This document shows, piece after piece, positions 1 to 64,000 of a stretch of DNA of 64,000 nt. The stretch covers positions 2,480,001 through 2,544,000 of the forward strand of contig NZ_CP016895.1 in the NCBI RefSeq assembly GCF_001704115.1, in the 5' to 3' direction. How positions within the stretch are numbered: position 1 is the stretch's first letter; each line of letters opens with the position of its first letter. The position numbers and the translations under genes were made by a program. This DNA is from Acinetobacter larvae. GTDB lineage: Bacteria; Pseudomonadota; Gammaproteobacteria; Pseudomonadales; Moraxellaceae. The notes beneath the pieces were generated by a model, which was given only the letters and a program-made list of their open reading frames with translations, was not told where the DNA came from and did no database searches.

Positions 1-2
1 AA

Positions 3-287
3 AGCCTCAACCATTTGGTTGCAAGAGTCGGTGATGAAATTGATTATTTGAAAGGGACCAAAGCAGCTTTTTCACCGTTTTCTAAACTTCCAGATCAGAT
101 CAAACATATTATCCATAAAGAATTACCGTTTATTTGGATTTTGCTCTTATTGTTTCTGTTTGCAATTTTGTCCTTTACAGGACTATATTTTATGTTGAAC
201 AAACAGAATCATACGTCATTAAACCAATATCAAAATGTGATTACAACGCCTGAAGAGCAAGCACATATTACTATTTATTTACCTTAA
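3..287 (+). CDS. tssL: T6SS protein TssL (DotU family), C-terminal fragment
   Basis: This is the 3' end of a gene that begins before the window; the reading frame is open from base 3. What remains is the last part of the cytoplasmic domain, one strong transmembrane helix (PFIWILLLLFLFAILSFTG, about 50 residues before the end) and a short periplasmic tail. A single C-terminal membrane anchor is the layout of TssL/DotU, the inner-membrane partner of TssM in the type VI secretion membrane complex. The next two genes follow after 10 and 7 nt, and the second is a TagX-like peptidase, so this is the distal end of an Acinetobacter-type T6SS operon. The family call rests on the fragment plus context. 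Confidence 0.75.
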   Translation, partial: SLNHLVARVGDEIDYLKGTKAAFSPFSKLPDQIKHIIHKELPFIWILLLLFLFAILSFTGLYFMLNKQNHTSLNQYQNVITTPEEQAHITIYLP

Positions 288-297
288 TGGCTGAACT

Positions 298-894
298 ATG
301 GCCCATCAAAAAAATAATTCTGTACGTATTTTACCAAGCTCAGCGAAGAAAACGGCAAAGCCCGTTGTTCTTTATGCATTGTTGGGGTTTTTAGGCGGTA
401 TCCTTACGATCTGCCTAATCATTTTTTTATATTTCTATTTTGATCAAGAAACAGATCAAACACAAAGCAGTGTTAAAACCCCGTCTAAAAGTCATATTGA
501 AGAAAATGATGCTGATCGCACAGCAATTCGCTTAAACGACTCGCAGGCTGCTACTGAAGAGCAGGATTATGAAAATCAAGTGGATGAGCAACAGCTCAGT
601 AGTTTATTTAAACCTGTACCACCGACAGTTGCAGCAAAAGAGCCGGTAAAAAATCATTCATCCCCTTTTGATACGATGCTTGGTCAAGCCCCACAAACAC
701 GTTCTGCACAAAACACAAAAAATCCGGAGACTAAACCTGAGCATGATCGTACCAAAAAGATTGAGAAAAGCGTTGAAAAAGAGCGTCCCACTACACCGGT
801 AAAACCCTCTTCATTAGATAGTTTAAATATCGAAAATGAACTTAAATCAGCACAGAGCAATTCCTCTCGCGCAGCAATGAGCAAATCGGATTAA
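298..894 (+). CDS. T6SS-linked single-pass membrane protein of unknown function
   Basis: A 198-residue protein with a short basic N-terminus, one transmembrane helix at about residues 24-47, and a long polar tail rich in S, T, E, K, Q and P with no recognisable fold. The topology suggests a cytoplasmic N-terminus and a disordered periplasmic linker. It starts 10 nt after tssL and ends 7 nt before tagX, so it is almost certainly co-transcribed with them. Acinetobacter T6SS loci carry genus-specific accessory genes (Asa proteins) at the tssL end and this probably is one, but I cannot assign which. It could connect the membrane complex to the cell wall; that is inference from topology only. Confidence 0.6.
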   Translation: MAHQKNNSVRILPSSAKKTAKPVVLYALLGFLGGILTICLIIFLYFYFDQETDQTQSSVKTPSKSHIEENDADRTAIRLNDSQAATEEQDYENQVDEQQLSSLFKPVPPTVAAKEPVKNHSSPFDTMLGQAPQTRSAQNTKNPETKPEHDRTKKIEKSVEKERPTTPVKPSSLDSLNIENELKSAQSNSSRAAMSKSD

Positions 895-901
895 AAGCTT
901 T

Positions 902-1849
902 ATGATTGCATTTATCATTATTTGCTTTGTAATTCTCATTATTGGTTTAGGGCTATTAATGTCTTATGACTTACGTAATCAGGTCTTGAAGATATTACAC
1001 GCCATTATTCCAAGCAGTAAAAAAAAATTGCTTTCTGTTCGTCATTTTGCGCAACAGATGGGTGATGCAAGTTCAAATCAGCAATTGCAAACGCATTGGC
1101 ATTTACAACAATGGTGGATTTTAATTGCTGGTTTATTATTATTATCCAGTATTTTGATGTTTGCATTTACCCGTCAAATCGACCCGACCAGAGTTGAAGC
1201 TGATTATTTAAAAGAAGTTGATCCGCAGATTTATGCTCTACTCAATGGAGAAATGCTCACACCGCCACCAGAAGTTGATGAAAAACTCGTTGATATTGCA
1301 ATTACTGAAGCAATTCAGTTAGAGCAGAAATATCAAGCAGCCAATCCTGATCATACTGCGTTTAATTTAGAGTTAAATAATGAAATCATGAGCCAAACTA
1401 GACATGGTCAACTTGAGAATCAAGTGGTAGACCGTAAATGGGATCGCATGAATCCTCGTTATAAACAGCGTTTACTCATGGTATTTAAAATTATGCGGGA
1501 ACGTTATAACTACGAATTGGTATTACTTGAAGGCTACCGTAGCCCTGAGCGTCAAAACATGTTATCTGGTAATCGAAATACCACACTTGCCAAAGCATAT
1601 CAAAGTTATCACCAATTTGGTTTAGCGGCTGATGTGGCATTTAAACGTAATGGTAAAGTCGTGATTAGTGAACGCGATCCATGGGCAATGCGTGGTTATG
1701 AACTCTATGGTGAAGTGGCTGAATCGGTTGGTTTAACATGGGGAGGACGCTGGAAATCGATCAAAGATTTTGGTCATACTGAATATCGTATGCCCGGTCT
1801 AAAGAAAACAGCAGAAATGGCAGAAAAACTCACACGAGAGGGTCAATAA
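902..1849 (+). CDS. tagX: TagX-like T6SS peptidoglycan endopeptidase (M15 family)
   Basis: A 315-residue protein with two hydrophobic segments (residues 3-20 and 71-90) and a C-terminal M15/VanY-type zinc peptidase domain (about 180-300). The zinc ligands are visible as H237 and D244 in the SYHQFGLAADVAF motif and H292 in DFGHTEYR, preceded by the typical EGYRSPERQ segment. In Acinetobacter, TagX is an L,D-endopeptidase encoded in the T6SS locus and needed to open the wall for assembly of the secretion machine. Position directly behind tssL and the linker gene supports the name. The ATG start lies 7 nt after the previous stop. A plain D,D-carboxypeptidase is the alternative, but the membrane anchors and locus argue for TagX. 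Confidence 0.85.
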   Translation: MIAFIIICFVILIIGLGLLMSYDLRNQVLKILHAIIPSSKKKLLSVRHFAQQMGDASSNQQLQTHWHLQQWWILIAGLLLLSSILMFAFTRQIDPTRVEADYLKEVDPQIYALLNGEMLTPPPEVDEKLVDIAITEAIQLEQKYQAANPDHTAFNLELNNEIMSQTRHGQLENQVVDRKWDRMNPRYKQRLLMVFKIMRERYNYELVLLEGYRSPERQNMLSGNRNTTLAKAYQSYHQFGLAADVAFKRNGKVVISERDPWAMRGYELYGEVAESVGLTWGGRWKSIKDFGHTEYRMPGLKKTAEMAEKLTREGQ

Positions 1850-1881
1850 CATCTCCCTTAAATTAATATCATCTGGTAAAG

Positions 1882-1918
1882 CTGTCGGCTTATTTGAGCA
1901 ACTCCAATAAGCCGACAG
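1882..1918 (+). terminator. Hairpin downstream of the T6SS operon
   Basis: A perfect 13-bp inverted repeat (CTGTCGGCTTATT and its complement) with an 11-nt loop, 33 nt after the tagX stop. The following bases are only moderately T-rich (ttgattta), so it is a good stem with a weak U tract. It probably ends the T6SS transcript. Confidence 0.6.
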
Positions 1919-1991
1919 TTGATTTATATAAGCATACTTAAAAACTAAAACCCTCACCAGATTATAATTATTTTAAGAAGGTCACCTAAGA

Positions 1992-2057
1992 GGTTATTTT
2001 GTATGAATATAATTTCAAAATAACCAGATCTTTTAACAATAAAAAAATCTGGTTATC
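1992..2057 (-). terminator. Overlapping alternative hairpins between convergent genes
   Basis: The middle segment (2016-2029) can pair upstream with GGTTATTTTG at 1992-2001 or downstream with ATCTGGTTAT at 2048-2057, but not with both. Read on the minus strand, the second pairing forms a stem 32 nt after the stop of the lactate-oxidase-like gene and is followed by TTTTG. The most likely role is termination of that gene, possibly on both strands. Confidence 0.5.
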
Positions 2058-2088
2058 TTAAATATTTTAAAGCGACACTTGAGTTTGC

Positions 2089-3291
2089 TTATTCAAAATC
2101 TTTATCACTATACAATCGAGTTTGCTTAACTGCCTCAATGTCTTTGACGCCAGCCAACATCATATTAATGCGTAATTCTTTATTAAACTGTTCTACAACT
2201 GAATTTACCCCTTCAGCGCCACCCAATTGCAAACCATATAATACTGGACGACCAATCGCGACAATATCTGCACCGCTAGCCAATGCTTTAAATACATGTG
2301 AACCACGACGGACACCACTGTCAAAAACAATGGGGACGCGTTTATTGACCACTTTGGCAATACTTGGCAATACATCAAAAGAAGCTGGTCCACTGTCTAG
2401 CTGACGACCACCATGATTCGATACCCAGATGGCATCCGCGCCAGCACGTATTGCCATATCGGCATCCTCAGCAGATTGAATCCCTTTTACAATGACAGGT
2501 AAACCCGTCATTTTTTTAACATAATTAATATCTGCTGGCGTAAAACCTTGTTTCGCTTGCGCGAAAATTTCGCTGATGCCTGTACCCTTGCCTGTTTTCG
2601 CGGTATCACCATTTTGTTTGGCGAATAGCTCGAGATTGGCAAAGCCTAAAGGAAATTCAAAATTATTTTTAATGTCATCTTCACGGTAACCGCCTACCGC
2701 GGCATCCACTGTTAAAATAATCGCCTTAGCACCATTTTGCTTGGCACGTTTTAATGTGAATTCATTAAACTTGTCATTTTTACTCATATAGAGCTGGAAA
2801 AAGAAAGGGCTCTTGCCTGCGACTTGAGCAACCTCTTCAATGGTTTTATTACCATAAGTACTGAGTGAAAAAATAGAACCTGCTTTAGCCATACCTTTGG
2901 CAGTTGATAATTCACCATCTATATTGGCTAAACCTTGTGCAGCCATCGGCGCCTGAATAATTGGTGTTTTTAAATCAATGCCTAAAAATTTCGTATTGAT
3001 TTGAATGTCTTTTAACTCAATACCCTGCATAATACGTGGCATAATATATTTTTTATCAAAAGCGCTGGTATTACTACGCAGATTTTTTTCATCTTCAGCG
3101 CCACCACGGATATATCCAAATGCACCAGCTTGCATTTGTGCCTCTGCTTGAGCTTCGAGGCTTGCTATATTGACAATATTTATTGGTTTATTCACAGTAC
3201 TGGCTTTATATGCCGTTTCTTGTGCATGTACAGATAATGCCGCAGTCAATGTACTCAAGGCAAAAATAATGTGACGGACTTTCTGGTTCAT
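2089..3291 (-). CDS. Exported FMN-dependent alpha-hydroxy-acid oxidase (L-lactate oxidase-like)
   Basis: A 400-residue protein of the FMN-dependent alpha-hydroxy-acid dehydrogenase/oxidase family, which oxidises L-lactate or related 2-hydroxy acids to 2-oxo acids. The FMN/active-site signature SNHGGRQLD carries catalytic H293 and R296; the conserved GY pair (Y61), TVDAAVGG, the flavin-contacting lysine in IVKGI (K269) and DSGVRRG (324-330) are present. The N-terminus (basic start, hydrophobic residues 7-20, VHAQ) is a convincing Sec signal peptide, which is unusual for the normally cytoplasmic lactate oxidases. It is a single-gene unit with an overlapping hairpin terminator. Substrate specificity (lactate, mandelate or glycolate) cannot be read from the sequence. 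Confidence 0.85.
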   Translation of the reverse strand: MNQKVRHIIFALSTLTAALSVHAQETAYKASTVNKPINIVNIASLEAQAEAQMQAGAFGYIRGGAEDEKNLRSNTSAFDKKYIMPRIMQGIELKDIQINTKFLGIDLKTPIIQAPMAAQGLANIDGELSTAKGMAKAGSIFSLSTYGNKTIEEVAQVAGKSPFFFQLYMSKNDKFNEFTLKRAKQNGAKAIILTVDAAVGGYREDDIKNNFEFPLGFANLELFAKQNGDTAKTGKGTGISEIFAQAKQGFTPADINYVKKMTGLPVIVKGIQSAEDADMAIRAGADAIWVSNHGGRQLDSGPASFDVLPSIAKVVNKRVPIVFDSGVRRGSHVFKALASGADIVAIGRPVLYGLQLGGAEGVNSVVEQFNKELRINMMLAGVKDIEAVKQTRLYSDKDFE

Positions 3292-3731
3292 TCAAATTAC
3301 CCTCTGGTACTTAGTTAAAAGCATGTCTCTTCAAAATAAAAATATAAGTGTTTAAATTGTTAATCTATTTACAAGCACTTTAATATAACTTAAATATTTT
3401 ATTATTTCCCATATTTTGAATTATTTTTTATTTTAATAACACATATGTTTTATATTGATATGCCAAATCATTTATATTTTCGATCTCGCTATAAACGACT
3501 TTGCTACTCATAGATATCAAGCAAGCTCAAAGCAGATTTATTCTGCATAAGCTATATTAAAGATACAAATATAGCTTTGCAACTTTCCAGTTAAAAGCAT
3601 GCATACAAAATATTTTATTTTAAACTCGACATTCAAGATGCTTCATTTAAATCACTTCATTTTTAATTTATGCAGCAACAAACCGTTTACTATAGTTTTG
3701 GCAAATTGGCTAAACCACAATACTTGGTGCA
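3292..3731. other. 440-bp AT-rich spacer
   Basis: No convincing gene. It is very AT-rich and must hold the promoter of the lactate-oxidase-like gene (read leftward) and the 3' region of the Fur-like gene. I see no RNA gene and no strong terminator. Confidence 0.5.
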
Positions 3732-4169
3732 TCACTCACGCTCACAATGTTCACAGTGGGCAACGTCAATAATTACGCGGTAATCTTGTAGACTTAGTTG
3801 TCTCTGCTGACAAAGCTGCGTTATGCGTTGTTTGATTTCTTCATCATACCAAGACTGTAAAGAGCCACAATGCTGACATTTAAATTGCACTGCTGAAGCT
3901 TTAGGATTAATAAAATAAATTGCTTGTTCAAAATCTGTTTTATAACGTTGAATCAAACCTTTATTTTGAAATAATTTCAGTGTGGTATAAATCGTCGCCA
4001 AATTAATATGATGATCCATTTTGATCAACATATTTTCAATATCATAAGCAGTTAGCCCCACATCAACATTTTCTAAAATGTCATATATTGCCAATCTAGG
4101 AATGGTTACTCTCACATCAACACGTTTCAATACATCACGTGCATTATTGAGCTGTTTTAGTTTCAACAT
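3732..4169 (-). CDS. Fur-family metalloregulator
   Basis: A small Fur-superfamily repressor: an N-terminal winged helix (RVTIPRLAIYDILE, then the recognition region INLATIYTTLKLFQNKGLI) and a C-terminal dimerisation part with two CxxC pairs (C105/C108 and C146/C149, numbered from an upstream in-frame TTG at 4190) that would hold a structural zinc. The HHDH-type segment of classical Fur is not obvious, so Zur, PerR-like or another paralogue remains possible. I place the start at the ATG at 4169 (145 aa) rather than the TTG at 4190; neither has a strong ribosome-binding site. Its targets are unknown; the nearest neighbours are an outer-membrane protein and the lactate-oxidase-like gene. Confidence 0.8.
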   Translation of the reverse strand: MLKLKQLNNARDVLKRVDVRVTIPRLAIYDILENVDVGLTAYDIENMLIKMDHHINLATIYTTLKLFQNKGLIQRYKTDFEQAIYFINPKASAVQFKCQHCGSLQSWYDEEIKQRITQLCQQRQLSLQDYRVIIDVAHCEHCERE

Positions 4170-4389
4170 GGTCAAATCGTTACTCTGCAAAATTCAAATT
4201 CAGTCTAAAATTTAAATGAGATCTACAGCCAATCTATGGCATTTTCTTGTATCTACAACAATCACAATACAAGTAAGCTTTAAACCAGTTTATCTGCCCA
4301 ACTTATGACAATAAAACTGATCAGCACTTAAAATAAATTTCATTCGATAAGCATTTGGGTAAAATAAAACTATTATGCAAATTAAAAAT

Positions 4390-5166
4390 TTAGTATTGAT
4401 ATTCAAATCCCAATGAAATTCTTGAGTCTTTATGCGTATCCCATAAATCCTCTTGGCGCTTTAAATGATAACTGGCTTGCGCAAAATAGTTTTTATTTAA
4501 ACGAAAATTCAAAGCGGACTTACTTCGAAAAATATGATTGTCTTGCGTTAACTCATAACTCAGATTTTGTTCATAACTGACTATTGGGCTAAAATAATGT
4601 TTATAAAATAGCCCCGCTGTACCCAAAGCTTCATTTTTAGTCACTTCGGCTAACTGTATATCGTTATAACGATAGCCCAAACCAAATTCTCCAGACAATG
4701 AAGAATGATCAGAAATTAAGAAATCACGCCCCAATCCCGCAGTCAAACTGCTTAAACTGTTATAAATTTGACTACTGTCTTTTTCCCACTGTGCTTTGGT
4801 AAAACTATAGTTCAAATCATTTTTATATTTAGCCAGTTTAAAAAAGTTTAAATACTGCTCACGTAAAGTGCCATCCTGATTACGCAACTGGAAGGTTTCT
4901 AGATTCAAATCTTTTAACCAATGATGTTGGTAATTCTGCCAAGCCACCTTAAAACGTAAATTATGTTGGTCTGTGGTATTTTCAGTCTGCTTGCTTTGCT
5001 CTTGATCCAAATAATAAGAAAAATTGAGTTTAAATAAATTATTTTGCAACATACTAGGCACACTGGCTGGCATCTGGCGTACTGGCTCAAGATCATGGCT
5101 ATAAGCACTGCTGATCGCTCCCCCTAAACAAATGACCGCGCCACATTTTAAAATAAAGTGATTCAT
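4390..5166 (-). CDS. DUF481/YdiY-like outer-membrane protein
   Basis: A protein of about 258 residues with an N-terminal signal peptide (FILKCGAVICLGGAISSAYS) followed by alternating polar and aromatic beta-strand segments ending in the aromatic-rich C-terminus GFEYQY, as expected for an outer-membrane beta-barrel. The pattern resembles the DUF481 family (YdiY-like). The reading frame extends upstream to 5217, but the ATG at 5166 is preceded by a GGGGGAA ribosome-binding site at the right spacing and gives a proper signal peptide, so that start is preferred. Function unknown. Confidence 0.65.
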   Translation of the reverse strand: MNHFILKCGAVICLGGAISSAYSHDLEPVRQMPASVPSMLQNNLFKLNFSYYLDQEQSKQTENTTDQHNLRFKVAWQNYQHHWLKDLNLETFQLRNQDGTLREQYLNFFKLAKYKNDLNYSFTKAQWEKDSSQIYNSLSSLTAGLGRDFLISDHSSLSGEFGLGYRYNDIQLAEVTKNEALGTAGLFYKHYFSPIVSYEQNLSYELTQDNHIFRSKSALNFRLNKNYFAQASYHLKRQEDLWDTHKDSRISLGFEYQY

Positions 5167-5469
5167 ATAATTCCCCCGTCTATATACATAGACGTAGAGC
5201 GTCAGAAAAAAGCTCATATTGAATCGTTTTCTTTTGTAACAGAAAGATTTTTTGTCTGGTTGGATATTTTAGATGCAAGCTAAAATATCCTCGTGTTCCT
5301 ATGCAGACTTTGTAATATATCTAATCAATTAAATGATTGGACGATGACCTAGAACAGCATTCACTCAAGCATATAACATATAAACTGTATGTTTATTTGG
5401 GATCTATTGCTTTTAAAGAATAGTATACACAGCAATATTAAGGCTTCGCCTAAACAATATCATGCAAGA
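5167..5469. other. Spacer between DUF481 gene and TonB receptor gene
   Basis: Contains the ribosome-binding site and presumably the promoter of the DUF481 gene, and the 3' flank of the receptor gene. Nothing else recognisable. Confidence 0.5.
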
Positions 5470-7926
5470 TTAAAACTTACTGTGTAATGTAAACATGACA
5501 TTGCGCGGATCACCATAATCATTATTGCCATTCTGCTCAGCAAAAGCAGAAATCCAGTAGCGCTTGTCAAAGATATTATTGAAATTCATTGCTATCGTGC
5601 TATCTGGTGTGAGCTGATATGACAGACGCATATTCCACACCGTAAAACCAGGTACTTTAAAAGAACGATCATAGCTTAATGTATGTGTTTGTGTGCTAAA
5701 GCCACCACTTAGCGTCAGCTGGTTCCATTGTCCTGGTAACTGATAAGATGCCCATGTACGCAACATATGTTTCGGCGTCCATGTACTAAAGACTTTGCCT
5801 TGATTAACAGGATCACTTAAAAATTCAGTCTTATTAAAGGTATAACCCGCTAAAAGTTGTAGATTAGGCAATATTTCGCCATTCAGTTCAGCTTCAATCC
5901 CTTCACTGCGTACTTCACCAGATGGTTTAGAACAATACCAACCATCACAAGCAAAGCCCGATTCAACATCATTCACAGGTCGATTTTTATGGTCATAACG
6001 GAAAATAGCCAATGAAGCATTAACTTTTTCATCCATTAAAGCGCCTTTAATACCTAACTCATAATTGCTTCCGATAATAGGATCAAGGACACGTCCATGA
6101 ATATCCCGAGATGATTGCGGTTCAAAAACACTGGTAAAACTACCATATACTGACCATTCTGGATTAATATCATAGATCAGCCCCACATAAGGGGTTATTT
6201 CACCAGAAGCTTTATTCACTGTTTGGGTATTATATAAAGACTCATTATAAATATACTCATACCAACTGCCTCGCGCACCGACAATTGCAGTCAATGAATT
6301 TAATGGTTTAATATGCCAGCTGGCATAAACTCCTTTTTGTTGTACATCATAATCTGCCAAAGTTTGCACACCACCAGCTGCCATAATCGTATCTACATTT
6401 TGCCATGGTCTATGATGCTCAATCGCAAAAACATTGCCTTCCGGAGTAAAAGTTCTAGCATACATATCATCTGAGGTATATTTAGAATAAGTCGCCCCCA
6501 CAGTAAGTTTATTTTCCCGCCCTAAAAACTGAAAATCTCCAGTTAAATATGTATCCATCCCAATTTTAGATGAATCAAAATCAGTCGCCCAATTGGCATA
6601 GGTAATACCACTGCCGTCATTGGCCACGGCGCCTTGTATACGTTGGTGCACAGAAGTATTTTTTTCATTGAGATTTAAAATAGAAACTTTAAACCGCCAA
6701 TCTTGATTAAAATGATGCTCAAAATCAGCATAAAGCATTGTCTGTTGAATATTGGCACGATTCCACCATGCACCAGAATAAGTCGAACGAGATAAACCTA
6801 AATCACCACCATCGCTATAACGCGGCAAACCTCGAATCATTGGTCTGCCCTGACTGTCTGAATAACTCACGCCAACGCCTAAAGTGGTTGCGGGACCAAG
6901 ATCATAATCCAATGCTGCATATAAGGAGTGGGTGCGATTATGGACATAATCTACAAAAGAATGAGTATCTGCTTCGTCAAAGACTATACGACCACGCAAT
7001 GAAGCATCTTGATTTAATGGTCCACCGGCATCTAATTGTGCACCATAACGATCCCATGACCCTGCACGCGCAGTTAACGCAATATTACGATGAGTTGAAC
7101 CACGTTTACGGACTAAATTGACTGCCCCACCAGGGCTTCCTGTACCTTGCATTAAGCCAGAAGCACCACGTAAAACTTCTAAATTTTCGTAGAACACCAT
7201 ATCCTGTGTTCCCCAGTTTCCCAGCGCATACATATTGCGAGGAATTGGAATCCCATCATATTGCCATGCATCAATTTGAAAACCTCGTGCCGACAATATC
7301 ATACCTTGCCCTACCCCTTTGGTTCCAACAACACCAGTCACATGATTTGCTGCATCACGTAAATCAGAGATGCCTTGTTCATCCATTTGCTGTCTGGTCA
7401 TCACAGAAACAGATTGTGGTATTTCTTTGATACTATTGGCACCTTTCATAATAGAAATTTTAGCGCTTGCTAAACGCTTGTCTTCTGCATGCAATGAGAT
7501 CACTGGCAGCTCAGCAACAGCACCTTTCTCCATCTCCACTTGCTGTGCAGTTTGGTCTGCCTTAGCCTGTAATTGGATTGTTTCTAAGATGACAATATCA
7601 TCAGCTGGTGTGCTTGGTTTTTTTTCAAGCAGCTTTAAACTGTACATACTGCCATCAGCATTTTTTATCAGTACCAAGCCACTGCCGTGTAATGCCAGAT
7701 CAAATGCATGATCTAATGCATAATCTCCCTCGATTGCAGGCGCAATTTTTCCTTCTAATAAAGCTGGATCTGCACTTAAACTCACTTTATTTTGACGTGC
7801 TATTTTCGCCATTGTCTGCGCCAAAGGTGCAACTGCAATTTGATAATGCTGGGTTTGTGCAAAAGCGACTTGCTGCAAGCTTGCCATGACTGCAAGTGTT
7901 AAAACCTGATAACGCGTAAAAGACAT
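5470..7926 (-). CDS. TonB-dependent siderophore receptor with N-terminal signalling (STN) domain
   Basis: An 818-residue outer-membrane receptor. Order of parts: signal peptide (1-23), STN signalling domain (about 28-98), linker with a plausible TonB box near DIVILETIQL, plug domain (about 150-270, with IKEIPQSVSVMTRQQM), then a 22-strand type beta-barrel ending in a terminal phenylalanine (TLHSKF), the usual BAM signal. The STN domain together with the FecR and FecI genes just upstream makes this a FecA/FpvA-type transducer: ligand binding outside activates transcription inside. The ligand is probably a ferric siderophore, with the sequence pattern of the ferrichrome/pyoverdine/ferrioxamine receptor group, but specificity cannot be read. 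The gene lies 169 bp downstream of fecR and probably has its own FecI-dependent promoter there. Confidence 0.93.
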   Translation of the reverse strand: MSFTRYQVLTLAVMASLQQVAFAQTQHYQIAVAPLAQTMAKIARQNKVSLSADPALLEGKIAPAIEGDYALDHAFDLALHGSGLVLIKNADGSMYSLKLLEKKPSTPADDIVILETIQLQAKADQTAQQVEMEKGAVAELPVISLHAEDKRLASAKISIMKGANSIKEIPQSVSVMTRQQMDEQGISDLRDAANHVTGVVGTKGVGQGMILSARGFQIDAWQYDGIPIPRNMYALGNWGTQDMVFYENLEVLRGASGLMQGTGSPGGAVNLVRKRGSTHRNIALTARAGSWDRYGAQLDAGGPLNQDASLRGRIVFDEADTHSFVDYVHNRTHSLYAALDYDLGPATTLGVGVSYSDSQGRPMIRGLPRYSDGGDLGLSRSTYSGAWWNRANIQQTMLYADFEHHFNQDWRFKVSILNLNEKNTSVHQRIQGAVANDGSGITYANWATDFDSSKIGMDTYLTGDFQFLGRENKLTVGATYSKYTSDDMYARTFTPEGNVFAIEHHRPWQNVDTIMAAGGVQTLADYDVQQKGVYASWHIKPLNSLTAIVGARGSWYEYIYNESLYNTQTVNKASGEITPYVGLIYDINPEWSVYGSFTSVFEPQSSRDIHGRVLDPIIGSNYELGIKGALMDEKVNASLAIFRYDHKNRPVNDVESGFACDGWYCSKPSGEVRSEGIEAELNGEILPNLQLLAGYTFNKTEFLSDPVNQGKVFSTWTPKHMLRTWASYQLPGQWNQLTLSGGFSTQTHTLSYDRSFKVPGFTVWNMRLSYQLTPDSTIAMNFNNIFDKRYWISAFAEQNGNNDYGDPRNVMFTLHSKF

Positions 7927-8095
7927 CTTGTGATCAACCTCGAACGTGACAAAATGAATGTATTCTTTTTATATGTCACGCCAACAAGGTAAATCCCCTC
8001 AAAATAATCGTATTTTTTTAAATTCAATCCGTAAAACTAACACCGTGAATGACTCAAAATACTTATACCACTCATTTCCCCACCCATTTCCCCAA

Positions 8096-9088
8096 TCATT
8101 TCGACTGAATAACGATCCAACCTAAATGACTTTTTCGTATTCGAATCGGGTGGGTACTTTCTAAGATCTCTAAAATTTTATTGGTGTCCGTGAGATAAAA
8201 TACCCCATACACTTTAATATGCTTGACCTCATCGCTTAAGTAAATATAACCCTGATGATGTGGTTTAATCCGCTCAATGAATTCTGCCAAGGTCATATCT
8301 TCAACCTGTAAAACACCATCTTTCCAACTGGCGAGATCTTGCGCTTTCATGGCGAGTTTTTCAATTTTATCTGCATCAACACGTACAGATTGCCCTTCGA
8401 ATACTGCTTTAGACTGGTGACTATTGCTGGCTTTTACACGATGTTCTAATACCGCCAAATCACTATATTGCCCATGTTGTTGCACCATAAATTCTGTGCC
8501 CAAAGCTTGCATTGCAGCTTGTTTGGTTTGAACCACAAAAGGACGGTTACGATCTGCTGCCACCTTGGCAATTAATGCACCCTCTAAAATATAAATATGT
8601 CGTTGTGACGCATTATAATCGACCTGAATCGCAGAATAAGGCGCCAAAGTAATTTCACTGCCATCTTGCAAACGAATCTGTTTTTGCTCTGCTGTTTTTG
8701 TATAGTAGTCAGCTTGAATAAAAGACAAAGGACGACTTTGCTGTAACCAAACCATGCTCACCAATAAACCCAAACAGAATAATGCACCGCCCCCTTTGAG
8801 TAGCGCTTTAAGCTGACGCTGTTTAGGCTGTAACACCGTTTGCGTCATGGCTGCAACTGGGAGCTCTGCCGCGCGACTACATTGCTGTAATTGTTGAAAA
8901 GGCAGATCCATGCTTTGTTCCAGACTATGCCAAGCCTGTTGATGGCGTATATCTTGTTGTAACCAATCCTGAAACGCTTGCTGTTCAGCTAAAGTCGCTA
9001 AACCAGATTCCAAACACACCATCCAATCAATGGCTTGTAGTAAAATAGGGTCCAGTTGATCAGATGTTTGATCGTGTTCAGCTGTCAT
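8096..9088 (-). CDS. FecR-family anti-sigma factor / signal transducer
   Basis: A 330-residue inner-membrane protein. It has a cytoplasmic N-terminal anti-sigma region (DUF4880-like, AIDWMVCLESGLA), one transmembrane helix at about 96-116, the periplasmic FecR domain (from about 130, RLQDGSEITLAPYSAIQ) and a C-terminal STN-like domain that should contact the receptor's signalling domain. It overlaps the sigma-factor gene by 4 nt, so translation is coupled. It should hold or activate the FecI-like sigma factor until the receptor reports siderophore uptake. Confidence 0.92.
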   Translation of the reverse strand: MTAEHDQTSDQLDPILLQAIDWMVCLESGLATLAEQQAFQDWLQQDIRHQQAWHSLEQSMDLPFQQLQQCSRAAELPVAAMTQTVLQPKQRQLKALLKGGGALFCLGLLVSMVWLQQSRPLSFIQADYYTKTAEQKQIRLQDGSEITLAPYSAIQVDYNASQRHIYILEGALIAKVAADRNRPFVVQTKQAAMQALGTEFMVQQHGQYSDLAVLEHRVKASNSHQSKAVFEGQSVRVDADKIEKLAMKAQDLASWKDGVLQVEDMTLAEFIERIKPHHQGYIYLSDEVKHIKVYGVFYLTDTNKILEILESTHPIRIRKSHLGWIVIQSK

Positions 9089-9615
9089 TTAACGTTGTCA
9101 TTTAAAATATGTTTACGTCGTAATACACAGTGGATGGTCGCTTGTTTAATATAACGCTCAACTGTGGCCAAAGATATCTGCATACGCTGTGCGATATCTG
9201 GATGGGTTAAACCTTCTAATTTTTTCAGTAAAAAAGCCTGTTGTACAGCGCTACTTAGCCCATCTAATAATAAATCGATTTGCTGTAAAGCATCTTGGAT
9301 TAAACACAATTGTTCGGCAGGAATACTATCTTGCGCTATGCCATAATGTTCCAAACTTTGTAAATAGGTCTGCTCTAAATCTTGTTTACGCCAAAAATTA
9401 AATAACTTCCGTTTGGCAATGGTTAATAAGAAAGCACGCTGTTCCCGAATCTGTGGAATACAATGTGGTTTCTCCAATAAAGATAAAAAAGTATCCTGAA
9501 CTAAATCTGCCGCAACATCATTACGCGCCAGTAACTGCCTGTTGAGGTAGTTTTTGAGCCATGCATTATGATCCACATAAAGTTGTTGCATATTCTGTTG
9601 TAGGGTTGATGACAT
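9085..9615 (-). CDS. FecI-family ECF RNA polymerase sigma factor
   Basis: A 176-residue ECF sigma factor with region 2 (AADLVQDTFLSLLEKP, then AFLLTIAKRKLFNFWRKQ) and region 4 (AVQQAFLLKKLEGLTHPDIAQRM, helix-turn-helix). It directs transcription of the iron-uptake receptor when released by its FecR partner, with which it overlaps by 4 nt. The open frame reaches a TTG at 9627; the ATG at 9615 is the more likely start. A Fur-box-like sequence lies just upstream, so expression should be de-repressed by iron shortage. Confidence 0.92.
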   Translation of the reverse strand: MSSTLQQNMQQLYVDHNAWLKNYLNRQLLARNDVAADLVQDTFLSLLEKPHCIPQIREQRAFLLTIAKRKLFNFWRKQDLEQTYLQSLEHYGIAQDSIPAEQLCLIQDALQQIDLLLDGLSSAVQQAFLLKKLEGLTHPDIAQRMQISLATVERYIKQATIHCVLRRKHILNDNVK

Positions 9616-9645
9616 GACGCAACTCAATCAATACTGGCACTAAAT

Positions 9646-9668
9646 TCAAATGATAGTGATTATTATTT
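9646..9668 (-). promoter_or_regulatory. Probable Fur box upstream of the fecI-like gene
   Basis: On the minus strand this reads ATAATCACTATC, which differs by one base from part of the Fur consensus (ATAATCATTATC). It lies about 30-50 nt before the sigma-factor start. Confidence 0.55.
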
Positions 9669-9960
9669 ATTTATGCGAAACAGGCAATAGTTTAGCTGCT
9701 GTTCGCGCAAATTTAATGATCAACAATGAAGATGTAGATGCTAGCTTATCCTAAGCTCGGCACAGCTTAGCCCCCTATGCCATAGCAGCGATTGAGTGCC
9801 TAGATCGACACCATCCTATCTGCAATCGTACATACTTTGTCTAAGATACGTGCAAGCAACAATAAAAATATATTTCTTAATATCAAATATTTACGGAATA
9901 ACCGATTAATTTTTTAAGAATTTAAATTTTTATCGGATGGACTTCACCCACAAACTAACT

Positions 9961-9979
9961 GATAATGATTATCAATTAT
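9961..9979 (+). promoter_or_regulatory. Near-consensus Fur box
   Basis: The sequence GATAATGATTATCAATTAT agrees with the 19-bp Fur consensus at all but about two positions. It sits directly in front of the small gene at 10006, probably overlapping its promoter. Confidence 0.8.
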
Positions 9980-10005
9980 AAAGCGTTTAATATATAGTGA
10001 CCATT

Positions 10006-10398
10006 ATGGAAAAAACCAGCTTAATAGAAAAACCAAGCTTAGCCACTGAAGCCCTCCGTGCTTTTTACACCCTACAGTGTTGTTGGTTCAACAACGAAGA
10101 AATTTACCTTGAACAGGGCTGCTTACATTGTGGTTCTGCCGCAACCTATTTGATTTATTTTACCGATACCGCTGTGCAAAAGTTAATGTTGAGCTTTATT
10201 CAGCAATATAATTGTCATAATAAAAAACGCTTAGATTTGCTCGATCTACCCGATTTTGAAGACCATTATAATGATTTCCTCGAAACCCTAGAACGTGCTG
10301 TCAATCGTTATGCACGCGAACATCAAAACCAAATGAGCAAGCTCGCTTTTGAACAAGTCGAGTCCATTTTTGAACGCGCTGCAGCAATTGCCTGCTAA
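10006..10398 (+). CDS. Small Fur-box-controlled protein of unknown function
   Basis: A protein of about 130 residues, mostly alpha-helical by eye, with a cysteine-rich N-terminal half (LQCCWF, QGCLHCG) and a C-terminal helix-rich part (FEQVESIFERAAAIA). No signal peptide or transmembrane helix is seen. A near-perfect Fur box lies 27-45 nt upstream, so iron repression is very likely. I prefer the ATG at 10006 over an in-frame GTG at 9997 because of the weak AGTGA spaced before it. It is divergent from the fecI-fecR-receptor unit and may serve iron homeostasis, but I recognise no family. Confidence 0.65.
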   Translation: MEKTSLIEKPSLATEALRAFYTLQCCWFNNEEIYLEQGCLHCGSAATYLIYFTDTAVQKLMLSFIQQYNCHNKKRLDLLDLPDFEDHYNDFLETLERAVNRYAREHQNQMSKLAFEQVESIFERAAAIAC

Positions 10399-10435
10399 AA
10401 CCAAAGCCCGAACTGAACCAGTGCCCCTATCCTCT

Positions 10436-10478
10436 AAAAAAAACCGATGAATCAAAAGTTGCAGTTGATTCATCGGTT
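10436..10478 (-). terminator. Rho-independent terminator of the porin gene
   Basis: A perfect 14-bp stem (AACCGATGAATCAA and its complement) with a 9-nt loop, followed on the minus strand by a run of eight T. It lies 57 nt after the porin stop. It may also end the converging small gene. Confidence 0.85.
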
Positions 10479-10535
10479 AAGCAACATTTCGCTTAAAGAG
10501 GATTGCGCAGGACCTAGATATAACCTAAAGCAATT

Positions 10536-11750
10536 TTAGAAACTAAAGCCAATATTTAAATTGACGCGATACATCCATTTCTCACTATTTTCAGAAGTCG
10601 CTGAAGTAAACCCCGTGCCATTCGTTGCGCCACCAATAATATTGGCATTTTTACCCCAGGTATAATCCGCCCAAAGCATAAAGGGCGATGCAATAAACAT
10701 TGCGCCGGTGGTATTCATCTGTGAAGCTGCCCAATCACTACGTTTTTTATCGAGGTAACTATAGTCATTATAAAAACGGATGGCTTTTAATTTGCCCATA
10801 TTCTGTACGGGTAAGGTATAGGCCACATTGACACTCGCAACCGTTCCCTCAGAGGCAATAAAATATGCCGGCGTTAAACCATTTGCCCCCATTAAGGTCA
10901 TGTCTTTGTCGACGCCGGTTGGATTCTTGGCATCATATTGATAATGAATCAGTGAAGACTGTAGATTCCAGCGTTGATAGTTGCTATTACTATGTAGCCC
11001 GACAGCATAATAATGACCTTGTTTATCGGTGCTCTTATTATGCAGCTGTGCCCAAGAACCAGACAAACCCGCTTCATGTTTCCCCAACTGCGCATTGCCA
11101 AATTTATGTACCACACGTGCATTCACTTGGTTTTGCTTTTCATTTTGATAGCCAGCTTGGAACGATAAATGATTCTCCGATAAATCTTCATAAGTTGCCG
11201 ACTCTGGTGAATAACGCAAATCTGCATCTAACATACGCGGGTAATATCCCAGTTTAATATCCCAATCGGCATTGTTATACCCCCAGTTCACCCCAGGTGC
11301 AGCATTATTGCCATAGCCTAAAAAGAAGGGGATATGATAGGTCCAACCATTTTGTGGATAGGGATAAATCGCAAAAGGTTTATAAACAATACCAGCTTCA
11401 AGCCGTTGCTGATCTGTGAGTTTATAGCCGACAAAGGCTTTTTCAATTGAAGTTTTTTCTTGATCCTGTACCACGTAGCTGGCATCTAAATAAGCCTTGT
11501 CATACTGACCTTTGAGGTCTAAACGAAAAATATCAAAGTCTAATTTGCCAAAACCGCGGTTTGGACTAGCCTGCCATTGCTCATAGCGATGGTTTAAACG
11601 CACTACCCCACCGACTTTAAAAGATTTACGACCATCTGCACTGCTCCACAACAAAGGGTCTCTTTGCTCAGTCGATGCCTCAGCATAGCTATAACTGTTT
11701 AACCCCGTGCAAGATGCGACGATTGCAACGCTAGAAATTATTTTTTTCAT
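10536..11750 (-). CDS. Outer-membrane porin of the catabolic cluster
   Basis: A 404-residue protein with a signal peptide (about 1-23, ending SYA), an N-terminal strand region FKVGGVVRLNHRYEQW, many alternating beta-strand segments and a C-terminal phenylalanine (NLNIGFSF). It resembles phosphate-selective/OprP-like or related substrate-specific porins. The start has a good GGGAA ribosome-binding site. It lies 250 bp beyond the catabolic operon in the same direction, with its own leader. A 33-nt block in that leader is 28/33 identical to one upstream of the operon's first gene, so it probably brings the same substrate through the outer membrane. Substrate unknown. Confidence 0.75.
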   Translation of the reverse strand: MKKIISSVAIVASCTGLNSYSYAEASTEQRDPLLWSSADGRKSFKVGGVVRLNHRYEQWQASPNRGFGKLDFDIFRLDLKGQYDKAYLDASYVVQDQEKTSIEKAFVGYKLTDQQRLEAGIVYKPFAIYPYPQNGWTYHIPFFLGYGNNAAPGVNWGYNNADWDIKLGYYPRMLDADLRYSPESATYEDLSENHLSFQAGYQNEKQNQVNARVVHKFGNAQLGKHEAGLSGSWAQLHNKSTDKQGHYYAVGLHSNSNYQRWNLQSSLIHYQYDAKNPTGVDKDMTLMGANGLTPAYFIASEGTVASVNVAYTLPVQNMGKLKAIRFYNDYSYLDKKRSDWAASQMNTTGAMFIASPFMLWADYTWGKNANIIGGATNGTGFTSATSENSEKWMYRVNLNIGFSF

Positions 11751-11769
11751 ATCATTTCCCTATGGATGT

Positions 11770-11802
11770 CTTGTTTTATATAAAAAACATTGTTTGGTAT
11801 TT
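11770..11802 (-). promoter_or_regulatory. Leader motif shared with the catabolic operon promoter
   Basis: This 33-nt block matches 24342-24374 at 28 of 33 positions in the same orientation, and each lies 13-20 nt before the start codon of a minus-strand gene. It includes AACATTRTTTRGTATTT on the plus strand. It may be a promoter or an IclR-type operator common to porin and operon. Confidence 0.6.
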
Positions 11803-11873
11803 AATTTAGCTAAAAAAATAATAGTGAAGACTTGCTTCAGCAGCTGTAGGTCGGCAATTCCTATGCGCAACCC

Positions 11874-11907
11874 CTTCGCCCTTGATGAAACTTCGCCCTT
11901 GATGGAA
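11874..11907. repeat. 17-bp tandem duplication
   Basis: Two adjacent copies of CTTCGCCCTTGATGRAA, differing at one base, in the spacer between porin and TPP-enzyme genes. Confidence 0.7.
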
Positions 11908-12000
11908 CTAGGCTTTAGCAGACTAAGGCGTAGAATTTCCCCAAAATTCCCACACCTTGAACCTCAGCCCTCACTAGAATTTATTGGCGCAGTACAAGCA

Positions 12001-13641
12001 CTAGTACAATTTTTTCTGTGGCGGTCCAGCAAACTGTAATGGACCAATAGCATGCATATCCAGCTCAATAAGCGCAGGACCATCGATGGCAATGGCTTGC
12101 TGGATTGCCGTTTTAAATTCGGCAGCACTGCCTACCTTCCAACTTTTAATTCCCATGGACTCTCCTAATAAACGATAGTCTGGTGTGTGCAGTGCATTAA
12201 AATATTGTCTGCCACTAAAGTAATTGTTTTGAATGCCGCGCATTACGCCATAACCGCCGTCATTCATTACCATCAACACCATGTCGGTATTTTCCTGTGC
12301 CATAGTGGCAATTTCACCAATACCCAGCATCAAACCACCATCCCCCACCAAACCAACGACTTTCTTCGTGGGATTGGCAATCGCAGCACCAATGGCATGC
12401 GCCAAGCCTAAACCAATGGCACCCGCCAAGGAGTGAATATTTTGCTTTGGTCGCTGTACTGGAAATAGACGACTGCCCCAAGTACTGCCAGACATAGTGA
12501 TGTCACGAACAAAAATGCCATCCTCAGGGAGGGCTGCACGCAAATGATCACAAATCAAAGCATATTGATCCATTTGCTCACGTAGCTTGGCGATGGCTTG
12601 TTCACGTGCTGCGGTGATTTGCGCGTCATAGTCAGCATCTATTTTACTGAGCCCCGACATAGCCTGTAGCAAACGTGCCAAGGTGTCGCGGCTATCACCA
12701 CAAATAAATTGTGAAATCTTATAATTGCGTTGCTGTGCCATCGGACTGGCATCAATTTGAATCACCTGATCTGGAAAAGCCAAACTATAGGTTTTGGTTT
12801 CATTGCTTCTGAGGCGAGAACCCACCACCAGCAATAGATCAGCCTGTTCTAGCAGTTGCTCCACAGCCGTTGCATTGTGAAAGGCTCTTAAATTACGCGG
12901 ATGATCATCCGCCAAAACGCCACGGGCATGCGTAGACGACAGCACAGGTATCCCCAAATCAGCCAAGGCACGCACTTCGTCAACCGCATGTAAACACCCG
13001 CCACCAACCCATAGCATCGGGCGTTTGGCTGCGGTTAACTGTGCCGCAAGCGCATCGATTTCAGCTTGTTCAGCAGCAGGCAAGGCTAAGGCTTGAACTG
13101 GTGCTAAATTGGCGGGTAAATCGATTTCAGCTGCCTGTACATCGATTGGAATTTCTACACTCACCGGACCCATCGGTACAGTGGTCGCAATACGAATAGC
13201 CTCTCGAATCACCCCCACCGCATGCTCTGGACTGCTAATACGAAAAGCAGCTTTACTCGATGCTTTTAAAAAGCTGAGCTGATCTTTGGTTTCATGAATA
13301 AAACTGGCATCACGATCGAGATACTCGCGTTCAACTTGCCCAGTTAAATGCAACACTGGGCTGGCGGCATTCATAGCTTCGATTAAAGAGCCTACCGCAT
13401 TGCCAGCCCCTGCGCCAGTACTGGTCAGGGCTACGCCCAAACCTTTAAAACGAGCATGTGCATCTGCCATCGTCACCGATCCAGCTTCACCACGTGCAGC
13501 GATAAAACGAATTTTTTCACGGCGACCTATGGCATCGGCAATGGGTAAGTTATGGATGGAAATTACGCCATACAGACTCTCAACCTGATGTTGTTCCAAT
13601 ATTCTAGCGATGGCTTCGCCTACATTTACGCGTTCAGTCAT
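12001..13641 (-). CDS. Thiamine-pyrophosphate-dependent enzyme (acetolactate synthase/decarboxylase-like)
   Basis: A 546-residue protein with the three-domain layout of TPP-dependent decarboxylases and synthases. The N-terminal PYR domain carries the activating glutamate (E52 in ARGEAG), a central domain follows, and the C-terminal PP domain holds the Mg-TPP motif GDG (433-435) ... ND (460-461). The family covers benzoylformate and other 2-oxo-acid decarboxylases, acetolactate synthase and carboligases. Neighbours (ALDH, NadX-type dehydrogenase) suggest it decarboxylates a 2-oxo acid to an aldehyde that the ALDH then oxidises; this is inference. It is the last gene of the catabolic operon, with a clean AAGGAAC ribosome-binding site. 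Confidence 0.85.
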   Translation of the reverse strand: MTERVNVGEAIARILEQHQVESLYGVISIHNLPIADAIGRREKIRFIAARGEAGSVTMADAHARFKGLGVALTSTGAGAGNAVGSLIEAMNAASPVLHLTGQVEREYLDRDASFIHETKDQLSFLKASSKAAFRISSPEHAVGVIREAIRIATTVPMGPVSVEIPIDVQAAEIDLPANLAPVQALALPAAEQAEIDALAAQLTAAKRPMLWVGGGCLHAVDEVRALADLGIPVLSSTHARGVLADDHPRNLRAFHNATAVEQLLEQADLLLVVGSRLRSNETKTYSLAFPDQVIQIDASPMAQQRNYKISQFICGDSRDTLARLLQAMSGLSKIDADYDAQITAAREQAIAKLREQMDQYALICDHLRAALPEDGIFVRDITMSGSTWGSRLFPVQRPKQNIHSLAGAIGLGLAHAIGAAIANPTKKVVGLVGDGGLMLGIGEIATMAQENTDMVLMVMNDGGYGVMRGIQNNYFSGRQYFNALHTPDYRLLGESMGIKSWKVGSAAEFKTAIQQAIAIDGPALIELDMHAIGPLQFAGPPQKKLY

Positions 13642-13686
13642 TCTTTTGTTCCTTCATTCTTAATGGTGCTGGCTTCATCCTACTGG

Positions 13687-15153
13687 CTACTCAGCCCAAG
13701 GGTTGGCTTGCTCGCTTAATCCCAAATAAATACTTTTTTGCTGCATATAAGACAAAATACCGAGTCGTCCTTTTTCGCGGCCAATACCACTGTCTTTGAA
13801 GCCGCCAAATGGGGTACTCACCGAAAACTTTTTATAGGTGTTAATCCAAACCGTTCCCACCTCAAGCACACGTGCCAAACGCCAAGCGTGACGATAATTT
13901 TCAGTCCAAATACCAGCTGCCAAACCAAAACAACTGTCATTGGCCTGAGCGATCAGATCTTGTTCATCGTCATAAGCCAGCACCACCAATACAGGACCAA
14001 AGATTTCTTGCTGACAACTTTGCGCTTGATTGCTTAAACCCGTAATAATGGTCGGTGGATAATAACTCCCTTTGCTCAATTCGCCTGCAGTGAGTGCTTC
14101 ACCTCCCAGTACCACCTGCCCCCCTTCAGCCTTGGCCAACTCGACATATTGGTGCACCGACTGCAAATGTTTGGCATTGATCAACGGTCCCATATGTACA
14201 TTGGGCTGTTCTGGATGCCCCACCCTTAAGGCAGCACTGATTTCCACAATACGCTTTAACAGACGGTCATAAATTGAACGGTGAATAAACAGCCTTGATC
14301 CTGCAATACAAGCCTGCCCGGCCGAACTAAATATGCCATAAACAATCCCTTTGGCTGCCAACTCGATATCGGCATCGGCAAGTACGATGGTTGGTGACTT
14401 CCCGCCCAATTCCAACGCAGTGGTAATCAGTTTATCGGCAGCAATATGTGCCAAATGCCGTCCTGTAGTGGTTCCGCCAGTAAATGAAATCTTGCGCACC
14501 AAGGGATGCTGCGCGATGGCATCACCAATCACTGCGCCACGCCCAACCAGCACGCTCAATAGACCTTTGGGCAACCCAGCTTCTGCAAAAATTTTCGCCA
14601 GTTCCAACGCAATCAATGAAGTCGCTTCGGCAGGCTTTAAAACCACCGCATTGCCTGCAGCCAAAGCCGGTGCCAGTTTTTGTACTTCGCTGGCAATCGG
14701 TGAATTCCACGGTGTAATCGCAGCAACCACCCCCACTGGCTCATGCACACTCATGGTCATAAAATCTGCGGCACGCTGTGTGGTGAGCTCTTCATTTAAA
14801 GTCTCACATGCAGCAGCATTGAAACGTGCTGTCGCCGCCGCACTCATCACCAAGGCACGGGTTTCAGCCAAAGGCTTACCATTATCACGGGTTTGTAATT
14901 GCGCCAATTGCTCAGCACGTGCCTCAATCAAATCAGCTACACGATATAAAATTTTAGCCCGTTCATGTGGCAATGAATGACGCCATGCGGACTGACGCCA
15001 GGCTTGGTCGGCTTTCACGATTGCCTCATGCACATCATCAAGCGATGCGCTCGCAATCTCGGCATTGAGCGACTGATCCGCAGGAAAGTTACTTTGGATC
15101 ACAGGACCACGCCCTAAACGCCATTCTCCAGCGATATAAATTTCTTTTACCAT
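13687..15153 (-). CDS. NAD(P)-dependent aldehyde dehydrogenase
   Basis: A 488-residue ALDH. Visible motifs are the PWNSP segment, the catalytic glutamate in ALELGGKSP and the nucleophilic cysteine in SSAGQACIAGSR. The frame runs upstream to 15204, but the ATG at 15153 has a good AAGGA ribosome-binding site and leaves a 13-nt gap to the preceding NadX-like gene, so that start is chosen. It oxidises an aldehyde to the acid; the substrate may be the product of the TPP enzyme encoded just downstream. Part of the minus-strand catabolic operon. Confidence 0.92.
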   Translation of the reverse strand: MVKEIYIAGEWRLGRGPVIQSNFPADQSLNAEIASASLDDVHEAIVKADQAWRQSAWRHSLPHERAKILYRVADLIEARAEQLAQLQTRDNGKPLAETRALVMSAAATARFNAAACETLNEELTTQRAADFMTMSVHEPVGVVAAITPWNSPIASEVQKLAPALAAGNAVVLKPAEATSLIALELAKIFAEAGLPKGLLSVLVGRGAVIGDAIAQHPLVRKISFTGGTTTGRHLAHIAADKLITTALELGGKSPTIVLADADIELAAKGIVYGIFSSAGQACIAGSRLFIHRSIYDRLLKRIVEISAALRVGHPEQPNVHMGPLINAKHLQSVHQYVELAKAEGGQVVLGGEALTAGELSKGSYYPPTIITGLSNQAQSCQQEIFGPVLVVLAYDDEQDLIAQANDSCFGLAAGIWTENYRHAWRLARVLEVGTVWINTYKKFSVSTPFGGFKDSGIGREKGRLGILSYMQQKSIYLGLSEQANPWAE

Positions 15154-15166
15154 GGCAACAATCCTT

Positions 15167-15958
15167 TTAAATTTGAATGGCATCAACACTATTGCGGCAT
15201 GCACGGATCACGCTCAGTGCAGCTAAGGTTGAGGTTTTGGGATTGCTTGCTAAGGGCACACCAGACATTTCGATATGCATTTGTCCAAAACGCCCTGTCG
15301 CAACAATGCTATGTTTATTTTGTTGAATATGTGGATCAACACTCAGCTCCACACGGGTTTGATCCATACCTATTCCAGCCAAAGCAATGGTGGCAGCAAC
15401 ATTGGCATTGGCTGGAAAATCCAAAGCAGCCTCACGCGCTGTACCGGTATAAAACACAGTGCTTTCTGTGACCTGATCTAAATCAATCAACTGTTCGGCA
15501 TAGCTTCCTCGCCAGCTCTTGGGGCTTTTACAACCTTTATAGGTCACCTGTTCTAAGCCACCTTCTTTGGCTGCAGCTAAGCCATCAATACCTGCGATTG
15601 CACCAGCAAGCACATGTAAATGACCGCCAGAATTTTGCGCAATGTGAAGTAACTGTTGTAAAAAATCGGCATCTGCCAAAGTGCCCACTGAGATCAAGCC
15701 GAGACGCCAGCCTTTGCCTAATACCTGAGCAGCATGCTGTTTGACCGCCGCTTGACCAGCCACTTCAATCACATAGTCTGGCTGCCCCTGACAAGCCTCA
15801 ACATCACTGATCACTTGCACCGTTGCTGGTAACAGTTGTTGTACATGGGCGACACTCCGTGCAGGAACCACCACCCAACGTAGCACTAAATCTTCAGGTA
15901 AATGCTGGCGAACTTCGTTGGCCATTGCACCAAAGCCAATCATCATCAATTGTTTCAT
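15167..15958 (-). CDS. NadX-type L-aspartate dehydrogenase-like protein
   Basis: A 263-residue oxidoreductase with an N-terminal Rossmann motif (MIGFGAMANEV) and the C-terminal domain typical of NadX: DFPANANVAATIALAG, then DPHIQQNKH with a probable catalytic His (H216), then NPKTSTLAALS. NadX enzymes interconvert L-aspartate and iminoaspartate/oxaloacetate with NAD(P). Finding one inside an aromatic catabolic operon, between SDR and ALDH genes, is unusual; it may instead release or add ammonia on a pathway intermediate. My unverified recollection is that similar NadX-ALDH-TPP neighbourhoods occur in Pseudomonas. Ribosome-binding site AAGGTGAG is well placed. Confidence 0.82.
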   Translation of the reverse strand: MKQLMMIGFGAMANEVRQHLPEDLVLRWVVVPARSVAHVQQLLPATVQVISDVEACQGQPDYVIEVAGQAAVKQHAAQVLGKGWRLGLISVGTLADADFLQQLLHIAQNSGGHLHVLAGAIAGIDGLAAAKEGGLEQVTYKGCKSPKSWRGSYAEQLIDLDQVTESTVFYTGTAREAALDFPANANVAATIALAGIGMDQTRVELSVDPHIQQNKHSIVATGRFGQMHIEMSGVPLASNPKTSTLAALSVIRACRNSVDAIQI

Positions 15959-15967
15959 AGGCTCACC

Positions 15968-16762
15968 TTATATGTGTTTATTAAAGCCACCAGAGACATC
16001 AATCACAGAACCTGTGGTATAAGATGCCAATGGTGATGCCAAAAACACCAACGCTTGAGCCGCTTCTTCAGGCTTACCCAAACGCCCCATAGGAATGCCG
16101 CGTTTTTTGGCAATATTGCCAATCCACTCAGCCCAAGACTGCTCAGGATCACTGCGTTCTTGATAGCGTCGTTTCCATTGCGCAGATTCCACCATGCCCA
16201 ATAAAATTGAATTGACCCGAATCCGATCTGGGGCAAATTGATGCGCCAAGGAATGGGTTAAGTTCAGTAATGCCGCACGTGCAGATGAGGTTGCGATCAT
16301 GTGCGGCTCTGGTTGTAAGGCCAATAAAGAATTAACATTGCTAATCGATGCAGCATTTGATTGTTTTAAGGCTGGCAAAAAAGCGCGGATCGGGTGCAAA
16401 ACACTAAAATACTTCAGCTCAACTTCTTTGAGCCAGTCCTCATCTGCCGTATTGTCAAAGTTAGACACACGCCCTTGCCCAGCATTATTGATCAAGCAAT
16501 CCACACCTGAAAATTGTTGTTGTACCGCAGCAGCAAATTGCTGTACTTGCTGTTTGTCTAAAACATTACATGTCATGGTAAAGATTTTGGCATCTGGATA
16601 ACGCGACTCCATATAAGCACGTGATTGTTCTAGACGCTGTTGGTCTCGACCACACCATGCAACACGAGCGCCTTGTGCCAGTAATAATTCGACAGTTGCC
16701 AGACCGATACCAGACGAGCCGCCGGTCACAACTGCATTTTTCCCTTCTAATTGGAAGCTCAT
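15968..16762 (-). CDS. SDR-family protein with substituted catalytic Tyr and Lys
   Basis: A 264-residue short-chain dehydrogenase fold: the cofactor motif TGGSSGIG, NNAG and the C-terminal PEEAAQALVFLAS...GSVIDVSGG are intact. The catalytic serine aligns with S145, but the YxxxK active-site motif reads TSSAR (T158, R162), so both the tyrosine and the lysine are replaced. Either the reaction no longer needs classical SDR proton transfer or the protein is non-catalytic. It sits 9 nt before nadX and 9 nt after the hydrolase gene within the catabolic operon. Confidence 0.85.
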   Translation of the reverse strand: MSFQLEGKNAVVTGGSSGIGLATVELLLAQGARVAWCGRDQQRLEQSRAYMESRYPDAKIFTMTCNVLDKQQVQQFAAAVQQQFSGVDCLINNAGQGRVSNFDNTADEDWLKEVELKYFSVLHPIRAFLPALKQSNAASISNVNSLLALQPEPHMIATSSARAALLNLTHSLAHQFAPDRIRVNSILLGMVESAQWKRRYQERSDPEQSWAEWIGNIAKKRGIPMGRLGKPEEAAQALVFLASPLASYTTGSVIDVSGGFNKHI

Positions 16763-16771
16763 TTCCCTATC

Positions 16772-17599
16772 TCACATCTTTGCGTCATGAAGTGACAATA
16801 AAATTTGATTGAACTGTGTGGCTTGGTCCAAATAACTCAGGTGCCCTGCCTGTTCAAGCGCATAACACGACTGCAGCTGAAACTGATCTGCCAAGTCCTG
16901 AATATCTTGTGGCGGTGTGATGCCATCCAACATAGCTTTAATGACATGGGTATGGGCTTGTTGTGGACGCAAATAACGCTTTATAGCGTCATAGGCCAGT
17001 AAATACGATGCCGCAGTAAAACCAGCCAAGCCAATGCCTTGCATCATGACGGTGATCAAGTGCAAAACCTCTGCCGAACAATGCGCAGCCAAATGCGGTC
17101 CACGCAATTTAGCCATGCCAATCGCACCCAATTGTTGCAACATTTGCGGTCGCTTGGCATAAACCTCAGCTTGCTGTGCCGCATCTGCGCTGTAATAGCC
17201 TTGTGCTGGATTGGCCAATATCAGTGCGCGTACATATTCGGGATAACTCGCCTGAAATGCCGCCGCCTGCATAGCCCCCAAGGAGTGCCCCAGTAAAATG
17301 ACCTGTTTCACTCCCAACGCATCCAACCATGCTTTGAGACGATGGGCATAATCCAGCGCATTAGGCTGATCGGTTGCCAAAACATCGGATTGACCATACC
17401 CCGGTGCATCCCACGCCAGCACATGAAAATGCGGACTTAAGGCCTGCAGCTGTTTTAGCCATGCACCTGAGCCAGAACTGATACCATGTAACAACACCAG
17501 ATCTGGTCCTTGACCGGCTTCACGATAAGACTGCTGCACACCGGCTAAATCGATATGCTTTACTTCAAACTGTGCCAATTGTTCAACCAAAGTCATCAT
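16772..17599 (-). CDS. Alpha/beta-hydrolase (meta-cleavage-product hydrolase-like)
   Basis: A protein of about 275 residues with the alpha/beta-hydrolase fold: LLHGISSGSGAW oxyanion segment, nucleophile elbow LLGHSLGAM, an acid in the AMLDGITPP region and catalytic His in EQAGHLSYLD. This is the size and motif set of carbon-carbon hydrolases that act on extradiol ring-cleavage products, and the operon also has an extradiol-type dioxygenase. Several ATGs lie close together; the ones near 17599 have the best spacing to an AGGA site (an ATG also exists at 17605). Confidence 0.85.
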   Translation of the reverse strand: MMTLVEQLAQFEVKHIDLAGVQQSYREAGQGPDLVLLHGISSGSGAWLKQLQALSPHFHVLAWDAPGYGQSDVLATDQPNALDYAHRLKAWLDALGVKQVILLGHSLGAMQAAAFQASYPEYVRALILANPAQGYYSADAAQQAEVYAKRPQMLQQLGAIGMAKLRGPHLAAHCSAEVLHLITVMMQGIGLAGFTAASYLLAYDAIKRYLRPQQAHTHVIKAMLDGITPPQDIQDLADQFQLQSCYALEQAGHLSYLDQATQFNQILLSLHDAKM

Positions 17600-17720
17600 G
17601 GTCATCCTGTTGTTCCAAACTGCTATTTCGATCAGCTGCGTCGCTAGACCACCATCAATGGGTCAAACGCTTTAAATTTTGCGCCTCGCTGCGTACAACG
17701 ACGCGCTTTGCCCCTTATCA

Positions 17721-18242
17721 TTAACGCTTAATTTTTGACAAAGGATGCTCAGGTGGATAGTTCGGGATGGTCGGTTTGCCGGTTCCCAGCATCACACACA
17801 TCAAGGCATCATCCTGACCTGGGTTAAAGAGACCACGATAAATACCCGGTGGAATCGAAATCAAATCGCGCTCTTTTAAACGGGTTGAGAATTTCTCACC
17901 GTCATGTTCAATAAATAGATCAATCTCACCACGTAGCATAAAAAACACTTCTTCTACGTCATGGTGGATGTGTAATGGTCCTTCGCATTGTGGCGGCAAC
18001 ACCATGGTAGAGAAGGTAAAATTCTCAGCAGGCACGGTATTGCTATCATTGGCGACCCCTGTTGCACCCGTTCCCATATAGCGCATTTGTGCACGGCGAT
18101 ATTTGGGGTCATAGTCGGCTTGAAATTTCAAGGCATTAAAATCGTATTTACGCGTTTCAAAGCGTGCGATACGCCCAGCAATCCAATCTGCCAATGATTG
18201 ACCTTCCGGTTGTTTCCATGATTCAAATTGTTGTGTAGACAT
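17721..18242 (-). CDS. Cupin-domain protein
   Basis: A 173-residue protein with one cupin fold: metal-binding motif HIHHDVEEVFFMLRGEID (two His, then Glu) and the second motif LISIPPGIYRGLFN. Single-domain cupins of this kind act as dioxygenases, isomerases or binding proteins in catabolic operons. The ribosome-binding site AGGAGCAG is strong. A role in converting a pathway intermediate is likely but not specified by the sequence. It is flanked by 115-bp and 137-bp gaps, the largest inside this operon. Confidence 0.75.
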   Translation of the reverse strand: MSTQQFESWKQPEGQSLADWIAGRIARFETRKYDFNALKFQADYDPKYRRAQMRYMGTGATGVANDSNTVPAENFTFSTMVLPPQCEGPLHIHHDVEEVFFMLRGEIDLFIEHDGEKFSTRLKERDLISIPPGIYRGLFNPGQDDALMCVMLGTGKPTIPNYPPEHPLSKIKR

Positions 18243-18306
18243 AATCTGCTCCTGTTTATTGCAACGTGATCAAAAGATCCGCTGCCGCATCTGTACCTTC
18301 AAGCGG

Positions 18307-18335
18307 TCTAAAGTTCTAAGCTTCTAAAGTTCTAA
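18307..18335. repeat. 13-bp direct repeat in the cupin leader
   Basis: TCTAAAGTTCTAA occurs twice, three bases apart, upstream of the cupin gene. It could be a small duplication or a regulator site. Confidence 0.5.
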
Positions 18336-18379
18336 CATGTTGTCAGTCCAAGTCTGTCGCCTCGACCGAGCATGCCGCG

Positions 18380-19603
18380 CTAGTAGCGTTGTAGTAAGGG
18401 TGCCAAGAAAAATGCCCCAATCACTGCAACAGCTGCCAAAAAGCTAATGCCGATATTAAAACTGCCGGTTTGCATCACAATGGCACCAATCACCACCGGT
18501 GCCGCTGCACTGGCAAAATTACCCAGTCCATTAAAAATTCCACCTGCTGTTGCGCCCACATCGGCTGTGGTAATCCGTGCTAATAGGGCAAATACTGCGG
18601 CGACCCCAAAGCCCCACGCCATGGCACTTAAGGACATGGCAACAATGACCAGCATCGGATCGTGTGCCAAGACCATCAAGTACATAAAAATACCTGCCAC
18701 CAAAAGTCCCGCACTGACTTGTATAGCGCGGCGTCCCCAACGATCTGAAATAAACGCCCCGAATACTTCACCCAGCAACATGGCGATAAACGGTAAGCTG
18801 GAATAAATACCAAATTCTTTTAAGTTAAAGCCTTTGTCTTGGATTAAATAAGACGGCACCCAGCTGTTTAATCCCCATAAGTACGTCATCAACGCAATGT
18901 TAAAAATACACAGCAACCAAAAAGCACCATTGCTGATCAAACGCTGGGTATTCTTTAAGTGGGTTTTAAAATTGACCCGTTTCCCTACGCCTTCCAGATC
19001 AACCGTACGTTTCAACTGCAAGTCTTTTAGGCCATACACAATCAAAGCCAAGACCACAAAAGTCATCGCACCCATGACAAAAAAGGTGCTATGCCAATCG
19101 TAATGTGCCAAGACAAAGGCTGTGATCGGAAAACCTAAAAACGCGCCGATGGGGGTACCCAACAAGAACATGGTTGATGCTCTGGCTTGCTGACGATCGG
19201 TATAAGTCTGTTTAACAATGGTATAAGCCAAGGCAAACAGCGGACCTTCTGCCAACCCCAATAACACCCGTAAAGTCAGCATGGTGCTATAGTCGGTGGT
19301 GAAGCCCATTAAAATCATGAGAATGCCCCATGAGGTCACACTCCAAAACAACATTTTTTTCGGGCTAAAAATATCGCCCAAAAAACTCAGAAACATTGAA
19401 GAAAAACCGTATGCCAACAGAAAGCTGGTCATCAGCCAACCGAGTTTGGCTTTGTCCTGCGCAATCCCCATGGCGTGTTGAAAGGTTGCGTCAGAAAACA
19501 ATACTGCGATGCTGATCTTGTCAAAAAAAGCCAATACCACGCAGATCATTAAAATGGTCGCAGGTATCCAATGCTTAATCCCTGTTTTTGCATCATTATC
19601 CAT
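18380..19603 (-). CDS. MFS transporter (anion:cation symporter type)
   Basis: A 407-residue transporter with about 12 transmembrane helices and an MFS loop motif after TM2 (GDIFSPKKMLF) and its counterpart in the second half (SDRWGRRAIQV). The pattern fits the ACS family, which imports organic acids and aromatic acids. Its place inside the operon makes it the likely inner-membrane importer of the pathway substrate. Clean AAAGGA ribosome-binding site. Confidence 0.85.
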   Translation of the reverse strand: MDNDAKTGIKHWIPATILMICVVLAFFDKISIAVLFSDATFQHAMGIAQDKAKLGWLMTSFLLAYGFSSMFLSFLGDIFSPKKMLFWSVTSWGILMILMGFTTDYSTMLTLRVLLGLAEGPLFALAYTIVKQTYTDRQQARASTMFLLGTPIGAFLGFPITAFVLAHYDWHSTFFVMGAMTFVVLALIVYGLKDLQLKRTVDLEGVGKRVNFKTHLKNTQRLISNGAFWLLCIFNIALMTYLWGLNSWVPSYLIQDKGFNLKEFGIYSSLPFIAMLLGEVFGAFISDRWGRRAIQVSAGLLVAGIFMYLMVLAHDPMLVIVAMSLSAMAWGFGVAAVFALLARITTADVGATAGGIFNGLGNFASAAAPVVIGAIVMQTGSFNIGISFLAAVAVIGAFFLAPLLQRY

Positions 19604-19647
19604 GTAAAATCCTTTAATTCATGGTCTAATACTATGATTTTTAACAG

Positions 19648-20856
19648 CTATTTTAGTTTCATCAGATTAAATTCTGGATCTTGCAACTGTGCTGGATCCA
19701 ACTGACGTGCGCTGCTCATCCATCGTTTAGCCAGTTTGACCCATTTCGCTTCATTGACCGCAATCATATTGAGTAACTGCTGTTGTTGATCCAGATAAAA
19801 AAAACTAAGCTGGCGATCCGACACTTTGCGGAGAATGACTTGCTGCGTTTTTTCTGGCTGATAAGTCCCTAAAATTTGAATATTGCAGTCATATTGATCA
19901 GACCATAACCAAGGAATATCTTGGTAGGCTGTCATATCACCCAACATCGACTTCGCTGTTGCAATCGCTTGATTTTGTGCATTTGCCCAAGACTGAATGC
20001 AATACCCCAAGCTGGGGTGAATCGCGACATCTCCTGCCGCATAAATATTGGCATCCGAACTTTGCCCATAGGCATTCACCACAATGCCATCTTTACTGTC
20101 GAGCCCAGCCTGTAATGCCAGCTCCTTGGCAATGTCAGCTCCCGCGCCCACCACCACACAGTCAAATTGCTGTAATTTCACATCGGCATTAAACACTTCG
20201 ATACGCTGACTACTGCTTTCAATCAGATGCAACTGGGTTGCATTTAAATGAATCTGAGTGCCCATTGCTTGGTGTAACTGCAACAAAAAGTCTGAAACTT
20301 CTGGGCTCACACTACGCGCACAAAGCCTGCTGCCATACTCAAAAATATCAACTTTTTTACCTTGTTTGCGTGCAGTCGCAGCAATTTCCAAACCAATCCA
20401 GCCGCCACCAATGACCGCAACATGCTCAGCGCTCGCCAATTTGTCAGCCAATTGCTGGCAATCTTGGATATCGCGTAGGGTATACACATGCTGCATACTC
20501 GACCAAGTCAAAACAGGTATGCGCGCACGGCTGCCTGTGGCAAGCAGTAATTTGTCATAAGCTAAGACTTTGCCACTTTGCAGCTGCACCGTTTGCGCGG
20601 TCTTATCCACATCAATCGCGATATCTGGTTTATGCCAAGTAATCGCAAATGCATCGACCTGATCCTTCGAAAATAAATTCAAACTTTCTAGCGTCGCTTC
20701 ACGCGATAACACCGCTTTAGACAAAGGCGGGCGTTCATAAAACACTTGTTCTTCGTTGGACACCACATGAATTTCACCCGCAAAGCCTTGATCACGTAAG
20801 GTATGTACAGCCCATCCTGCCGCTTGCCCGGCTCCAACAATCACGATTCGATCCAT
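19648..20856 (-). CDS. FAD-dependent ferredoxin reductase of the Rieske oxygenase system
   Basis: A 402-residue flavoprotein: FAD-binding GAGQAAGWAVHTLRDQG at the N-terminus, a second Rossmann motif IGGGWIGLEIAATARKQG for NAD(P)H at about 150, the second FAD motif YAAGDVA near 265, and a C-terminal reductase domain with a WSDQYD motif. This is the BphA4/CamA type reductase, passing electrons from NAD(P)H to the Rieske ferredoxin encoded at the head of the same operon, and thence to the oxygenase. Ribosome-binding site AGGAG. Confidence 0.92.
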   Translation of the reverse strand: MDRIVIVGAGQAAGWAVHTLRDQGFAGEIHVVSNEEQVFYERPPLSKAVLSREATLESLNLFSKDQVDAFAITWHKPDIAIDVDKTAQTVQLQSGKVLAYDKLLLATGSRARIPVLTWSSMQHVYTLRDIQDCQQLADKLASAEHVAVIGGGWIGLEIAATARKQGKKVDIFEYGSRLCARSVSPEVSDFLLQLHQAMGTQIHLNATQLHLIESSSQRIEVFNADVKLQQFDCVVVGAGADIAKELALQAGLDSKDGIVVNAYGQSSDANIYAAGDVAIHPSLGYCIQSWANAQNQAIATAKSMLGDMTAYQDIPWLWSDQYDCNIQILGTYQPEKTQQVILRKVSDRQLSFFYLDQQQQLLNMIAVNEAKWVKLAKRWMSSARQLDPAQLQDPEFNLMKLK

Positions 20857-20885
20857 ATTGTTGTGCTCCTATTCCCTGCGCTTTG

Positions 20886-21815
20886 CTAAGCTGATTTAAC
20901 TTGGCGACGTGTATCGTGATCTAAACCACCTTCAATCGCCCATTCAGTAAATAAAGCCAAGCTATGTTCTTCTTCGCGTGGCTGCCAATCTGCAGTGAGA
21001 TAGTCATCATTGGTGTAGTACTCAAAAGCCCCACCCAATGGTGAATGGACATACCAGAAATAAGCAGATGAAATTGGATGACGCCCAGGTCCAATAAAAG
21101 TTGACCATGCTTGACGATTCATCGCCAGACCGCCACCAATTACTTCATGGATATCACGGACCACAAACGCCACATGGTTTAGTCCCGCCGGCTTATTGGG
21201 GATCGACAATAAAAACAAATCGTGATGAAAAGCTTCGGCACGGCAGCGTAAGAATGCACCGCGGGCACGATAGGCATCAGATAAATAAAAACCTAATTTT
21301 TCAATATAAAATGCCTGCGTCTTCGCCAAATCTGGCGTGAAAAATACCACATGACCAATATCGACGGGTTGCGCCTGCTCATACACCGGGCTGGCGGCAT
21401 TGATACGTTGCACATTGCCATATTGATTAATGCCCGCAGTTTTCGCCGTAGGCACAGGCTGGGTTATACTGTGCTGAAAAACCAATGTCATGCCATTGGG
21501 ATCACGACATTGTAGTTGTGTCGCATGCTGTACAAAGCCGTCTACATCGGCAAGTTTCTCCGCCAAATGCGTTAAATCTTCAAGCTGATCAACCCCCCAA
21601 GTAACTTCACGTAAAGTCGAACCTGCTTCTATTGCCGCTGGCAAACGCGCATCATGCCAGTCATATAGATAAATTTTGCAGCCGTTTTGGGTCTGATATA
21701 AATCCGTCGCCTCAATGTCAGACAGCGCTGCTTGCAAACCAAAATCAGTCAAAAAACGCTGTGCTTCTTGGCGGTTCTCCACACCGAACTTGAGCACTTC
21801 TATCCCTGTAATCAT
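20886..21815 (-). CDS. Extradiol (VOC-type) ring-cleavage dioxygenase
   Basis: A two-module vicinal-oxygen-chelate protein of about 309 residues. The C-terminal module has all three metal ligands of BphC-type extradiol dioxygenases: His in DIGHVVFF, His in GLNHVAF and Glu in GGAFEYYTNDDY (H155, H214, E265 from the chosen start). It probably opens a catechol-like ring next to the hydroxyls. The ATG at 21815 has an AAGGAGA site and avoids overlapping the upstream SDR gene, so it is preferred to the longer frame reaching 21848. Between SDR and ferredoxin reductase genes in the operon. Confidence 0.88.
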   Translation of the reverse strand: MITGIEVLKFGVENRQEAQRFLTDFGLQAALSDIEATDLYQTQNGCKIYLYDWHDARLPAAIEAGSTLREVTWGVDQLEDLTHLAEKLADVDGFVQHATQLQCRDPNGMTLVFQHSITQPVPTAKTAGINQYGNVQRINAASPVYEQAQPVDIGHVVFFTPDLAKTQAFYIEKLGFYLSDAYRARGAFLRCRAEAFHHDLFLLSIPNKPAGLNHVAFVVRDIHEVIGGGLAMNRQAWSTFIGPGRHPISSAYFWYVHSPLGGAFEYYTNDDYLTADWQPREEEHSLALFTEWAIEGGLDHDTRRQVKSA

Positions 21816-21825
21816 GTGTTTCTCC

Positions 21826-22590
21826 TTAATTAAACACAAAGCCGCCATTCACTGGAATATTCTGCCCCGTGACAAAGGAAGACATTTCAGACAGCAAATA
21901 CAGCACCGTACCATTGACATCTTCAGGATGTTGCTGGCGTTGAATGGCACGTCCATTTACATACAAATCATGGCGTTGTTGTGGCACATACTGTGTCGCT
22001 TCTACCAAAGTCAAACCAGGACTAACGGTATTGACACAAATGTTGTATTCACCCAATTCACTGGCCATCGCACGGGTCATGGCAATCAAAGCGCCTTTAC
22101 TCGCCACATAGGCCAACAATTTCGGCGCCCCCCACAAGGCGGTATCTGAGGCAATATTGACAATTTTGCCCTGACCCGATGCTTGCAAATGAGGAACACA
22201 GGCTTGGCTAACCAACCAAGTCCCTTTGACATTGACTGTCATCACCCGATCCCAAAGTGCTTCGTCATGTTGTTGCATGCCAACCCCACCGACCCCTGTT
22301 GCTAAGGCGGCGCAATTGACCAAGCCATCTAGCCCACCCAACCGCTGCACAGCAACCTCGACCGCCTGCTGAATCGACTGTTTCTGGCTAATATCCATGC
22401 TAACCGCACTGACCTTCAAGCCTTGGGCAGCCAATTGTGCCGCCTCATGCTGTACTTGATTGGTCAAGATATCGGCCATGACCACATGCGCACCCGCATG
22501 GGCGATGGCTGCGGCAAAATCTCGTCCCAATCCTCGTGCAGCACCGGTGAGCAAAATCCGTTTATTGCTTAAAATTTCAGGGCTAAGCAT
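21826..22590 (-). CDS. SDR dehydrogenase, probably cis-dihydrodiol dehydrogenase
   Basis: A 254-residue classical short-chain dehydrogenase with TGAARGLG, NCAA, a catalytic Ser in VNIASDTA and an intact YVASK motif. Placed directly after the Rieske oxygenase gene (their ends overlap by 8 nt) and before the extradiol enzyme, it is well placed to oxidise a cis-dihydrodiol to the catechol. The ATG at 22590 with an AGGA site is used; the open frame reaches 22632 inside the oxygenase gene. Confidence 0.88.
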   Translation of the reverse strand: MLSPEILSNKRILLTGAARGLGRDFAAAIAHAGAHVVMADILTNQVQHEAAQLAAQGLKVSAVSMDISQKQSIQQAVEVAVQRLGGLDGLVNCAALATGVGGVGMQQHDEALWDRVMTVNVKGTWLVSQACVPHLQASGQGKIVNIASDTALWGAPKLLAYVASKGALIAMTRAMASELGEYNICVNTVSPGLTLVEATQYVPQQRHDLYVNGRAIQRQQHPEDVNGTVLYLLSEMSSFVTGQNIPVNGGFVFN

Positions 22591-23653
22591 GTGAAATATC
22601 CTGCATGCGAATACGACTACTGTCTTGCGCATCCTGTAAAGCTTGAATTTTTTTAAGCTGTTTTTCAGCTTCTTTTTTCATCATGCGGCGTAAGCGTGCC
22701 AAGCCGACATCATGCTGATATAAGAACTCATGTTGCCGCGCATTGGGCGCCAGATTTTCAAGAATAATGCGGTCTTGTTCCAAAACATCCCAGTGTAATT
22801 TTTCCAGATGATTACGATATAAAAAGCGCCAGACATTACGCTGCCAACCACTGACCTTACGACAACGCCAGAAAAATACGCGGGTATTGTGCTCATCAAT
22901 CGGGGTTGCAAAACCAACAATCCAGAACTCCCCACCCGGTCCAAACTGCTTACGATATGGAATCGATAAACGCAGCCATGCTGCACCCGTTTGACCGTAC
23001 TCTACCCAGTCAAAGTTCACGCCAGTTTGACCTTCTTTTTCAAATACAAAGCCATGTGGTGTTGCACGATGTTTCATTTCTGCCGTGCGTTCACCTTCCG
23101 CCATGGAGTGCGATGTGCAATGCAAATAAGTACCGTGCATTGGGTCCATAACATTATCAATGGCATATTGATGATTTACCTTCCAATCCGCCATACATAG
23201 AAATGAGCTCCACTCAGCATCACACAATTGATCAGGTAAATTCAGATCAGCTGCTGGCGCTTGTACATCCACCCCGAACCAGACAAAAATTGCATCATGC
23301 ATTTCTTTGACTGCATAAGCCTTCACGCAATCACTGCCTTTTAACGGACAGTCACTCACAGCAGGCACATCAACCACCGTACCGTCATGACCAACCTCTA
23401 CACCGTGATACCAACACGCCACGCGATCGCCTAAATTCCAACCGAGTGATAAACGTGCACCACGATGTGGACAGCGATCTTCTAGTGCATGCACCACGCC
23501 ATCGCCATCACGCCACAACACAATATTTTCCCCAAGACGGGTAATACCGACAGGATTTGCACCCACTTCCCAACTGGCCAAAACTGGATACCATTGATCT
23601 CGCAAACCCAGCGCTAAATATTTTTCAATATCAATTGCTATTGTCATCATCAT
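22583..23653 (-). CDS. Rieske non-heme iron oxygenase, alpha subunit
   Basis: A 356-residue oxygenase. The Rieske [2Fe-2S] centre is complete: C61-P-H63 and C80-WY-H83. The catalytic mononuclear iron ligands are visible in DPMHGTYLH (D170 region, H173, H178), with a likely third ligand further on. The length and single-subunit layout match homomeric ring-hydroxylating or demethylating oxygenases (vanillate, dicamba and carbazole enzyme group), not the two-subunit dioxygenases; no beta-subunit gene is present. Electrons should come from the ferredoxin and reductase of the same operon. Three consecutive ATGs start the frame; the third is best spaced from AAGGA. The substrate is unknown. Confidence 0.93.
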   Translation of the reverse strand: MMMTIAIDIEKYLALGLRDQWYPVLASWEVGANPVGITRLGENIVLWRDGDGVVHALEDRCPHRGARLSLGWNLGDRVACWYHGVEVGHDGTVVDVPAVSDCPLKGSDCVKAYAVKEMHDAIFVWFGVDVQAPAADLNLPDQLCDAEWSSFLCMADWKVNHQYAIDNVMDPMHGTYLHCTSHSMAEGERTAEMKHRATPHGFVFEKEGQTGVNFDWVEYGQTGAAWLRLSIPYRKQFGPGGEFWIVGFATPIDEHNTRVFFWRCRKVSGWQRNVWRFLYRNHLEKLHWDVLEQDRIILENLAPNARQHEFLYQHDVGLARLRRMMKKEAEKQLKKIQALQDAQDSSRIRMQDISHA

Positions 23654-23667
23654 GTCCTTATTTATGA

Positions 23668-23967
23668 TTAATAACCCAAACGTTGCATTTCACTGGAAAA
23701 ACACTCGATGGTCCAAAGCTCACCATCTTCATTTCTAAATCCTTGCTGATTCAGTGTGCTAACCAAATCATTGAGCTGGGTGACGTCATTGCTAAACGCT
23801 TGTATTAAATGCTGAACAAAATCCATTTCATATTGGCTGGGTATTTTGCTGCGGTTTTGCCACACCAAATGTTCGACCTGACCGGGGATTTGAATATTGT
23901 TAATTCCTGCGTCCTTTGAAGGCGTCGCATTAATCCATCTGGCTAGCTTTTCATTGAACTCTTTCAT
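23668..23967 (-). CDS. Small protein with recombinase-like helix-turn-helix
   Basis: A 99-residue protein between the Rieske ferredoxin and oxygenase genes. The C-terminal half (LVSTLNQQGFRNEDGELW... to the end) looks like the small helix-turn-helix seen in serine recombinases, although no recombinase catalytic domain exists. Small proteins of this kind are, to my recollection, annotated beside Rieske oxygenase genes in other proteobacteria. It might be a regulator or an accessory of the oxygenase. Ribosome-binding site AAGGAAG is good, so it is a real gene. Confidence 0.7.
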   Translation of the reverse strand: MKEFNEKLARWINATPSKDAGINNIQIPGQVEHLVWQNRSKIPSQYEMDFVQHLIQAFSNDVTQLNDLVSTLNQQGFRNEDGELWTIECFSSEMQRLGY

Positions 23968-24023
23968 TGAGGGCTTCCTTTTGCTCGCTGTTGATTGCCT
24001 GCTTTTTGCTTACTGTTGCTTTT

Positions 24024-24329
24024 TTAAAGTTGAATTTGTACTTCTCCATTCTCAACACGCACAGGGTAAACACATAAATTTCTACAACCTGGCCCGCTCT
24101 CTAAGACACCACTTTCAAGATTAAAAATTGCTTCATGCAATGGGCATTCCACTGTATTGCCTTCGATAAATCCTTCAGTCAGCAGTGCATAGGCATGAGG
24201 ACAAACATTTTCAACCGCAAAATAATTTTCCTCGATCACAAAAATACCAATACTTTTGTCATCTACAGCAACGGCTTTGGGTTCCTCCTCAGCAACATCA
24301 TCAATCTTACAAACAGAGATCCAGTTCAT
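24024..24329 (-). CDS. Rieske-type [2Fe-2S] ferredoxin
   Basis: A 101-residue Rieske ferredoxin with both cluster-binding motifs: C-P-H in ENVCPHAYALL and C-P-L-H in VECPLHEAIF. It carries electrons from the ferredoxin reductase to the Rieske oxygenase. It is the first gene of the 13-gene minus-strand catabolic operon and has a strong GGAAGAAGAG ribosome-binding region. The upstream 260 bp, shared with the divergent IclR gene, must hold the operon's promoter. Confidence 0.93.
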   Translation of the reverse strand: MNWISVCKIDDVAEEEPKAVAVDDKSIGIFVIEENYFAVENVCPHAYALLTEGFIEGNTVECPLHEAIFNLESGVLESGPGCRNLCVYPVRVENGEVQIQL

Positions 24330-24341
24330 GTGCTCTTCTTC

Positions 24342-24374
24342 CTTGTTTCATATGCAAAACATTATTTAGTATTT
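24342..24374 (-). promoter_or_regulatory. Operon leader motif shared with the porin; nearby palindrome
   Basis: This block is 28/33 identical to 11770-11802 in front of the porin. Partly overlapping it is an imperfect palindrome, AGTATTTGAAACACT (24368-24382), with one arm mismatch, which is a reasonable size for an IclR-family operator. A shorter, gapped resemblance (TTGTTTTATATA..AAACATTG) also lies at 24488-24508 in front of the IclR gene. Confidence 0.55.
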
Positions 24375-24589
24375 GAAACACTAGAAATAGCATAAGCTTT
24401 AAGCGATTTATTTGTCAAATCTTATATTTATATATTTTTCAATGATTTACATTAAAATTGATTTTTTATTATTTTGATTATGAAATATTGTTTTATATAT
24501 AAACATTGAGATATAAAAACTAGCGCGCTAAAATGACGCAGCGCATTTCTTTTCACTCTGGGAATGTCATCCTTTCTTATTAGGTCACA

Positions 24590-25408
24590 ATGCCAATGAA
24601 CTCTACAAATATTCTTTTAAAGCAAGACACTGAGGCTAATTTAGATGATCGTTATTTGGTACCTGGTTTGGTACGTGGCTTGGCCATCCTCAAATTATTT
24701 GATCAACATCATCAAGAAATGACCATTTCTGAAATTGCAGAAAAACTAGCAGTGAATCGTTCTAGTGCATTTCGTTTAATCCATACCTTAGAACATTGCG
24801 GCTATTTAAGAAAAATGTCGCAAAAAACCTATGCACTGAATAGCAATGTGATGGAACTAGGGTTCAATAGTTTATCTAAATCTTCTTTAATTGATATTGC
24901 GACACCCATTATGCGGGAACTCCGCGATCAAATTGAAATTGCTGTGCATTTATCAATTTTAGACAATACCCATATTGTTTTTGTCAGCAATGTGCAATCC
25001 AATGGTCCATTCACCAGTAATATCCATATTGGTACACGCTGGCCGGCACATGCCACCGTCATTGGGCAATTGGCTTTATCTCAACTGAGTGAAGCAGAAG
25101 TGATTGCACGTTATGAAAACTTTAATGATTGGCAGGTTTATTCAGAACGTACGCCAAAAAATTTAGACGCGTTATTAAAACGCCTTGAAGACGTGCGGCA
25201 ACAAGCCTTTATGATCAGTTGGGGGCATTTCAATCATGATATGGCAGCCTGTGCTGCACCCATTTATAGTCAAGCCACCCAACAAATTAGTGCTATATTA
25301 TCCGTTAGTTGCCCGCTTAGCAGTTATTCTGAAGCAGAGTTTAGCAATGAGGTTTCAAAAAATGTTGTCGCATATGCCGATAAAATTTCAAAGTTTATTT
25401 ATAAATAA
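24590..25408 (+). CDS. IclR-family transcriptional regulator of the catabolic operon
   Basis: A 272-residue regulator with an N-terminal winged helix (VRGLAILKLFDQHHQEMTISEIAEKLAVNRSSAFRLIHTLEHCGYL) and the C-terminal IclR effector-binding domain (LRDQIEIAVHLSILDN, then GTRWPAHATVIGQLAL). It is transcribed divergently from the 13-gene operon across a 260-bp gap and is the obvious local regulator; family members bind the pathway substrate or an intermediate and can activate or repress. An AGGTC site precedes the ATG. Confidence 0.92.
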   Translation: MPMNSTNILLKQDTEANLDDRYLVPGLVRGLAILKLFDQHHQEMTISEIAEKLAVNRSSAFRLIHTLEHCGYLRKMSQKTYALNSNVMELGFNSLSKSSLIDIATPIMRELRDQIEIAVHLSILDNTHIVFVSNVQSNGPFTSNIHIGTRWPAHATVIGQLALSQLSEAEVIARYENFNDWQVYSERTPKNLDALLKRLEDVRQQAFMISWGHFNHDMAACAAPIYSQATQQISAILSVSCPLSSYSEAEFSNEVSKNVVAYADKISKFIYK

Positions 25409-25605
25409 AGCCCTTCAATAAACCTGTATAAATAAACCCGCTTAACTGCCCATGCTACAGACCCATTACACAGTCGCGCGGCAGTAATCCTAACCCTATT
25501 CAAAAATACTCGCCCATACTACACCCCTAGCGAAAATATCATGACGAACAATTAGTTGCGATAAGGTGCTGTGGGCGAGTCTGTGATGCTATGGATGATT
25601 TTATA

Positions 25606-26649
25606 TTATTGGGCATCTAAGCTTCTTAATAAATGCATTAATGCCTCACCTGCCAATTTCATTGACTCTGGATCGATCAGCTCTAGTGTGTCACAAGCCT
25701 TGTGATAGCATGGTGCAAACTCTAACTCATCACCTTGCAGTTTTTCATTAAATAAAACCAGTCCGGTCACGGGAACTTTCCCTAAAAATGCCGCAGTATC
25801 GCTGGCAGTTAAAATAGAAACGTCCTCTTTGATTTTTAGATTTTTATCTTTAAAGAACTGCTGCAAACTATTTTCCAATGCGGCATCCTTTGCATGGACA
25901 GGAATACTGCGTAATCCCTCAATGATCGGTTTAAAGTCATTTTCAGTCATTCCGCGCTCGCGCAACATTTTTTCCATCTCATCGATAGATGAACGATCAC
26001 CATCTGCAATAAGAATCTCTGGATCTTTGGTACCCACCATATCAACATTAATATATGCTTTGATCTGCTGTAATTGTTCGGGACTTAACTTGGCAACATA
26101 ATCGCGTGATCCAGCAATACCTTCTTCTTCAGAATCCCAAAAAGCCAAATAAATCGTATGCTGCAATGGTTGTTTACTGCTAGCCAAACTCCGCATCAGT
26201 TCCAATAATAATGCTACACCAGATGCATTATCATTTATTCCAGGTCCCATTTTTACAGAATCATAGTGCGCACCTATTAGCAGTTGCGGTTCTTTTAATG
26301 TTCCTGGAATGGTCACAATAATATTACGACCGGTTAACTGCTGGTGATTTTTAAAACTTTGTACTTGAGTCGCATAACCCAGTTGCTTCGCATAAGCTAA
26401 AATGTAGTCACCACTGGCAATACCACCAGAGCTTCCCACCGCACGGTTGCCCTGATGCTGAGTCGCAATCTGTTCAAAGGCCTTAAGATGCGCCATCATT
26501 TGCGTACTATCTAAAGAAATATCGAGAGCATTGTCGACTTTGACTTCTTGATGATCTTTTGAGTCCGTTGACTTCTGATGATCCTGACAAGCGCTCAGAG
26601 CAATGCCGAGTGTCAGCACACATAATGTTAATTTTTTTTTGCTAAACAT
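25606..26649 (-). CDS. M28-family aminopeptidase lipoprotein
   Basis: A zinc metallopeptidase of about 347 residues. The ATG at 26649 gives a lipoprotein signal peptide with lipobox LSAC; the longer frame starts at a TTG (26673). The M28 zinc ligands are recognisable: H in GAHYDSV, D in INDNASGVALLLEL, EE in FWDSEEEGIAGS, D in YINVDMVGT and H near the C-terminus in CYHKACDT. It would trim peptides in the periplasm, anchored to a membrane. No operon partner; it follows the IclR gene convergently. Confidence 0.88.
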   Translation of the reverse strand: MFSKKKLTLCVLTLGIALSACQDHQKSTDSKDHQEVKVDNALDISLDSTQMMAHLKAFEQIATQHQGNRAVGSSGGIASGDYILAYAKQLGYATQVQSFKNHQQLTGRNIIVTIPGTLKEPQLLIGAHYDSVKMGPGINDNASGVALLLELMRSLASSKQPLQHTIYLAFWDSEEEGIAGSRDYVAKLSPEQLQQIKAYINVDMVGTKDPEILIADGDRSSIDEMEKMLRERGMTENDFKPIIEGLRSIPVHAKDAALENSLQQFFKDKNLKIKEDVSILTASDTAAFLGKVPVTGLVLFNEKLQGDELEFAPCYHKACDTLELIDPESMKLAGEALMHLLRSLDAQ

Positions 26650-26751
26650 GAATAAATATCTCAGAATGAACAATAAATTTATGTGAAATTTACCTCATTT
26701 AATCCGACGAACCTATAGTTATTCAGTGTATGTGCGTTGCTAAAGTTTAAC

Positions 26752-26808
26752 GACCACGTCCAACTAAAATGACAATGTCTAACTAAAATGACCATGTCCA
26801 ACTAAAAT
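26752..26808. repeat. Three tandem 19-bp repeats
   Basis: GACCACGTCCAACTAAAAT followed without gap by two variants (GACAATGTCTAACTAAAAT and GACCATGTCCAACTAAAAT), upstream of the M28 peptidase gene. Confidence 0.85.
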
Positions 26809-26820
26809 TGTGCCAGCCCT

Positions 26821-26853
26821 AAAAAAGAGAGCCAACACATTAGGAAGGCTCTC
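26821..26853 (-). terminator. Orphan rho-independent terminator
   Basis: On the minus strand a GAGAGCC/GGCTCTC stem with 13-nt loop is followed directly by six T. No minus-strand gene lies upstream within more than 500 bp. Confidence 0.75.
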
Positions 26854-27413
26854 ATGACGACACGGCTAACAGTAAGAAAAGTTATTTTTGTTGTTTTATG
26901 ATGATTGGCATTTGTAGACATCACCTTATTCAGCGCTGAAGGTGTTGGGATCTCTACAAAGCAGATGAGGACCTTGTAGAGTCGATCAGAACAAACTCGG
27001 TTGCTTGTCTTACAAATTTTATTAGAGCCATCTTTGACTCATAGGTTTTATAGCAATTGTTATGCCAAGTACCTATTCGAGAAGTTCTTCTAGAAGCGCA
27101 TTTAGAAACTAACTTATAATCTAAGCTATTATTTATATTGATGAAATTTTAGTATTTTAACAGCATCATGCCGTTATTTGAATCACCATGTATAGCACTC
27201 ATCCCCACAAACTGATCATACGCACCGCCACACAGCACGCTGCTGAATGCCATAAATAAGTTCATCATGTACTATTCCAGTGCAACTTGACCAGACTGGT
27301 CATGAAAGCACCATGTCTTATAAATAGAACACTACATCATACTTACAATATTTTGTTCCAATAATGCCCTGCGTAAGATAGACCTCAATGAGCAACATTG
27401 AAGTGAGTCCACG

Positions 27414-28115
27414 ATGAAAACAACTATCCATCGCAGTGAAGCGCGCGGCTATATCGATCATGGCTGGCTAAAAACACATCATAGTTTTTCCTTTGGTCAA
27501 TGGTATGATCCAGACCTTATGGGTGTCGGCGCACTACGGGTGATTAATGAAGATATTATTGCACCCCAACGTGGTTTTGCCACCCACCCACACAAGGACA
27601 TGGAAATTTTGACTTATGTTATTTCTGGTACCTTGACCCATCAAGACAGTATGGGCAACCAAACACACATTACTGCCGGCGAATGGCAACTCATGCGAGC
27701 AGGTACAGGTATTCGTCACAGTGAGGTTAACCAAGGTCCAGAAGCAGTACATCTATTTCAAATATGGATACAACCCGACCAACTCAATCTACAACCGCAT
27801 TATCAACAGATTCGACTAGATGCCAAGGAAACGCCCAATCAATGGCAGCAAATTGCAGCAAATGATCAACAAGCACCGATGCATATCCATCAACAGGTAC
27901 GGATCGAAACTGCCTATCTGCAACAGCAGCAACAGTTGGCATTGCCACTCACTGGGCAAAAAGGCTATTTGCATGTTATTGATGGTGAAGTCATTGTCAA
28001 TCAGCAGCGGTTAAGCCAAGGCGATGCTATACAGATTGATCAAGCCACTGCTATTTTAGCCCAAACGCATAGCCATTTACTTTATTTTGACTTGGCAATC
28101 GCGCAGCCCGAATAG
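27414..28115 (+). CDS. Pirin-family protein (YhhW-like)
   Basis: A 233-residue bicupin of the pirin family. The N-terminal cupin has the metal-binding set of YhhW/pirin: HPHKDMEILTYVISGTLTH (His, His, Glu region) and the later GTGIRHSE. E. coli YhhW of the same length has quercetin 2,3-dioxygenase activity in vitro; the physiological role is unclear. The gene stands alone, converging on the L,D-transpeptidase gene across a strong hairpin. Confidence 0.9.
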   Translation: MKTTIHRSEARGYIDHGWLKTHHSFSFGQWYDPDLMGVGALRVINEDIIAPQRGFATHPHKDMEILTYVISGTLTHQDSMGNQTHITAGEWQLMRAGTGIRHSEVNQGPEAVHLFQIWIQPDQLNLQPHYQQIRLDAKETPNQWQQIAANDQQAPMHIHQQVRIETAYLQQQQQLALPLTGQKGYLHVIDGEVIVNQQRLSQGDAIQIDQATAILAQTHSHLLYFDLAIAQPE

Positions 28116-28122
28116 CTTTGCT

Positions 28123-28174
28123 GTAAAACAGCCATGTGATAAAACGTCATGTGGTAAAACAGTCATATGGTAAA
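28123..28174. repeat. Degenerate 15-16-bp tandem repeat
   Basis: Four imperfect copies of a unit like GGTAAAACAGTCATGT directly after the pirin stop codon, before the terminator hairpin. Confidence 0.7.
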
Positions 28175-28189
28175 ACATTGATGTAATAC

Positions 28190-28229
28190 ACAGCCCCCCA
28201 GCGTTGATGAGCAACGGCTGGGGGGCTGT
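28190..28229. terminator. Strong hairpin between convergent genes
   Basis: A perfect 13-bp GC-rich stem (ACAGCCCCCCAGC and its complement) with a smaller inner GTTG/CAAC pairing. It lacks a long T run on either side but separates the converging pirin and L,D-transpeptidase genes, so two-way termination is likely. Confidence 0.65.
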
Positions 28230-28269
28230 ATATTGTATGCGCACACGCTATAAACTCAATTTTCTTTGG

Positions 28270-29292
28270 CTAGTCTACAAACTTGACCACCGTCCCCGCA
28301 CTGACCTTACGCCCAAGATCATTGGCATCCCAATTGGTGAGGCGAATACAACCATGCGATGCCGTTTTAGAAATCAGACTTGGATTTGCTGTACCGTGAA
28401 TGCCAAAACTGGGTTTGCTCAATGCAATCCAAATATTACCGACTGGACCATTTGGACCCGGTGGTAAAGTCAACGGTTTATTATTTTTCCCTTGAACAAA
28501 GTTTTTAGGTGAATAACCATAAAATGGATTTTTGACCACTTTGGTAATGGTATGCGTGCCCTTGGGCGATGGCGTATTGCTCGCACCAATACTGGCAGGA
28601 AAAGATGCTACCATTTGATTTTGCGCATTAAACATATACAGTTGCCGCGCACCTTTATGCGCCACAATCAAAGTAATGTCTGTAGGCAGTTCATTGCGAA
28701 CATTGCTGACTACAATACGCTCTCCAACCTTGGAAAAATTGGCTTTGGGATTGATCTGCTTTAAAAAGTTTTCATCCATATGAAACTTCTCTGCCAACAT
28801 CTCTGAGACACGGGTATAGTGCAGACCTTGCATTTTTGCCTGCAATGCGTAATCCCGCGGAATACTATTGACATACGGACCTTTTAAGTCTTCGGCCTGA
28901 ATCGTATAGTACTGAAATGCATCCTGCTGTTGTCTTGCCACTAAATGTTCCCAGGTCTCACGATCCAAAGTCCCACTAATATTCAAAGCATTCATCTGTT
29001 GATATGCGGAAAGCGCTTTTAAAAAATTTTTCCCACTCATAGCATCAATCGCACCGGGTGAAGCATGCTGGGTATTCAACATAACTTGTGCGCGTGCGTA
29101 GGCCGGGAATTGCCCCCGTCCCAAACTGGCATCCCATTGTGCTTGATTGAGTTGATCTATTCCCCAAGAAACGGCTACTGTGGGCTTGCTGGCAACTGGG
29201 CTTGGTGAATTGGGCTGTGCCTGTAGCAAACCACATATGCTGAGCAACAATACGCTCATCATCAGTTGATAGATAGATTTCCCCTTGGTCAT
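28270..29292 (-). CDS. L,D-transpeptidase (YkuD domain)
   Basis: A protein of about 340 residues with a signal peptide (MMSVLLLSICGLLQAQ), a peptidoglycan-binding-like N-terminal part (FLKALSAYQQMNALNISGTLDRETW), a LysM-like middle (LHYTRVSEMLAEKFHMDENFLKQINP region) and a C-terminal YkuD catalytic domain. The active site is complete: HGT, then the SHGCIRL motif with the nucleophilic cysteine. It makes 3-3 crosslinks in peptidoglycan or attaches or exchanges groups on the stem peptide in the periplasm. The start is the ATG at 29292, not the TTG at 29301. Confidence 0.9.
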   Translation of the reverse strand: MTKGKSIYQLMMSVLLLSICGLLQAQPNSPSPVASKPTVAVSWGIDQLNQAQWDASLGRGQFPAYARAQVMLNTQHASPGAIDAMSGKNFLKALSAYQQMNALNISGTLDRETWEHLVARQQQDAFQYYTIQAEDLKGPYVNSIPRDYALQAKMQGLHYTRVSEMLAEKFHMDENFLKQINPKANFSKVGERIVVSNVRNELPTDITLIVAHKGARQLYMFNAQNQMVASFPASIGASNTPSPKGTHTITKVVKNPFYGYSPKNFVQGKNNKPLTLPPGPNGPVGNIWIALSKPSFGIHGTANPSLISKTASHGCIRLTNWDANDLGRKVSAGTVVKFVD

Positions 29293-29671
29293 CAATTTCA
29301 ATTACTCGCTATTCTCATTGTGTTCCATCTCAGCCTAATTCGGCTTAGACTACTAAAATATTTAAAAATATGAATTGGTTCATATTTTAACTATAGTTAT
29401 ATAGTTATTTCTAGTTATAAGATAATTATTTAGATATTCATCAAATTTAACTCAGACCATGCTCGTTTCTTCAATAGCAAGCGCTATGTATTTGCTCAGA
29501 TGACAAACACAAGCTGCTGTTCTTCACAGCCTGTGCAAACGTCGGTTTTGTAAGTAATATCTAGTGCTATCCGTAACTTATCGCGGTATATTTTTAAGCG
29601 AATTATCCCTGTGAGTTACCTTTTTATGCGTATATCGATTATCATCTATTTTATTTTTAGTTTGAAAAGCC
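29293..29671. other. Divergent promoter region of the L,D-transpeptidase gene and pyrC
   Basis: A 379-bp AT-rich gap. It contains a perfect 10-bp inverted repeat with 4-nt loop (AAAATATGAA/TTCATATTTT, 29365-29388) and, next to it, repeated TAGTTAT words (about 29393-29418). These could be operator-like sites. No gene seen. Confidence 0.5.
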
Positions 29672-30706
29672 TTGGAAACGATTACCCTGCTCCAGCCAGA
29701 TGATTGGCATGCACATCTTCGTGATGGTTCCGCTCTAAAGCGCACTGTACCCGATTTAGCCAAACAATTTGCGCGCGCAATTTGTATGCCCAATTTAGTC
29801 CCGCCAGTAAAAACCGTTGACGAAGCATTGGCTTATCGTGAGCGAATTTTGGCACATGTGCCTCAAGGTCTGCACTTTGATCCACGGATGGTCTTGTACT
29901 TTACCGATCAAACCTCGCCGGATGAAGTCGCAAAAATTCATGCTTCAGACTATGTCAATGCCATTAAGCTGTACCCAGCAGGTGCAACCACCAACTCCGA
30001 CAACGGTGTCAGTGATATTCGTAAAGTCTATGCCGTGATTGAACAGCTAGAAGAATATCAAGTGCCATTATTGCTGCATGGTGAAGTCACGCATCAGCAT
30101 ATCGACATCTTTGATCGTGAAAAGCGTTTCCTCGATGAGGTTTTAACGCCATTATTACGTCAGTTCCCCAAACTGAAGCTGGTCCTTGAACATATCACCA
30201 CCAGCGAAGCTGCAACTTTTGTATTGGAATATGACCGGAATGTTGCCGCAACCATTACGCCACAGCATTTGCTGTTTAACCGTAACGATTTATTGGTCGG
30301 TGGTGTGAAACCGCACTTCTATTGTTTACCGATCTTAAAACGCCAAAGTCATCAACAAACCCTGTTAGAAGTAGCAACCAGTGGTAATCCGAAATTCTTT
30401 TTGGGTACCGACAGCGCACCACATGCACGTCATGCCAAAGAAAATGCCTGTGGTTGTGCCGGTTGTTATAGCGCACCGACCGCCATTGAACTTTATGCAC
30501 AAGCTTTTGATCAAGTTGGAAAAATTGAACGACTTGAAGGCTTTGCTAGTCATTTTGGTGCTGACTTTTATGGTCTACCACGCAATGAAAATAGCATTAC
30601 CTTAGTGAAGGAAGATCAGGTCATTCCGACTGCACTGGACTATTTGGATGGTGAACAGATTATTCCTTTATACGCGGGGCAAACGATTGCTTGGAGAAAA
30701 GTGTGA
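29672..30706 (+). CDS. pyrC: Dihydroorotase PyrC
   Basis: A 344-residue class II dihydroorotase, third enzyme of pyrimidine synthesis, closing carbamoyl-aspartate to dihydroorotate. Metal ligands and signature motifs are visible: [10 protein letters not shown] at the N-terminus, the carboxylated-lysine motif [24 protein letters not shown] and FLGTDSAPH. Length matches the E. coli enzyme. The only plausible start is TTG with a GAAAAG sequence close upstream. It overlaps rnt by 4 nt. Confidence 0.97.
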
Positions 30707-31350
30707 CAACTGACAACCTACCCGTGATGGGTCAGCGATTTCGTGGTTTTTTACCAGTCGTGGTTGATGTAGAAACAGCTGGTTTTAATGCCGAAACTGA
30801 TGCCTTATTAGAGATTGCTTGTATTCCAATACTCTATGATGCACAGGGACAGTTTATCCCCGGTCCTGCATATCATGCACATATTAATCCTTTTGAGGGC
30901 GCACATTTAGATCGACGCTCTTTGGACTTTACCGGAATTGATCCATCTAATCCGCTGCGCATGGCCATGGCTGAAGATGAAAAAACCGCACTGAAGCGTA
31001 TTTTCAAAGCCATCAATGACGTGCGCCGTCAACAAGGCTGTACTCATGCGGTATTGGTTGGGCACAATGCACATTTCGATCTCGGTTTCTTAAAAGCCGC
31101 GGTATTGCGTACTGCAACCAAAAATCAAAACCCCTTCCATAGTTTCTCGGTTTTTGACACGGTTACGTTGAGTGCGGTCATGTTTGGGCAAACTGTATTG
31201 GCCAAATCGTGTATACAAGCGGGAATTGAGTTTAATGGCAAAGAAGCGCATTCGGCCTTGTACGATACGCAAAAAACAGCAGAGTTATTTTGTTTTATCC
31301 TCAATAAACTCTCTCCACACTTAATTGAACATTTGGTGGCAGATCAATAA
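30703..31350 (+). CDS. rnt: Ribonuclease T
   Basis: A 215-residue DEDD-type 3' exonuclease that trims tRNA and other stable RNA 3' ends. Exo motifs: [20 protein letters not shown] (Exo I), [11 protein letters not shown] (Exo II) and [15 protein letters not shown] (Exo III). I set the start at a GTG (30703) whose first bases overlap the pyrC stop (GTGA) and which has GGAGA five bases upstream; a TTG further up would give four more residues. Translational coupling with pyrC is likely. Confidence 0.95.
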
Positions 31351-31580
31351 GATCAGCCATCGTATCTGCTTGATCATGTTAGCCATTTGCTTATAGCGCA
31401 GAGATAGCCCCGTTCATCTTATTTGTTTCTAGCACAATGCCGTCGGGCAGATAGAAACCATCAAAAGCAATCTTATTTTGTCGAACAGCACACAAAAGTA
31501 CCGCTTTCGATGATGCATTGCTTTTGTGTAACGATGCGGATTCATTTAAACTATTGCTTTAAGATCAACCTGTTAATTTT

Positions 31581-33014
31581 ATGTCACTGCATTCAAAACC
31601 GCCTTCGCCCCACACCCCAACCAATAGCACCACACTGAAACGGAGTATGACCAAACGACATTTGATTATGTTGTCTTTGGGCGGTGCGATTGGTACCGGG
31701 CTTTTTTTAGGCTCTGGCGAAGTGATCGCAAAAGCTGGGCCAATGGGCGCTGTGATAGCCTATATCATTGGTGGTCTCATCGCTTATATGGTGATGCTCT
31801 GTTTGGGTGAATTGGCAGTTAACCAACCTGTTACCGGTTCATTTGGTGCCTTTGCTGCACGTAATATCGGTCCGGGCACAGGCTATATGGTGTCATGGAT
31901 GTATTGGCTGGGTTGGTCGGCAACCTTGGGCACAGAGTTCACTGCGGCAGCATTGCTCATGCAAGAATGGTTCCCCTCGATTTCGGTTTGGATTTGGACC
32001 ATTATTTTTATTGTTGGTGTACTGTTCTCCAACCTGAGTTCCACCCGCTTCTTTGCTGAATCTGAATTTTGGCTATCGATGATTAAAGTCATGACCGTGG
32101 CTTTATTTATCTTGTTAGGGCTTGCGGCAATTTTTGGTTTAATTCCCTTTCAGGGCGCAACCCAAGCCCCCTTATTTAGCAATCTGCACTTCCACGATTG
32201 GTTGCCCAATGGTCTTTGGCCACTTTTTGCCACCATGCTCATTGTCAATTTTGCCTTTAATGGGACCGAAATGATTGGCATTGCGGCAGGTGAAACCGAA
32301 AACCCTGAAAAGAACGTCCCCAAAGCCATTCATGCTGCAATATGGCGTCTAATGATCTTCTTTGTCGGGACCATCATTGTGATTAGTGCCTTACTGCCCT
32401 ATCAACATGCTGGGCTAGTCGGTGATGCAGGTCATGGAGCTGGTTTAAGTAATAGTCCCTTTGTAACTGTCTTTCAGTATATTGGTATTCCTTATGCCGA
32501 AGACATCATGCGTTTTGTTATTATTACCGCACTGCTGTCTACCGCCAACTCAGGTTTATACGCAGCTTCGCGTATGATGTGGGCACTGTCCATTCAAAAA
32601 CAACTGCCGAAAATTTTCTCAAAATTAAGCAGTCGTGGCACCCCAGTTATTGCCATTCTGGTGACCATGATCGGTGGTCTGCCGGGTTTATTATCGGAAC
32701 AATTTGGTGCGGATCTTATTTTTAAAAATCTGTTAGGTGTTGCTGCTTTCACCATGGTCATCGTCTGGATGAGCATTTGTTGGAGTCAATTTAACTTTAG
32801 ACGTCAATGGCTTGCCAATGGTCACAGCTTGACTGATTTAAAATTTAAAACGCCTTGCTATCCCTTGGTACCGATTTTAGGCTTTCTCTGTTGTGCAGTC
32901 ACTGCGCTGAGTATGGCTGCGGATCCTAGTATGCTGTCTGGCTTTATCGGTTGTTTAATTTTTATGGCTGGCTGCTATGCCAGTTACTATTTGCTCTATC
33001 ACAACAAAGCTTAA
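31581..33014 (+). CDS. Amino-acid permease, first of two paralogues
   Basis: A 477-residue APC-superfamily (AAT family) permease with 12 predicted helices. The family motif after TM1 (GGAIGTGLFLGSGEVI) and the AFNGTEMIGIAAGETENPEKNVPKAI region are clear. The closest group I recognise is MmuP/RocE-like permeases (S-methylmethionine, arginine and similar), but substrate cannot be decided. It is followed by a closely similar second permease after 345 bp with a hairpin between, so each is probably its own unit. Confidence 0.88.
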   Translation: MSLHSKPPSPHTPTNSTTLKRSMTKRHLIMLSLGGAIGTGLFLGSGEVIAKAGPMGAVIAYIIGGLIAYMVMLCLGELAVNQPVTGSFGAFAARNIGPGTGYMVSWMYWLGWSATLGTEFTAAALLMQEWFPSISVWIWTIIFIVGVLFSNLSSTRFFAESEFWLSMIKVMTVALFILLGLAAIFGLIPFQGATQAPLFSNLHFHDWLPNGLWPLFATMLIVNFAFNGTEMIGIAAGETENPEKNVPKAIHAAIWRLMIFFVGTIIVISALLPYQHAGLVGDAGHGAGLSNSPFVTVFQYIGIPYAEDIMRFVIITALLSTANSGLYAASRMMWALSIQKQLPKIFSKLSSRGTPVIAILVTMIGGLPGLLSEQFGADLIFKNLLGVAAFTMVIVWMSICWSQFNFRRQWLANGHSLTDLKFKTPCYPLVPILGFLCCAVTALSMAADPSMLSGFIGCLIFMAGCYASYYLLYHNKA

Positions 33015-33359
33015 ATTCAAGCTGCGCTCAAATCCGTACAGCCTTGTGGCAAGCTGCAAGGCTGTACGTTGATATTGATCCTTAAATCATATCCTTGCCT
33101 CGCATCATCGTCACCCAACCCCGCAGCACTATGCGCAAATGATCGCGCACTACAATGTGTGGCTCAACACAGCAATGTGGCATCCTTAGTTGAATATCAA
33201 AATTGCAGTGAAAAGCCTTGTAAATCGCACCTTTTACCATGAAATTGCGATCAAACAAACAACTAGAACATTCATTTTCAAGTTACAGCTTTATTACATT
33301 GCACTGAATATTTTTTTGCATACAATAACCCCCTTCCATGGTCTTAAACGTGTCAGATT
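33015..33359. other. Spacer between the two permease genes
   Basis: Holds a hairpin just after the first permease and, further on, the unassigned promoter of the second. No gene recognised. Confidence 0.5.
33036..33067 (+). terminator. Hairpin after first permease gene
   Basis: A perfect 11-bp inverted repeat (GTACAGCCTTG and complement) with 10-nt loop, 22 nt after the stop. The T tract is poor. Confidence 0.55.
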
Positions 33360-34790
33360 ATGTGCCCATCAGATTCGCAAAATGATGCTGCAACCCAGAG
33401 TACAGCACAAAAAACCGGTTTAAAGCGTGCAATGAGCACACGTCATTTGGTCATGCTGTCTTTGGGCGGTGCGATCGGAACTGGCTTATTTTTAGGCTCC
33501 GGTGAAGTGATCGCAGCAACCGGTCCCATCGGTGCCATTCTGGCTTATATTTTAGGTGGTTTAATTGCCTATATGGTGATGCTCTGCCTCGGTGAACTGG
33601 CGGTACACATGCCCGTTTCCGGTTCTTTCGGGAGTTACGCCACCAAGTTCATCGGTCCCGGAACGGGTTATATGGTCACTTGGCTATACTGGTTAACTTG
33701 GACGGCAACACTGGGCACTGAGTTTACCGCAGCCGCTTTACTCATGCAGGAATGGTTTCCACAAGTGTCTGTTTGGCTGTGGACACTGATTTTCGCGGCA
33801 ACGGTGTTTATACTCAATATTAGCTCTACACGCTTATTTGCCGAATCTGAATTTTGGCTCTCCTTGGTCAAAGTCTTGACCGTTATTGCTTTTATTGTGA
33901 TAGGTCTGTGTGCCATCTTTGGTTTGATCTCTTTTAATGGTGCTGAATCTGCCCCGTTATTTAACAATTTTATTCACGATGATTGGTTCCCTAAAGGCGC
34001 GTGGCCAATTTTCACCACCATGCTCATTGTCAATTTTGCCTTCTCTGGTACAGAATTGATCGGTGTTGCCGCAGGCGAAACACAAGACCCAGCACGCAAT
34101 GTTCCCAAAGCCATCAATGCTGCGATCTGGCGTCTACTGATCTTCTTTGTGGGAACCATTGTGGTGATTAGTGCCTTGTTGCCATACCAAGAGGCAGGAC
34201 TCAATGCCTCACATGGCGTCAGCAATAGCCCATTTGTGACCGTATTTGCTTATGTCGGAATTCCCCATGCCGATGATATAATCCGCTTCGTGATTATTAC
34301 CGCATTGCTCTCTGCTGCCAACTCAGGACTCTATGCGGCATCTCGCATGATGTATGCATTGTCGATTAAACAGCAATTGCCGCAAGTCTTTTCTAAACTC
34401 AGCCGCTCAGGCATTCCCTTCATTGCGATTATTGTAACCATGTTTGGTGCTGTGCCTGGTTTACTGTCAGAACAATTTGCCGCTGAAACGATTTTTAAAA
34501 ACTTACTCGGTGTCGCGGCCTTTACCATGGTCATCGTCTGGATGAGCATTTGTTGGTCGCATTTTAATTTTAGACGACAATGGTATCGTGATGGATATCG
34601 TAAAGAACAACTCAAATTTATTGCGCCCTTCTTTCCTTGGGTGCCCATTCTAGGCTTTGTCTTTTGTTTTATTACCGGCATTAGTATGGCTGCCGATCCA
34701 GAGATGCTACCGGGTTTTATCGGTTGTTTAATCTTTATCGCGGCATGCTACCTCAGCCACTATTATTTCTATCGTCATAAAACGCCGTAA
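33360..34790 (+). CDS. Amino-acid permease, second of two paralogues
   Basis: A 476-residue APC permease sharing most of its sequence with the preceding gene, including the TM1 motif and a C-terminal stretch (FTMVIVWMSICWS) whose DNA is identical over about 30 bases in both copies. A tandem duplication with later divergence or local gene conversion explains this. N-terminal and periplasmic loops differ (for example HMPVSGSFGSYA against NQPVTGSFGAFA), which may mean different substrates. The IS element lies 38 bp beyond its stop. Confidence 0.88.
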   Translation: MCPSDSQNDAATQSTAQKTGLKRAMSTRHLVMLSLGGAIGTGLFLGSGEVIAATGPIGAILAYILGGLIAYMVMLCLGELAVHMPVSGSFGSYATKFIGPGTGYMVTWLYWLTWTATLGTEFTAAALLMQEWFPQVSVWLWTLIFAATVFILNISSTRLFAESEFWLSLVKVLTVIAFIVIGLCAIFGLISFNGAESAPLFNNFIHDDWFPKGAWPIFTTMLIVNFAFSGTELIGVAAGETQDPARNVPKAINAAIWRLLIFFVGTIVVISALLPYQEAGLNASHGVSNSPFVTVFAYVGIPHADDIIRFVIITALLSAANSGLYAASRMMYALSIKQQLPQVFSKLSRSGIPFIAIIVTMFGAVPGLLSEQFAAETIFKNLLGVAAFTMVIVWMSICWSHFNFRRQWYRDGYRKEQLKFIAPFFPWVPILGFVFCFITGISMAADPEMLPGFIGCLIFIAACYLSHYYFYRHKTP

Positions 34791-34828
34791 TCGCACTGTC
34801 ATGGTGATTATTTGGGAAACCATCTTTA

Positions 34829-36569
34829 AGAGGCTGTCTCAAAAGGCAGCCTTTTTGCTGTATAATTAAGCCATCTTAAAAAAGGATATTTAAGATGGCT
34901 ATAAAGACATATCACCAAAACCAACTTCACTTAATTCCTCATAGCTTTGATGACTTGATTCCTGAGAAACACCCTGTTCGCTTAGTGAATAAAGTATTGG
35001 ATCAAATTGACAGTAGCCCATTAGTAAATGCGTATGATGAATCTGGTCGACCAGGTTATCACCCACTACTCATGCTTAAAATCATGGTCTACGCTTATAT
35101 GACCAATACCTATTCCTCTCGTAAAATCGAAAAAGCTCTACGTGAAAATATTAATTTCATGTGGTTAAGCAATATGACCATTATTGATCACAATACGATT
35201 AATCGCTTTAGAAATTCAAAGTTAGAGCAATGCTTTAAAGACATATTCAAACAGATCGTATTGATGTTAGCTGAAGAAGGAGTCATTACTTTAAAAGAGA
35301 TTTACACAGATGGCACCAAACTTGAGGCACAAGCCAATCGCTACACCTTTGTGTGGGGTAATGCAATTAAAACCAACAAAGCTAAGATGCTTAAACAGCT
35401 AGATGAACTATGGAAGTATGCTCACCAAATCGAAGTTGGCGATCAAGAACCGAGTAAGCTTGAAATCACAGAAATATCATCGCATACGATAGATCAAGTT
35501 TTAAAAGCGATAGATGATCGTTTGAATGAACATTCGATTCAACCGGATCAAGCGACTAAAAAGAAATTAGGTGCGGTAAAAAAAAACTTTAAGAATCGAC
35601 TAATAGACTACGAAGAAAAAGAAAAGATCCTTGATGGGCGCAATTCGTATAGCAAGACTGACCATGATGCAACTTTCATGCGGATGAAGGAAGACCATAT
35701 GAAAAATGGTCAACTTAAGGCTGGTTATAATGTTCAAATAAGCACTGAAAATCAGGTAATTGTTAATTATAGCGTGCATCAAAATAGTAATGACTTTCCT
35801 ACATTAAAGCCCCATTTAGAGCAAATGCGTGAACTTTATGGCGAAGAACAGTTTCAAGAACTTGAAGTTATTACCGCTGATGCAGGTTATGGTAGTGAGG
35901 AAAACTATCAATATTTAGAACAGCAAGGGTTATTAGCGTATATCAAATACAGCACCTTTGACTTAGAACGTCGTCAACAACGTGGTAAAAAAGCCAAACA
36001 GAATTTAAAAAATAAGCAATATCTACATTACAACGCGATTGATGACTATTATGTTTGCCCAATGGGACAACATATGACGAAGATCAAAGATAAACAAACA
36101 AAAACCAGTAGTGGATTCATTCAACATATCAGTATTTATGAGGCACAGCGATGCGAAGGATGCCCGCTTAGAAGTAGCTGCCATAAGAGCCAGGGCAATA
36201 GACGAATTGAGAGAAACCATCATTTAGAGCATTACAGGACGTTAATGTATGAACGCTTACTAAGTGAAGAAGGAATCGAAAAGCGTAAGCGACGAAGTAT
36301 AGAAGTTGAACCGGTGTTTGGACATATAAAGTCGAATCGAGGCTTTAAGAGATTCACGCTTAGAGGGATGCGAAAAGTGAATTTAGAGTTTGGATTACAT
36401 GCTTTAGCACACAATATGATGAAAATGGCAGCTTAAAAGGCTGCATTTTTACTTTTAGAAGTAAAAAGAGGAATAATAAAAATATTTTAAGGATCAAAAA
36501 AGAATATGGTGAAAATGAAGATGACTTAAACAAAAAGCCGCCCCATTGAGTTAATGGGACAGCCTCTTT
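34829..36569. mobile_element. Complete IS1182-family insertion sequence
   Basis: About 1.74 kb carrying one intact transposase gene. Its ends are short inverted repeats: AAGAGGCTGTCTC at the left and the complement of AAGAGGCTGTCCC at the right. Just inside each end is a hairpin (GGCTG/CAGCC followed by TTTTTG at the left; CCCATT/AATGGG at the right) that should stop outside transcription from reading in. The flanks show at most a TTT duplication, so target-site duplication is unclear. It is inserted between the second permease and a lipase-like gene and breaks neither. Confidence 0.85.
34895..36436 (+). CDS. IS1182-family transposase
   Basis: A full-length 513-residue DDE transposase. The N-terminal DUF772-type domain (HPVRLVNKVLDQID, RPGYHPLLMLKIMVYAYMTN) is followed by the catalytic RNase-H-like part (first Asp in EIYTDGTKLEA, second in ITADAGYGSEEN, Glu in the RSIEVEPVFGHIKSNRG region) and a zinc-ribbon-like insert (RCEGCPLRSSCHKSQG). 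No frameshift or stop, so it may be active. An AAAGGA site precedes the ATG. Confidence 0.93.
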   Translation: MAIKTYHQNQLHLIPHSFDDLIPEKHPVRLVNKVLDQIDSSPLVNAYDESGRPGYHPLLMLKIMVYAYMTNTYSSRKIEKALRENINFMWLSNMTIIDHNTINRFRNSKLEQCFKDIFKQIVLMLAEEGVITLKEIYTDGTKLEAQANRYTFVWGNAIKTNKAKMLKQLDELWKYAHQIEVGDQEPSKLEITEISSHTIDQVLKAIDDRLNEHSIQPDQATKKKLGAVKKNFKNRLIDYEEKEKILDGRNSYSKTDHDATFMRMKEDHMKNGQLKAGYNVQISTENQVIVNYSVHQNSNDFPTLKPHLEQMRELYGEEQFQELEVITADAGYGSEENYQYLEQQGLLAYIKYSTFDLERRQQRGKKAKQNLKNKQYLHYNAIDDYYVCPMGQHMTKIKDKQTKTSSGFIQHISIYEAQRCEGCPLRSSCHKSQGNRRIERNHHLEHYRTLMYERLLSEEGIEKRKRRSIEVEPVFGHIKSNRGFKRFTLRGMRKVNLEFGLHALAHNMMKMAA

Positions 36570-36628
36570 TTGTTTATCTTTCAGATAATTGTTTATACTC
36601 CTGATAAATAGTTCATATTAGTCAGAGT

Positions 36629-37516
36629 ATGCGTTTAATATTTATTCATGGGATGAGCCAACAAGAACATCAAGCACACAGCTTAAAACAACACTGGCGC
36701 GATATCTTTCAACAAGGGCTACAACATAGCCAAAGCCGTTATCATGCGGAAGACTTTGAAATTGAAATGGCTTTTTATGGGGATCTGATCACACACTATC
36801 AGTCTCAACGCGCGTTGGCTTTGGCAGAAGTACAAAAAAAACTGCCACAACCCTTGGTCAAATTATGGCAACGTGCCAACTTAGCCAACTATTATACCCG
36901 TAGCGCAGCGACAACACAGATTCCATTACTCCCGATCTATCGCCCACAGCAGAAAGCATCACTCAAACACCAACTCTGGTGGCGTTCATTGCGCTTTAAA
37001 GATGAGATTTATAAAGACTTAATGATCAGACTCAATCGTCATCCACAACTGCATCTAAAAGTATTACAACACTTTCTCACGGAAAGTTATCTCTACCTCT
37101 GCAATGACCACTTTATGCAAGCCGTGCATCAACGCTTACAGCAGCGTTTTGCACACAGTAGCGAACCTGCCATTGTGGTGGCACACTCTTTGGGCACAGT
37201 AATCGCCTATAATTTTCTCAGGGCAAATCCGCAGTTTGCTGTACAGCGCTTGATTACCTTGGCTTCGCCTTTGCCCTATCAAGCCATGAAAAAAAGTTTC
37301 AAGCAGCGTGTAGCACGCCCCACCAGCCTATTGGGGGATTGGTATAATTTCTGTGCCGATGAAGATTTTTTTGCGACTCAGCCCCTTGATCGTGCCCCTT
37401 TTAATTTCCAACCACAGATCATAAACCAGACAATTCACACTTTTGTCGATAAACCCCACGAGATTATTGGTTATTTACAACATCCCCAAGTCATTCGCGC
37501 TATTACCCTTGAGTAG
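36629..37516 (+). CDS. Alpha/beta-hydrolase, lipase-like
   Basis: A 295-residue protein beginning MRLIFIHGMSQQ (oxyanion-hole HG motif) with the nucleophile elbow IVVAHSLGTVIAYNFL at about 180-195 and a possible catalytic His near the C-terminus (TFVDKPHEIIGY). No signal peptide, so it is cytoplasmic. The pattern is that of lipase- or PGAP1-like hydrolases; the substrate is unknown. A single gene between the IS element and the tRNA cluster. Confidence 0.75.
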   Translation: MRLIFIHGMSQQEHQAHSLKQHWRDIFQQGLQHSQSRYHAEDFEIEMAFYGDLITHYQSQRALALAEVQKKLPQPLVKLWQRANLANYYTRSAATTQIPLLPIYRPQQKASLKHQLWWRSLRFKDEIYKDLMIRLNRHPQLHLKVLQHFLTESYLYLCNDHFMQAVHQRLQQRFAHSSEPAIVVAHSLGTVIAYNFLRANPQFAVQRLITLASPLPYQAMKKSFKQRVARPTSLLGDWYNFCADEDFFATQPLDRAPFNFQPQIINQTIHTFVDKPHEIIGYLQHPQVIRAITLE

Positions 37517-37558
37517 AAAAATTAAACTGTTGTGCTGATAGTTTTGCATGATTTTTAT

Positions 37559-37596
37559 ATGAAAAATAAGCAGAATTGCCAATTTTGCTTTTATTT
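37559..37596 (+). terminator. Possible terminator after the lipase-like gene
   Basis: Imperfect stem AAATAAGCA..AATT/AATT..TGCTT with trailing TTTATTTC, about 45 nt after the stop. Confidence 0.4.
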
Positions 37597-37639
37597 CAAT
37601 CATTCAAAACTTTTTTGCAGTAATTCGTCTAAAAACAGT

Positions 37640-37668
37640 TTGACAGCTTTTTATATTACACCTATTAT
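37640..37668 (+). promoter_or_regulatory. Strong sigma-70 promoter of the tRNA-Glu cluster
   Basis: A consensus -35 (TTGACA, 37640-37645) and a good -10 (TATTAT, 37663-37668) with exactly 17 bp between them, 18 nt ahead of the first tRNA. Confidence 0.85.
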
Positions 37669-37685
37669 ACGCCCACCTCTGAAGT

Positions 37686-37761
37686 GACCCTATCGTCTAG
37701 AGGCCTAGGACATCGCCCTTTCACGGCGGTAACCGGGGTTCGAATCCCCGTAGGGTCGCCA
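37686..37761 (+). tRNA. tRNA-Glu (anticodon TTC), copy 1
   Basis: A 76-nt tRNA including encoded CCA. The acceptor stem GACCCTA/TAGGGTC pairs fully, the T-loop is GGTTCGAATCC and the anticodon loop CTTTCAC gives TTC. Highly similar to E. coli tRNA-Glu. Confidence 0.97.
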
Positions 37762-37793
37762 CTTTCAGATGATTTTGCAATTGCAATGTCAAA

Positions 37794-37869
37794 GACCCTA
37801 TCGTCTAGAGGCCTAGGACATCGCCCTTTCACGGCGGTAACCGGGGTTCGAATCCCCGTAGGGTCGCCA
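37794..37869 (+). tRNA. tRNA-Glu (anticodon TTC), copy 2
   Basis: Identical in sequence to copy 1, 32 nt downstream, presumably in the same transcript. Confidence 0.97.
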
Positions 37870-37906
37870 TCTTCTCAGATGGTTTTGCAATGCTTTTCAT
37901 CGAAAC

Positions 37907-37982
37907 GACCCTATCGTCTAGAGGCCTAGGACATCGCCCTTTCACGGCGGTAACCGGGGTTCGAATCCCCGTAGGGTCGCCA
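37907..37982 (+). tRNA. tRNA-Glu (anticodon TTC), copy 3
   Basis: Identical to copies 1 and 2, 37 nt after copy 2. The two spacers also resemble each other (CAGATG.TTTTGCAA), a sign of tandem duplication. Confidence 0.97.
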
Positions 37983-38290
37983 TCTTCTTCTCAGCTTAAC
38001 ACCTTCTCAATTTAAGCTGATTATATTGCTTTTAGCACCCATCATTCCCTCAATCGCATCATGCGCGATTTGCCAAGCTCAGCTGTATCAGAGATCTAAA
38101 AACGCTACGACTACATTGCCCCCATGTAATTCATTTGCTGTCGGCTAACTGCTACCAATCTTGCGCTATAAGCACATACAGACAATGCTTTATGCTGTTT
38201 ATTGTGCTTCGCTACAACAATCTTTGTTGAAAAAAAATCTTGCATTGAGCTTTTTTTTACCCTATAAAGCTACCGATCGGTAGTTAGTTT
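37983..38290. other. Spacer between tRNA cluster and exporter gene
   Basis: No gene seen. The right end carries the exporter promoter and operator listed separately. Confidence 0.5.
38240..38283 (+). promoter_or_regulatory. Exporter promoter with palindromic TetR-type operator
   Basis: A -35 TTGCAT (38240-38245) and -10 TATAAA (38263-38268) are separated by 17 bp. Immediately after the -10 lies the perfect 14-bp palindrome CTACCGATCGGTAG (38270-38283), which covers the expected transcription start. This is a typical operator placement for the TetR repressor encoded downstream. Confidence 0.8.
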
Positions 38291-38305
38291 ATGGACTGTT
38301 TGCAA

Positions 38306-39514
38306 ATGAACAAATCTGTGGGTTTCAAAATAACCCTATCTTTGGCGAGTATTGTCGCCCTAGGTCCCGCAGCAATAGATATGTACTTGGCTTCTATGCC
38401 CAATATGGCAAAAGACCTACACAGCAGTTATGCTGCAACCCAAATGACCTTAACGGTTTTCTTGATGTTTATGGGCTTAGGTCAGCTCATTTTTGGTCCG
38501 CTCTCCGATGCCATAGGTCGTCGGCGCCCACTATTATTGGGCTTAATCACCTATCTGATTGCCGCACTTTGGGCGGCTAGCGCCAATAGTCTCGACAGTT
38601 TGATTTTAGCGCGCGTCATACAAGGGATTGGCGCTTCAATGGCAATCGTTGTGGTCATGAGTATGGTACGTGACCTGCTCGACGGCGCTGCCGCAGCTCA
38701 ACTTTATGCCCTACTCAATACCATCGTCGCACTTGGTCCCATTGTGGCACCGGCAATCGGCGGCATGATTGGCGCCCATTACGGATGGCGAGGTGTCATG
38801 TTGGTGTTGGCACTCTTAGCCGCCGCAGTCCTCTGCAATAGCGTTATGAACATCAAAGAAAGCCTCCCCAAAGCACAACGCACCCAATTGAACAGTAAAG
38901 AGGTGATCCACACCTATTTAAGTATCTGTAAGAACCGTGTCTTTGCTTTTAATTTACTCGCGCTTTCAGCGGTATATTTCTTTTTATTTGCCTACATCGG
39001 CGGTTCTGCCTATGTCTACCAAACTGACTTTCAACTTAGCCTACAACAATTTGGTTTTGTCTTTGGCTTGACCAGTGTCAGTTTAATTTTAGGCGCATCA
39101 TCTTCAGCCTACTGGGTGAAAAAAATTGCCGTCACGCGCCTTGCCATGATCGGTGCATTGATCATGATGCTCGGTTGTGCGGTCTGCATCGGGGCTTATT
39201 TACTGTCTTTTGGTCTGCTGGGTATTGTTGCAGGTATTAGTCTCGGCTTATTTGGTCTGGGTATTTTAGAAGCGACCTTAATGGCAATTGCCATGGGATC
39301 ACAGCGCCAAGCGCTGGGTGCGAGTTCTGCCTTACTCGGTGCCTTTCCGATGTTATTATCATCAACTGCAACGCCGATAGCAGGACGACTGGTTGAAATG
39401 GGAACTTTATATTGGTTAACTGTACTGGGTGCAATTGGTCCAGTGATTTTAATCTTGGTCTTCCTCGGTGCGCGTGTTCCCAAATATGCCACCATCAATC
39501 ATGCTCATCGCTAA
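38306..39514 (+). CDS. Bcr/CflA-family MFS drug exporter
   Basis: A protein of about 402 residues with 12 transmembrane helices and the motifs of drug:proton antiporters of the Bcr/CflA group: PAAIDMYLASMPNMA in TM1, GPLSDAIGRRRPL after TM2 and the antiporter motif LGPIVAPAIGGMIG in TM5. An ATG at 38291 is possible, but it lies 8 nt from the operator and has no ribosome-binding site, so the ATG at 38306 is also considered. It is controlled by the palindrome above and followed after 13 nt by its presumed TetR regulator. Confidence 0.9.
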   Translation: MNKSVGFKITLSLASIVALGPAAIDMYLASMPNMAKDLHSSYAATQMTLTVFLMFMGLGQLIFGPLSDAIGRRRPLLLGLITYLIAALWAASANSLDSLILARVIQGIGASMAIVVVMSMVRDLLDGAAAAQLYALLNTIVALGPIVAPAIGGMIGAHYGWRGVMLVLALLAAAVLCNSVMNIKESLPKAQRTQLNSKEVIHTYLSICKNRVFAFNLLALSAVYFFLFAYIGGSAYVYQTDFQLSLQQFGFVFGLTSVSLILGASSSAYWVKKIAVTRLAMIGALIMMLGCAVCIGAYLLSFGLLGIVAGISLGLFGLGILEATLMAIAMGSQRQALGASSALLGAFPMLLSSTATPIAGRLVEMGTLYWLTVLGAIGPVILILVFLGARVPKYATINHAHR

Positions 39515-39527
39515 ATAGGATTTTATT

Positions 39528-40166
39528 ATGCACGTCTACACGCCGCGAACTGCAGCCAAACAACGTCTCATCGATGCGGCTTTTGAGCACTTTGTGCGAC
39601 ATGGTTATGATGCGGCGTCTTTACGTGCCATTGCTGAACATGTTGGGATTCGCAAAGCTTCTATTTATACCCATTTCGCCAGCAAAGAAGCTATTTTTGC
39701 ACAGCTTTTAGCGGATGCACTGTATCTGGAATGCACTTTTGTACAGCAATGTTTCGAAACAACAGATGCACAACTGGGACCTGGTGAAGCCTATTGCCAA
39801 GCCTTCCAAAGTCGCTACCAACAGAATATCAGTACGCGTTTTTTAATCCGTATGGCCTATGCACCACCCAGTTGTTTTATTGAGAAAATCCAACAAAATT
39901 ATGAATATTATATCCAGCGAATTCGACAGTACATGCAACATGCTTTACAAGAGTATCATTTGCCTCAAGCCAAACAAAGGCTGTATATCGATGCCTATCT
40001 TGGGATAGTCGATAGCTTAAGTGTTGAATTGTTATATGCAGGCAATGTCTATCGCCATCGTTTTGATGCCATGATGATGCTGTATCATTCAGCCTATGAT
40101 GCCTTAGCAATTCAAACAAATGAGCACAGCAAGCCAGTGCATACGCCCAGCCCCAAAGCACCCTAG
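39528..40166 (+). CDS. TetR-family repressor
   Basis: A 212-residue regulator with a TetR N-terminal DNA-binding domain (TAAKQRLIDAAFEHFVRHGYDAASLRAIAEHVGIRKASIYTHFASKEAIF). It is the second gene of an operon with the Bcr/CflA exporter, so binding of the upstream palindrome would repress both, giving negative autoregulation released by an exported compound. The ligand-binding domain gives no hint of the ligand. Confidence 0.92.
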   Translation: MHVYTPRTAAKQRLIDAAFEHFVRHGYDAASLRAIAEHVGIRKASIYTHFASKEAIFAQLLADALYLECTFVQQCFETTDAQLGPGEAYCQAFQSRYQQNISTRFLIRMAYAPPSCFIEKIQQNYEYYIQRIRQYMQHALQEYHLPQAKQRLYIDAYLGIVDSLSVELLYAGNVYRHRFDAMMMLYHSAYDALAIQTNEHSKPVHTPSPKAP

Positions 40167-40218
40167 ATCATTGCTAGCATGCGTCGTTCAAGATTTACGT
40201 TTACACAGGGCAGCCATG

Positions 40219-40248
40219 CATCTACTGCGCCTATGAGCAGTAGATGCC
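40219..40248. terminator. Hairpin between convergent tetR and amiS/ureI-like genes
   Basis: A perfect 11-bp inverted repeat (GCATCTACTGC and complement) with 8-nt loop. No T run on either side. Confidence 0.5.
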
Positions 40249-40286
40249 GACTCAACTCAGCAGATGTTGGATGCATAGACCCGAAC

Positions 40287-40769
40287 TTACCAATAGCCTG
40301 TTAAAAGCATAAGCCCCGGCAGCCAACAACTGACAATGCCAACAAATATGGTATAAGCGGCTAAGAATTTTAACTCTTTTTCAAGCGCCAAACTGAGAAA
40401 AAAGAGAAACCATAAACTTGCCCACACCAACCACATGGCAATCAAACGATAATCGCTACTCATCACGGCAAAGACCAGCGCACTGATGGCAACAAATAAA
40501 CAATACCAGCCCAGCCCACTACCTTTTAGGCCAAACCACTGGACGACTGCAAGATATAAATACGTAAATGCAAATAATAAACCGCCTGCCACGGCAAAAT
40601 AACTCATGGTCTCCGTAGCCCGATACAACGCGACAAGATTGATAAAAAGAGCTAATAAACCAACCAAGAGATTGAAAGGTGCTGACTCTTTGGCGTGAAT
40701 ACGCCCTGTGAGCCCTACACCATTGACGATCAATACCGCACCAATAAAAAAAAGTGAAATTCCCAACAT
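40287..40769 (-). CDS. AmiS/UreI-family membrane channel
   Basis: A 160-residue protein with six predicted transmembrane helices and the start pattern of AmiS/UreI proteins (LGISLFFIGAVLIVNGVGLTG). These are small proton-gated urea or amide channels, normally encoded beside urease or amidase genes; none is visible here. The ATG at 40769 has a strong AGGAGCG site and is preferred to the TTG one codon earlier. The substrate could be urea, acetamide or another short amide. Confidence 0.8.
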   Translation of the reverse strand: MLGISLFFIGAVLIVNGVGLTGRIHAKESAPFNLLVGLLALFINLVALYRATETMSYFAVAGGLLFAFTYLYLAVVQWFGLKGSGLGWYCLFVAISALVFAVMSSDYRLIAMWLVWASLWFLFFLSLALEKELKFLAAYTIFVGIVSCWLPGLMLLTGYW

Positions 40770-41120
40770 CAACGCGCTCCTTATTCTGTCTATTGCGTGT
40801 GCTTTAAAAGCAATCTCCGCAAACTTATTGTTGTATGTGGCGTACTGTGCTGCGCTTTATGTCATGATTTTTTTTCATTTAATGTTATAACGCTACACCG
40901 TGGCAAAGACACGGTAGATGGCAAAATTGAAAATGTTTTTTATTGATAGAGCCTGCAACGGCTGCATGTGCTTGCAGCATATTGCATGACAATTTACCTT
41001 AATCTATTTTTATGACTTACGCAAGAGAGCATACAGAACAGCCCATTGCGAGGTGTTCTGTCTTTATTCTTTTAAGCGGTTATTGGAGAGAATATTCGCA
41101 GTGCTATGACTGTGCGATAA
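40770..41120. other. 351-bp spacer with hairpins
   Basis: Holds the promoter of the AmiS/UreI-like gene and a perfect 8-bp inverted repeat (ACAGAACA/TGTTCTGT, 41033-41061) followed on the plus strand by a T-rich run, plus a shorter ACCGTG/CACGGT pair near 40897-40915. No gene recognised. Confidence 0.45.
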
Positions 41121-42362
41121 TCAACGGCGACGTGAATTTAACTGCCCTTTGAGCATCGCTTTGACATTACTTTTGGCATATTTAAAAAAGATCAGCAATG
41201 CCGATTGCTTGGGATTCGGTGCTTTGCCTTGGGCGATCGCTTTAAATTGCGCGGCATACCAAATGATTTCCATGATTGCCATCCTATCAATGACTTTCAA
41301 ACCTGTTTTTATCGGCTTTACGGCATAACGCACATCATGACCTTGTAATACTCTCTGCCCTAGATCAAGCTCAACTGCAAAGGGACGTGCCATACCAATA
41401 AAATCACAAGCACCACTACGTAAAGCAGCATTCATGGCTTGTACTGTACGAAAACCACCCGTGACCATTAAGGGGCAATTGACCTGCTGACGAATTTTTT
41501 CAGCAAAAGCCAAGAAATAGGCTTCACGACTAATTTGACTGACCGTGCGACGTTCTGCCTTTGCGCCTGCCATCACCGGTGCTTCATAGCTCCCACCAGA
41601 AATTTCAATCAGATCAATCCCCGCAGCATCAATAGCCTGAAACACTGTGACCACTTCAGCTTCACTGATGCCTCCGCGCTGAAAATCTGCCGAGTTCAAT
41701 TTCACTGCTACAATAAAATCATCTGACGTGGCTGCGCGCACGGCATGGTAAATTTCCAATAAAAAACGCATACGATTTTCAATCGAACCACCCCAACGGT
41801 CTTGACGCTGGTTGGTCAAAGGCGATAGGAACTGACTGATCAAATAACCATGTGCACCATGCAGTTGCACTCCCTCAAAACCAGCTTGTTGACAAACGCG
41901 GGCAGCATTGGCAAAGCGCTGGATAATCTCTAAAATTTCTTGTTCAGTCAATGCACGCGGCTGGGCAAAAGTGGTTGATAATGCCGCACTAAAGCCAATC
42001 GCCGATGGCGCCACTGTTTCACGATTTAAGCCTTTGGGACATTGGCGCCCAGGATGAGAAAGCTGTACCAACTGCACCATCTGATGCTGCCGCCCTACCT
42101 CTGCCCAACGCCTTAATTGGAGCAAGTCATGATCATTTTCAATCACCAACACGCCGGGTTCATTTTTAGCACGTTGGTCAACCATGACATTGCCTGTAAT
42201 CGCACAGCCAACACCGCCTTCAGCCCAGCGCCGATACAAAGTGATTAAGCCATCGTTCACTTGCCCAGCATGATTCGACAGCGCCTCACTCATGGCGGCT
42301 TTAATCAAGCGGTTTTTAAATCGGGTATGCCTTATTACAAAAGGCTCAGCAATCTCAGACAT
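41121..42362 (-). CDS. NADH:flavin oxidoreductase of the Old Yellow Enzyme family
   Basis: A 413-residue FMN enzyme of the OYE/2,4-dienoyl-CoA reductase-like group with a TIM-barrel pattern: KNRLIKAAMSEAL at the FMN end, QLSHPGRQ, the substrate-binding HGAHGYLISQFLSP (two His), RWGGSIENRMRFLLEI, and the C-terminal phosphate-binding GACDFIGMARPF. It lacks the FeS and FAD domains of dienoyl-CoA reductase, so it is a simple OYE reducing activated C=C or nitro groups. Physiological substrate unknown; no operon partner. Confidence 0.9.
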   Translation of the reverse strand: MSEIAEPFVIRHTRFKNRLIKAAMSEALSNHAGQVNDGLITLYRRWAEGGVGCAITGNVMVDQRAKNEPGVLVIENDHDLLQLRRWAEVGRQHQMVQLVQLSHPGRQCPKGLNRETVAPSAIGFSAALSTTFAQPRALTEQEILEIIQRFANAARVCQQAGFEGVQLHGAHGYLISQFLSPLTNQRQDRWGGSIENRMRFLLEIYHAVRAATSDDFIVAVKLNSADFQRGGISEAEVVTVFQAIDAAGIDLIEISGGSYEAPVMAGAKAERRTVSQISREAYFLAFAEKIRQQVNCPLMVTGGFRTVQAMNAALRSGACDFIGMARPFAVELDLGQRVLQGHDVRYAVKPIKTGLKVIDRMAIMEIIWYAAQFKAIAQGKAPNPKQSALLIFFKYAKSNVKAMLKGQLNSRRR

Positions 42363-42525
42363 CTAGCTTCTCAACGCTCATGAAGAAGCAATTAACATAG
42401 CACGTCAATGCCCCCTATGCTATGTCATGTACGCTGTCGTTCAACACGGCTTGACGTGCGTGTATTCTGTCGAACATGATCATTCACTCATAGGTTAAAT
42501 CATCAATACAATCAAAATCTTGGTT

Positions 42526-44151
42526 TTAAGACGTCGATTGACTGAGTTGGTGAGCCGCCAACAATTGCTGGGTGTAGTGATGCTGCGGTTGTTGGAAAAC
42601 TTGCGCTGTTCGACCATATTCCACCACTTGTCCCTGTTTGAGTACCAGAACCTGCTGGCAAATGGCTTGAACTTGCTGTAAATCATGGCTAATAAAAATA
42701 TAGCTCATCTGATATTGTTGTTGCAGCCTGCGCAGTAATGCCAAAATAGCAATTTGCGTAACACGATCTAAAGCAGAGGTCGGTTCATCTAAAATCAACA
42801 ATTGCGGTCGTAAAATAATGGCACGCGCCAACGCCACCCTTTGCCGCTGCCCACCAGACAGTTGATGCGGATAACGCTCGGCAAAAGATGCCGCCAAATC
42901 TACCGCAGATAATGCTTGTAATACTTTTTCTTGCACCAAGCTGCGGGCAAGCTGTAAACAGCACAGCCCTTCTGCAATAATATCGTACACGCGCATACGC
43001 GGGTTTAAGCTCGCAAAAGGGTCTTGAAAAACCATTTGCATTTTCCGACGTATCGGACTGAGCTTCTGGTTAGACAATAGATTAAGATCTTGCCCTAAAA
43101 ATACCATTTGCCCTTGGCTCGGCAGCAATCGGACCAATGCTTGTGCTAGCGTTGTTTTGCCGGAGCCGCTTTCCCCCACCACACCTAAACAACTGCCCAC
43201 AGGCAACTGAAAATTCAGTGCATGCAGTGCGGTAAACTGCTGTTTGTGCTGCTGCAACCACCCCGATTTGAGCTGATAATCAACTTGCAAAGCATTCACG
43301 CACAATAACGTTTCTGCATGCGCTAAATATGGCTGGGCTTGACCAAAATCGGCATGCAATAACTGCTGAGTATAATCACTCTGTGCATGCTGAAAAATAT
43401 CGCTAACACTGCCCTGCTCCATGACCTGACCTTTTTTTAACACCACCACCTGTTGCGCATAACGGCGTATTAAATTCAAATCATGACTAATCAGGATGAT
43501 TGCCATACCGCGTTGCTGTTGCAAGCGTTGTAATAGCTCGAGAATCTGTTGTTGTAAACTCACATCCAATGCCGTCGTCGGTTCATCGGCAATTAAAATA
43601 TCCGGTGCCAGTGCAATGGCAGCAGCGATCATTAATCGTTGCCGCTGCCCACCAGAGAGCTCAAATGGATAGCAGCGTAATTTTTGTTCCGCATCCTCAA
43701 TGCCCACCTCATGCAGAATATCCAGACTGCGTTGTCGCCAAGATGCTTTGGCATAACCCGCCAGCGCCCAAGACTGCGCTAAAATCTTTTCGACCCGATG
43801 TAAGGCATTTAATGCCGTCATGGGTTCTTGTAAAATTAAGGCAATTTTTCGACCACGTAATGCCAATAATGCCCGATCAGAAGCTGTCAGCAGATTTTTC
43901 CCGCGATAGTCGATTCGCCCTTGACAAGATAAAGTTGGTGGCAATAAACCCAAAATGGCCAATGCGGTTAGGGACTTTGCCGAACCACTTTCGCCCACAA
44001 TAGCCAAGGTTTCACCGGCATGTAACTGTAAGGAAAGCGATTGCAATAAGATTTGCTTAGGCTGTGCAGCAAGAGCTATCTGCAACTGTGTAATGCTTAA
44101 GATAGGTCCTGCTGTCGCTGCGCTGTTATTGTCGTCTTGGATCGAATGCAT
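42526..44151 (-). CDS. yejF: Peptide ABC importer, dual ATPase YejF
   Basis: A protein of about 541 residues with two fused ABC ATPase domains. Each has a Walker A (GESGSAKS and GESGSGKT), a signature LSGGQRQR and a Walker B followed by DEPT(T/S)ALD. This fusion is the YejF layout of the YejABEF importer, known for microcin C and oligopeptide uptake. The frame opens with GTG at 44166; the ATG at 44151 is the more usual start. It overlaps the end of yejE. Confidence 0.93.
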   Translation of the reverse strand: MHSIQDDNNSAATAGPILSITQLQIALAAQPKQILLQSLSLQLHAGETLAIVGESGSAKSLTALAILGLLPPTLSCQGRIDYRGKNLLTASDRALLALRGRKIALILQEPMTALNALHRVEKILAQSWALAGYAKASWRQRSLDILHEVGIEDAEQKLRCYPFELSGGQRQRLMIAAAIALAPDILIADEPTTALDVSLQQQILELLQRLQQQRGMAIILISHDLNLIRRYAQQVVVLKKGQVMEQGSVSDIFQHAQSDYTQQLLHADFGQAQPYLAHAETLLCVNALQVDYQLKSGWLQQHKQQFTALHALNFQLPVGSCLGVVGESGSGKTTLAQALVRLLPSQGQMVFLGQDLNLLSNQKLSPIRRKMQMVFQDPFASLNPRMRVYDIIAEGLCCLQLARSLVQEKVLQALSAVDLAASFAERYPHQLSGGQRQRVALARAIILRPQLLILDEPTSALDRVTQIAILALLRRLQQQYQMSYIFISHDLQQVQAICQQVLVLKQGQVVEYGRTAQVFQQPQHHYTQQLLAAHQLSQSTS

Positions 44152-45139
44152 CACGAATCGCCTCACCCATATAAATTAGCAATGACAACACCAGTGCCAA
44201 GCTGACAAAACTGGCGATAGCCAGCCACGGTGCATCTAAATTATTTTTCGCTTGCAATAACAACTCGCCCAAAGATGCCGCATCGGGTGGCAGACCATAG
44301 CCCAAATAGTCGAGTGCGGTAAGTGCCGTGACATTAGCAGTTAACATCAAAGGAATTTGTGACAAACTTGAGGTCAAGGCATTGGGTAAAATATGACGCC
44401 AAATCATACGCCAATGCCCAACGCCCAATAGCTGTGCTGCTTTGACATAGTCTAACTGGCGACTTTTTAAGAACTCGGCACGTACCAACCCCACCAAAGC
44501 CGGCCAGCCAAAAAACAACATAATCAAAAATAACCAATAGATATTGGGACTAAACATGCTCACCACGATCATGACCACAAATAAGCTCGGCAACCCACCC
44601 CAGACTTCCAAAATACGTTGCCCCAGCAGATCGACCCAGCCACCGAAATAACCTTGTATCGCACCGACTAAAACGCCCAAGCTGGCAGCGCTCAAGGTCA
44701 AAGCCAAAGAAAAAAGTAACGAGACTCTTAGTCCGTATAAGATCCGAGTCAAGACATCACGCCCTTGGTCATCTGTACCGAGCCAGTTTTCGCGACTCGG
44801 TGCGGAAGGCACCGCACCATCCAATGCCAGATTGGGACTTTGATAGGAATAGCGGATCACGGGCCATAGCATCCAGCCTTGCGCTGTAATCAACTGCTGT
44901 ACGACGGGGTCTTTATAATCTGCTTCTGTTTCAAAAACCCCGCCAAACTGTGTTTCTGGGTACTGCTGTAGCACAGGAAAATAATACTGTTGCTGATAAC
45001 GCACCACTAAAGGCTTATCGTTGGCGATCCATTCCGCACCCAAAGATAAAACAAAAATAATTAAAAAAATAATGGTGCAGAAAAACCCTAAGCGATTGCG
45101 TTTAAAGCGTTGCAAAGCCGCATGCAGTACAGGTGACAT
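44126..45139 (-). CDS. yejE: Peptide ABC importer permease YejE
   Basis: A 337-residue inner-membrane permease with six or so helices: an N-terminal helix (LGFFCTIIFLIIFVLSLGA), a periplasmic insert, and the BPD-transport region with the EAA-type loop (RAEFLKSRQLDYVKAAQLLGVG). The start codon overlaps the yejB stop by one base (TAATG), so translation is coupled. Pairs with YejB to form the channel. Confidence 0.93.
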   Translation of the reverse strand: MSPVLHAALQRFKRNRLGFFCTIIFLIIFVLSLGAEWIANDKPLVVRYQQQYYFPVLQQYPETQFGGVFETEADYKDPVVQQLITAQGWMLWPVIRYSYQSPNLALDGAVPSAPSRENWLGTDDQGRDVLTRILYGLRVSLLFSLALTLSAASLGVLVGAIQGYFGGWVDLLGQRILEVWGGLPSLFVVMIVVSMFSPNIYWLFLIMLFFGWPALVGLVRAEFLKSRQLDYVKAAQLLGVGHWRMIWRHILPNALTSSLSQIPLMLTANVTALTALDYLGYGLPPDAASLGELLLQAKNNLDAPWLAIASFVSLALVLSLLIYMGEAIRDAFDPRRQ

Positions 45140-46215
45140 TAACGCCCTCCAATCGCATCAAAATGAATGCGTGGATCAATCCACTGATAAATCACGTCAC
45201 TGACTAAACGTAATAACAGCCCCAGCACGGTATAAATAAATAAAGTGCCAAAGATGACAGGATAATCCCGTTGCTGTATCGCCTCAAAACCCAATAAACC
45301 CAGCCCGTCCAGATTAAAAATAATCTCAATAAACAAGTTGCTAGCAAAGAAAATCCCAATCAAGGCTTCAGGCAAACCGGCAATAACCACCAACATAGCA
45401 TTACGAAATACTTGTCCATATAAAACTTGCTGTTCGTTTAAACCCTTGGCACGTGCCGCCAAAACGTAGGGTTTATTGAGTTCTTCTAAAAATGAATATT
45501 TGGTGAGGTAGCATAGCCCTGCAAAACCACCCAAAACCACACTAAGAATAGGTAAAGTAATATGCCAAAAATAATCGCCAATCCGTTCCAATAAACTCAG
45601 TTCAGCAAAATGATCGGAGACTAAGCCTTGTAAAGGAAACCATTGCCAATATGACCCGCCCGCAAATAATACAATACACAGAATTGCAAAGACAAAAGCA
45701 GGCACAGCATAACCAATTGCTAAAAATAAAGAACTGAATTGATCAAAGGCACTGCCATGACGCCGTGCTTTTTGTATTCCCAGTGGAATGGCAACTAAGT
45801 AAATTAGCAAGGTGCTCCACAGCCCAAGTGATAGGGTCACAGGCAATCGCTCCCAAATCAACTGCGTCACGGCTTTATCTTTGAAAAAGCTATTGCCTAA
45901 ATCTAACTGCAGATACCCTTTGAGCATCAGCCAGAAGCGGGTTGTTGCGGGTTGATCAAAACCATATTGCTGTTTGATTTTCTCGACCATTTCAGGACTT
46001 AAGCCACGCGTCCCTTGATAGCGACTCTCTGCACCCAAAGAAGAATGTTCACTGGCTTGTAATGCGGCGCCCGGTGGGCGAAAAGATTCAGCTTGCTGAA
46101 TGGCTTGTTCAACAGGACCGCCAGGTGCAATTTGTACTACAATAAAATTAATCAACAAGATCAAAAATAAGGTAGGAATAATCAACAGCAATCGTTTGCA
46201 GATATAGCGTCCCAT
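45139..46215 (-). CDS. yejB: Peptide ABC importer permease YejB
   Basis: A 358-residue permease beginning with a transmembrane helix (LLLIIPTLFLILLINFIVVQIAPGGPVEQ), typical of DppB/OppB-type permeases, and with the loop motif TKYSFLEELNKPYVLAARAKGLNEQQVLYG. It follows yejA after 9 nt. Confidence 0.93.
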   Translation of the reverse strand: MGRYICKRLLLIIPTLFLILLINFIVVQIAPGGPVEQAIQQAESFRPPGAALQASEHSSLGAESRYQGTRGLSPEMVEKIKQQYGFDQPATTRFWLMLKGYLQLDLGNSFFKDKAVTQLIWERLPVTLSLGLWSTLLIYLVAIPLGIQKARRHGSAFDQFSSLFLAIGYAVPAFVFAILCIVLFAGGSYWQWFPLQGLVSDHFAELSLLERIGDYFWHITLPILSVVLGGFAGLCYLTKYSFLEELNKPYVLAARAKGLNEQQVLYGQVFRNAMLVVIAGLPEALIGIFFASNLFIEIIFNLDGLGLLGFEAIQQRDYPVIFGTLFIYTVLGLLLRLVSDVIYQWIDPRIHFDAIGGR

Positions 46216-46224
46216 TGCCCCTCC

Positions 46225-48093
46225 TTAGGGTTGCATGGCATTTTTGCCCAAATAGCCCACCACCCGCGCTGCCTGTTGTGGATCTGACCACCAATACTCA
46301 ATCCCACTACTCAATTGCGGTGCACGTTGCGGACGTTGATACATCTTCCACGAAACAAACCAACTATCGGCTTTACTATAGCCCAAAATCTGGTAATAAC
46401 CTGCGCGTAATAATCGATCTAACACTTTGGTATATAACACCTGCTGTTCGCGATTCGGGGCTTGAATAATTTTGGCAATCACCTGATCAATCACCGGGTT
46501 TTTAATGCCTGATAAATTATAATTGCCGATCTCATCCGCCGCTTGCGACCCCCACATTTGGGCTTGTTCATTACCAGGACTCAGCGACTGCGGCATCGCC
46601 AAAGACGTCATATCAAAATCATAACGACGAATACGCTCTAGATATTGTGGAACATCGACTTGACGTACTGTCGCGTTGATGCCTAATTTTTTGAGATTAC
46701 GCACAAATGGCATCATGGTTCGTATCAGGTTTTGTTGATGCACCAAGATCTCAAACTGCAATGCCTGCCCTTTGCCGTCAACCAAACGTCCCTGCTTCAC
46801 CTGATAACCTGCTTGTTGTAACAATTGTCGAGCCTGTAATAAGGCTGCACGGTTATAGCCACTGCCATCCGAAACAGGCGCTTGCCAATCGATCAATACC
46901 CCAGCACGTTGTACTGGATTTAACTGCCTCAGATAAGGCGTTAAAATCTCGCGTTCTGCAGCACTTGCAGGTCCAGTGGCTGCAAGCTCACTATTTTGAA
47001 AAAAACTATTTAAACGCTGATACTGCCCATAGAACATGGATTTATTCATCCATTCAAAATCATAGGCATAACTAATGGCTTGGCGCAGTAAAATATTATC
47101 AAAAGGCGCACGGCGCATATTAAACACATAACTTTGGGTCGTTACCGGATTACGACTACGATGCTGGTATTTTTCAATTAAACCCTGTTGTGCCGCCGGA
47201 AACTGATATCCGGTCATCCAACGTTTAGCGCTATTTTCTTCTCTTAAACTAAATTGCCCTGCTTTAAAACCTTCATAGCTCATCTCGGTACTGCGGTAAT
47301 AAATATATTTGAGATAATCAAAATTATACCGCCCACGATTCACGGCTAAATCCCGTGCCCAATACTGTGGATTACGTTTATAGGTAATGCTACGACCGGG
47401 ATCGATACGTGCAATCACATAGGGTCCTGAACCTAAAATCGGGCTCAGGCTAATTCGACTAAAATCTTTATTTTGCCAATCTGCTTTAGAGTAGATCGGT
47501 AACTCTGCCAAAATACTAGGCAACTCGGTATTATGCTTCGACTTAAAAATCATTTTGACTTGGTATTTTGACAGCACTTCGGTTTTTGCCAAATCTGAAA
47601 TATACATTTGTAAGCCGAGATTGGCTTTGCTCTGATAAATCTCAAAGGTAAATTGAACATCTTCGGCTGTAACTGGACTGCCGTCACTAAAACTCGCCTG
47701 AGGATTAAGATGAAAAATAATCTCTTGCAGATTATCTGCGTCATAGCTAACTTTTTCTGCCAACAAGGGATACATCACCCCTGCTTCATCTAAAGAGCGC
47801 GCCATTAATGAGTCAAATAAAAAATTCACCCCTTCGGTATAACTGCCTGCCCCATTCATACTATTGAGATTATCAAAAGTTCCCGGCGCTGAACGAATGA
47901 GAATACCGCCTTTGGGAGCATGGGCATTGGCATAAGGCATGGCACCAACACCCAAATAACGCGGTGTTTCACCATGCATGGCTAAATAAGCATATTGCTG
48001 CCAAGCCGCATGGGTTAAAGTTGCAAATAGTGTTGCAAACAGCAACAGCACCCCTGACATGAGGCGCTGTAAAGTACACAGTACAATCGGCAT
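46225..48093 (-). CDS. yejA: Peptide ABC importer periplasmic binding protein YejA
   Basis: A 622-residue solute-binding protein with a signal peptide (SGVLLLFATLFATLTHA) and the SBP_bac_5 pattern (GILIRSAPGTFDNLNSM, YPLLAEKVSYDAD, DGSPVTAEDVQFTFE). YejA-type proteins bind oligopeptides; relatives in some alphaproteobacteria take up muropeptides. It starts only 8 nt after the stop of mltD, which puts the importer directly behind a peptidoglycan-cleaving enzyme. Confidence 0.93.
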   Translation of the reverse strand: MPIVLCTLQRLMSGVLLLFATLFATLTHAAWQQYAYLAMHGETPRYLGVGAMPYANAHAPKGGILIRSAPGTFDNLNSMNGAGSYTEGVNFLFDSLMARSLDEAGVMYPLLAEKVSYDADNLQEIIFHLNPQASFSDGSPVTAEDVQFTFEIYQSKANLGLQMYISDLAKTEVLSKYQVKMIFKSKHNTELPSILAELPIYSKADWQNKDFSRISLSPILGSGPYVIARIDPGRSITYKRNPQYWARDLAVNRGRYNFDYLKYIYYRSTEMSYEGFKAGQFSLREENSAKRWMTGYQFPAAQQGLIEKYQHRSRNPVTTQSYVFNMRRAPFDNILLRQAISYAYDFEWMNKSMFYGQYQRLNSFFQNSELAATGPASAAEREILTPYLRQLNPVQRAGVLIDWQAPVSDGSGYNRAALLQARQLLQQAGYQVKQGRLVDGKGQALQFEILVHQQNLIRTMMPFVRNLKKLGINATVRQVDVPQYLERIRRYDFDMTSLAMPQSLSPGNEQAQMWGSQAADEIGNYNLSGIKNPVIDQVIAKIIQAPNREQQVLYTKVLDRLLRAGYYQILGYSKADSWFVSWKMYQRPQRAPQLSSGIEYWWSDPQQAARVVGYLGKNAMQP

Positions 48094-48101
48094 AAAATAG
48101 G

Positions 48102-51100
48102 TTAGTTCGGTATCGTGATTACATCACCGATCTTCAGTGCAGCATTCGGCTTGATATTATTCATCTCAGCCAATTGCTGTACTTCAATCCCATGACGTGC
48201 AGCCAAACGAATTAATGAATCACCACTTTTTACTTTGTACTGCGTCGTGGTCTTAGGCAATAAAATGTTTTGACCACGGCGTAATTGGCTATTGGTTTTT
48301 AACTGATTGAGCTCTGCCAAGCTCTGTACACTTACACCAATGCGAGCGGCAATACTGGTCAATGATTCCCCTGCTTTGACCACATATTTTTCAGTATTTT
48401 TACTATTTACCACAGGCTTCGCACTCGTATTATTCACACTCGTCATACTGTTGTTGGCTGGAGTGCTACGCTCCGCTTTGCTGGCTACCGGCTCATTGCC
48501 TGCCGCAACTTTAATACGCTGACCGGGATGAATACTGGATTGAATGCTTAGATTATTCAATTCGGTTAAATCGGTAATCTGCATATTATATTTGGCAGAA
48601 ATACTCGCCAAAGACTCGCCTGCCTTAATCACATGCGTTTGCGTACGTAGAGTAGTAGGCTGTGCTTTTTCAGTTTTCATATTTTTGCTGTTTGCCGTAT
48701 TTTCGACCACTTCGCCCGTAAGTTTTAATTTTTGCCCGACAAATACTCCAGCATTGCTCGCAAGCCCATTCAATGCAGCCAAACGGCTCAACGGCAGATT
48801 AAAGCGATCAGCAATGGCCGTTAAACTATCACCGGGTTGCACAACATAATAATCCGGTGTTTTATTGTTCTTGGCTTGACGATCAGCGCCAGCATTGCTG
48901 TTGTTTGCACTATTATTACTGGCATTGTTCGTGGCAACTTCTTGCAATGGCACATTGAGCTTTTGGCCAACCAACAAGGGCTGAGAAACATCAACTTTGT
49001 CATTTAAACTGGCAAGCTCTTGCAATGATAAACCGTAACGATCGGCAATCATTTTAAAATACTCACCTCGTTTGACCGTATAGACTTTGGTTTTAATCTG
49101 TGGACGTTCAGGCGCGCGAGCAGTACTACTGTTTGAGTTGCTGCTGTTTGCGTTACTTGTGTTTTGGCTATGCGTATTGGTCGCATGATTACGTGGCTCT
49201 GCACTCGGCTGCAATTTGAGCTTCTGTCCCACAAATAAATTGCTGGTGACATTTAAATCATTATATTGCGCCAACTGTTGTACAGTTAAGCCAAATTGAT
49301 TGGCTACACCAGTTAAGCTGTCATTGGGCTGTACTACATATTGACTCGGCTTGTCTGACGACTTATTGCTGACCGTATTACTTGTGGTATTACTCACACT
49401 TGCAACTGGCTTGGCATCATAAAGATATAAGGTTGTGCCTGCATATAGCGTGCCACTTGGATCAATTTGGTTCCATGCCGCAATATCACGCCAGTTGACG
49501 CCATTTTTAGTGGCAATAATCGCCAAGGTATCGCCAGCAACGACGATATACGTACTACGCTTACCTTTAGGCGGTGTAACCACAACATCATCAGCCGTTT
49601 TTTCAAATACCTTATTGCTATTCATTTTGGCTTCGATGGAATCACGTGGGGTATTCTCCGCAACGCTTTTTGGATAAGCAAAGGCTACACTGACATCTTT
49701 CCCTTGTTGCTCAGCCACCGATTGACTGGTTTGAATCGCCGTGAGCTTAATTTTGCCATCTAGTGGATCAACCACCTCGGTGCCTTTCGGTGCCAGTGCG
49801 GTCAGTTCTTTCACAACCTGTTCTTTTTCGGCAGCACTCACTTCAGGCTGTTGTAGTTTAGATGCTGCAATAAAACCAGCACTGATCTGATCACGTTCGC
49901 GTGCGCTAATCGGCGGTTCAGTGCGAATTGGTTGCACATTGCTTGCCGGAGTGACCGCAACAGGAATACGTGGTGCACTAGGGACAGCGGCATTATTGGC
50001 AAATGCTGCCAAGGCTTCTGCACCTTGTGGTGTACGCTGTAATGTCGTTGGTACGGTACTACTGGTGCTTATGCTGCCTGCCGCAGTGCTTGGCGTTGTA
50101 CTTGGTGTTGCTGTCGGTTTGCTGCTTGTGGCTAAGGTCTGTGTGCTTGGTGTAGTCGTCATATAAGACGGCGTGCTATTGGGTTTCGCTGCTGCGGTGG
50201 TGGTGCTATTGCCAGGTGTCACCTGAATGACCACACCCGCCTGTGGCGTGCTGGTTGAGCTCGTAGTTGTAGTGACGGTGCTGTTATTATTATTTGCCCA
50301 ATAGCCACTGGTACCCGTTTGCAAGGACTTCAATTTGGCATCAATGGTTGGATTTAAATCTGCTGGAATTAAAATTCGGCGCGGGCTTTCTGGATCAATC
50401 ATTTCAGCACGATGCCCAGGGTTTAGCGCATAGAGTTCTGCACGACTTAAACCAGTAATACTACTGATTTGATTGAGTTGTGCACCGGCGGGTACCGTCA
50501 CTTCTCTAAAGTGCGGGCGGTTGGCAATAGGCGGTAAACTCACACCATAACGCTTAGGCTCTTTGATAATCTGTGCAACAGCTAAAAAACGCGGCACATA
50601 GTTCATGGTTTCTTGTGGTAAGCGCAATGACCAATAATCTGTTGGTAAACCTGCAGCTTGGTTACGGTTAATTGCCTGTTGGATACGACCAGGGCCGGCA
50701 TTATAGGCAGCCAGTGCCAATTCCCAAGAACCAAATTGATTATATAAACTTCCGAGGAACTCATAGGCTGCGCGGGTTGATTCAACAACATCGCGACGAC
50801 CATCATATTGACTGGTTTGTCTTAAACCATAAATACGCCCAGTAGATGGGATAAACTGCCATAAACCCGCTGCAGCAGCACTACTGGTCGCCGCAGGATC
50901 ATATGAACTTTCAATAATCGGTAATAACGCTAACTCTGTCGGCATACCACGGCGTTCAGCTTCTTTTACCGTGTAATATAAATAACGCGATGCGCGTGCA
51001 CTCAATCGATCGAGATAAGGTTGACGTGAAATAAACCAGCTCCGCTGTGCATCGATCCGTGCATCCCAATGATTGGTATCCATTTTAAAACCAACGGTCA

Positions 51101-51365
51101 TTCGCTTCCAGACATCACCATGTTTTAAAATTTGTAGGCGATCCCCTTCAACTGCGCGCATATCTGTGGCAAATAATAAATCTTCTAAGGAGTTCAGGCT
51201 GTTAGCATCTAATAATCCACTGGGTTGTTGGCTCACTGTCGTTGTTGTTGGTGTCGTTGAGCATCCAGTGCTAAGCATTACAGCTGTAAGAGCAGAAGCA
51301 AGTATAGATAATTTAAATATAATGTGTGCAGTAGGCTGAGACACTACTGAGCTAGGTTTATACAT
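48102..51365 (-). CDS. mltD: MltD-type lytic transglycosylase with seven LysM repeats
   Basis: A 1087-residue lipoprotein: signal peptide with lipobox LSTGC (C35), an SLT transglycosylase domain at about 125-250 with catalytic E152 (LPIIESSYDPAA) and the AAYNAGPG motif, then a degenerate LysM-like segment (about 285-340), a long Thr/Ser/Pro/Ala-rich linker (350-600), and seven LysM modules from about 604 to the end. E. coli MltD has 452 residues and far fewer LysM modules. It cleaves glycan strands to anhydro-muropeptides at the cell wall. It heads a five-gene cluster with yejABEF. Confidence 0.95.
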   Translation of the reverse strand: MYKPSSVVSQPTAHIIFKLSILASALTAVMLSTGCSTTPTTTTVSQQPSGLLDANSLNSLEDLLFATDMRAVEGDRLQILKHGDVWKRMTVGFKMDTNHWDARIDAQRSWFISRQPYLDRLSARASRYLYYTVKEAERRGMPTELALLPIIESSYDPAATSSAAAAGLWQFIPSTGRIYGLRQTSQYDGRRDVVESTRAAYEFLGSLYNQFGSWELALAAYNAGPGRIQQAINRNQAAGLPTDYWSLRLPQETMNYVPRFLAVAQIIKEPKRYGVSLPPIANRPHFREVTVPAGAQLNQISSITGLSRAELYALNPGHRAEMIDPESPRRILIPADLNPTIDAKLKSLQTGTSGYWANNNNSTVTTTTSSTSTPQAGVVIQVTPGNSTTTAAAKPNSTPSYMTTTPSTQTLATSSKPTATPSTTPSTAAGSISTSSTVPTTLQRTPQGAEALAAFANNAAVPSAPRIPVAVTPASNVQPIRTEPPISARERDQISAGFIAASKLQQPEVSAAEKEQVVKELTALAPKGTEVVDPLDGKIKLTAIQTSQSVAEQQGKDVSVAFAYPKSVAENTPRDSIEAKMNSNKVFEKTADDVVVTPPKGKRSTYIVVAGDTLAIIATKNGVNWRDIAAWNQIDPSGTLYAGTTLYLYDAKPVASVSNTTSNTVSNKSSDKPSQYVVQPNDSLTGVANQFGLTVQQLAQYNDLNVTSNLFVGQKLKLQPSAEPRNHATNTHSQNTSNANSSNSNSSTARAPERPQIKTKVYTVKRGEYFKMIADRYGLSLQELASLNDKVDVSQPLLVGQKLNVPLQEVATNNASNNSANNSNAGADRQAKNNKTPDYYVVQPGDSLTAIADRFNLPLSRLAALNGLASNAGVFVGQKLKLTGEVVENTANSKNMKTEKAQPTTLRTQTHVIKAGESLASISAKYNMQITDLTELNNLSIQSSIHPGQRIKVAAGNEPVASKAERSTPANNSMTSVNNTSAKPVVNSKNTEKYVVKAGESLTSIAARIGVSVQSLAELNQLKTNSQLRRGQNILLPKTTTQYKVKSGDSLIRLAARHGIEVQQLAEMNNIKPNAALKIGDVITIPN

Positions 51366-51580
51366 ATAAGGTTCCGTACAACACGCGTCAATTATTTTCT
51401 CTGTGACATTTTAGAGTAGCGTAATGCTTAAACAAGGCAATCATTTCATGTCAATTGCATATAAATGTTACAAAAAATTAAAATAATTTCGGTTCATGCT
51501 CTGAATGGGTTTATTTGCGTATACAATAAATTCTACGTTGATTGTGATCAACCCTAATTTTTATCGCATTGGTTCAAAAT

Positions 51581-53248
51581 ATGTCTGAAAAAATCGTACT
51601 TTATGTTGATGGCGCTTGCCGAGGTAATCCAGGGCTTGGCGGATGGGGTGCGCTCATTCTAACACCAGAGCAACAACATGAGCTATGTGGTGGTGCCCTA
51701 CAGACCACCAATAACCGTATGGAACTACAGGCTGCGATCGAAGGTATTCAATACTGTGCTGCCGATGCCCAGTTGGTGATTTGGACCGATTCTAACTATG
51801 TAAAACGCGGTATTACAGAATGGATTAGCAGTTGGAAAAATAAAAACTGGAAAAATGTAAAAAACCCAGAACTTTGGCAACAGCTTGACCAAGTTTGCCA
51901 AGGTCGTGATATCGAATGGAATTGGGTCAAGGGACATGCCGGTCATGCTGGCAACGAAACGGCTGACCGTTTAGCCAATCAAGGCGCAGACTTAGCCGCT
52001 GCCGCAGCCCAATCTGCAAGCCCAAACCCAATCTTAACAGCGCAAAACAGCACAGCCATGACCGCAGCAATACAACAGCGCTATGCTTTCAACCCAGTAC
52101 AGGCTGTACCAACGCCCGCTTCAGCAGCAGAAGCAACAAAAACAACAGACAAAAAAAAAATTGAAAATGACTGGTTATTAGATGATCCTTTTGGCTTTGA
52201 TTTACTCGACAATGACGCTATAGCTGAATCAACAGCGGATACAATTGCCGCAGAAACGCCAGCTACAGAGATAGCGGCAGAAAAAGCAAGCACGACACTT
52301 GCCACAGCGACAGCTCACGCAGTAACAGCAACAGCAGAGCCCACGGAACAGACCGACTCAGACTCAGACTCAGACTCAGACTCAGCAGCATCGTTTGAAA
52401 CAGAATCTTCTTCAAGTCATTTAGCTGTGCCTACAGCAGCAAGTCAGGAGACAACTGACATCGGTCAAATGACGACGGACAACAGTGACATCCATCCAGC
52501 CATTCATATCACAGCAGCCAACATCAGTTTGGACGGTCCACGTCAGCTCATTCTCGATACCGAAACCACTGGTTTTTATTATCAAGATGGCGATCGTATT
52601 ATTGAGATTGGCGCCATTGAAATGATTAACCGTAAGTTAACGGGTAGCTCTATTCACATCTATATTCAGCCTGACAAAGCTGTCGGTGATTCAGTCAATG
52701 TGCATGGTATTAGCGATGAATTTTTGGTGGGTAAACCACGTTTTGCAGAAATCGCCCAAACCGCATTTGCATACCTCAAGGGCGCCGAGATTATTGCCCA
52801 CAATGCCAGCTTCGATATGAACTTCCTAGATGCAGAGTTTCAACGTTGTAAACTCCCTGCATTATCAAGCGTATGCGAAGTTGTTGACACCCTCGCAATG
52901 GCAAAACACAAACATCCTGGGCAAAAAAACTCTCTAGATGCTTTGGTACGTCGTTACGATATTATTCAGCGTGACCGTACCTTCCACGGCGCTTTACTGG
53001 ATGCCGAAATTCTAGCAGATGTCTATCTGGCTATGACGGGTGGTCAGGTCGCTTTTGATATTGATGCCCTAAGCCAAACTGAGCATGACCATGAACATGG
53101 TCAGCAGCAGACCAGTTATAGCCAATACCAGTTGGCTTATATTGCACCTTCTGCGGAAGAACTTGCTGCACATCAACAATGGATGGAGAAATACCAAGAA
53201 AAAAATGACAAAGCTTGTTTATTTGCACAAAATAGCCATAACAGCTAA
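51581..53248 (+). CDS. rnhA-dnaQ: Fused ribonuclease HI / DNA polymerase III epsilon (proofreading) subunit
   Basis: A 555-residue fusion. Residues 1-145 are RNase HI with the acidic set D10 (YVDGACRGNPG), E48 (RMELQAA), D70 (WTDSNYV) and D129 (NETADRLA). An Ala/Thr/Ser-rich linker of about 175 residues follows, including a (DS)n run. The C-terminal part is the DnaQ exonuclease: LDTETTGF (Exo I), AHNASFDMNFLD (Exo II) and FHGALLDAEILADVY (Exo III). E. coli has these as separate, divergent neighbouring genes; fusion is, as I recall, an Acinetobacter trait. The ATG at 51581 is chosen over an in-frame TTG at 51569. Confidence 0.95.
   Translation: MSEKIVLYVDGACRGNPGLGGWGALILTPEQQHELCGGALQTTNNRMELQAAIEGIQYCAADAQLVIWTDSNYVKRGITEWISSWKNKNWKNVKNPELWQQLDQVCQGRDIEWNWVKGHAGHAGNETADRLANQGADLAAAAAQSASPNPILTAQNSTAMTAAIQQRYAFNPVQAVPTPASAAEATKTTDKKKIENDWLLDDPFGFDLLDNDAIAESTADTIAAETPATEIAAEKASTTLATATAHAVTATAEPTEQTDSDSDSDSDSAASFETESSSSHLAVPTAASQETTDIGQMTTDNSDIHPAIHITAANISLDGPRQLILDTETTGFYYQDGDRIIEIGAIEMINRKLTGSSIHIYIQPDKAVGDSVNVHGISDEFLVGKPRFAEIAQTAFAYLKGAEIIAHNASFDMNFLDAEFQRCKLPALSSVCEVVDTLAMAKHKHPGQKNSLDALVRRYDIIQRDRTFHGALLDAEILADVYLAMTGGQVAFDIDALSQTEHDHEHGQQQTSYSQYQLAYIAPSAEELAAHQQWMEKYQEKNDKACLFAQNSHNS
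52355..52384 (+). repeat. Five tandem GACTCA hexamers inside the rnhA-dnaQ linker
   Basis: Perfect 6-bp microsatellite coding for Asp-Ser repeats in the linker. Copy changes would keep the frame. Confidence 0.95.
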
Positions 53249-53288
53249 AGCAGCCGATGCAGTACGAGAAATCCCGATCTCGTTATAA

Positions 53289-53339
53289 AGCATAAATCGT
53301 GTACTTTCACTTGAGCGTGATTGCAACACGATTTATGCT
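53289..53339. terminator. Long perfect hairpin between rnhA-dnaQ and nudC
   Basis: A perfect 14-bp inverted repeat (AGCATAAATCGTGT and complement) with a 23-nt loop. No T tract, so termination is only one explanation; it could be a structured leader of nudC. Confidence 0.5.
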
Positions 53340-53381
53340 AGTCACCGCCTCACTTAAAAATACTGATATACATGGTTTATT

Positions 53382-54155
53382 ATGTCTGAACTCGCCGTCG
53401 CCTATATTTTTCATCACCATCAATTATTAGTCGATCATAACTTACAACTTCCGCGTCTGCTCGAGTTTGACCCGAATCAATTCTTAAGCACGGGTGATCG
53501 TGTCATTGCCCGGGACTTACTTGATCTAGAACCGATTCCTGAAGGCTACCAACTCGTTCCCATTCGACAGTTAATCTCACAATGGACCAAAACAGAGTTT
53601 GAACAAGCCAGCCGTGCCGTACAGCTATTAGAATGGCGTCGTAACCACCGTTTTTGTAGTCATTGTGGTTATGAAACCCATGTACATAAACGTGAATACG
53701 CCATGGTCTGCCCCAATTGTCGCTATCACCAATATCCGCGTGTGCAACCTTGTGTCATTACTGTGATCACGCGTGGAGAAGATGAAATTTTATTAGCCAA
53801 AAATGCCAAAGCCAGCAATAACATCTATGGGCTCATCGCGGGCTATGTTGAGGTTGGCGAAACACTGGAAGAAGCTGTACAACGCGAAACCTTTGAGGAA
53901 GTCGGATTAAAACTAAAAAATATTCGATATTTAGCCAGCCAACCCTGGCCATTCCCCAGCAATCTCATGCTTGCCTTTCAAGCTGAATATGACTCAGGTG
54001 AAATCAAGCTACAACGTGATGAGATCAGTGATGCACGCTTCTTCAAATTTAACCATCTTCCGACTATTCCTGTCGCTGGCAGTATTGCACATGCCATGAT
54101 TGAACATGTGCTACACGGGCACGCACAATGGCAAAGCAGTCACAGTAAAAATTAA
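53382..54155 (+). CDS. nudC: NADH pyrophosphatase / NAD-RNA decapping hydrolase NudC
   Basis: A 257-residue Nudix hydrolase. It has the zinc ribbon of NudC (CSHCGYETH...CPNCRYHQYPR), the NudC-type spacer, and a complete Nudix box beginning GYVEVGETLEEAVQ and ending REXXEEVG. NudC cleaves NAD(H) and removes NAD caps from RNA. It lies 133 bp after rnhA-dnaQ and converges on the esterase gene. Confidence 0.95.
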   Translation: MSELAVAYIFHHHQLLVDHNLQLPRLLEFDPNQFLSTGDRVIARDLLDLEPIPEGYQLVPIRQLISQWTKTEFEQASRAVQLLEWRRNHRFCSHCGYETHVHKREYAMVCPNCRYHQYPRVQPCVITVITRGEDEILLAKNAKASNNIYGLIAGYVEVGETLEEAVQRETFEEVGLKLKNIRYLASQPWPFPSNLMLAFQAEYDSGEIKLQRDEISDARFFKFNHLPTIPVAGSIAHAMIEHVLHGHAQWQSSHSKN

Positions 54156-54156
54156 G

Positions 54157-55101
54157 CTAAGCCGATTTTTTATCGCTAGCTTGGTCATTGAATAATGCAA
54201 AACTTTCATCTAAAGCGGCAATAACACGTTGTTGGGTATTGAAAAATCGTGAAAAAATGCTCGCCATACTGCCCATAATCGTGACATGTCCAGTATGTGC
54301 AATCTGCTGTAACTGACAATGATTTTGTTGTGCCAACAACTGTTGTTGCATGTCATAGCTGTTTTGTGCCGCCACCACGCGATCATAGGGGGCAAGCAAC
54401 AAATAATGCCGTGCTTGATGCGGACGTACAAAATAATAAGGCATCACCTGTTGATAGGATACCTGCTGATCAAATGCATCCTCAGCTAATCGGTCACCGA
54501 CATAATCAAAATGATAAGGTCCAGCTATTCCGATCACTGCTGCAATATGTGCTTGAAAATCAGCATCTTGATAACGTGGATGATAAAGCAAGCTCATGCA
54601 GTTAAACGCCCCGGCGGAATGTCCCAATAATGCCAGACGCTCGGCAGCGATAGCATACTGTTGCTGTTTATCTTGAAGATAGCGAATAGCCAAAGCCAGA
54701 TCGTCGACATAACTTGGAAATTTATGCTGCGGTGCCAATTGATAATCGATGATTGCCACATCATAACCATGGCGGGTTAAGGCTTCAGCAACAAAGATAT
54801 AGTCTTGACGGCTGCCATGTTGCCATGCCCCACCATAAACAAAGATCACTAACCCTTTGGCTTGGCGTTGACCATGGTGTTGCGACACATTGTTACTCAA
54901 ATATAAATCTAAGCGTTGCCGTGCCTTAAAACCATAAGCAATATTCTGCTGTACTTGATAATGTCCTGCTGCACTGAATTTATTTAATGCCACACGGGCT
55001 AAATCATAGGCTCTAAAGTTTTGCTTCAAACGTTTCAGTTTAGCGACTTGAAGCAAAACTTGCCGACGGACTTGATCGGGCTTAAGGTTGAATTTGAGCA
55101 T
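54157..55101 (-). CDS. Alpha/beta-hydrolase (carboxylesterase-like)
   Basis: A 314-residue esterase-type hydrolase: VIFVYGGAWQHGSRQD (GG-W oxyanion motif), nucleophile elbow LLGHSAGAFNC, an acid in APYDRVV and His in HTGHVTIM. No signal peptide. The start overlaps the end of dolP by 20 nt, so it is probably the last gene of a yraN-dolP-esterase operon. Substrate unknown. Confidence 0.82.
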   Translation of the reverse strand: MLKFNLKPDQVRRQVLLQVAKLKRLKQNFRAYDLARVALNKFSAAGHYQVQQNIAYGFKARQRLDLYLSNNVSQHHGQRQAKGLVIFVYGGAWQHGSRQDYIFVAEALTRHGYDVAIIDYQLAPQHKFPSYVDDLALAIRYLQDKQQQYAIAAERLALLGHSAGAFNCMSLLYHPRYQDADFQAHIAAVIGIAGPYHFDYVGDRLAEDAFDQQVSYQQVMPYYFVRPHQARHYLLLAPYDRVVAAQNSYDMQQQLLAQQNHCQLQQIAHTGHVTIMGSMASIFSRFFNTQQRVIAALDESFALFNDQASDKKSA

Positions 55102-55753
55102 TCGGTGCTGTTTCTATATTGGTATTTGGATCAATTGCATAAGGCGTTTGTACTTGTGGTTGGACGTCAACAGCGGTTGCTTGTTGCGTGTTATCGACCA
55201 AAGTTACGATCTTGGTGACATTCCCCACTTTTTGTAGGACATCATTGAGATCGGTAATCTCAGCATTGTTTAAACGTCCCATCACATACAGCACACCATC
55301 CTCGGTATGTAACAGCACCTTACTGTCCGAAATAACGGGAGCTTTCATCACTAAACCGCGCGTATTTGCTGTTACAGTGGTATCTTGCATAATGGTGCTA
55401 TAACCGATCTGCGGTCCAACCGTAATATAGTTATGTACGGTTTTCACATCGCTCATGGAGCGTACATTATCTTCTGCCAACTGTTTCAAATGCTCATCCG
55501 GCACTTGTCCAGTTAAAAGTACATTACTGTGGAAACTATTGATATTCACCCGCGACTGCTTAAAACGCGTATCGAGTTTATACAGGTTAATTTTAGCGGT
55601 ACGTTGAATAGAATTGTCTATAAATACTTGACCTAATGATCGAACACCACTTTCAGTCCCTACAGGTTGAGTTCCTGTACCGCCTGAAATGAAGCTCGTA
55701 CATCCAGATAAACTAGCAACACAAATTAGTGCTATCGCAATCGGCTTAAACAC
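55082..55753 (-). CDS. dolP: DolP (YraP)-like BON-domain outer-membrane lipoprotein
   Basis: A 223-residue lipoprotein with lipobox LSGC and two BON domains (about 45-115 and 120-190; VLLTGQVPDEHLKQLAED and VLYVMGRLNNAEITDL). DolP binds phospholipid at the outer membrane and supports envelope integrity and division. The start is GTG with an AGGAGTC site. In E. coli yraN and dolP are also close, which supports the assignment. Confidence 0.9.
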   Translation of the reverse strand: MFKPIAIALICVASLSGCTSFISGGTGTQPVGTESGVRSLGQVFIDNSIQRTAKINLYKLDTRFKQSRVNINSFHSNVLLTGQVPDEHLKQLAEDNVRSMSDVKTVHNYITVGPQIGYSTIMQDTTVTANTRGLVMKAPVISDSKVLLHTEDGVLYVMGRLNNAEITDLNDVLQKVGNVTKIVTLVDNTQQATAVDVQPQVQTPYAIDPNTNIETAPNAQIQP

Positions 55754-55820
55754 GCAGTTCGACTCCTAAATATTCTAATAAACGTAATTTTCGATCATTA
55801 CTGTCATAAAGTGCTGTATC

Positions 55821-56306
55821 TCAACACAGATTAATCAAGTCCGCATCTAAAGTAAATGCGTTTTCAATCCAGCATAAATCATATGTACGCTTGGCAAAGC
55901 GATACTGTACATTTTTTGCAATTTCTTTCGATAAATCAAAACAAATCAGATCAAAACGTACATTATATTCTCCATATTTAGGGTACTGCGCTAAAAAAGA
56001 TAAGGCTGTCTTATATATTTTTATTTGCTTACGATCATTAAGCATTTCACATGCCGCACCAAATCCATCTGTAGAACGAGCTTTTACTTCAACACATACT
56101 AATTGATCGGCACGACACATGATCAAATCGATTTCACCATAACGGCTATGATAGTTGCGTTGCAACATGTGATAACCCTGCAATTGTAAATACTCAGCAG
56201 CACACTGTTCTGACCACTGTGCCAATGAGGGCACGATTGCAGCTGTAACGACTTGCTGCGCTGGGGCTCGATCAGAGCTTGACGAACGTTTGGATAATTT
56301 TGTCAT
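55821..56306 (-). CDS. yraN: YraN-family (UPF0102) endonuclease-like protein
   Basis: A 161-residue UPF0102 protein with the restriction-endonuclease-like core RYGEIDLIM...VCVEVKARS (E, D, E-V-K). Its exact function is not established; a nuclease role is inferred from the fold. Divergent from rsmI and 67 nt before dolP. Confidence 0.9.
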   Translation of the reverse strand: MTKLSKRSSSSDRAPAQQVVTAAIVPSLAQWSEQCAAEYLQLQGYHMLQRNYHSRYGEIDLIMCRADQLVCVEVKARSTDGFGAACEMLNDRKQIKIYKTALSFLAQYPKYGEYNVRFDLICFDLSKEIAKNVQYRFAKRTYDLCWIENAFTLDADLINLC

Positions 56307-56784
56307 CGACTAGACTCCGCTACTACAACATCACAATGCCTCATCAGTACCCAAAGGGATCTATTATCAAGCAAGCTGAATACTGATCGCACTGAATACC
56401 AAGAGCGCTTAAGGTTTGACTTCCGACATTCACCCCAATAGCCCCCAATACACCTAATCCCTAATACTCAATCCCTAATACTCAATACCTAATACCGATA
56501 CTCATCAATCACGACCGGCAGTGCTTACCTTACAAGGCATGATTCAGCGGTGGTGCAATATTCATCGGTAATGAAATATCCACTGCGAGATATCATCAAA
56601 ACACTGCATAAATTCTGGCTTAATGCCTGTAAATCATGCAGATTGCCTAGAAGTTTCTCGCCATTGCAGTCGAATCGGGTAGAATAACGGCTTTATGGAT
56701 TACAAACGCGCGCTCATTTTTGCTCAGCATAGACGCTTTGATTTGTAATCGTGTAGTGGTTTAGATGAAGTATGGAGAGGATTT
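56307..56784. other. 478-bp divergent spacer between yraN and rsmI
   Basis: Contains a 14-bp tandem repeat and, in the rsmI leader, a 9-bp inverted repeat GATTACAAA/TTTGTAATC (56698-56706 and 56742-56750) enclosing a second GC-rich segment. No gene and no RNase P RNA were found here. Confidence 0.5.
56456..56497. repeat. Three tandem 14-bp repeats
   Basis: AATCCCTAATACTC twice exactly, then AATACCTAATACCG, in the yraN-rsmI spacer. Confidence 0.85.
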
Positions 56785-57642
56785 ATGAGTGCCCAGTTAT
56801 TTGTCGTTGCAACCCCTATCGGGCACTTAGACGATATGACTTTCCGCGCAGTGCAGGTGTTAAAATCTGTCGATTTAATTGCAGCCGAAGACACACGACA
56901 ATCTGCACAACTGATGAAACATTATCAAATAGATACGCCACTGACTGCTTGCCACGACCACAATGAATCTAGTGTGATTCAACAACTCATTGAAAAACTC
57001 AAACAAGGACAAGATATTGCTTTAGTAAGTGATGCTGGCACACCATTAATCAGTGATCCGGGTTTTAAACTGGTGCGTGCCGCACAAGAAAACAATATTC
57101 GTGTGATTCCTATTCCTGGTGCATGTGCGGCAATAGCAGCACTCAGTAGTGTCGGCTTACCCAGTGACCATTTCCGTTTTGAGGGTTTTCTTGCTGCAAA
57201 AGCTTCACAACGTTTACAGCAATTAGAACAATTACAACAGCAGCCCCACACGATGATTTTTTATGAAGCCCCACATCGTATCTTGGCATGTCTCAAAGAT
57301 ATGTGTCAGGTTTTTGGTGAGGATCGTCGTGTCGGCTTAGCGCGCGAAATTACCAAGACTTTTGAAACCATTAAACAAATGACTTTAGGTGAACTCTATC
57401 AGTTTGTGAGCAATGATCCACATCAGCAAAAAGGTGAAATTGTGTTGGTTGTTGCAGGCTTAACCCAACCGGTAGCCGTTACAGATGATGCGCTTGATCA
57501 ACTATTAGGACGTTTAAGACAAGACCTGTCAGTCAAAGCAGCAGCACAATTAGCAGCAGACTTATTGGGAGTTAAAAAGAAAATAGCCTATCAACGTGCT
57601 TTAGAACTCGATCAAAATAGCCCAGATCAAGCAGAAGATTAA
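56785..57642 (+). CDS. rsmI: 16S rRNA (cytidine-2'-O)-methyltransferase RsmI
   Basis: A 285-residue tetrapyrrole-methylase-fold enzyme that 2'-O-methylates C1402 of 16S rRNA using SAM. Signature segments: LFVVATPIGHLDDMTFRAVQVL, AAEDTRQSAQLM, LVSDAGTPLISDPG and IPGACAAIAALSSVGLPSD. AGAGGA ribosome-binding site. Next to yraN as in many gammaproteobacteria; lpoA, its E. coli neighbour, is absent. Confidence 0.97.
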   Translation: MSAQLFVVATPIGHLDDMTFRAVQVLKSVDLIAAEDTRQSAQLMKHYQIDTPLTACHDHNESSVIQQLIEKLKQGQDIALVSDAGTPLISDPGFKLVRAAQENNIRVIPIPGACAAIAALSSVGLPSDHFRFEGFLAAKASQRLQQLEQLQQQPHTMIFYEAPHRILACLKDMCQVFGEDRRVGLAREITKTFETIKQMTLGELYQFVSNDPHQQKGEIVLVVAGLTQPVAVTDDALDQLLGRLRQDLSVKAAAQLAADLLGVKKKIAYQRALELDQNSPDQAED

Positions 57643-57716
57643 AGCTGAAAGCTTTCTCCGGCCCAATACTGTGACCGGCTGTGGTTAAAATGTCGTCGGC
57701 GCGGTGAAAAAGTTAA

Positions 57717-57736
57717 AGGGCTATCGAGATAGCCCT
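57717..57736 (-). terminator. Hairpin after the SutA-like gene
   Basis: Perfect 8-bp stem AGGGCTAT/ATAGCCCT with tetraloop CGAG, 16 nt beyond the stop; followed on the minus strand by a T-rich stretch. Confidence 0.6.
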
Positions 57737-57752
57737 GATAGCATATGCACGC

Positions 57753-57995
57753 TTAGTTAGACTCTTCCGAAGGAACTTGGGTAATTTGCCCACCTTTCGC
57801 CAAAAATGCAGCAATTTCATCTTCTAGAGCTTGGCGTTGCCGTTGTTTTGCCGTTACCGTCAAGCTTTCAGCCTCTGCTAAATCGGCATCAGAGAGTGCA
57901 GGCTCACTATCTGATGCGCCTTTCTCAGCGGCTTTGGCTTCGTCATCATCGACACTGCTTTCTTCATTTTCATCGTAATCATTTACATCAGTCAT
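57753..57995 (-). CDS. Small acidic SutA-like protein
   Basis: An 80-residue protein with a very acidic, disordered N-terminal half and a C-terminal helix (AKQRQRQALEDEIAAFLAKGGQ, then ITQVP). The arrangement, acidic tail then AKQ-x-R-ALxxxxxxFLxxGG, is what I recall of Pseudomonas SutA, a small RNA-polymerase-binding protein that adjusts transcription in slow growth. Lengths differ somewhat (about 105 in Pseudomonas). It has a good GGAG site, its own hairpin terminator and no operon partner. The SutA link is from memory and needs a search. Confidence 0.6.
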   Translation of the reverse strand: MTDVNDYDENEESSVDDDEAKAAEKGASDSEPALSDADLAEAESLTVTAKQRQRQALEDEIAAFLAKGGQITQVPSEESN

Positions 57996-58163
57996 CTTAA
58001 ACTCCCCAGCAATACTTTTGCCTATAATATAGGTGTTGATTTAACGAGAAATTTATCAAGCTCTCTGATTTTCGACTAGAGTCTAAGACAACAAAAACGT
58101 GTTTTTTTTAATCAAATTAGTAAAAATTTTTAATCGACTGCTCAAAAAATAACACCAAGCATC

Positions 58164-59396
58164 TTATGGCGCATAGCGTGTATTTTCTAGAGCATACAGA
58201 CCATCCGCTCGCGACATAAATAAATCTTTTAGCAGAGGCTGTTGTTCCACACATTTTAATCCTGCATTACGTGCCCAAATAATAGGAAAAAATGCCTGAC
58301 GCTCTAACCAACCAATACCCGACATACTATGCATCATTATCTCATTCTGCCCTTTACGTAAGTGCTGATAACGCTGTAAAGTCTGTGGATATGCCCAAGC
58401 ACCACGCTGTAAATCATGTAACAAACAATCACACAATACAGCGGCATCTAAACAGCCAATATTGACACCTTGCCCCGCTAATGGATGAATCACATGGGCG
58501 GCATCCCCAAGCAGAGCCAAACCATCTTGTACATAATGCTGTGCATGGCGTGCTTTTAGTGGAAATTGTACTCGTGCCGTTGCCGCCAGCACAGGTCCAA
58601 GCATATGTTGACTTGCCTGCGTGAGACATTGCAGGAATTTTGCATCATCATAACGCGCATATTCAGCGGCATAGTCATCTGGCAAAGTCCAGACAATAGA
58701 AAGCCAATGTTGATCTTCTGCAGAAATAAGACTTTGCATCGGCAAAAATGCCAATGGACCAGTCTCAAGGAAAATTTGCCGCGCAACAAACTGATGTGGC
58801 GCTGTGGTCTGAATGGCACACGTTAAGCCAGCTTGCTGATAATCCAAGACCGCCAAATCAATCATAGCTTGTTGACGCACAAATGAATTGGCACCATCAG
58901 CGCCAATGAGCAATTTCGTGCGCAGTTCCGTGCCATCAAGCAATACCACCAACCAACCATGATTAATTTTTTCAATACGCTGCACCCGCACCTGACTACG
59001 GTAGTCGCTTAACTGATGTTGCATCTTTTGCTGAATAGCCAGATTTAACAGGCTCGGTTCAACCATCGCCCCAAGACTGTGTTGGAGATGGGGACGCTGC
59101 GCGCTGGCTTGACCAAAATGAATGTCACCATAACCATTTTTATTCCACACTTGCATACCGGTATAGGGCATGAAACGTTGTACCGAAGACCAGACGTCAA
59201 CGCGTTGTAATAGGTGTAGCGTTGCTCGGTTTAAGGCCAAAACACGTGGATTACTTTCAGCCAATATCGTTGCTTCATCTAAAATAGGCGCAGCATCAAG
59301 TACTGTGGCTTGCACCCCACCTTGAGCAAGTAATAACGCGGTTAATCCTCCAACCAGCCCACCACCGACAATGACCACATCTAACATTTCACTCAT
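58164..59396 (-). CDS. ubiI: UbiI/VisC-type FAD monooxygenase of ubiquinone synthesis
   Basis: A 410-residue flavin hydroxylase of the UbiH family: N-terminal FAD motif VIVGGGLVGGLTALLLA, DG-type motif IGADGANSFVR near 170 and the C-terminal GDAAHVIHPLAGQGVNIG. It overlaps ubiH by 4 nt, in the same order as ubiH-ubiI of E. coli, so C5 hydroxylation of the ubiquinone ring is the best guess; C6 (UbiF) activity cannot be excluded. Confidence 0.85.
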   Translation of the reverse strand: MSEMLDVVIVGGGLVGGLTALLLAQGGVQATVLDAAPILDEATILAESNPRVLALNRATLHLLQRVDVWSSVQRFMPYTGMQVWNKNGYGDIHFGQASAQRPHLQHSLGAMVEPSLLNLAIQQKMQHQLSDYRSQVRVQRIEKINHGWLVVLLDGTELRTKLLIGADGANSFVRQQAMIDLAVLDYQQAGLTCAIQTTAPHQFVARQIFLETGPLAFLPMQSLISAEDQHWLSIVWTLPDDYAAEYARYDDAKFLQCLTQASQHMLGPVLAATARVQFPLKARHAQHYVQDGLALLGDAAHVIHPLAGQGVNIGCLDAAVLCDCLLHDLQRGAWAYPQTLQRYQHLRKGQNEIMMHSMSGIGWLERQAFFPIIWARNAGLKCVEQQPLLKDLFMSRADGLYALENTRYAP

Positions 59397-60613
59397 GCTT
59401 TTAGCCCCATCGCGTAGTTGGCCAATAATGGTTTTACACCAGGAATCAAGTCGAAAGCCAATAATCCAGTATTTCTAAGTACTTTTAATACTGGATTTTG
59501 ATTGGAAAAACCGCGCACTACGCTATCACAAAATTTAATCACACGACGTTGATCGGTTAAACGTGCTTGTGCATAGGCGTGTAACATTGCTGGATCACCT
59601 ATGTCTTGTTGGCTTTGTAATTGTTCAGCGATATATCGTACCAATACATCTGCATCTCGCAGACAAAGATTAAAACCTTGTCCTGCTACTGGATGAATGG
59701 TATGTGCCGCATTGCCCATCAACACCACACGCCCAACTGCCTGACGCTCAGCCAAAACTTGCGACAAAGGGAAGCTTGAGCGTTTACCTGTTTTGACAAA
59801 CTTACCAGCACGGTCGCCATAGGTCTGTTGTAATGCATCGAGAAAATGCTGATCGTTCTCTTCACCCAACCATTGCTGTTCAGTACCTTTGGCAACCGGC
59901 CAGACCACTGAACGGCGATACTCTCCAGGTAATGGCAATAAAGCCAAAGGTCCTTGCGGGCTAAAACGCTCAAAACCAATATTATGATGTGCTTTACTGG
60001 TCTCTACAGCGGTCACTAAAGCCACTTGATCATAATCATGCACAGAGACCGATATTCCTAAGGCTTGACGACAAACTGAGTCACGACCATCGGCAGCTAT
60101 GAGTAAATCGCTGTCCAAGGATAAAGCTTGTTGATCTGCACGCACAGCTTCAATATAAACTTTATCATGATCTTGACACAGCCCCTGCACCGTTACGCCA
60201 TCAATCAGCTCAATCCCAGCATGCGCACGAACCTGCTGTAATAACACCCGCCCTAACCAAGCATTTTCAATCACTTGACCAAAACTTTCGACTTTTTCTT
60301 GCTCAGCCAATAATCGTGCTTTACCAAAACTACCTTGTTCGGTAATTTGCACTTCAAGAATGGGCGCTGCATGCTGTTGTAAGGCTTCCCACAGATTTAA
60401 GTTTTGATAAATTTGTACGCTACGACGCGATAACGCTGTATTCCGTGCATCAAAACTCGAGTGATAAGGTACAGGCTCTTGGGTATTTAATGTTGGATAC
60501 TGAATTGCTTCCAATATCTTGACGGATATATTGGCTTTAGCCAACATCAAGGCCAGACTCAATCCCACCATGCCACCGCCGACAATAATAACTTGTTGTT
60601 GCACCTTCAACAC
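59393..60613 (-). CDS. ubiH: UbiH-type FAD monooxygenase of ubiquinone synthesis
   Basis: A 406-residue FAD hydroxylase with VIIVGGGMVGLSLALMLA, IAADGRDSVCRQ and GNAAHTIHPVAGQGFNLCLRD motifs. It lies between pepP and the ubiI-like gene exactly as ubiH does in E. coli. The frame begins at GTG (60613), immediately behind a GGAGGA; internal TTG (60610) or GTG (60604) codons might be better spaced, so the start is uncertain by a few residues. Confidence 0.88.
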   Translation of the reverse strand: MLKVQQQVIIVGGGMVGLSLALMLAKANISVKILEAIQYPTLNTQEPVPYHSSFDARNTALSRRSVQIYQNLNLWEALQQHAAPILEVQITEQGSFGKARLLAEQEKVESFGQVIENAWLGRVLLQQVRAHAGIELIDGVTVQGLCQDHDKVYIEAVRADQQALSLDSDLLIAADGRDSVCRQALGISVSVHDYDQVALVTAVETSKAHHNIGFERFSPQGPLALLPLPGEYRRSVVWPVAKGTEQQWLGEENDQHFLDALQQTYGDRAGKFVKTGKRSSFPLSQVLAERQAVGRVVLMGNAAHTIHPVAGQGFNLCLRDADVLVRYIAEQLQSQQDIGDPAMLHAYAQARLTDQRRVIKFCDSVVRGFSNQNPVLKVLRNTGLLAFDLIPGVKPLLANYAMGLKA

Positions 60614-60646
60614 TCCTCCGCCGAGCCGATTGCTCGCGCTTTGATT

Positions 60647-61978
60647 CTAGCATGTGGCTGCTTTATGCTGCGCCATCAATTGTTCAATTTCATCAATACT
60701 TTTAGCAACTTGATCGGTTAATACTCGCGGACCTTGAGCCGTAACCAAGACATCGTCTTCAATGCGAATACCAATACCACGCCATTTTGCATCGACTGTT
60801 TCATCATCTTCAGCAATATAAAGACCAGGCTCAATCGTCAAAACCATTCCCGCTTCTAATCGACGCGATTCACCCTGCTGCTTATAAGCACCAACATCAT
60901 GCACATCAATGCCTAACCAATGCCCGGTACCATGCATATAAAAACGGCGATAGGCTTCATCTTCAATCAATGTATCGATATCACCGTGTAATAAACCGAG
61001 CGTGACTAAACCTTTCACCAAGATTTCAACCACCACTTGATGCGGAGCATGATAATGTGCACCGACTTGTACCGCAGCAATGGCTGCTAACTGTGCATCT
61101 AAAACCAATTGATATAAAGCTTTTTGTGCTGGGCTAAACTTACCATTTACAGGGAAAGTACGCGTGATATCGGCGGCATAATATGCATATTCACAACCAG
61201 CATCGATTAAAACTAAATCACCATCATTTAAAACTTGATCATTTTCAACATAATGTAAAATGCAAGCATTAGCCCCACCGCCCACAATACTGGTATATGC
61301 GGGTACGCAGCCTGCCTGAGCAAAAATATAATTCAATTCAGCTTCCAAAGCATATTCCATCATGCCGGGTCGGACCTGTTGCATAGCGCGTTGATGTGCA
61401 CGCACACTAATTGCTGCGGCTGTTTCCATGCAGGCAATTTCATCTGCCGATTTGATCACCCGCATCTCATCAACAATTTCATCTAATTGTCTTAACTGTT
61501 TAGGTACTGCGGCAGGCGTATATTGTTCAGCAGTTTGTCTCAGCCAATCTGTGACTTTATGATCAAAATCTCTGCGTTGCCCAATACGATAATAAAGCTG
61601 CTCTTTGGCTTGCAACATCTCAATGATATTTTCATCTAAAAATTCAATTGCATAAGCTTCATGTGCAGCATAATCTGCCAATGCACCCGCTGTCCCTGCC
61701 CGACGACCATTCCAAATTTCCATTTCATGATGGCGCTCACGACAAAATAATGTATAACAGTACTGTTCAGCTGTATCGAAGGTCTCAATGACAGCAACAG
61801 CCTCAGGTTCAGTAAAACCGGTCAGATAATAAAAACTACTATCCCCCCGATATTTATAATCAGCATCACGATTACGCATCGCCACCGGGCTGGTTTCAAT
61901 CACTGCAATACAATTAGCACCCATCATCTGTGCCAAACGATCACGCCGCTGTTCAAAAATATCTTGGGAAAATTTCAT
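60647..61978 (-). CDS. pepP: Xaa-Pro aminopeptidase PepP
   Basis: A 443-residue aminopeptidase P with N-terminal creatinase-like domain and a pita-bread C-terminal domain. Dimanganese ligands: two Asp in LIDAGCEYAYYAADITRTFP, His in HGTGHWLGIDVHDVG, Glu in LTIEPGLYI and Glu in GIRIEDDVLV. Removes N-terminal residues that precede proline. Same ygfB-pepP-ubiH order as E. coli. Confidence 0.96.
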   Translation of the reverse strand: MKFSQDIFEQRRDRLAQMMGANCIAVIETSPVAMRNRDADYKYRGDSSFYYLTGFTEPEAVAVIETFDTAEQYCYTLFCRERHHEMEIWNGRRAGTAGALADYAAHEAYAIEFLDENIIEMLQAKEQLYYRIGQRRDFDHKVTDWLRQTAEQYTPAAVPKQLRQLDEIVDEMRVIKSADEIACMETAAAISVRAHQRAMQQVRPGMMEYALEAELNYIFAQAGCVPAYTSIVGGGANACILHYVENDQVLNDGDLVLIDAGCEYAYYAADITRTFPVNGKFSPAQKALYQLVLDAQLAAIAAVQVGAHYHAPHQVVVEILVKGLVTLGLLHGDIDTLIEDEAYRRFYMHGTGHWLGIDVHDVGAYKQQGESRRLEAGMVLTIEPGLYIAEDDETVDAKWRGIGIRIEDDVLVTAQGPRVLTDQVAKSIDEIEQLMAQHKAATC

Positions 61979-62120
61979 GATGTATTAATCGACCACAAAT
62001 CAGATGAATTCAATATATGTAAAATCATGCCATCAGGCAAAAGTCTTTGTTTAGCATTGCAGCAATTGATCACAGATCAAGCCACTACAATGCCTATTTG
62101 GCTCCAGTTTAAATATTGCA

Positions 62121-62143
62121 ACTGCAATGAGATAAATTGCAGT
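62121..62143 (-). terminator. Hairpin just after ygfB
   Basis: Perfect 8-bp inverted repeat ACTGCAAT/ATTGCAGT with 7-nt loop, 3 nt beyond the ygfB stop. On the minus strand it is followed by TTGCAATATTT. Confidence 0.5.
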
Positions 62144-62146
62144 ATG

Positions 62147-62776
62147 CTAACTGGGACGATCAGGTGTATACATTTCTACGACTTCGCTAGCAGCATGCTC
62201 TGGCAATTTATTTGCAGCCATACGCATATGATTCAACAAAGTACTTTGGTCAACTGCAACTTTTTGCCGTCCAACCGACAATGATGCAGGTACTAAACGT
62301 ACAAATTCGAGCAGTTCCTGATAACTTAACTCACCTTCTTCATCATCATCGTCATCGGCAAATTCAACAGCTGCAACATCTTGCAAGTGTTCAATCCACT
62401 CCTGTTCATCACGGCGAATATGCCCCGATGCCAAACCAAAACCGAGCACAACACCAGCACACCAATCGGCTAACGCTTGTACACGCTCTGCAAGACCATG
62501 TTCATCATCTGGTAAAATCGGAAAAAAATCATAATCTTCTTCAGCAAATAAATGTGCCAAATCCTCAGCTTCTTCTGTCAACAAACGCAAGGCTTCATCC
62601 GGAAGACTTGGAATATTTAAACTTGCTAAAATCATTTGCCATTGTTCAGCACTCGGTGCATCGGTTACACAGAGAATTCCCGTTAATAATCCATGGAGCT
62701 CACTTGGACCACTAAGCTCATCAATAGTAGAAAAATTTTGTTGCCATTGTGTCCAACCAGAAATATCGTCTTGCAT
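62147..62776 (-). CDS. ygfB: YgfB/UPF0149-family protein
   Basis: A 209-residue member of the YgfB (UPF0149) family: LSGPSELHGLLTGILC near the start and WCAGVVLGFGLA in the middle, with a very acidic stretch (EFADDDDDEEGELSYQEL). In Pseudomonas a homologue influences expression of peptidoglycan amidase genes; here the role is open. The ATG at 62776 with a GGAAA site is preferred to a TTG at 62788. Divergent from the coiled-coil gene. Confidence 0.9.
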   Translation of the reverse strand: MQDDISGWTQWQQNFSTIDELSGPSELHGLLTGILCVTDAPSAEQWQMILASLNIPSLPDEALRLLTEEAEDLAHLFAEEDYDFFPILPDDEHGLAERVQALADWCAGVVLGFGLASGHIRRDEQEWIEHLQDVAAVEFADDDDDEEGELSYQELLEFVRLVPASLSVGRQKVAVDQSTLLNHMRMAANKLPEHAASEVVEMYTPDRPS

Positions 62777-62841
62777 TCGTTTTTCCAACCTCTATACTTC
62801 TCTATATATTAACGTTGATTATGACTCTGTGCGACCATCTT

Positions 62842-63393
62842 ATGTTAGAACAATTAAAGTGTCTTCAAACGCATATTGAAGTATTAAAAACACGACTTGG
62901 GCATTTAGACAGTGAAAACCAATCATTGCTCAAAGACAAAGCCAGCAGTGAACAACAGTCTGCTGCCCAAATCATGCAAAAAAATAGCATTATTACGCAG
63001 AAGCAAGATCAAATCGAAGAGCTCACTGAGAGTCTCGCCAAGCTTAAAGCTCAGCACCAACAACTCAATCATGATGCCACAGCACTTGCTGAACGTTATA
63101 GCCGTTTAGAAAAAAGTTGTACCGATTTGAAAAACCGCTTCCAAGAAATTTTAGCTGAACGTAATAGTTTAAGAACTTTAAAAGAACAATTACTGCATGA
63201 ACAACAACAAGCACAGCGACAAATTGCTGAGTTGCAACAAGATCGCGAACGCTTAGCTCAAAAAAATGATCAAGCTAAAAATAAAGTTGAAGCCATTATC
63301 CAACGCTTAGCCATTTTAGGCACAGAACAAGATCATCATGCGCAAGAAATTCAACAGCTTGCACATCCAACAGAATCTCATGAGGAAGTATAA
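62842..63393 (+). CDS. Coiled-coil protein upstream of zapA
   Basis: A protein of about 183 residues, nearly all predicted coiled coil (heptads rich in L, Q, E and K), with no signal peptide from the chosen ATG. It ends 2 nt before zapA, so the two are coupled. A short coiled-coil protein (TIGR02449-type) commonly precedes zapA in pseudomonads; this longer protein may be its counterpart. Alternative starts are ATG 62821 or an earlier in-frame start inside the ygfB leader; none has a strong ribosome-binding site. A division-related role beside ZapA is inferred from position only. Confidence 0.75.
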   Translation: MLEQLKCLQTHIEVLKTRLGHLDSENQSLLKDKASSEQQSAAQIMQKNSIITQKQDQIEELTESLAKLKAQHQQLNHDATALAERYSRLEKSCTDLKNRFQEILAERNSLRTLKEQLLHEQQQAQRQIAELQQDRERLAQKNDQAKNKVEAIIQRLAILGTEQDHHAQEIQQLAHPTESHEEV

Positions 63394-63395
63394 GC

Positions 63396-63680
63396 ATGTC
63401 TGATGTCGTTACGGTAGAGCTCCGCCTAATCGAACAAACTTTTCGTCTGGCAACTTCTGCCGAGAAAAAAGCAGATCTTGAACGTGCCGGTCAACTATTA
63501 AATGAGAAATTCCAAGAATTTCGCCGTAAAGCACCCAATGTTGAACATAATAAACTGGTTATCATGGTGGGCTTAGAATTGATGCAGGAAGTTTTAAGCA
63601 TGAATCGCTCACTACAAGAATATTCTCATTGCGAGCGCTTGTTAGCCGATATTATTGATGATGTAGAAAAAATCATTTAA
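63396..63680 (+). CDS. zapA: Cell division protein ZapA
   Basis: A 94-residue ZapA: N-terminal globular part (VTVELRLIEQTFRLAT...DLERAGQLLNEKFQEFRR) and a C-terminal coiled coil (LVIMVGLELMQEVLSM). ZapA crosslinks FtsZ filaments at the Z-ring. Followed by 6S RNA, the same order as in E. coli and many gammaproteobacteria. Confidence 0.93.
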   Translation: MSDVVTVELRLIEQTFRLATSAEKKADLERAGQLLNEKFQEFRRKAPNVEHNKLVIMVGLELMQEVLSMNRSLQEYSHCERLLADIIDDVEKII

Positions 63681-63747
63681 ATGATTTTTGTTTGTACGAT
63701 CAGTTAATGATTCCATCATTTTTATGCTCTGAATCAAGATTATCGAT

Positions 63748-63775
63748 TTGCTAATACAGCGAGTTTGGTTATACT
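63748..63775 (+). promoter_or_regulatory. Promoter of 6S RNA
   Basis: -35 TTGCTA (63748-63753) and -10 TATACT (63770-63775) with 16 bp between, ending about 6 nt before the RNA's 5' end. Confidence 0.7.
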
Positions 63776-63780
63776 CAATA

Positions 63781-63960
63781 TAACTCTGGGATGTACGCCA
63801 GTGGGTCAAATTCCCCTGAGCCGATATCTACATCTTAGGATGCGATCTGTGTGTTTAGAGTGTATGCCTACCTCGAGTAGGAAACCCAGCAAATACACGT
63901 CGTGTCCACCTTGAACTTTAGGGTTCAAGGGTAATGACATACAGCGGCATCCTGGAGCTA
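63781..63960 (+). ncRNA. ssrS: 6S RNA
   Basis: About 180 nt directly after zapA. Conserved 6S blocks are visible: CTCTGGGATG pairing with CATCCTGGAG at the ends, CCCCTGAGCCGATAT near the 5' side and CCACCTTGAAC with GGGTTCAAGGGT near the 3' side. 6S RNA mimics an open promoter and binds sigma-70 RNA polymerase. A T-rich tract follows the 3' end. Ends are estimated to within a few bases. Confidence 0.95.
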
Positions 63961-64000
63961 TATTTTTTATAATAAAAACAATAACTTGAATTAAATAAGT

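Follow-up and report, generated by a model that had tools for sequence, protein, structure and literature searches.

A conserved operon of Acinetobacter larvae as a strong candidate for the quinoline pathway of kynurenate degradation

The quinoline pathway of kynurenate degradation was described in the 1960s as the biochemistry of Pseudomonas extracts, and includes the activities EC 1.14.99.2, 1.3.1.18 and 1.13.11.10, with intermediates as given in KEGG map 00380. To our knowledge no genes have been assigned to this pathway and no sequences to its enzymes. Kynurenic acid is a product of tryptophan and a signal in animals. The nah pathway of naphthalene degradation has a Rieske dioxygenase, a diol dehydrogenase, an extradiol enzyme, a 2-oxo acid side chain and an aldehyde dehydrogenase, and a hydratase-aldolase cuts off pyruvate. 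In vitamin B6 degradation, a flavin oxygenase opens the ring.

The window analysed here, a stretch of 64,000 nucleotides from the Acinetobacter larvae genome, contains an operon of 13 open reading frames (12001-24329), all on the minus strand and free of internal stops, whose products were assigned to families by Pfam and NCBIfam profile searches. The initial annotation had recognised an operon of 13 same-strand genes here, which is borne out, and had matched it to no known pathway, which is not, as the gene set fits the classical kynurenate pathway class by class. As a candidate for the gene set of the 1960s pathway the cluster is a strong one: there is a candidate gene for the dioxygenase, for the diol dehydrogenase and for the extradiol enzyme, as well as for the reduction, decarboxylation and aldehyde oxidation, and every catalytic gene of the operon receives a step. 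Judged from sequence, the operon probably serves to take up kynurenate (4-hydroxyquinoline-2-carboxylate) and to degrade it completely and aerobically by the quinoline pathway of tryptophan catabolism. We infer both the substrate and the assignment of enzymes to the steps given below, above all steps 4 and 7.

A complete Rieske system is encoded, comprising the oxygenase alpha subunit (22583..23653; Rieske and VanA_C), its Rieske-type ferredoxin (24024..24329; Rieske/Rieske_2) and a ferredoxin--NAD(P)H reductase (19648..20856; Pyr_redox_2 and Reductase_C), together with a classical SDR (21826..22590; adh_short_C2). These support the whole electron chain and the dihydrodiol-type SDR proposed earlier. 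The three oxygenase components would act as kynurenate 7,8-dioxygenase to form the 7,8-dihydrodiol (step 1), which the SDR, present in 48 of 49 Rieske-bearing loci, would oxidise as dihydrodiol dehydrogenase to 7,8-dihydroxykynurenate (step 2). The closest solved structures to the alpha subunit are phthalate, carbazole and dicamba oxygenases, and 2-oxoquinoline 8-monooxygenase is among its further matches; the relatives of the Rieske protein do not fix the substrate. A 99 aa protein encoded between the ferredoxin and oxygenase genes (23668..23967; HTH_62, PF20552, 85 bits) is possibly accessory to the oxygenase; in a set of 64 loci, it was detected in 36 of the 49 that bear the Rieske gene.

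The VOC extradiol dioxygenase (20886..21815), a relative of homoprotocatechuate 2,3-dioxygenases, has the intact ligands previously attributed to it (H155, H214 and E265, conserved to 97% or more across 97 aligned sequences); a start by meta-cleavage is likewise supported. It scores 78 bits where the curated HpaD cut-off is 321, and 41 where that of BphC is 366. As 7,8-dihydroxykynurenate 8,8a-dioxygenase it would cut the 8,8a bond and yield 5-(3-carboxy-3-oxopropenyl)-4,6-dihydroxypicolinate (step 3). We take the starts of the aldehyde dehydrogenase, VOC and first SDR genes to lie at about 15159, 21815 and 22590, and not at the longest-ORF starts.

The propenyl double bond is proposed to be reduced by the second SDR (15968..16762; step 4), which belongs to the atypical PRK07062/Q9HYA2 family (NF005468, 451 bits, cut-off 266). 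It is indeed atypical: Thr158 and Arg162 replace the usual Tyr and Lys, with conservation of 97% or more across 107 aligned sequences, and stand alongside K117 and S145. The protein is 56% identical to Q9HYA2 (structures 3lf1 and 3lf2), a Pseudomonas aeruginosa SDR with an atypical catalytic centre and a Lys, Ser, Thr, Arg tetrad at matching places. We know of no function for Q9HYA2, whereas the enzyme described here comes with a pathway context. According to one report, P. aeruginosa secretes kynurenate (PMC4938989), so the atypical SDR alone is no proof of kynurenate use. The same operon encodes a TPP-dependent enzyme (12001..13641; NF005470, 853 bits, cut-off 495) and an aldehyde dehydrogenase (13687..15159; Aldedh, 560 bits). 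The NF005470 model is described merely as a thiamine pyrophosphate-binding protein; we propose a 2-oxo acid decarboxylase, predicted to remove CO2 from the 2-oxo acid and leave an aldehyde (step 5), which the aldehyde dehydrogenase would convert to the carboxyethyl compound (step 6). The series from Rieske dioxygenase to aldehyde dehydrogenase parallels nah, except that the TPP enzyme would release CO2 where the hydratase-aldolase releases pyruvate.

Ring opening is assigned to an alpha/beta hydrolase (16772..17605) and a cupin (17721..18242; Cupin_2), which would carry out two hydrolyses of the beta-keto lactam ring to give glutarate and iminosuccinate (step 7). The hydrolase conserves S108, D227 and H255, and its AlphaFold model (mean pLDDT 96) resembles esterases, an enol-lactonase and C-C hydrolases. 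By sequence it is akin to BphD/HsaD and to the AAMS hydrolase of vitamin B6 degradation (3kxp, E 1e-14), whose substrate is chemically similar to the N-acyl enamine proposed here; its sequence similarity to that enzyme is no higher than to BphD. The earlier label of C-C hydrolase is insecure, the protein scoring 59 bits where the BphD cut-off is 462. It may cleave a beta-keto lactam or amide, or an N-acyl enamine. The cupin conserves H91, H93, E97 and E98 and would perform one of the two hydrolyses; a search for an informative relative among solved structures found none, the matches being weak and mostly to 3-hydroxyanthranilate dioxygenases (best E 0.0035). Finally, the NadX-type L-aspartate dehydrogenase (15167..15958; NF009828, 422 bits, cut-off 177), which keeps H216 and the NPKTS stretch when aligned to 2dc1, is proposed from its sequence to reduce iminosuccinate to L-aspartate (step 8), and glutarate would enter the glutaryl-CoA route.

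The atom balance of this scheme closes at all eight entries tested, with kynurenate giving CO2, glutarate and aspartate. Kynurenate contains the aspartate skeleton in N1-C2(COOH)-C3-C4 and the glutarate skeleton in C8a-C4a-C5-C6-C7, so that one would expect both the presence of an aspartate dehydrogenase and the lack of a hydratase and an aldolase. Neither of the latter families was found among the operon proteins by Pfam and NCBIfam, in agreement with the initial annotation and in contrast to the classical meta-cleavage pathways (bph, xyl, mhp). That annotation had also suggested a nitrogen-containing or unusual side chain. A nitrogen-containing substrate is supported; with kynurenate, the nitrogen would belong to the fused ring instead of a side chain. 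The A. larvae genome encodes a glutaryl-CoA dehydrogenase (best solved relatives glutaryl-CoA dehydrogenases, E 9e-218) next to a CoA-transferase. GcdH or CsiD occurs in 11 of 12 operon-bearing genomes, a count confounded by lineage and genome size; in the remaining one (G279) neither glutarate route was found. Against the proposed products, a review of the classical tracer work gives glutamate and alanine, not aspartate and glutarate.

No tryptophan or kynurenine genes were seen inside the operon, and tryptophan 2,3-dioxygenase was sought in the A. larvae genome and not found, so kynurenate would need to be supplied externally. Tryptophan dioxygenase is present in 9 of 12 operon-bearing genomes compared with 98 of 386 others, again confounded by lineage and genome size, and lies within about 15 kb of nadX in one genome only (G208), with apparently unrelated genes between.

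The gene set is found in Acinetobacter, Klebsiella, Halomonas, Burkholderiaceae, alphaproteobacteria and Streptomyces, and the Rieske gene in 52 of 149 Acinetobacter genomes. The operon is not a chance assembly, because its order is repeated in almost every one of 46 Acinetobacter loci and the same set recurs, rearranged, in distant taxa. The TPP enzyme, NadX, aldehyde dehydrogenase, atypical SDR, VOC enzyme and alpha/beta hydrolase occur together in 57 of 64 loci; of the remaining seven, all but one are attributable to contig ends or to the limits of the fetched stretch. None of the open-licence papers searched assigns a substrate to this gene set. Related loci carry further genes of the kind that the kynurenate reading leads one to expect for near relatives of that compound: a flavin hydroxylase in 25 of 64, of which 12 also have a sulfatase that was found in none of the other 39 (the loci being related and of unequal length), a molybdenum hydroxylase in four (L089, G328, G255 and L180) and a GH3 glycosidase in one (L090). 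These imply a substrate range beyond one compound; the flavin hydroxylase, TRAP transporter and sulfatase modules would fit xanthurenate, and the molybdenum hydroxylase module quinaldate. The same chemistry could serve mainly another benzo-fused N-heteroaromatic acid, such as quinaldate or a 4-hydroxyquinoline-2-carboxylate bearing substituents, and kynurenate would then be a secondary substrate or not be used. We consider this unlikely for A. larvae, in whose genome nothing closely related to the flavin hydroxylase was found (best 29%); moreover, if the 4-hydroxy group is absent, cleavage does not leave a beta-keto lactam, and two hydrolyses would not yield iminosuccinate.

An amino acid dehydrogenase, a 2-oxo acid decarboxylase and an aldehyde dehydrogenase also make a sensible series on their own, which might shorten the nitrogen-containing side chain of a monocyclic aromatic. 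This appears improbable, as the ring product would still require the absent hydratase and aldolase, and the characterised NadX relatives use aspartate or oxaloacetate, with the NPKTS and His stretch retained here. Activity on these substrates has been measured for the Klebsiella pneumoniae and Delftia enzymes. In favour of the kynurenate reading, the K. pneumoniae enzyme was purified and characterised (PMC5554190), K. pneumoniae bears this operon, and two genomes sharing the operon neighbourhood have a single NadX homologue each; against it, reports on the activity of the K. pneumoniae enzyme conflict. NadX by itself is not diagnostic, because the operon is missing from 13 of 25 NadX neighbourhoods. 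We take PA3505 to be the P. aeruginosa aspartate dehydrogenase. A Tn-seq paper lists it among the genes required in three out of four host-like media (PMC9732424), which points to a different role in that species. An ordinary meta-cleavage pathway with hydratase and aldolase encoded elsewhere, as the kinship of the VOC enzyme and hydrolase to the HpaD/BphD families might suggest, is very improbable, since the NadX, TPP enzyme and aldehyde dehydrogenase that it treats as passengers are constant across loci and both proteins score far below the curated cut-offs set for enzymes of the classical meta-cleavage pathways.

If the kynurenate assignment is true, it would provide genes for enzymes described some sixty years ago, a function for Q9HYA2, an orphan of structural genomics, and a catabolic role for aspartate dehydrogenases. 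Kynurenate, which acts in the host as an immune and neural signal, may then be consumed by many bacteria that are common in soil or associated with hosts. More tentatively, and with rather more doubt than confidence, the core (VOC enzyme, cupin, alpha/beta hydrolase, atypical SDR, NadX, aldehyde dehydrogenase and TPP enzyme) could be a general route for 4-hydroxyquinoline-2-carboxylates that converges at 7,8-dihydroxykynurenate. Its entry modules would be the Rieske dioxygenase for kynurenate, the flavin hydroxylase with TRAP transporter and sulfatase for xanthurenate and its sulfate ester, and the molybdenum hydroxylase for quinaldate; aspartate and glutarate would be freed by a new cupin and alpha/beta hydrolase ring opening, the atypical SDR family would gain a function, and animal-associated bacteria could remove host kynurenines.

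The MFS transporter (18380..19603; MFS_1, 199 bits) is proposed to take up the substrate, and its earlier pairing with the porin as uptake genes is supported. The porin-like outer-membrane protein (10536..11750, minus strand) gave zero matches in the Pfam search and is read as a porin from its relatives; in 41 of 46 Acinetobacter loci its gene follows that of the TPP enzyme within 400 nt. Both it and a divergent IclR-family regulator gene (24590..25408, plus strand; IclR_C, 154 bits) belong to the system, though beyond the limits 12001-24329. Upstream of the porin is an operator-like palindrome, GTTTTNNATATAAAAC (11773..11788, exact on the minus strand), the sole exact site genome-wide. A copy with one mismatch (24345..24360) lies directly upstream of the ferredoxin gene, and the pattern matches a second operator-like site with two mismatches (24490..24505). 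The IclR protein is predicted to bind the palindrome and would govern both the operon and the porin, a proposed regulon member. An exact GTTTTN6AAAAC site lies between the IclR and ferredoxin genes in 41 of 42 Acinetobacter loci, and in A. baylyi the palindrome is common to the flavin hydroxylase, the operon and the porin.

The stretch at 12001-24329 on the minus strand comprises 13 genes with zero internal stops, the first encoding a Rieske ferredoxin and the last a TPP-dependent enzyme. According to Pfam and NCBIfam, genes 1 to 7 encode, in order, the ferredoxin, an HTH_62 protein, a Rieske alpha subunit of the VanA_C type, an SDR, a VOC extradiol enzyme, a ferredoxin reductase and an MFS transporter, and genes 8 to 13 a cupin, an alpha/beta hydrolase, a second SDR (PRK07062), NadX, an ALDH and the TPP enzyme (PRK07064). 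An IclR gene (24590-25408) is divergent from the operon, and a porin-like gene lies at 10536-11750. The host genome, that of an Acinetobacter to judge by its relatives, is a single contig of 3.74 Mb. GC content is 0.45-0.49 in the operon versus 0.38-0.42 immediately outside. The FecR-type anti-sigma and ECF sigma factor genes downstream of the operon (8096-9627) are probably an unrelated iron-uptake system.

The initial annotation had matched this operon to no known pathway. The gene content makes a strong logical case for kynurenate, which we predict is probably its substrate. Kynurenate degradation starts with the 7,8-dihydrodiol and proceeds through 7,8-dihydroxykynurenate and 8,8a-cleavage to 5-(3-carboxy-3-oxopropenyl)-4,6-dihydroxypicolinate, followed by side-chain reduction, decarboxylation to an aldehyde and oxidation to 5-(2-carboxyethyl)-4,6-dihydroxypicolinate. 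This is reportedly the classical pathway of Hayaishi and Behrman, and is said to be drawn in KEGG map 00380. These steps need a Rieske system, an SDR, an extradiol enzyme, a reductase, a 2-oxo acid decarboxylase and an ALDH, and the operon holds candidate genes for all six. The remaining intermediate would be a beta-keto lactam, which two hydrolyses could open to glutarate (C8a, C4a, C5, C6, C7) and iminosuccinate (N1, C2, the carboxyl, C3, C4). Iminosuccinate would serve as substrate for aspartate dehydrogenase (NadX), and the hydrolyses would fall to the two otherwise uncommitted genes, the cupin and the hydrolase. The computed atom balance closes for every proposed step. Catabolism of indole-3-acetate or anthranilate, weighed against the pathways as commonly understood, was rejected because the gene set does not fit.

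Pseudomonads convert kynurenate to glutamate, alanine and organic acids, according to a review citing Horibata et al. 1961 (PMC11354673); its passage on these products does not name aspartate or glutarate, although both could feed those that it names. Named kynurenate degradation genes were absent from the retrieved text of open-licence PubMed Central papers (preprints excluded) among the matches listed.

NadX scores 422 bits against a cut-off of 177 bits, and its alignment to the A. fulgidus enzyme takes in H216 and the NPKTS stretch. Aspartate dehydrogenases have been purified and characterised from K. pneumoniae 34618 and Delftia sp. Cs1-4 (PMC5554190), a paper which also remarks on conflicting reports about the K. 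pneumoniae enzyme. Two genomes that have neighbours in common with the K. pneumoniae locus (L006) carry one NadX homologue each (G166 and G279, E <= 1e-25), so the K. pneumoniae enzyme is very probably the one that the operon encodes. NadX by itself proves nothing, since 13 of 25 NadX neighbourhoods lack the operon; these 25 were drawn from 42 NadX-positive genomes besides our own, and the 17 weaker hits (16 in the 398-genome sample) were left out. A role in NAD biosynthesis was rejected, no nadA- or nadC-like gene having been noticed beside nadX.

The second SDR has Thr158 and Arg162 in place of the usual Tyr and Lys, and these residues, with K117 and S145, are at least 97% conserved among 107 sequences. 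Its structural model (pLDDT 83, poor at the C-terminus) best matches P. aeruginosa Q9HYA2 (56% identical), whose entry title refers to an atypical catalytic centre and which also has an NADPH-bound structure. Reduction of a double bond with NADPH would be a fitting role, putative and unproven. P. aeruginosa is reported to secrete kynurenate, a kynU mutant reaching about 100 uM (PMC4938989), so the presence of this SDR alone does not imply kynurenate use, and the P. aeruginosa results slightly lower the odds for kynurenate as substrate.

Genes for glutarate and tryptophan were sought elsewhere in the genomes. In our genome a CoA-transferase gene, scoring 484 bits to the succinate-glutarate family (cut-off 750, not reached), adjoins an acyl-CoA dehydrogenase gene. 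Among proteins of solved structure the product of the latter is closest to glutaryl-CoA dehydrogenases (E 9e-218), with the human enzyme among them, and it falls under the NCBIfam glutaryl-CoA dehydrogenase cut-off (208 vs 470 bits). Neither CsiD, the other glutarate route, nor tryptophan 2,3-dioxygenase was found in this genome. GcdH-like genes, for glutaryl-CoA dehydrogenase, occur in 11/13 operon genomes (ours included) against 159/385 others (Fisher, p 0.002), and tryptophan 2,3-dioxygenase in 9/12 against 98/386 (Fisher, p 0.0006), where both tests ignore kinship and genome size and the others may contain operon carriers among uninspected genomes. CsiD is present in one of the two operon genomes without a GcdH-like gene. 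Two candidate linkages were dropped: tryptophan dioxygenase and kynureninase genes some 10 kb away from the gene for the hydrolase in one relative (G208), where apparently unrelated genes intervene, and a CoA-transferase and acyl-CoA dehydrogenase adjoining locus L093 as glutarate genes, which score under the curated cut-offs.

The operon is no chance assembly and is a real, widely conserved catabolic unit. The TPP enzyme, NadX, ALDH, second SDR, extradiol enzyme and alpha/beta hydrolase occur jointly in 57/64 loci and the cupin in 63/64, the loci being a chosen set of unequal lengths and not a random draw; six of the seven incomplete loci (L053, L057, L061, L074, L089, L091) are attributable to contig ends or stretch limits. 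Gene order is kept among 46 Acinetobacter loci with few exceptions, chiefly at contig ends. The clear exception, in A. junii (L050), lacks the ferredoxin-to-MFS genes, including those for the Rieske oxygenase, extradiol enzyme and reductase, and keeps cupin-to-TPP and the porin; no Rieske relative was found in that genome at E <= 1e-20, and the operon there is decaying or changed. The Rieske gene is present in 52/149 Acinetobacter genomes (E <= 1e-60), and the gene set, rearranged, also in Klebsiella, Caballeronia, Paracoccus, Novosphingobium, Nitratireductor, Pseudosulfitobacter, Cupriavidus, Burkholderia, Halomonas and Streptomyces. Two fused proteins (P0175, P0194) were rejected as evidence, as they appear to be reading-frame or deletion artefacts. 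The HTH_62 protein (23668-23967; 'recombinase-like helix-turn-helix') is encoded beside the Rieske oxygenase gene in 36/49 loci; the family name may be misleading, and the protein may be accessory to the oxygenase.

Published expression data concern what, judged by gene order and names, we infer to be the A. baumannii copy of the operon. A lux insertion in A1S_0947 was mapped to the gap between A1S_0944 and A1S_0945, said to hold possible promoters (PMC4328036). With mucin, A1S_0954 and A1S_0956 to A1S_0958, annotated as hydrolase, aspartate dehydrogenase, aldehyde dehydrogenase and acetolactate synthase, were up-regulated 2.2-3.7-fold (PMC5757984).

The operator-like palindrome GTTTTN6AAAAC is present in the gap between the IclR and ferredoxin genes in 41 of 42 Acinetobacter loci, which come from related species and are hence non-independent; all 947 kb of the Acinetobacter loci hold 104 such sites. 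In the window this gap has copies with one mismatch (24345-24360) and two mismatches (24490-24505), and the sole exact copy in the genome (11773-11788) lies 23 bases ahead of the porin gene. At up to two mismatches the window gives nine strand hits at seven places against 1.6 expected. The A. baylyi type strain has just two exact copies genome-wide, one ahead of the operon and the other ahead of a flavin hydroxylase gene (L046:101-1246) that adjoins the IclR gene, and a one-mismatch copy ahead of the porin gene. One-mismatch sites elsewhere in our genome were rejected as noise, since 13 strand hits are no excess over the 14 of a reversed-pattern control; A. baylyi gave 19 against 7. One other both-strand one-mismatch site in A. 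baylyi (C7:651198) lies between an XRE-cupin regulator gene and an AzlC-like gene, which are apparently unrelated.

The flavin hydroxylase is found in 25/64 loci, and in 5/46 Acinetobacter loci, where flanks are often too short to judge; among proteins of solved structure it is closest to tropone 2-monooxygenase and 6-hydroxynicotinate 3-monooxygenase. All six plasmid records with the hydroxylase at >=60% have the TPP gene as well. A sulfatase (by Pfam; best NCBIfam match arylsulfatase, under cut-off) accompanies it in 12/25 loci against 0/39 others, with TRAP transporter genes alongside every time; nine of the 12 are from Halomonadaceae or Saccharospirillum and three from one family outside the class. 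In our reading the hydroxylase would hydroxylate xanthurenate, a phenol, yielding the 7,8-diol of the kynurenate route, and the sulfate ester of xanthurenate would be a source. Replacement of the Rieske module by the hydroxylase in Halomonas proved wrong: a Rieske gene 67-70% identical is present in 12/12 Halomonadaceae, Natronospirillum and Saccharospirillum genomes tested, 11 within about 4 kb of the examined stretch's end and one about 11 kb off, contig identity being assumed. The hydroxylase is thus an addition, as a Rieske gene accompanies 24/25 flavin hydroxylase loci; the exception is a plasmid record from V. nigripulchritudo, in which the match to the hydroxylase is split in two.

Quinaldate 4-oxidation is carried out by a molybdenum enzyme. 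Molybdenum hydroxylase genes of two differing types lie near the operon in four relatives (L089, G328, G255, L180) and would fit this reaction, similarity not fixing the substrate; weak matches near G208 and G238 (26-32%, large and medium subunits) were excluded from the count. On plasmid pNK84 of Caballeronia sp. NK8 (L089:16263-25494) a Rieske, TPP and VOC set adjoins genes for a CoxG-like protein and for a molybdenum hydroxylase of three subunits, with another TPP and VOC pair nearby. In Novosphingobium resinovorum pSA2 (L090:5324-9549) a GH3 glycosidase and a TonB receptor adjoin the core genes, which hints at a glycosylated substrate. Elsewhere in the window, the stretch 31581-36436 holds a tandem pair of similar amino acid permease ORFs (31581-34790; Pfam assigns the first to AA_permease), after which comes an ORF for a DDE transposase (34895-36436), and a single ORF at 51569-53248 combines RNase H and exonuclease (RNase_T) domains, resembling an rnhA-dnaQ fusion.
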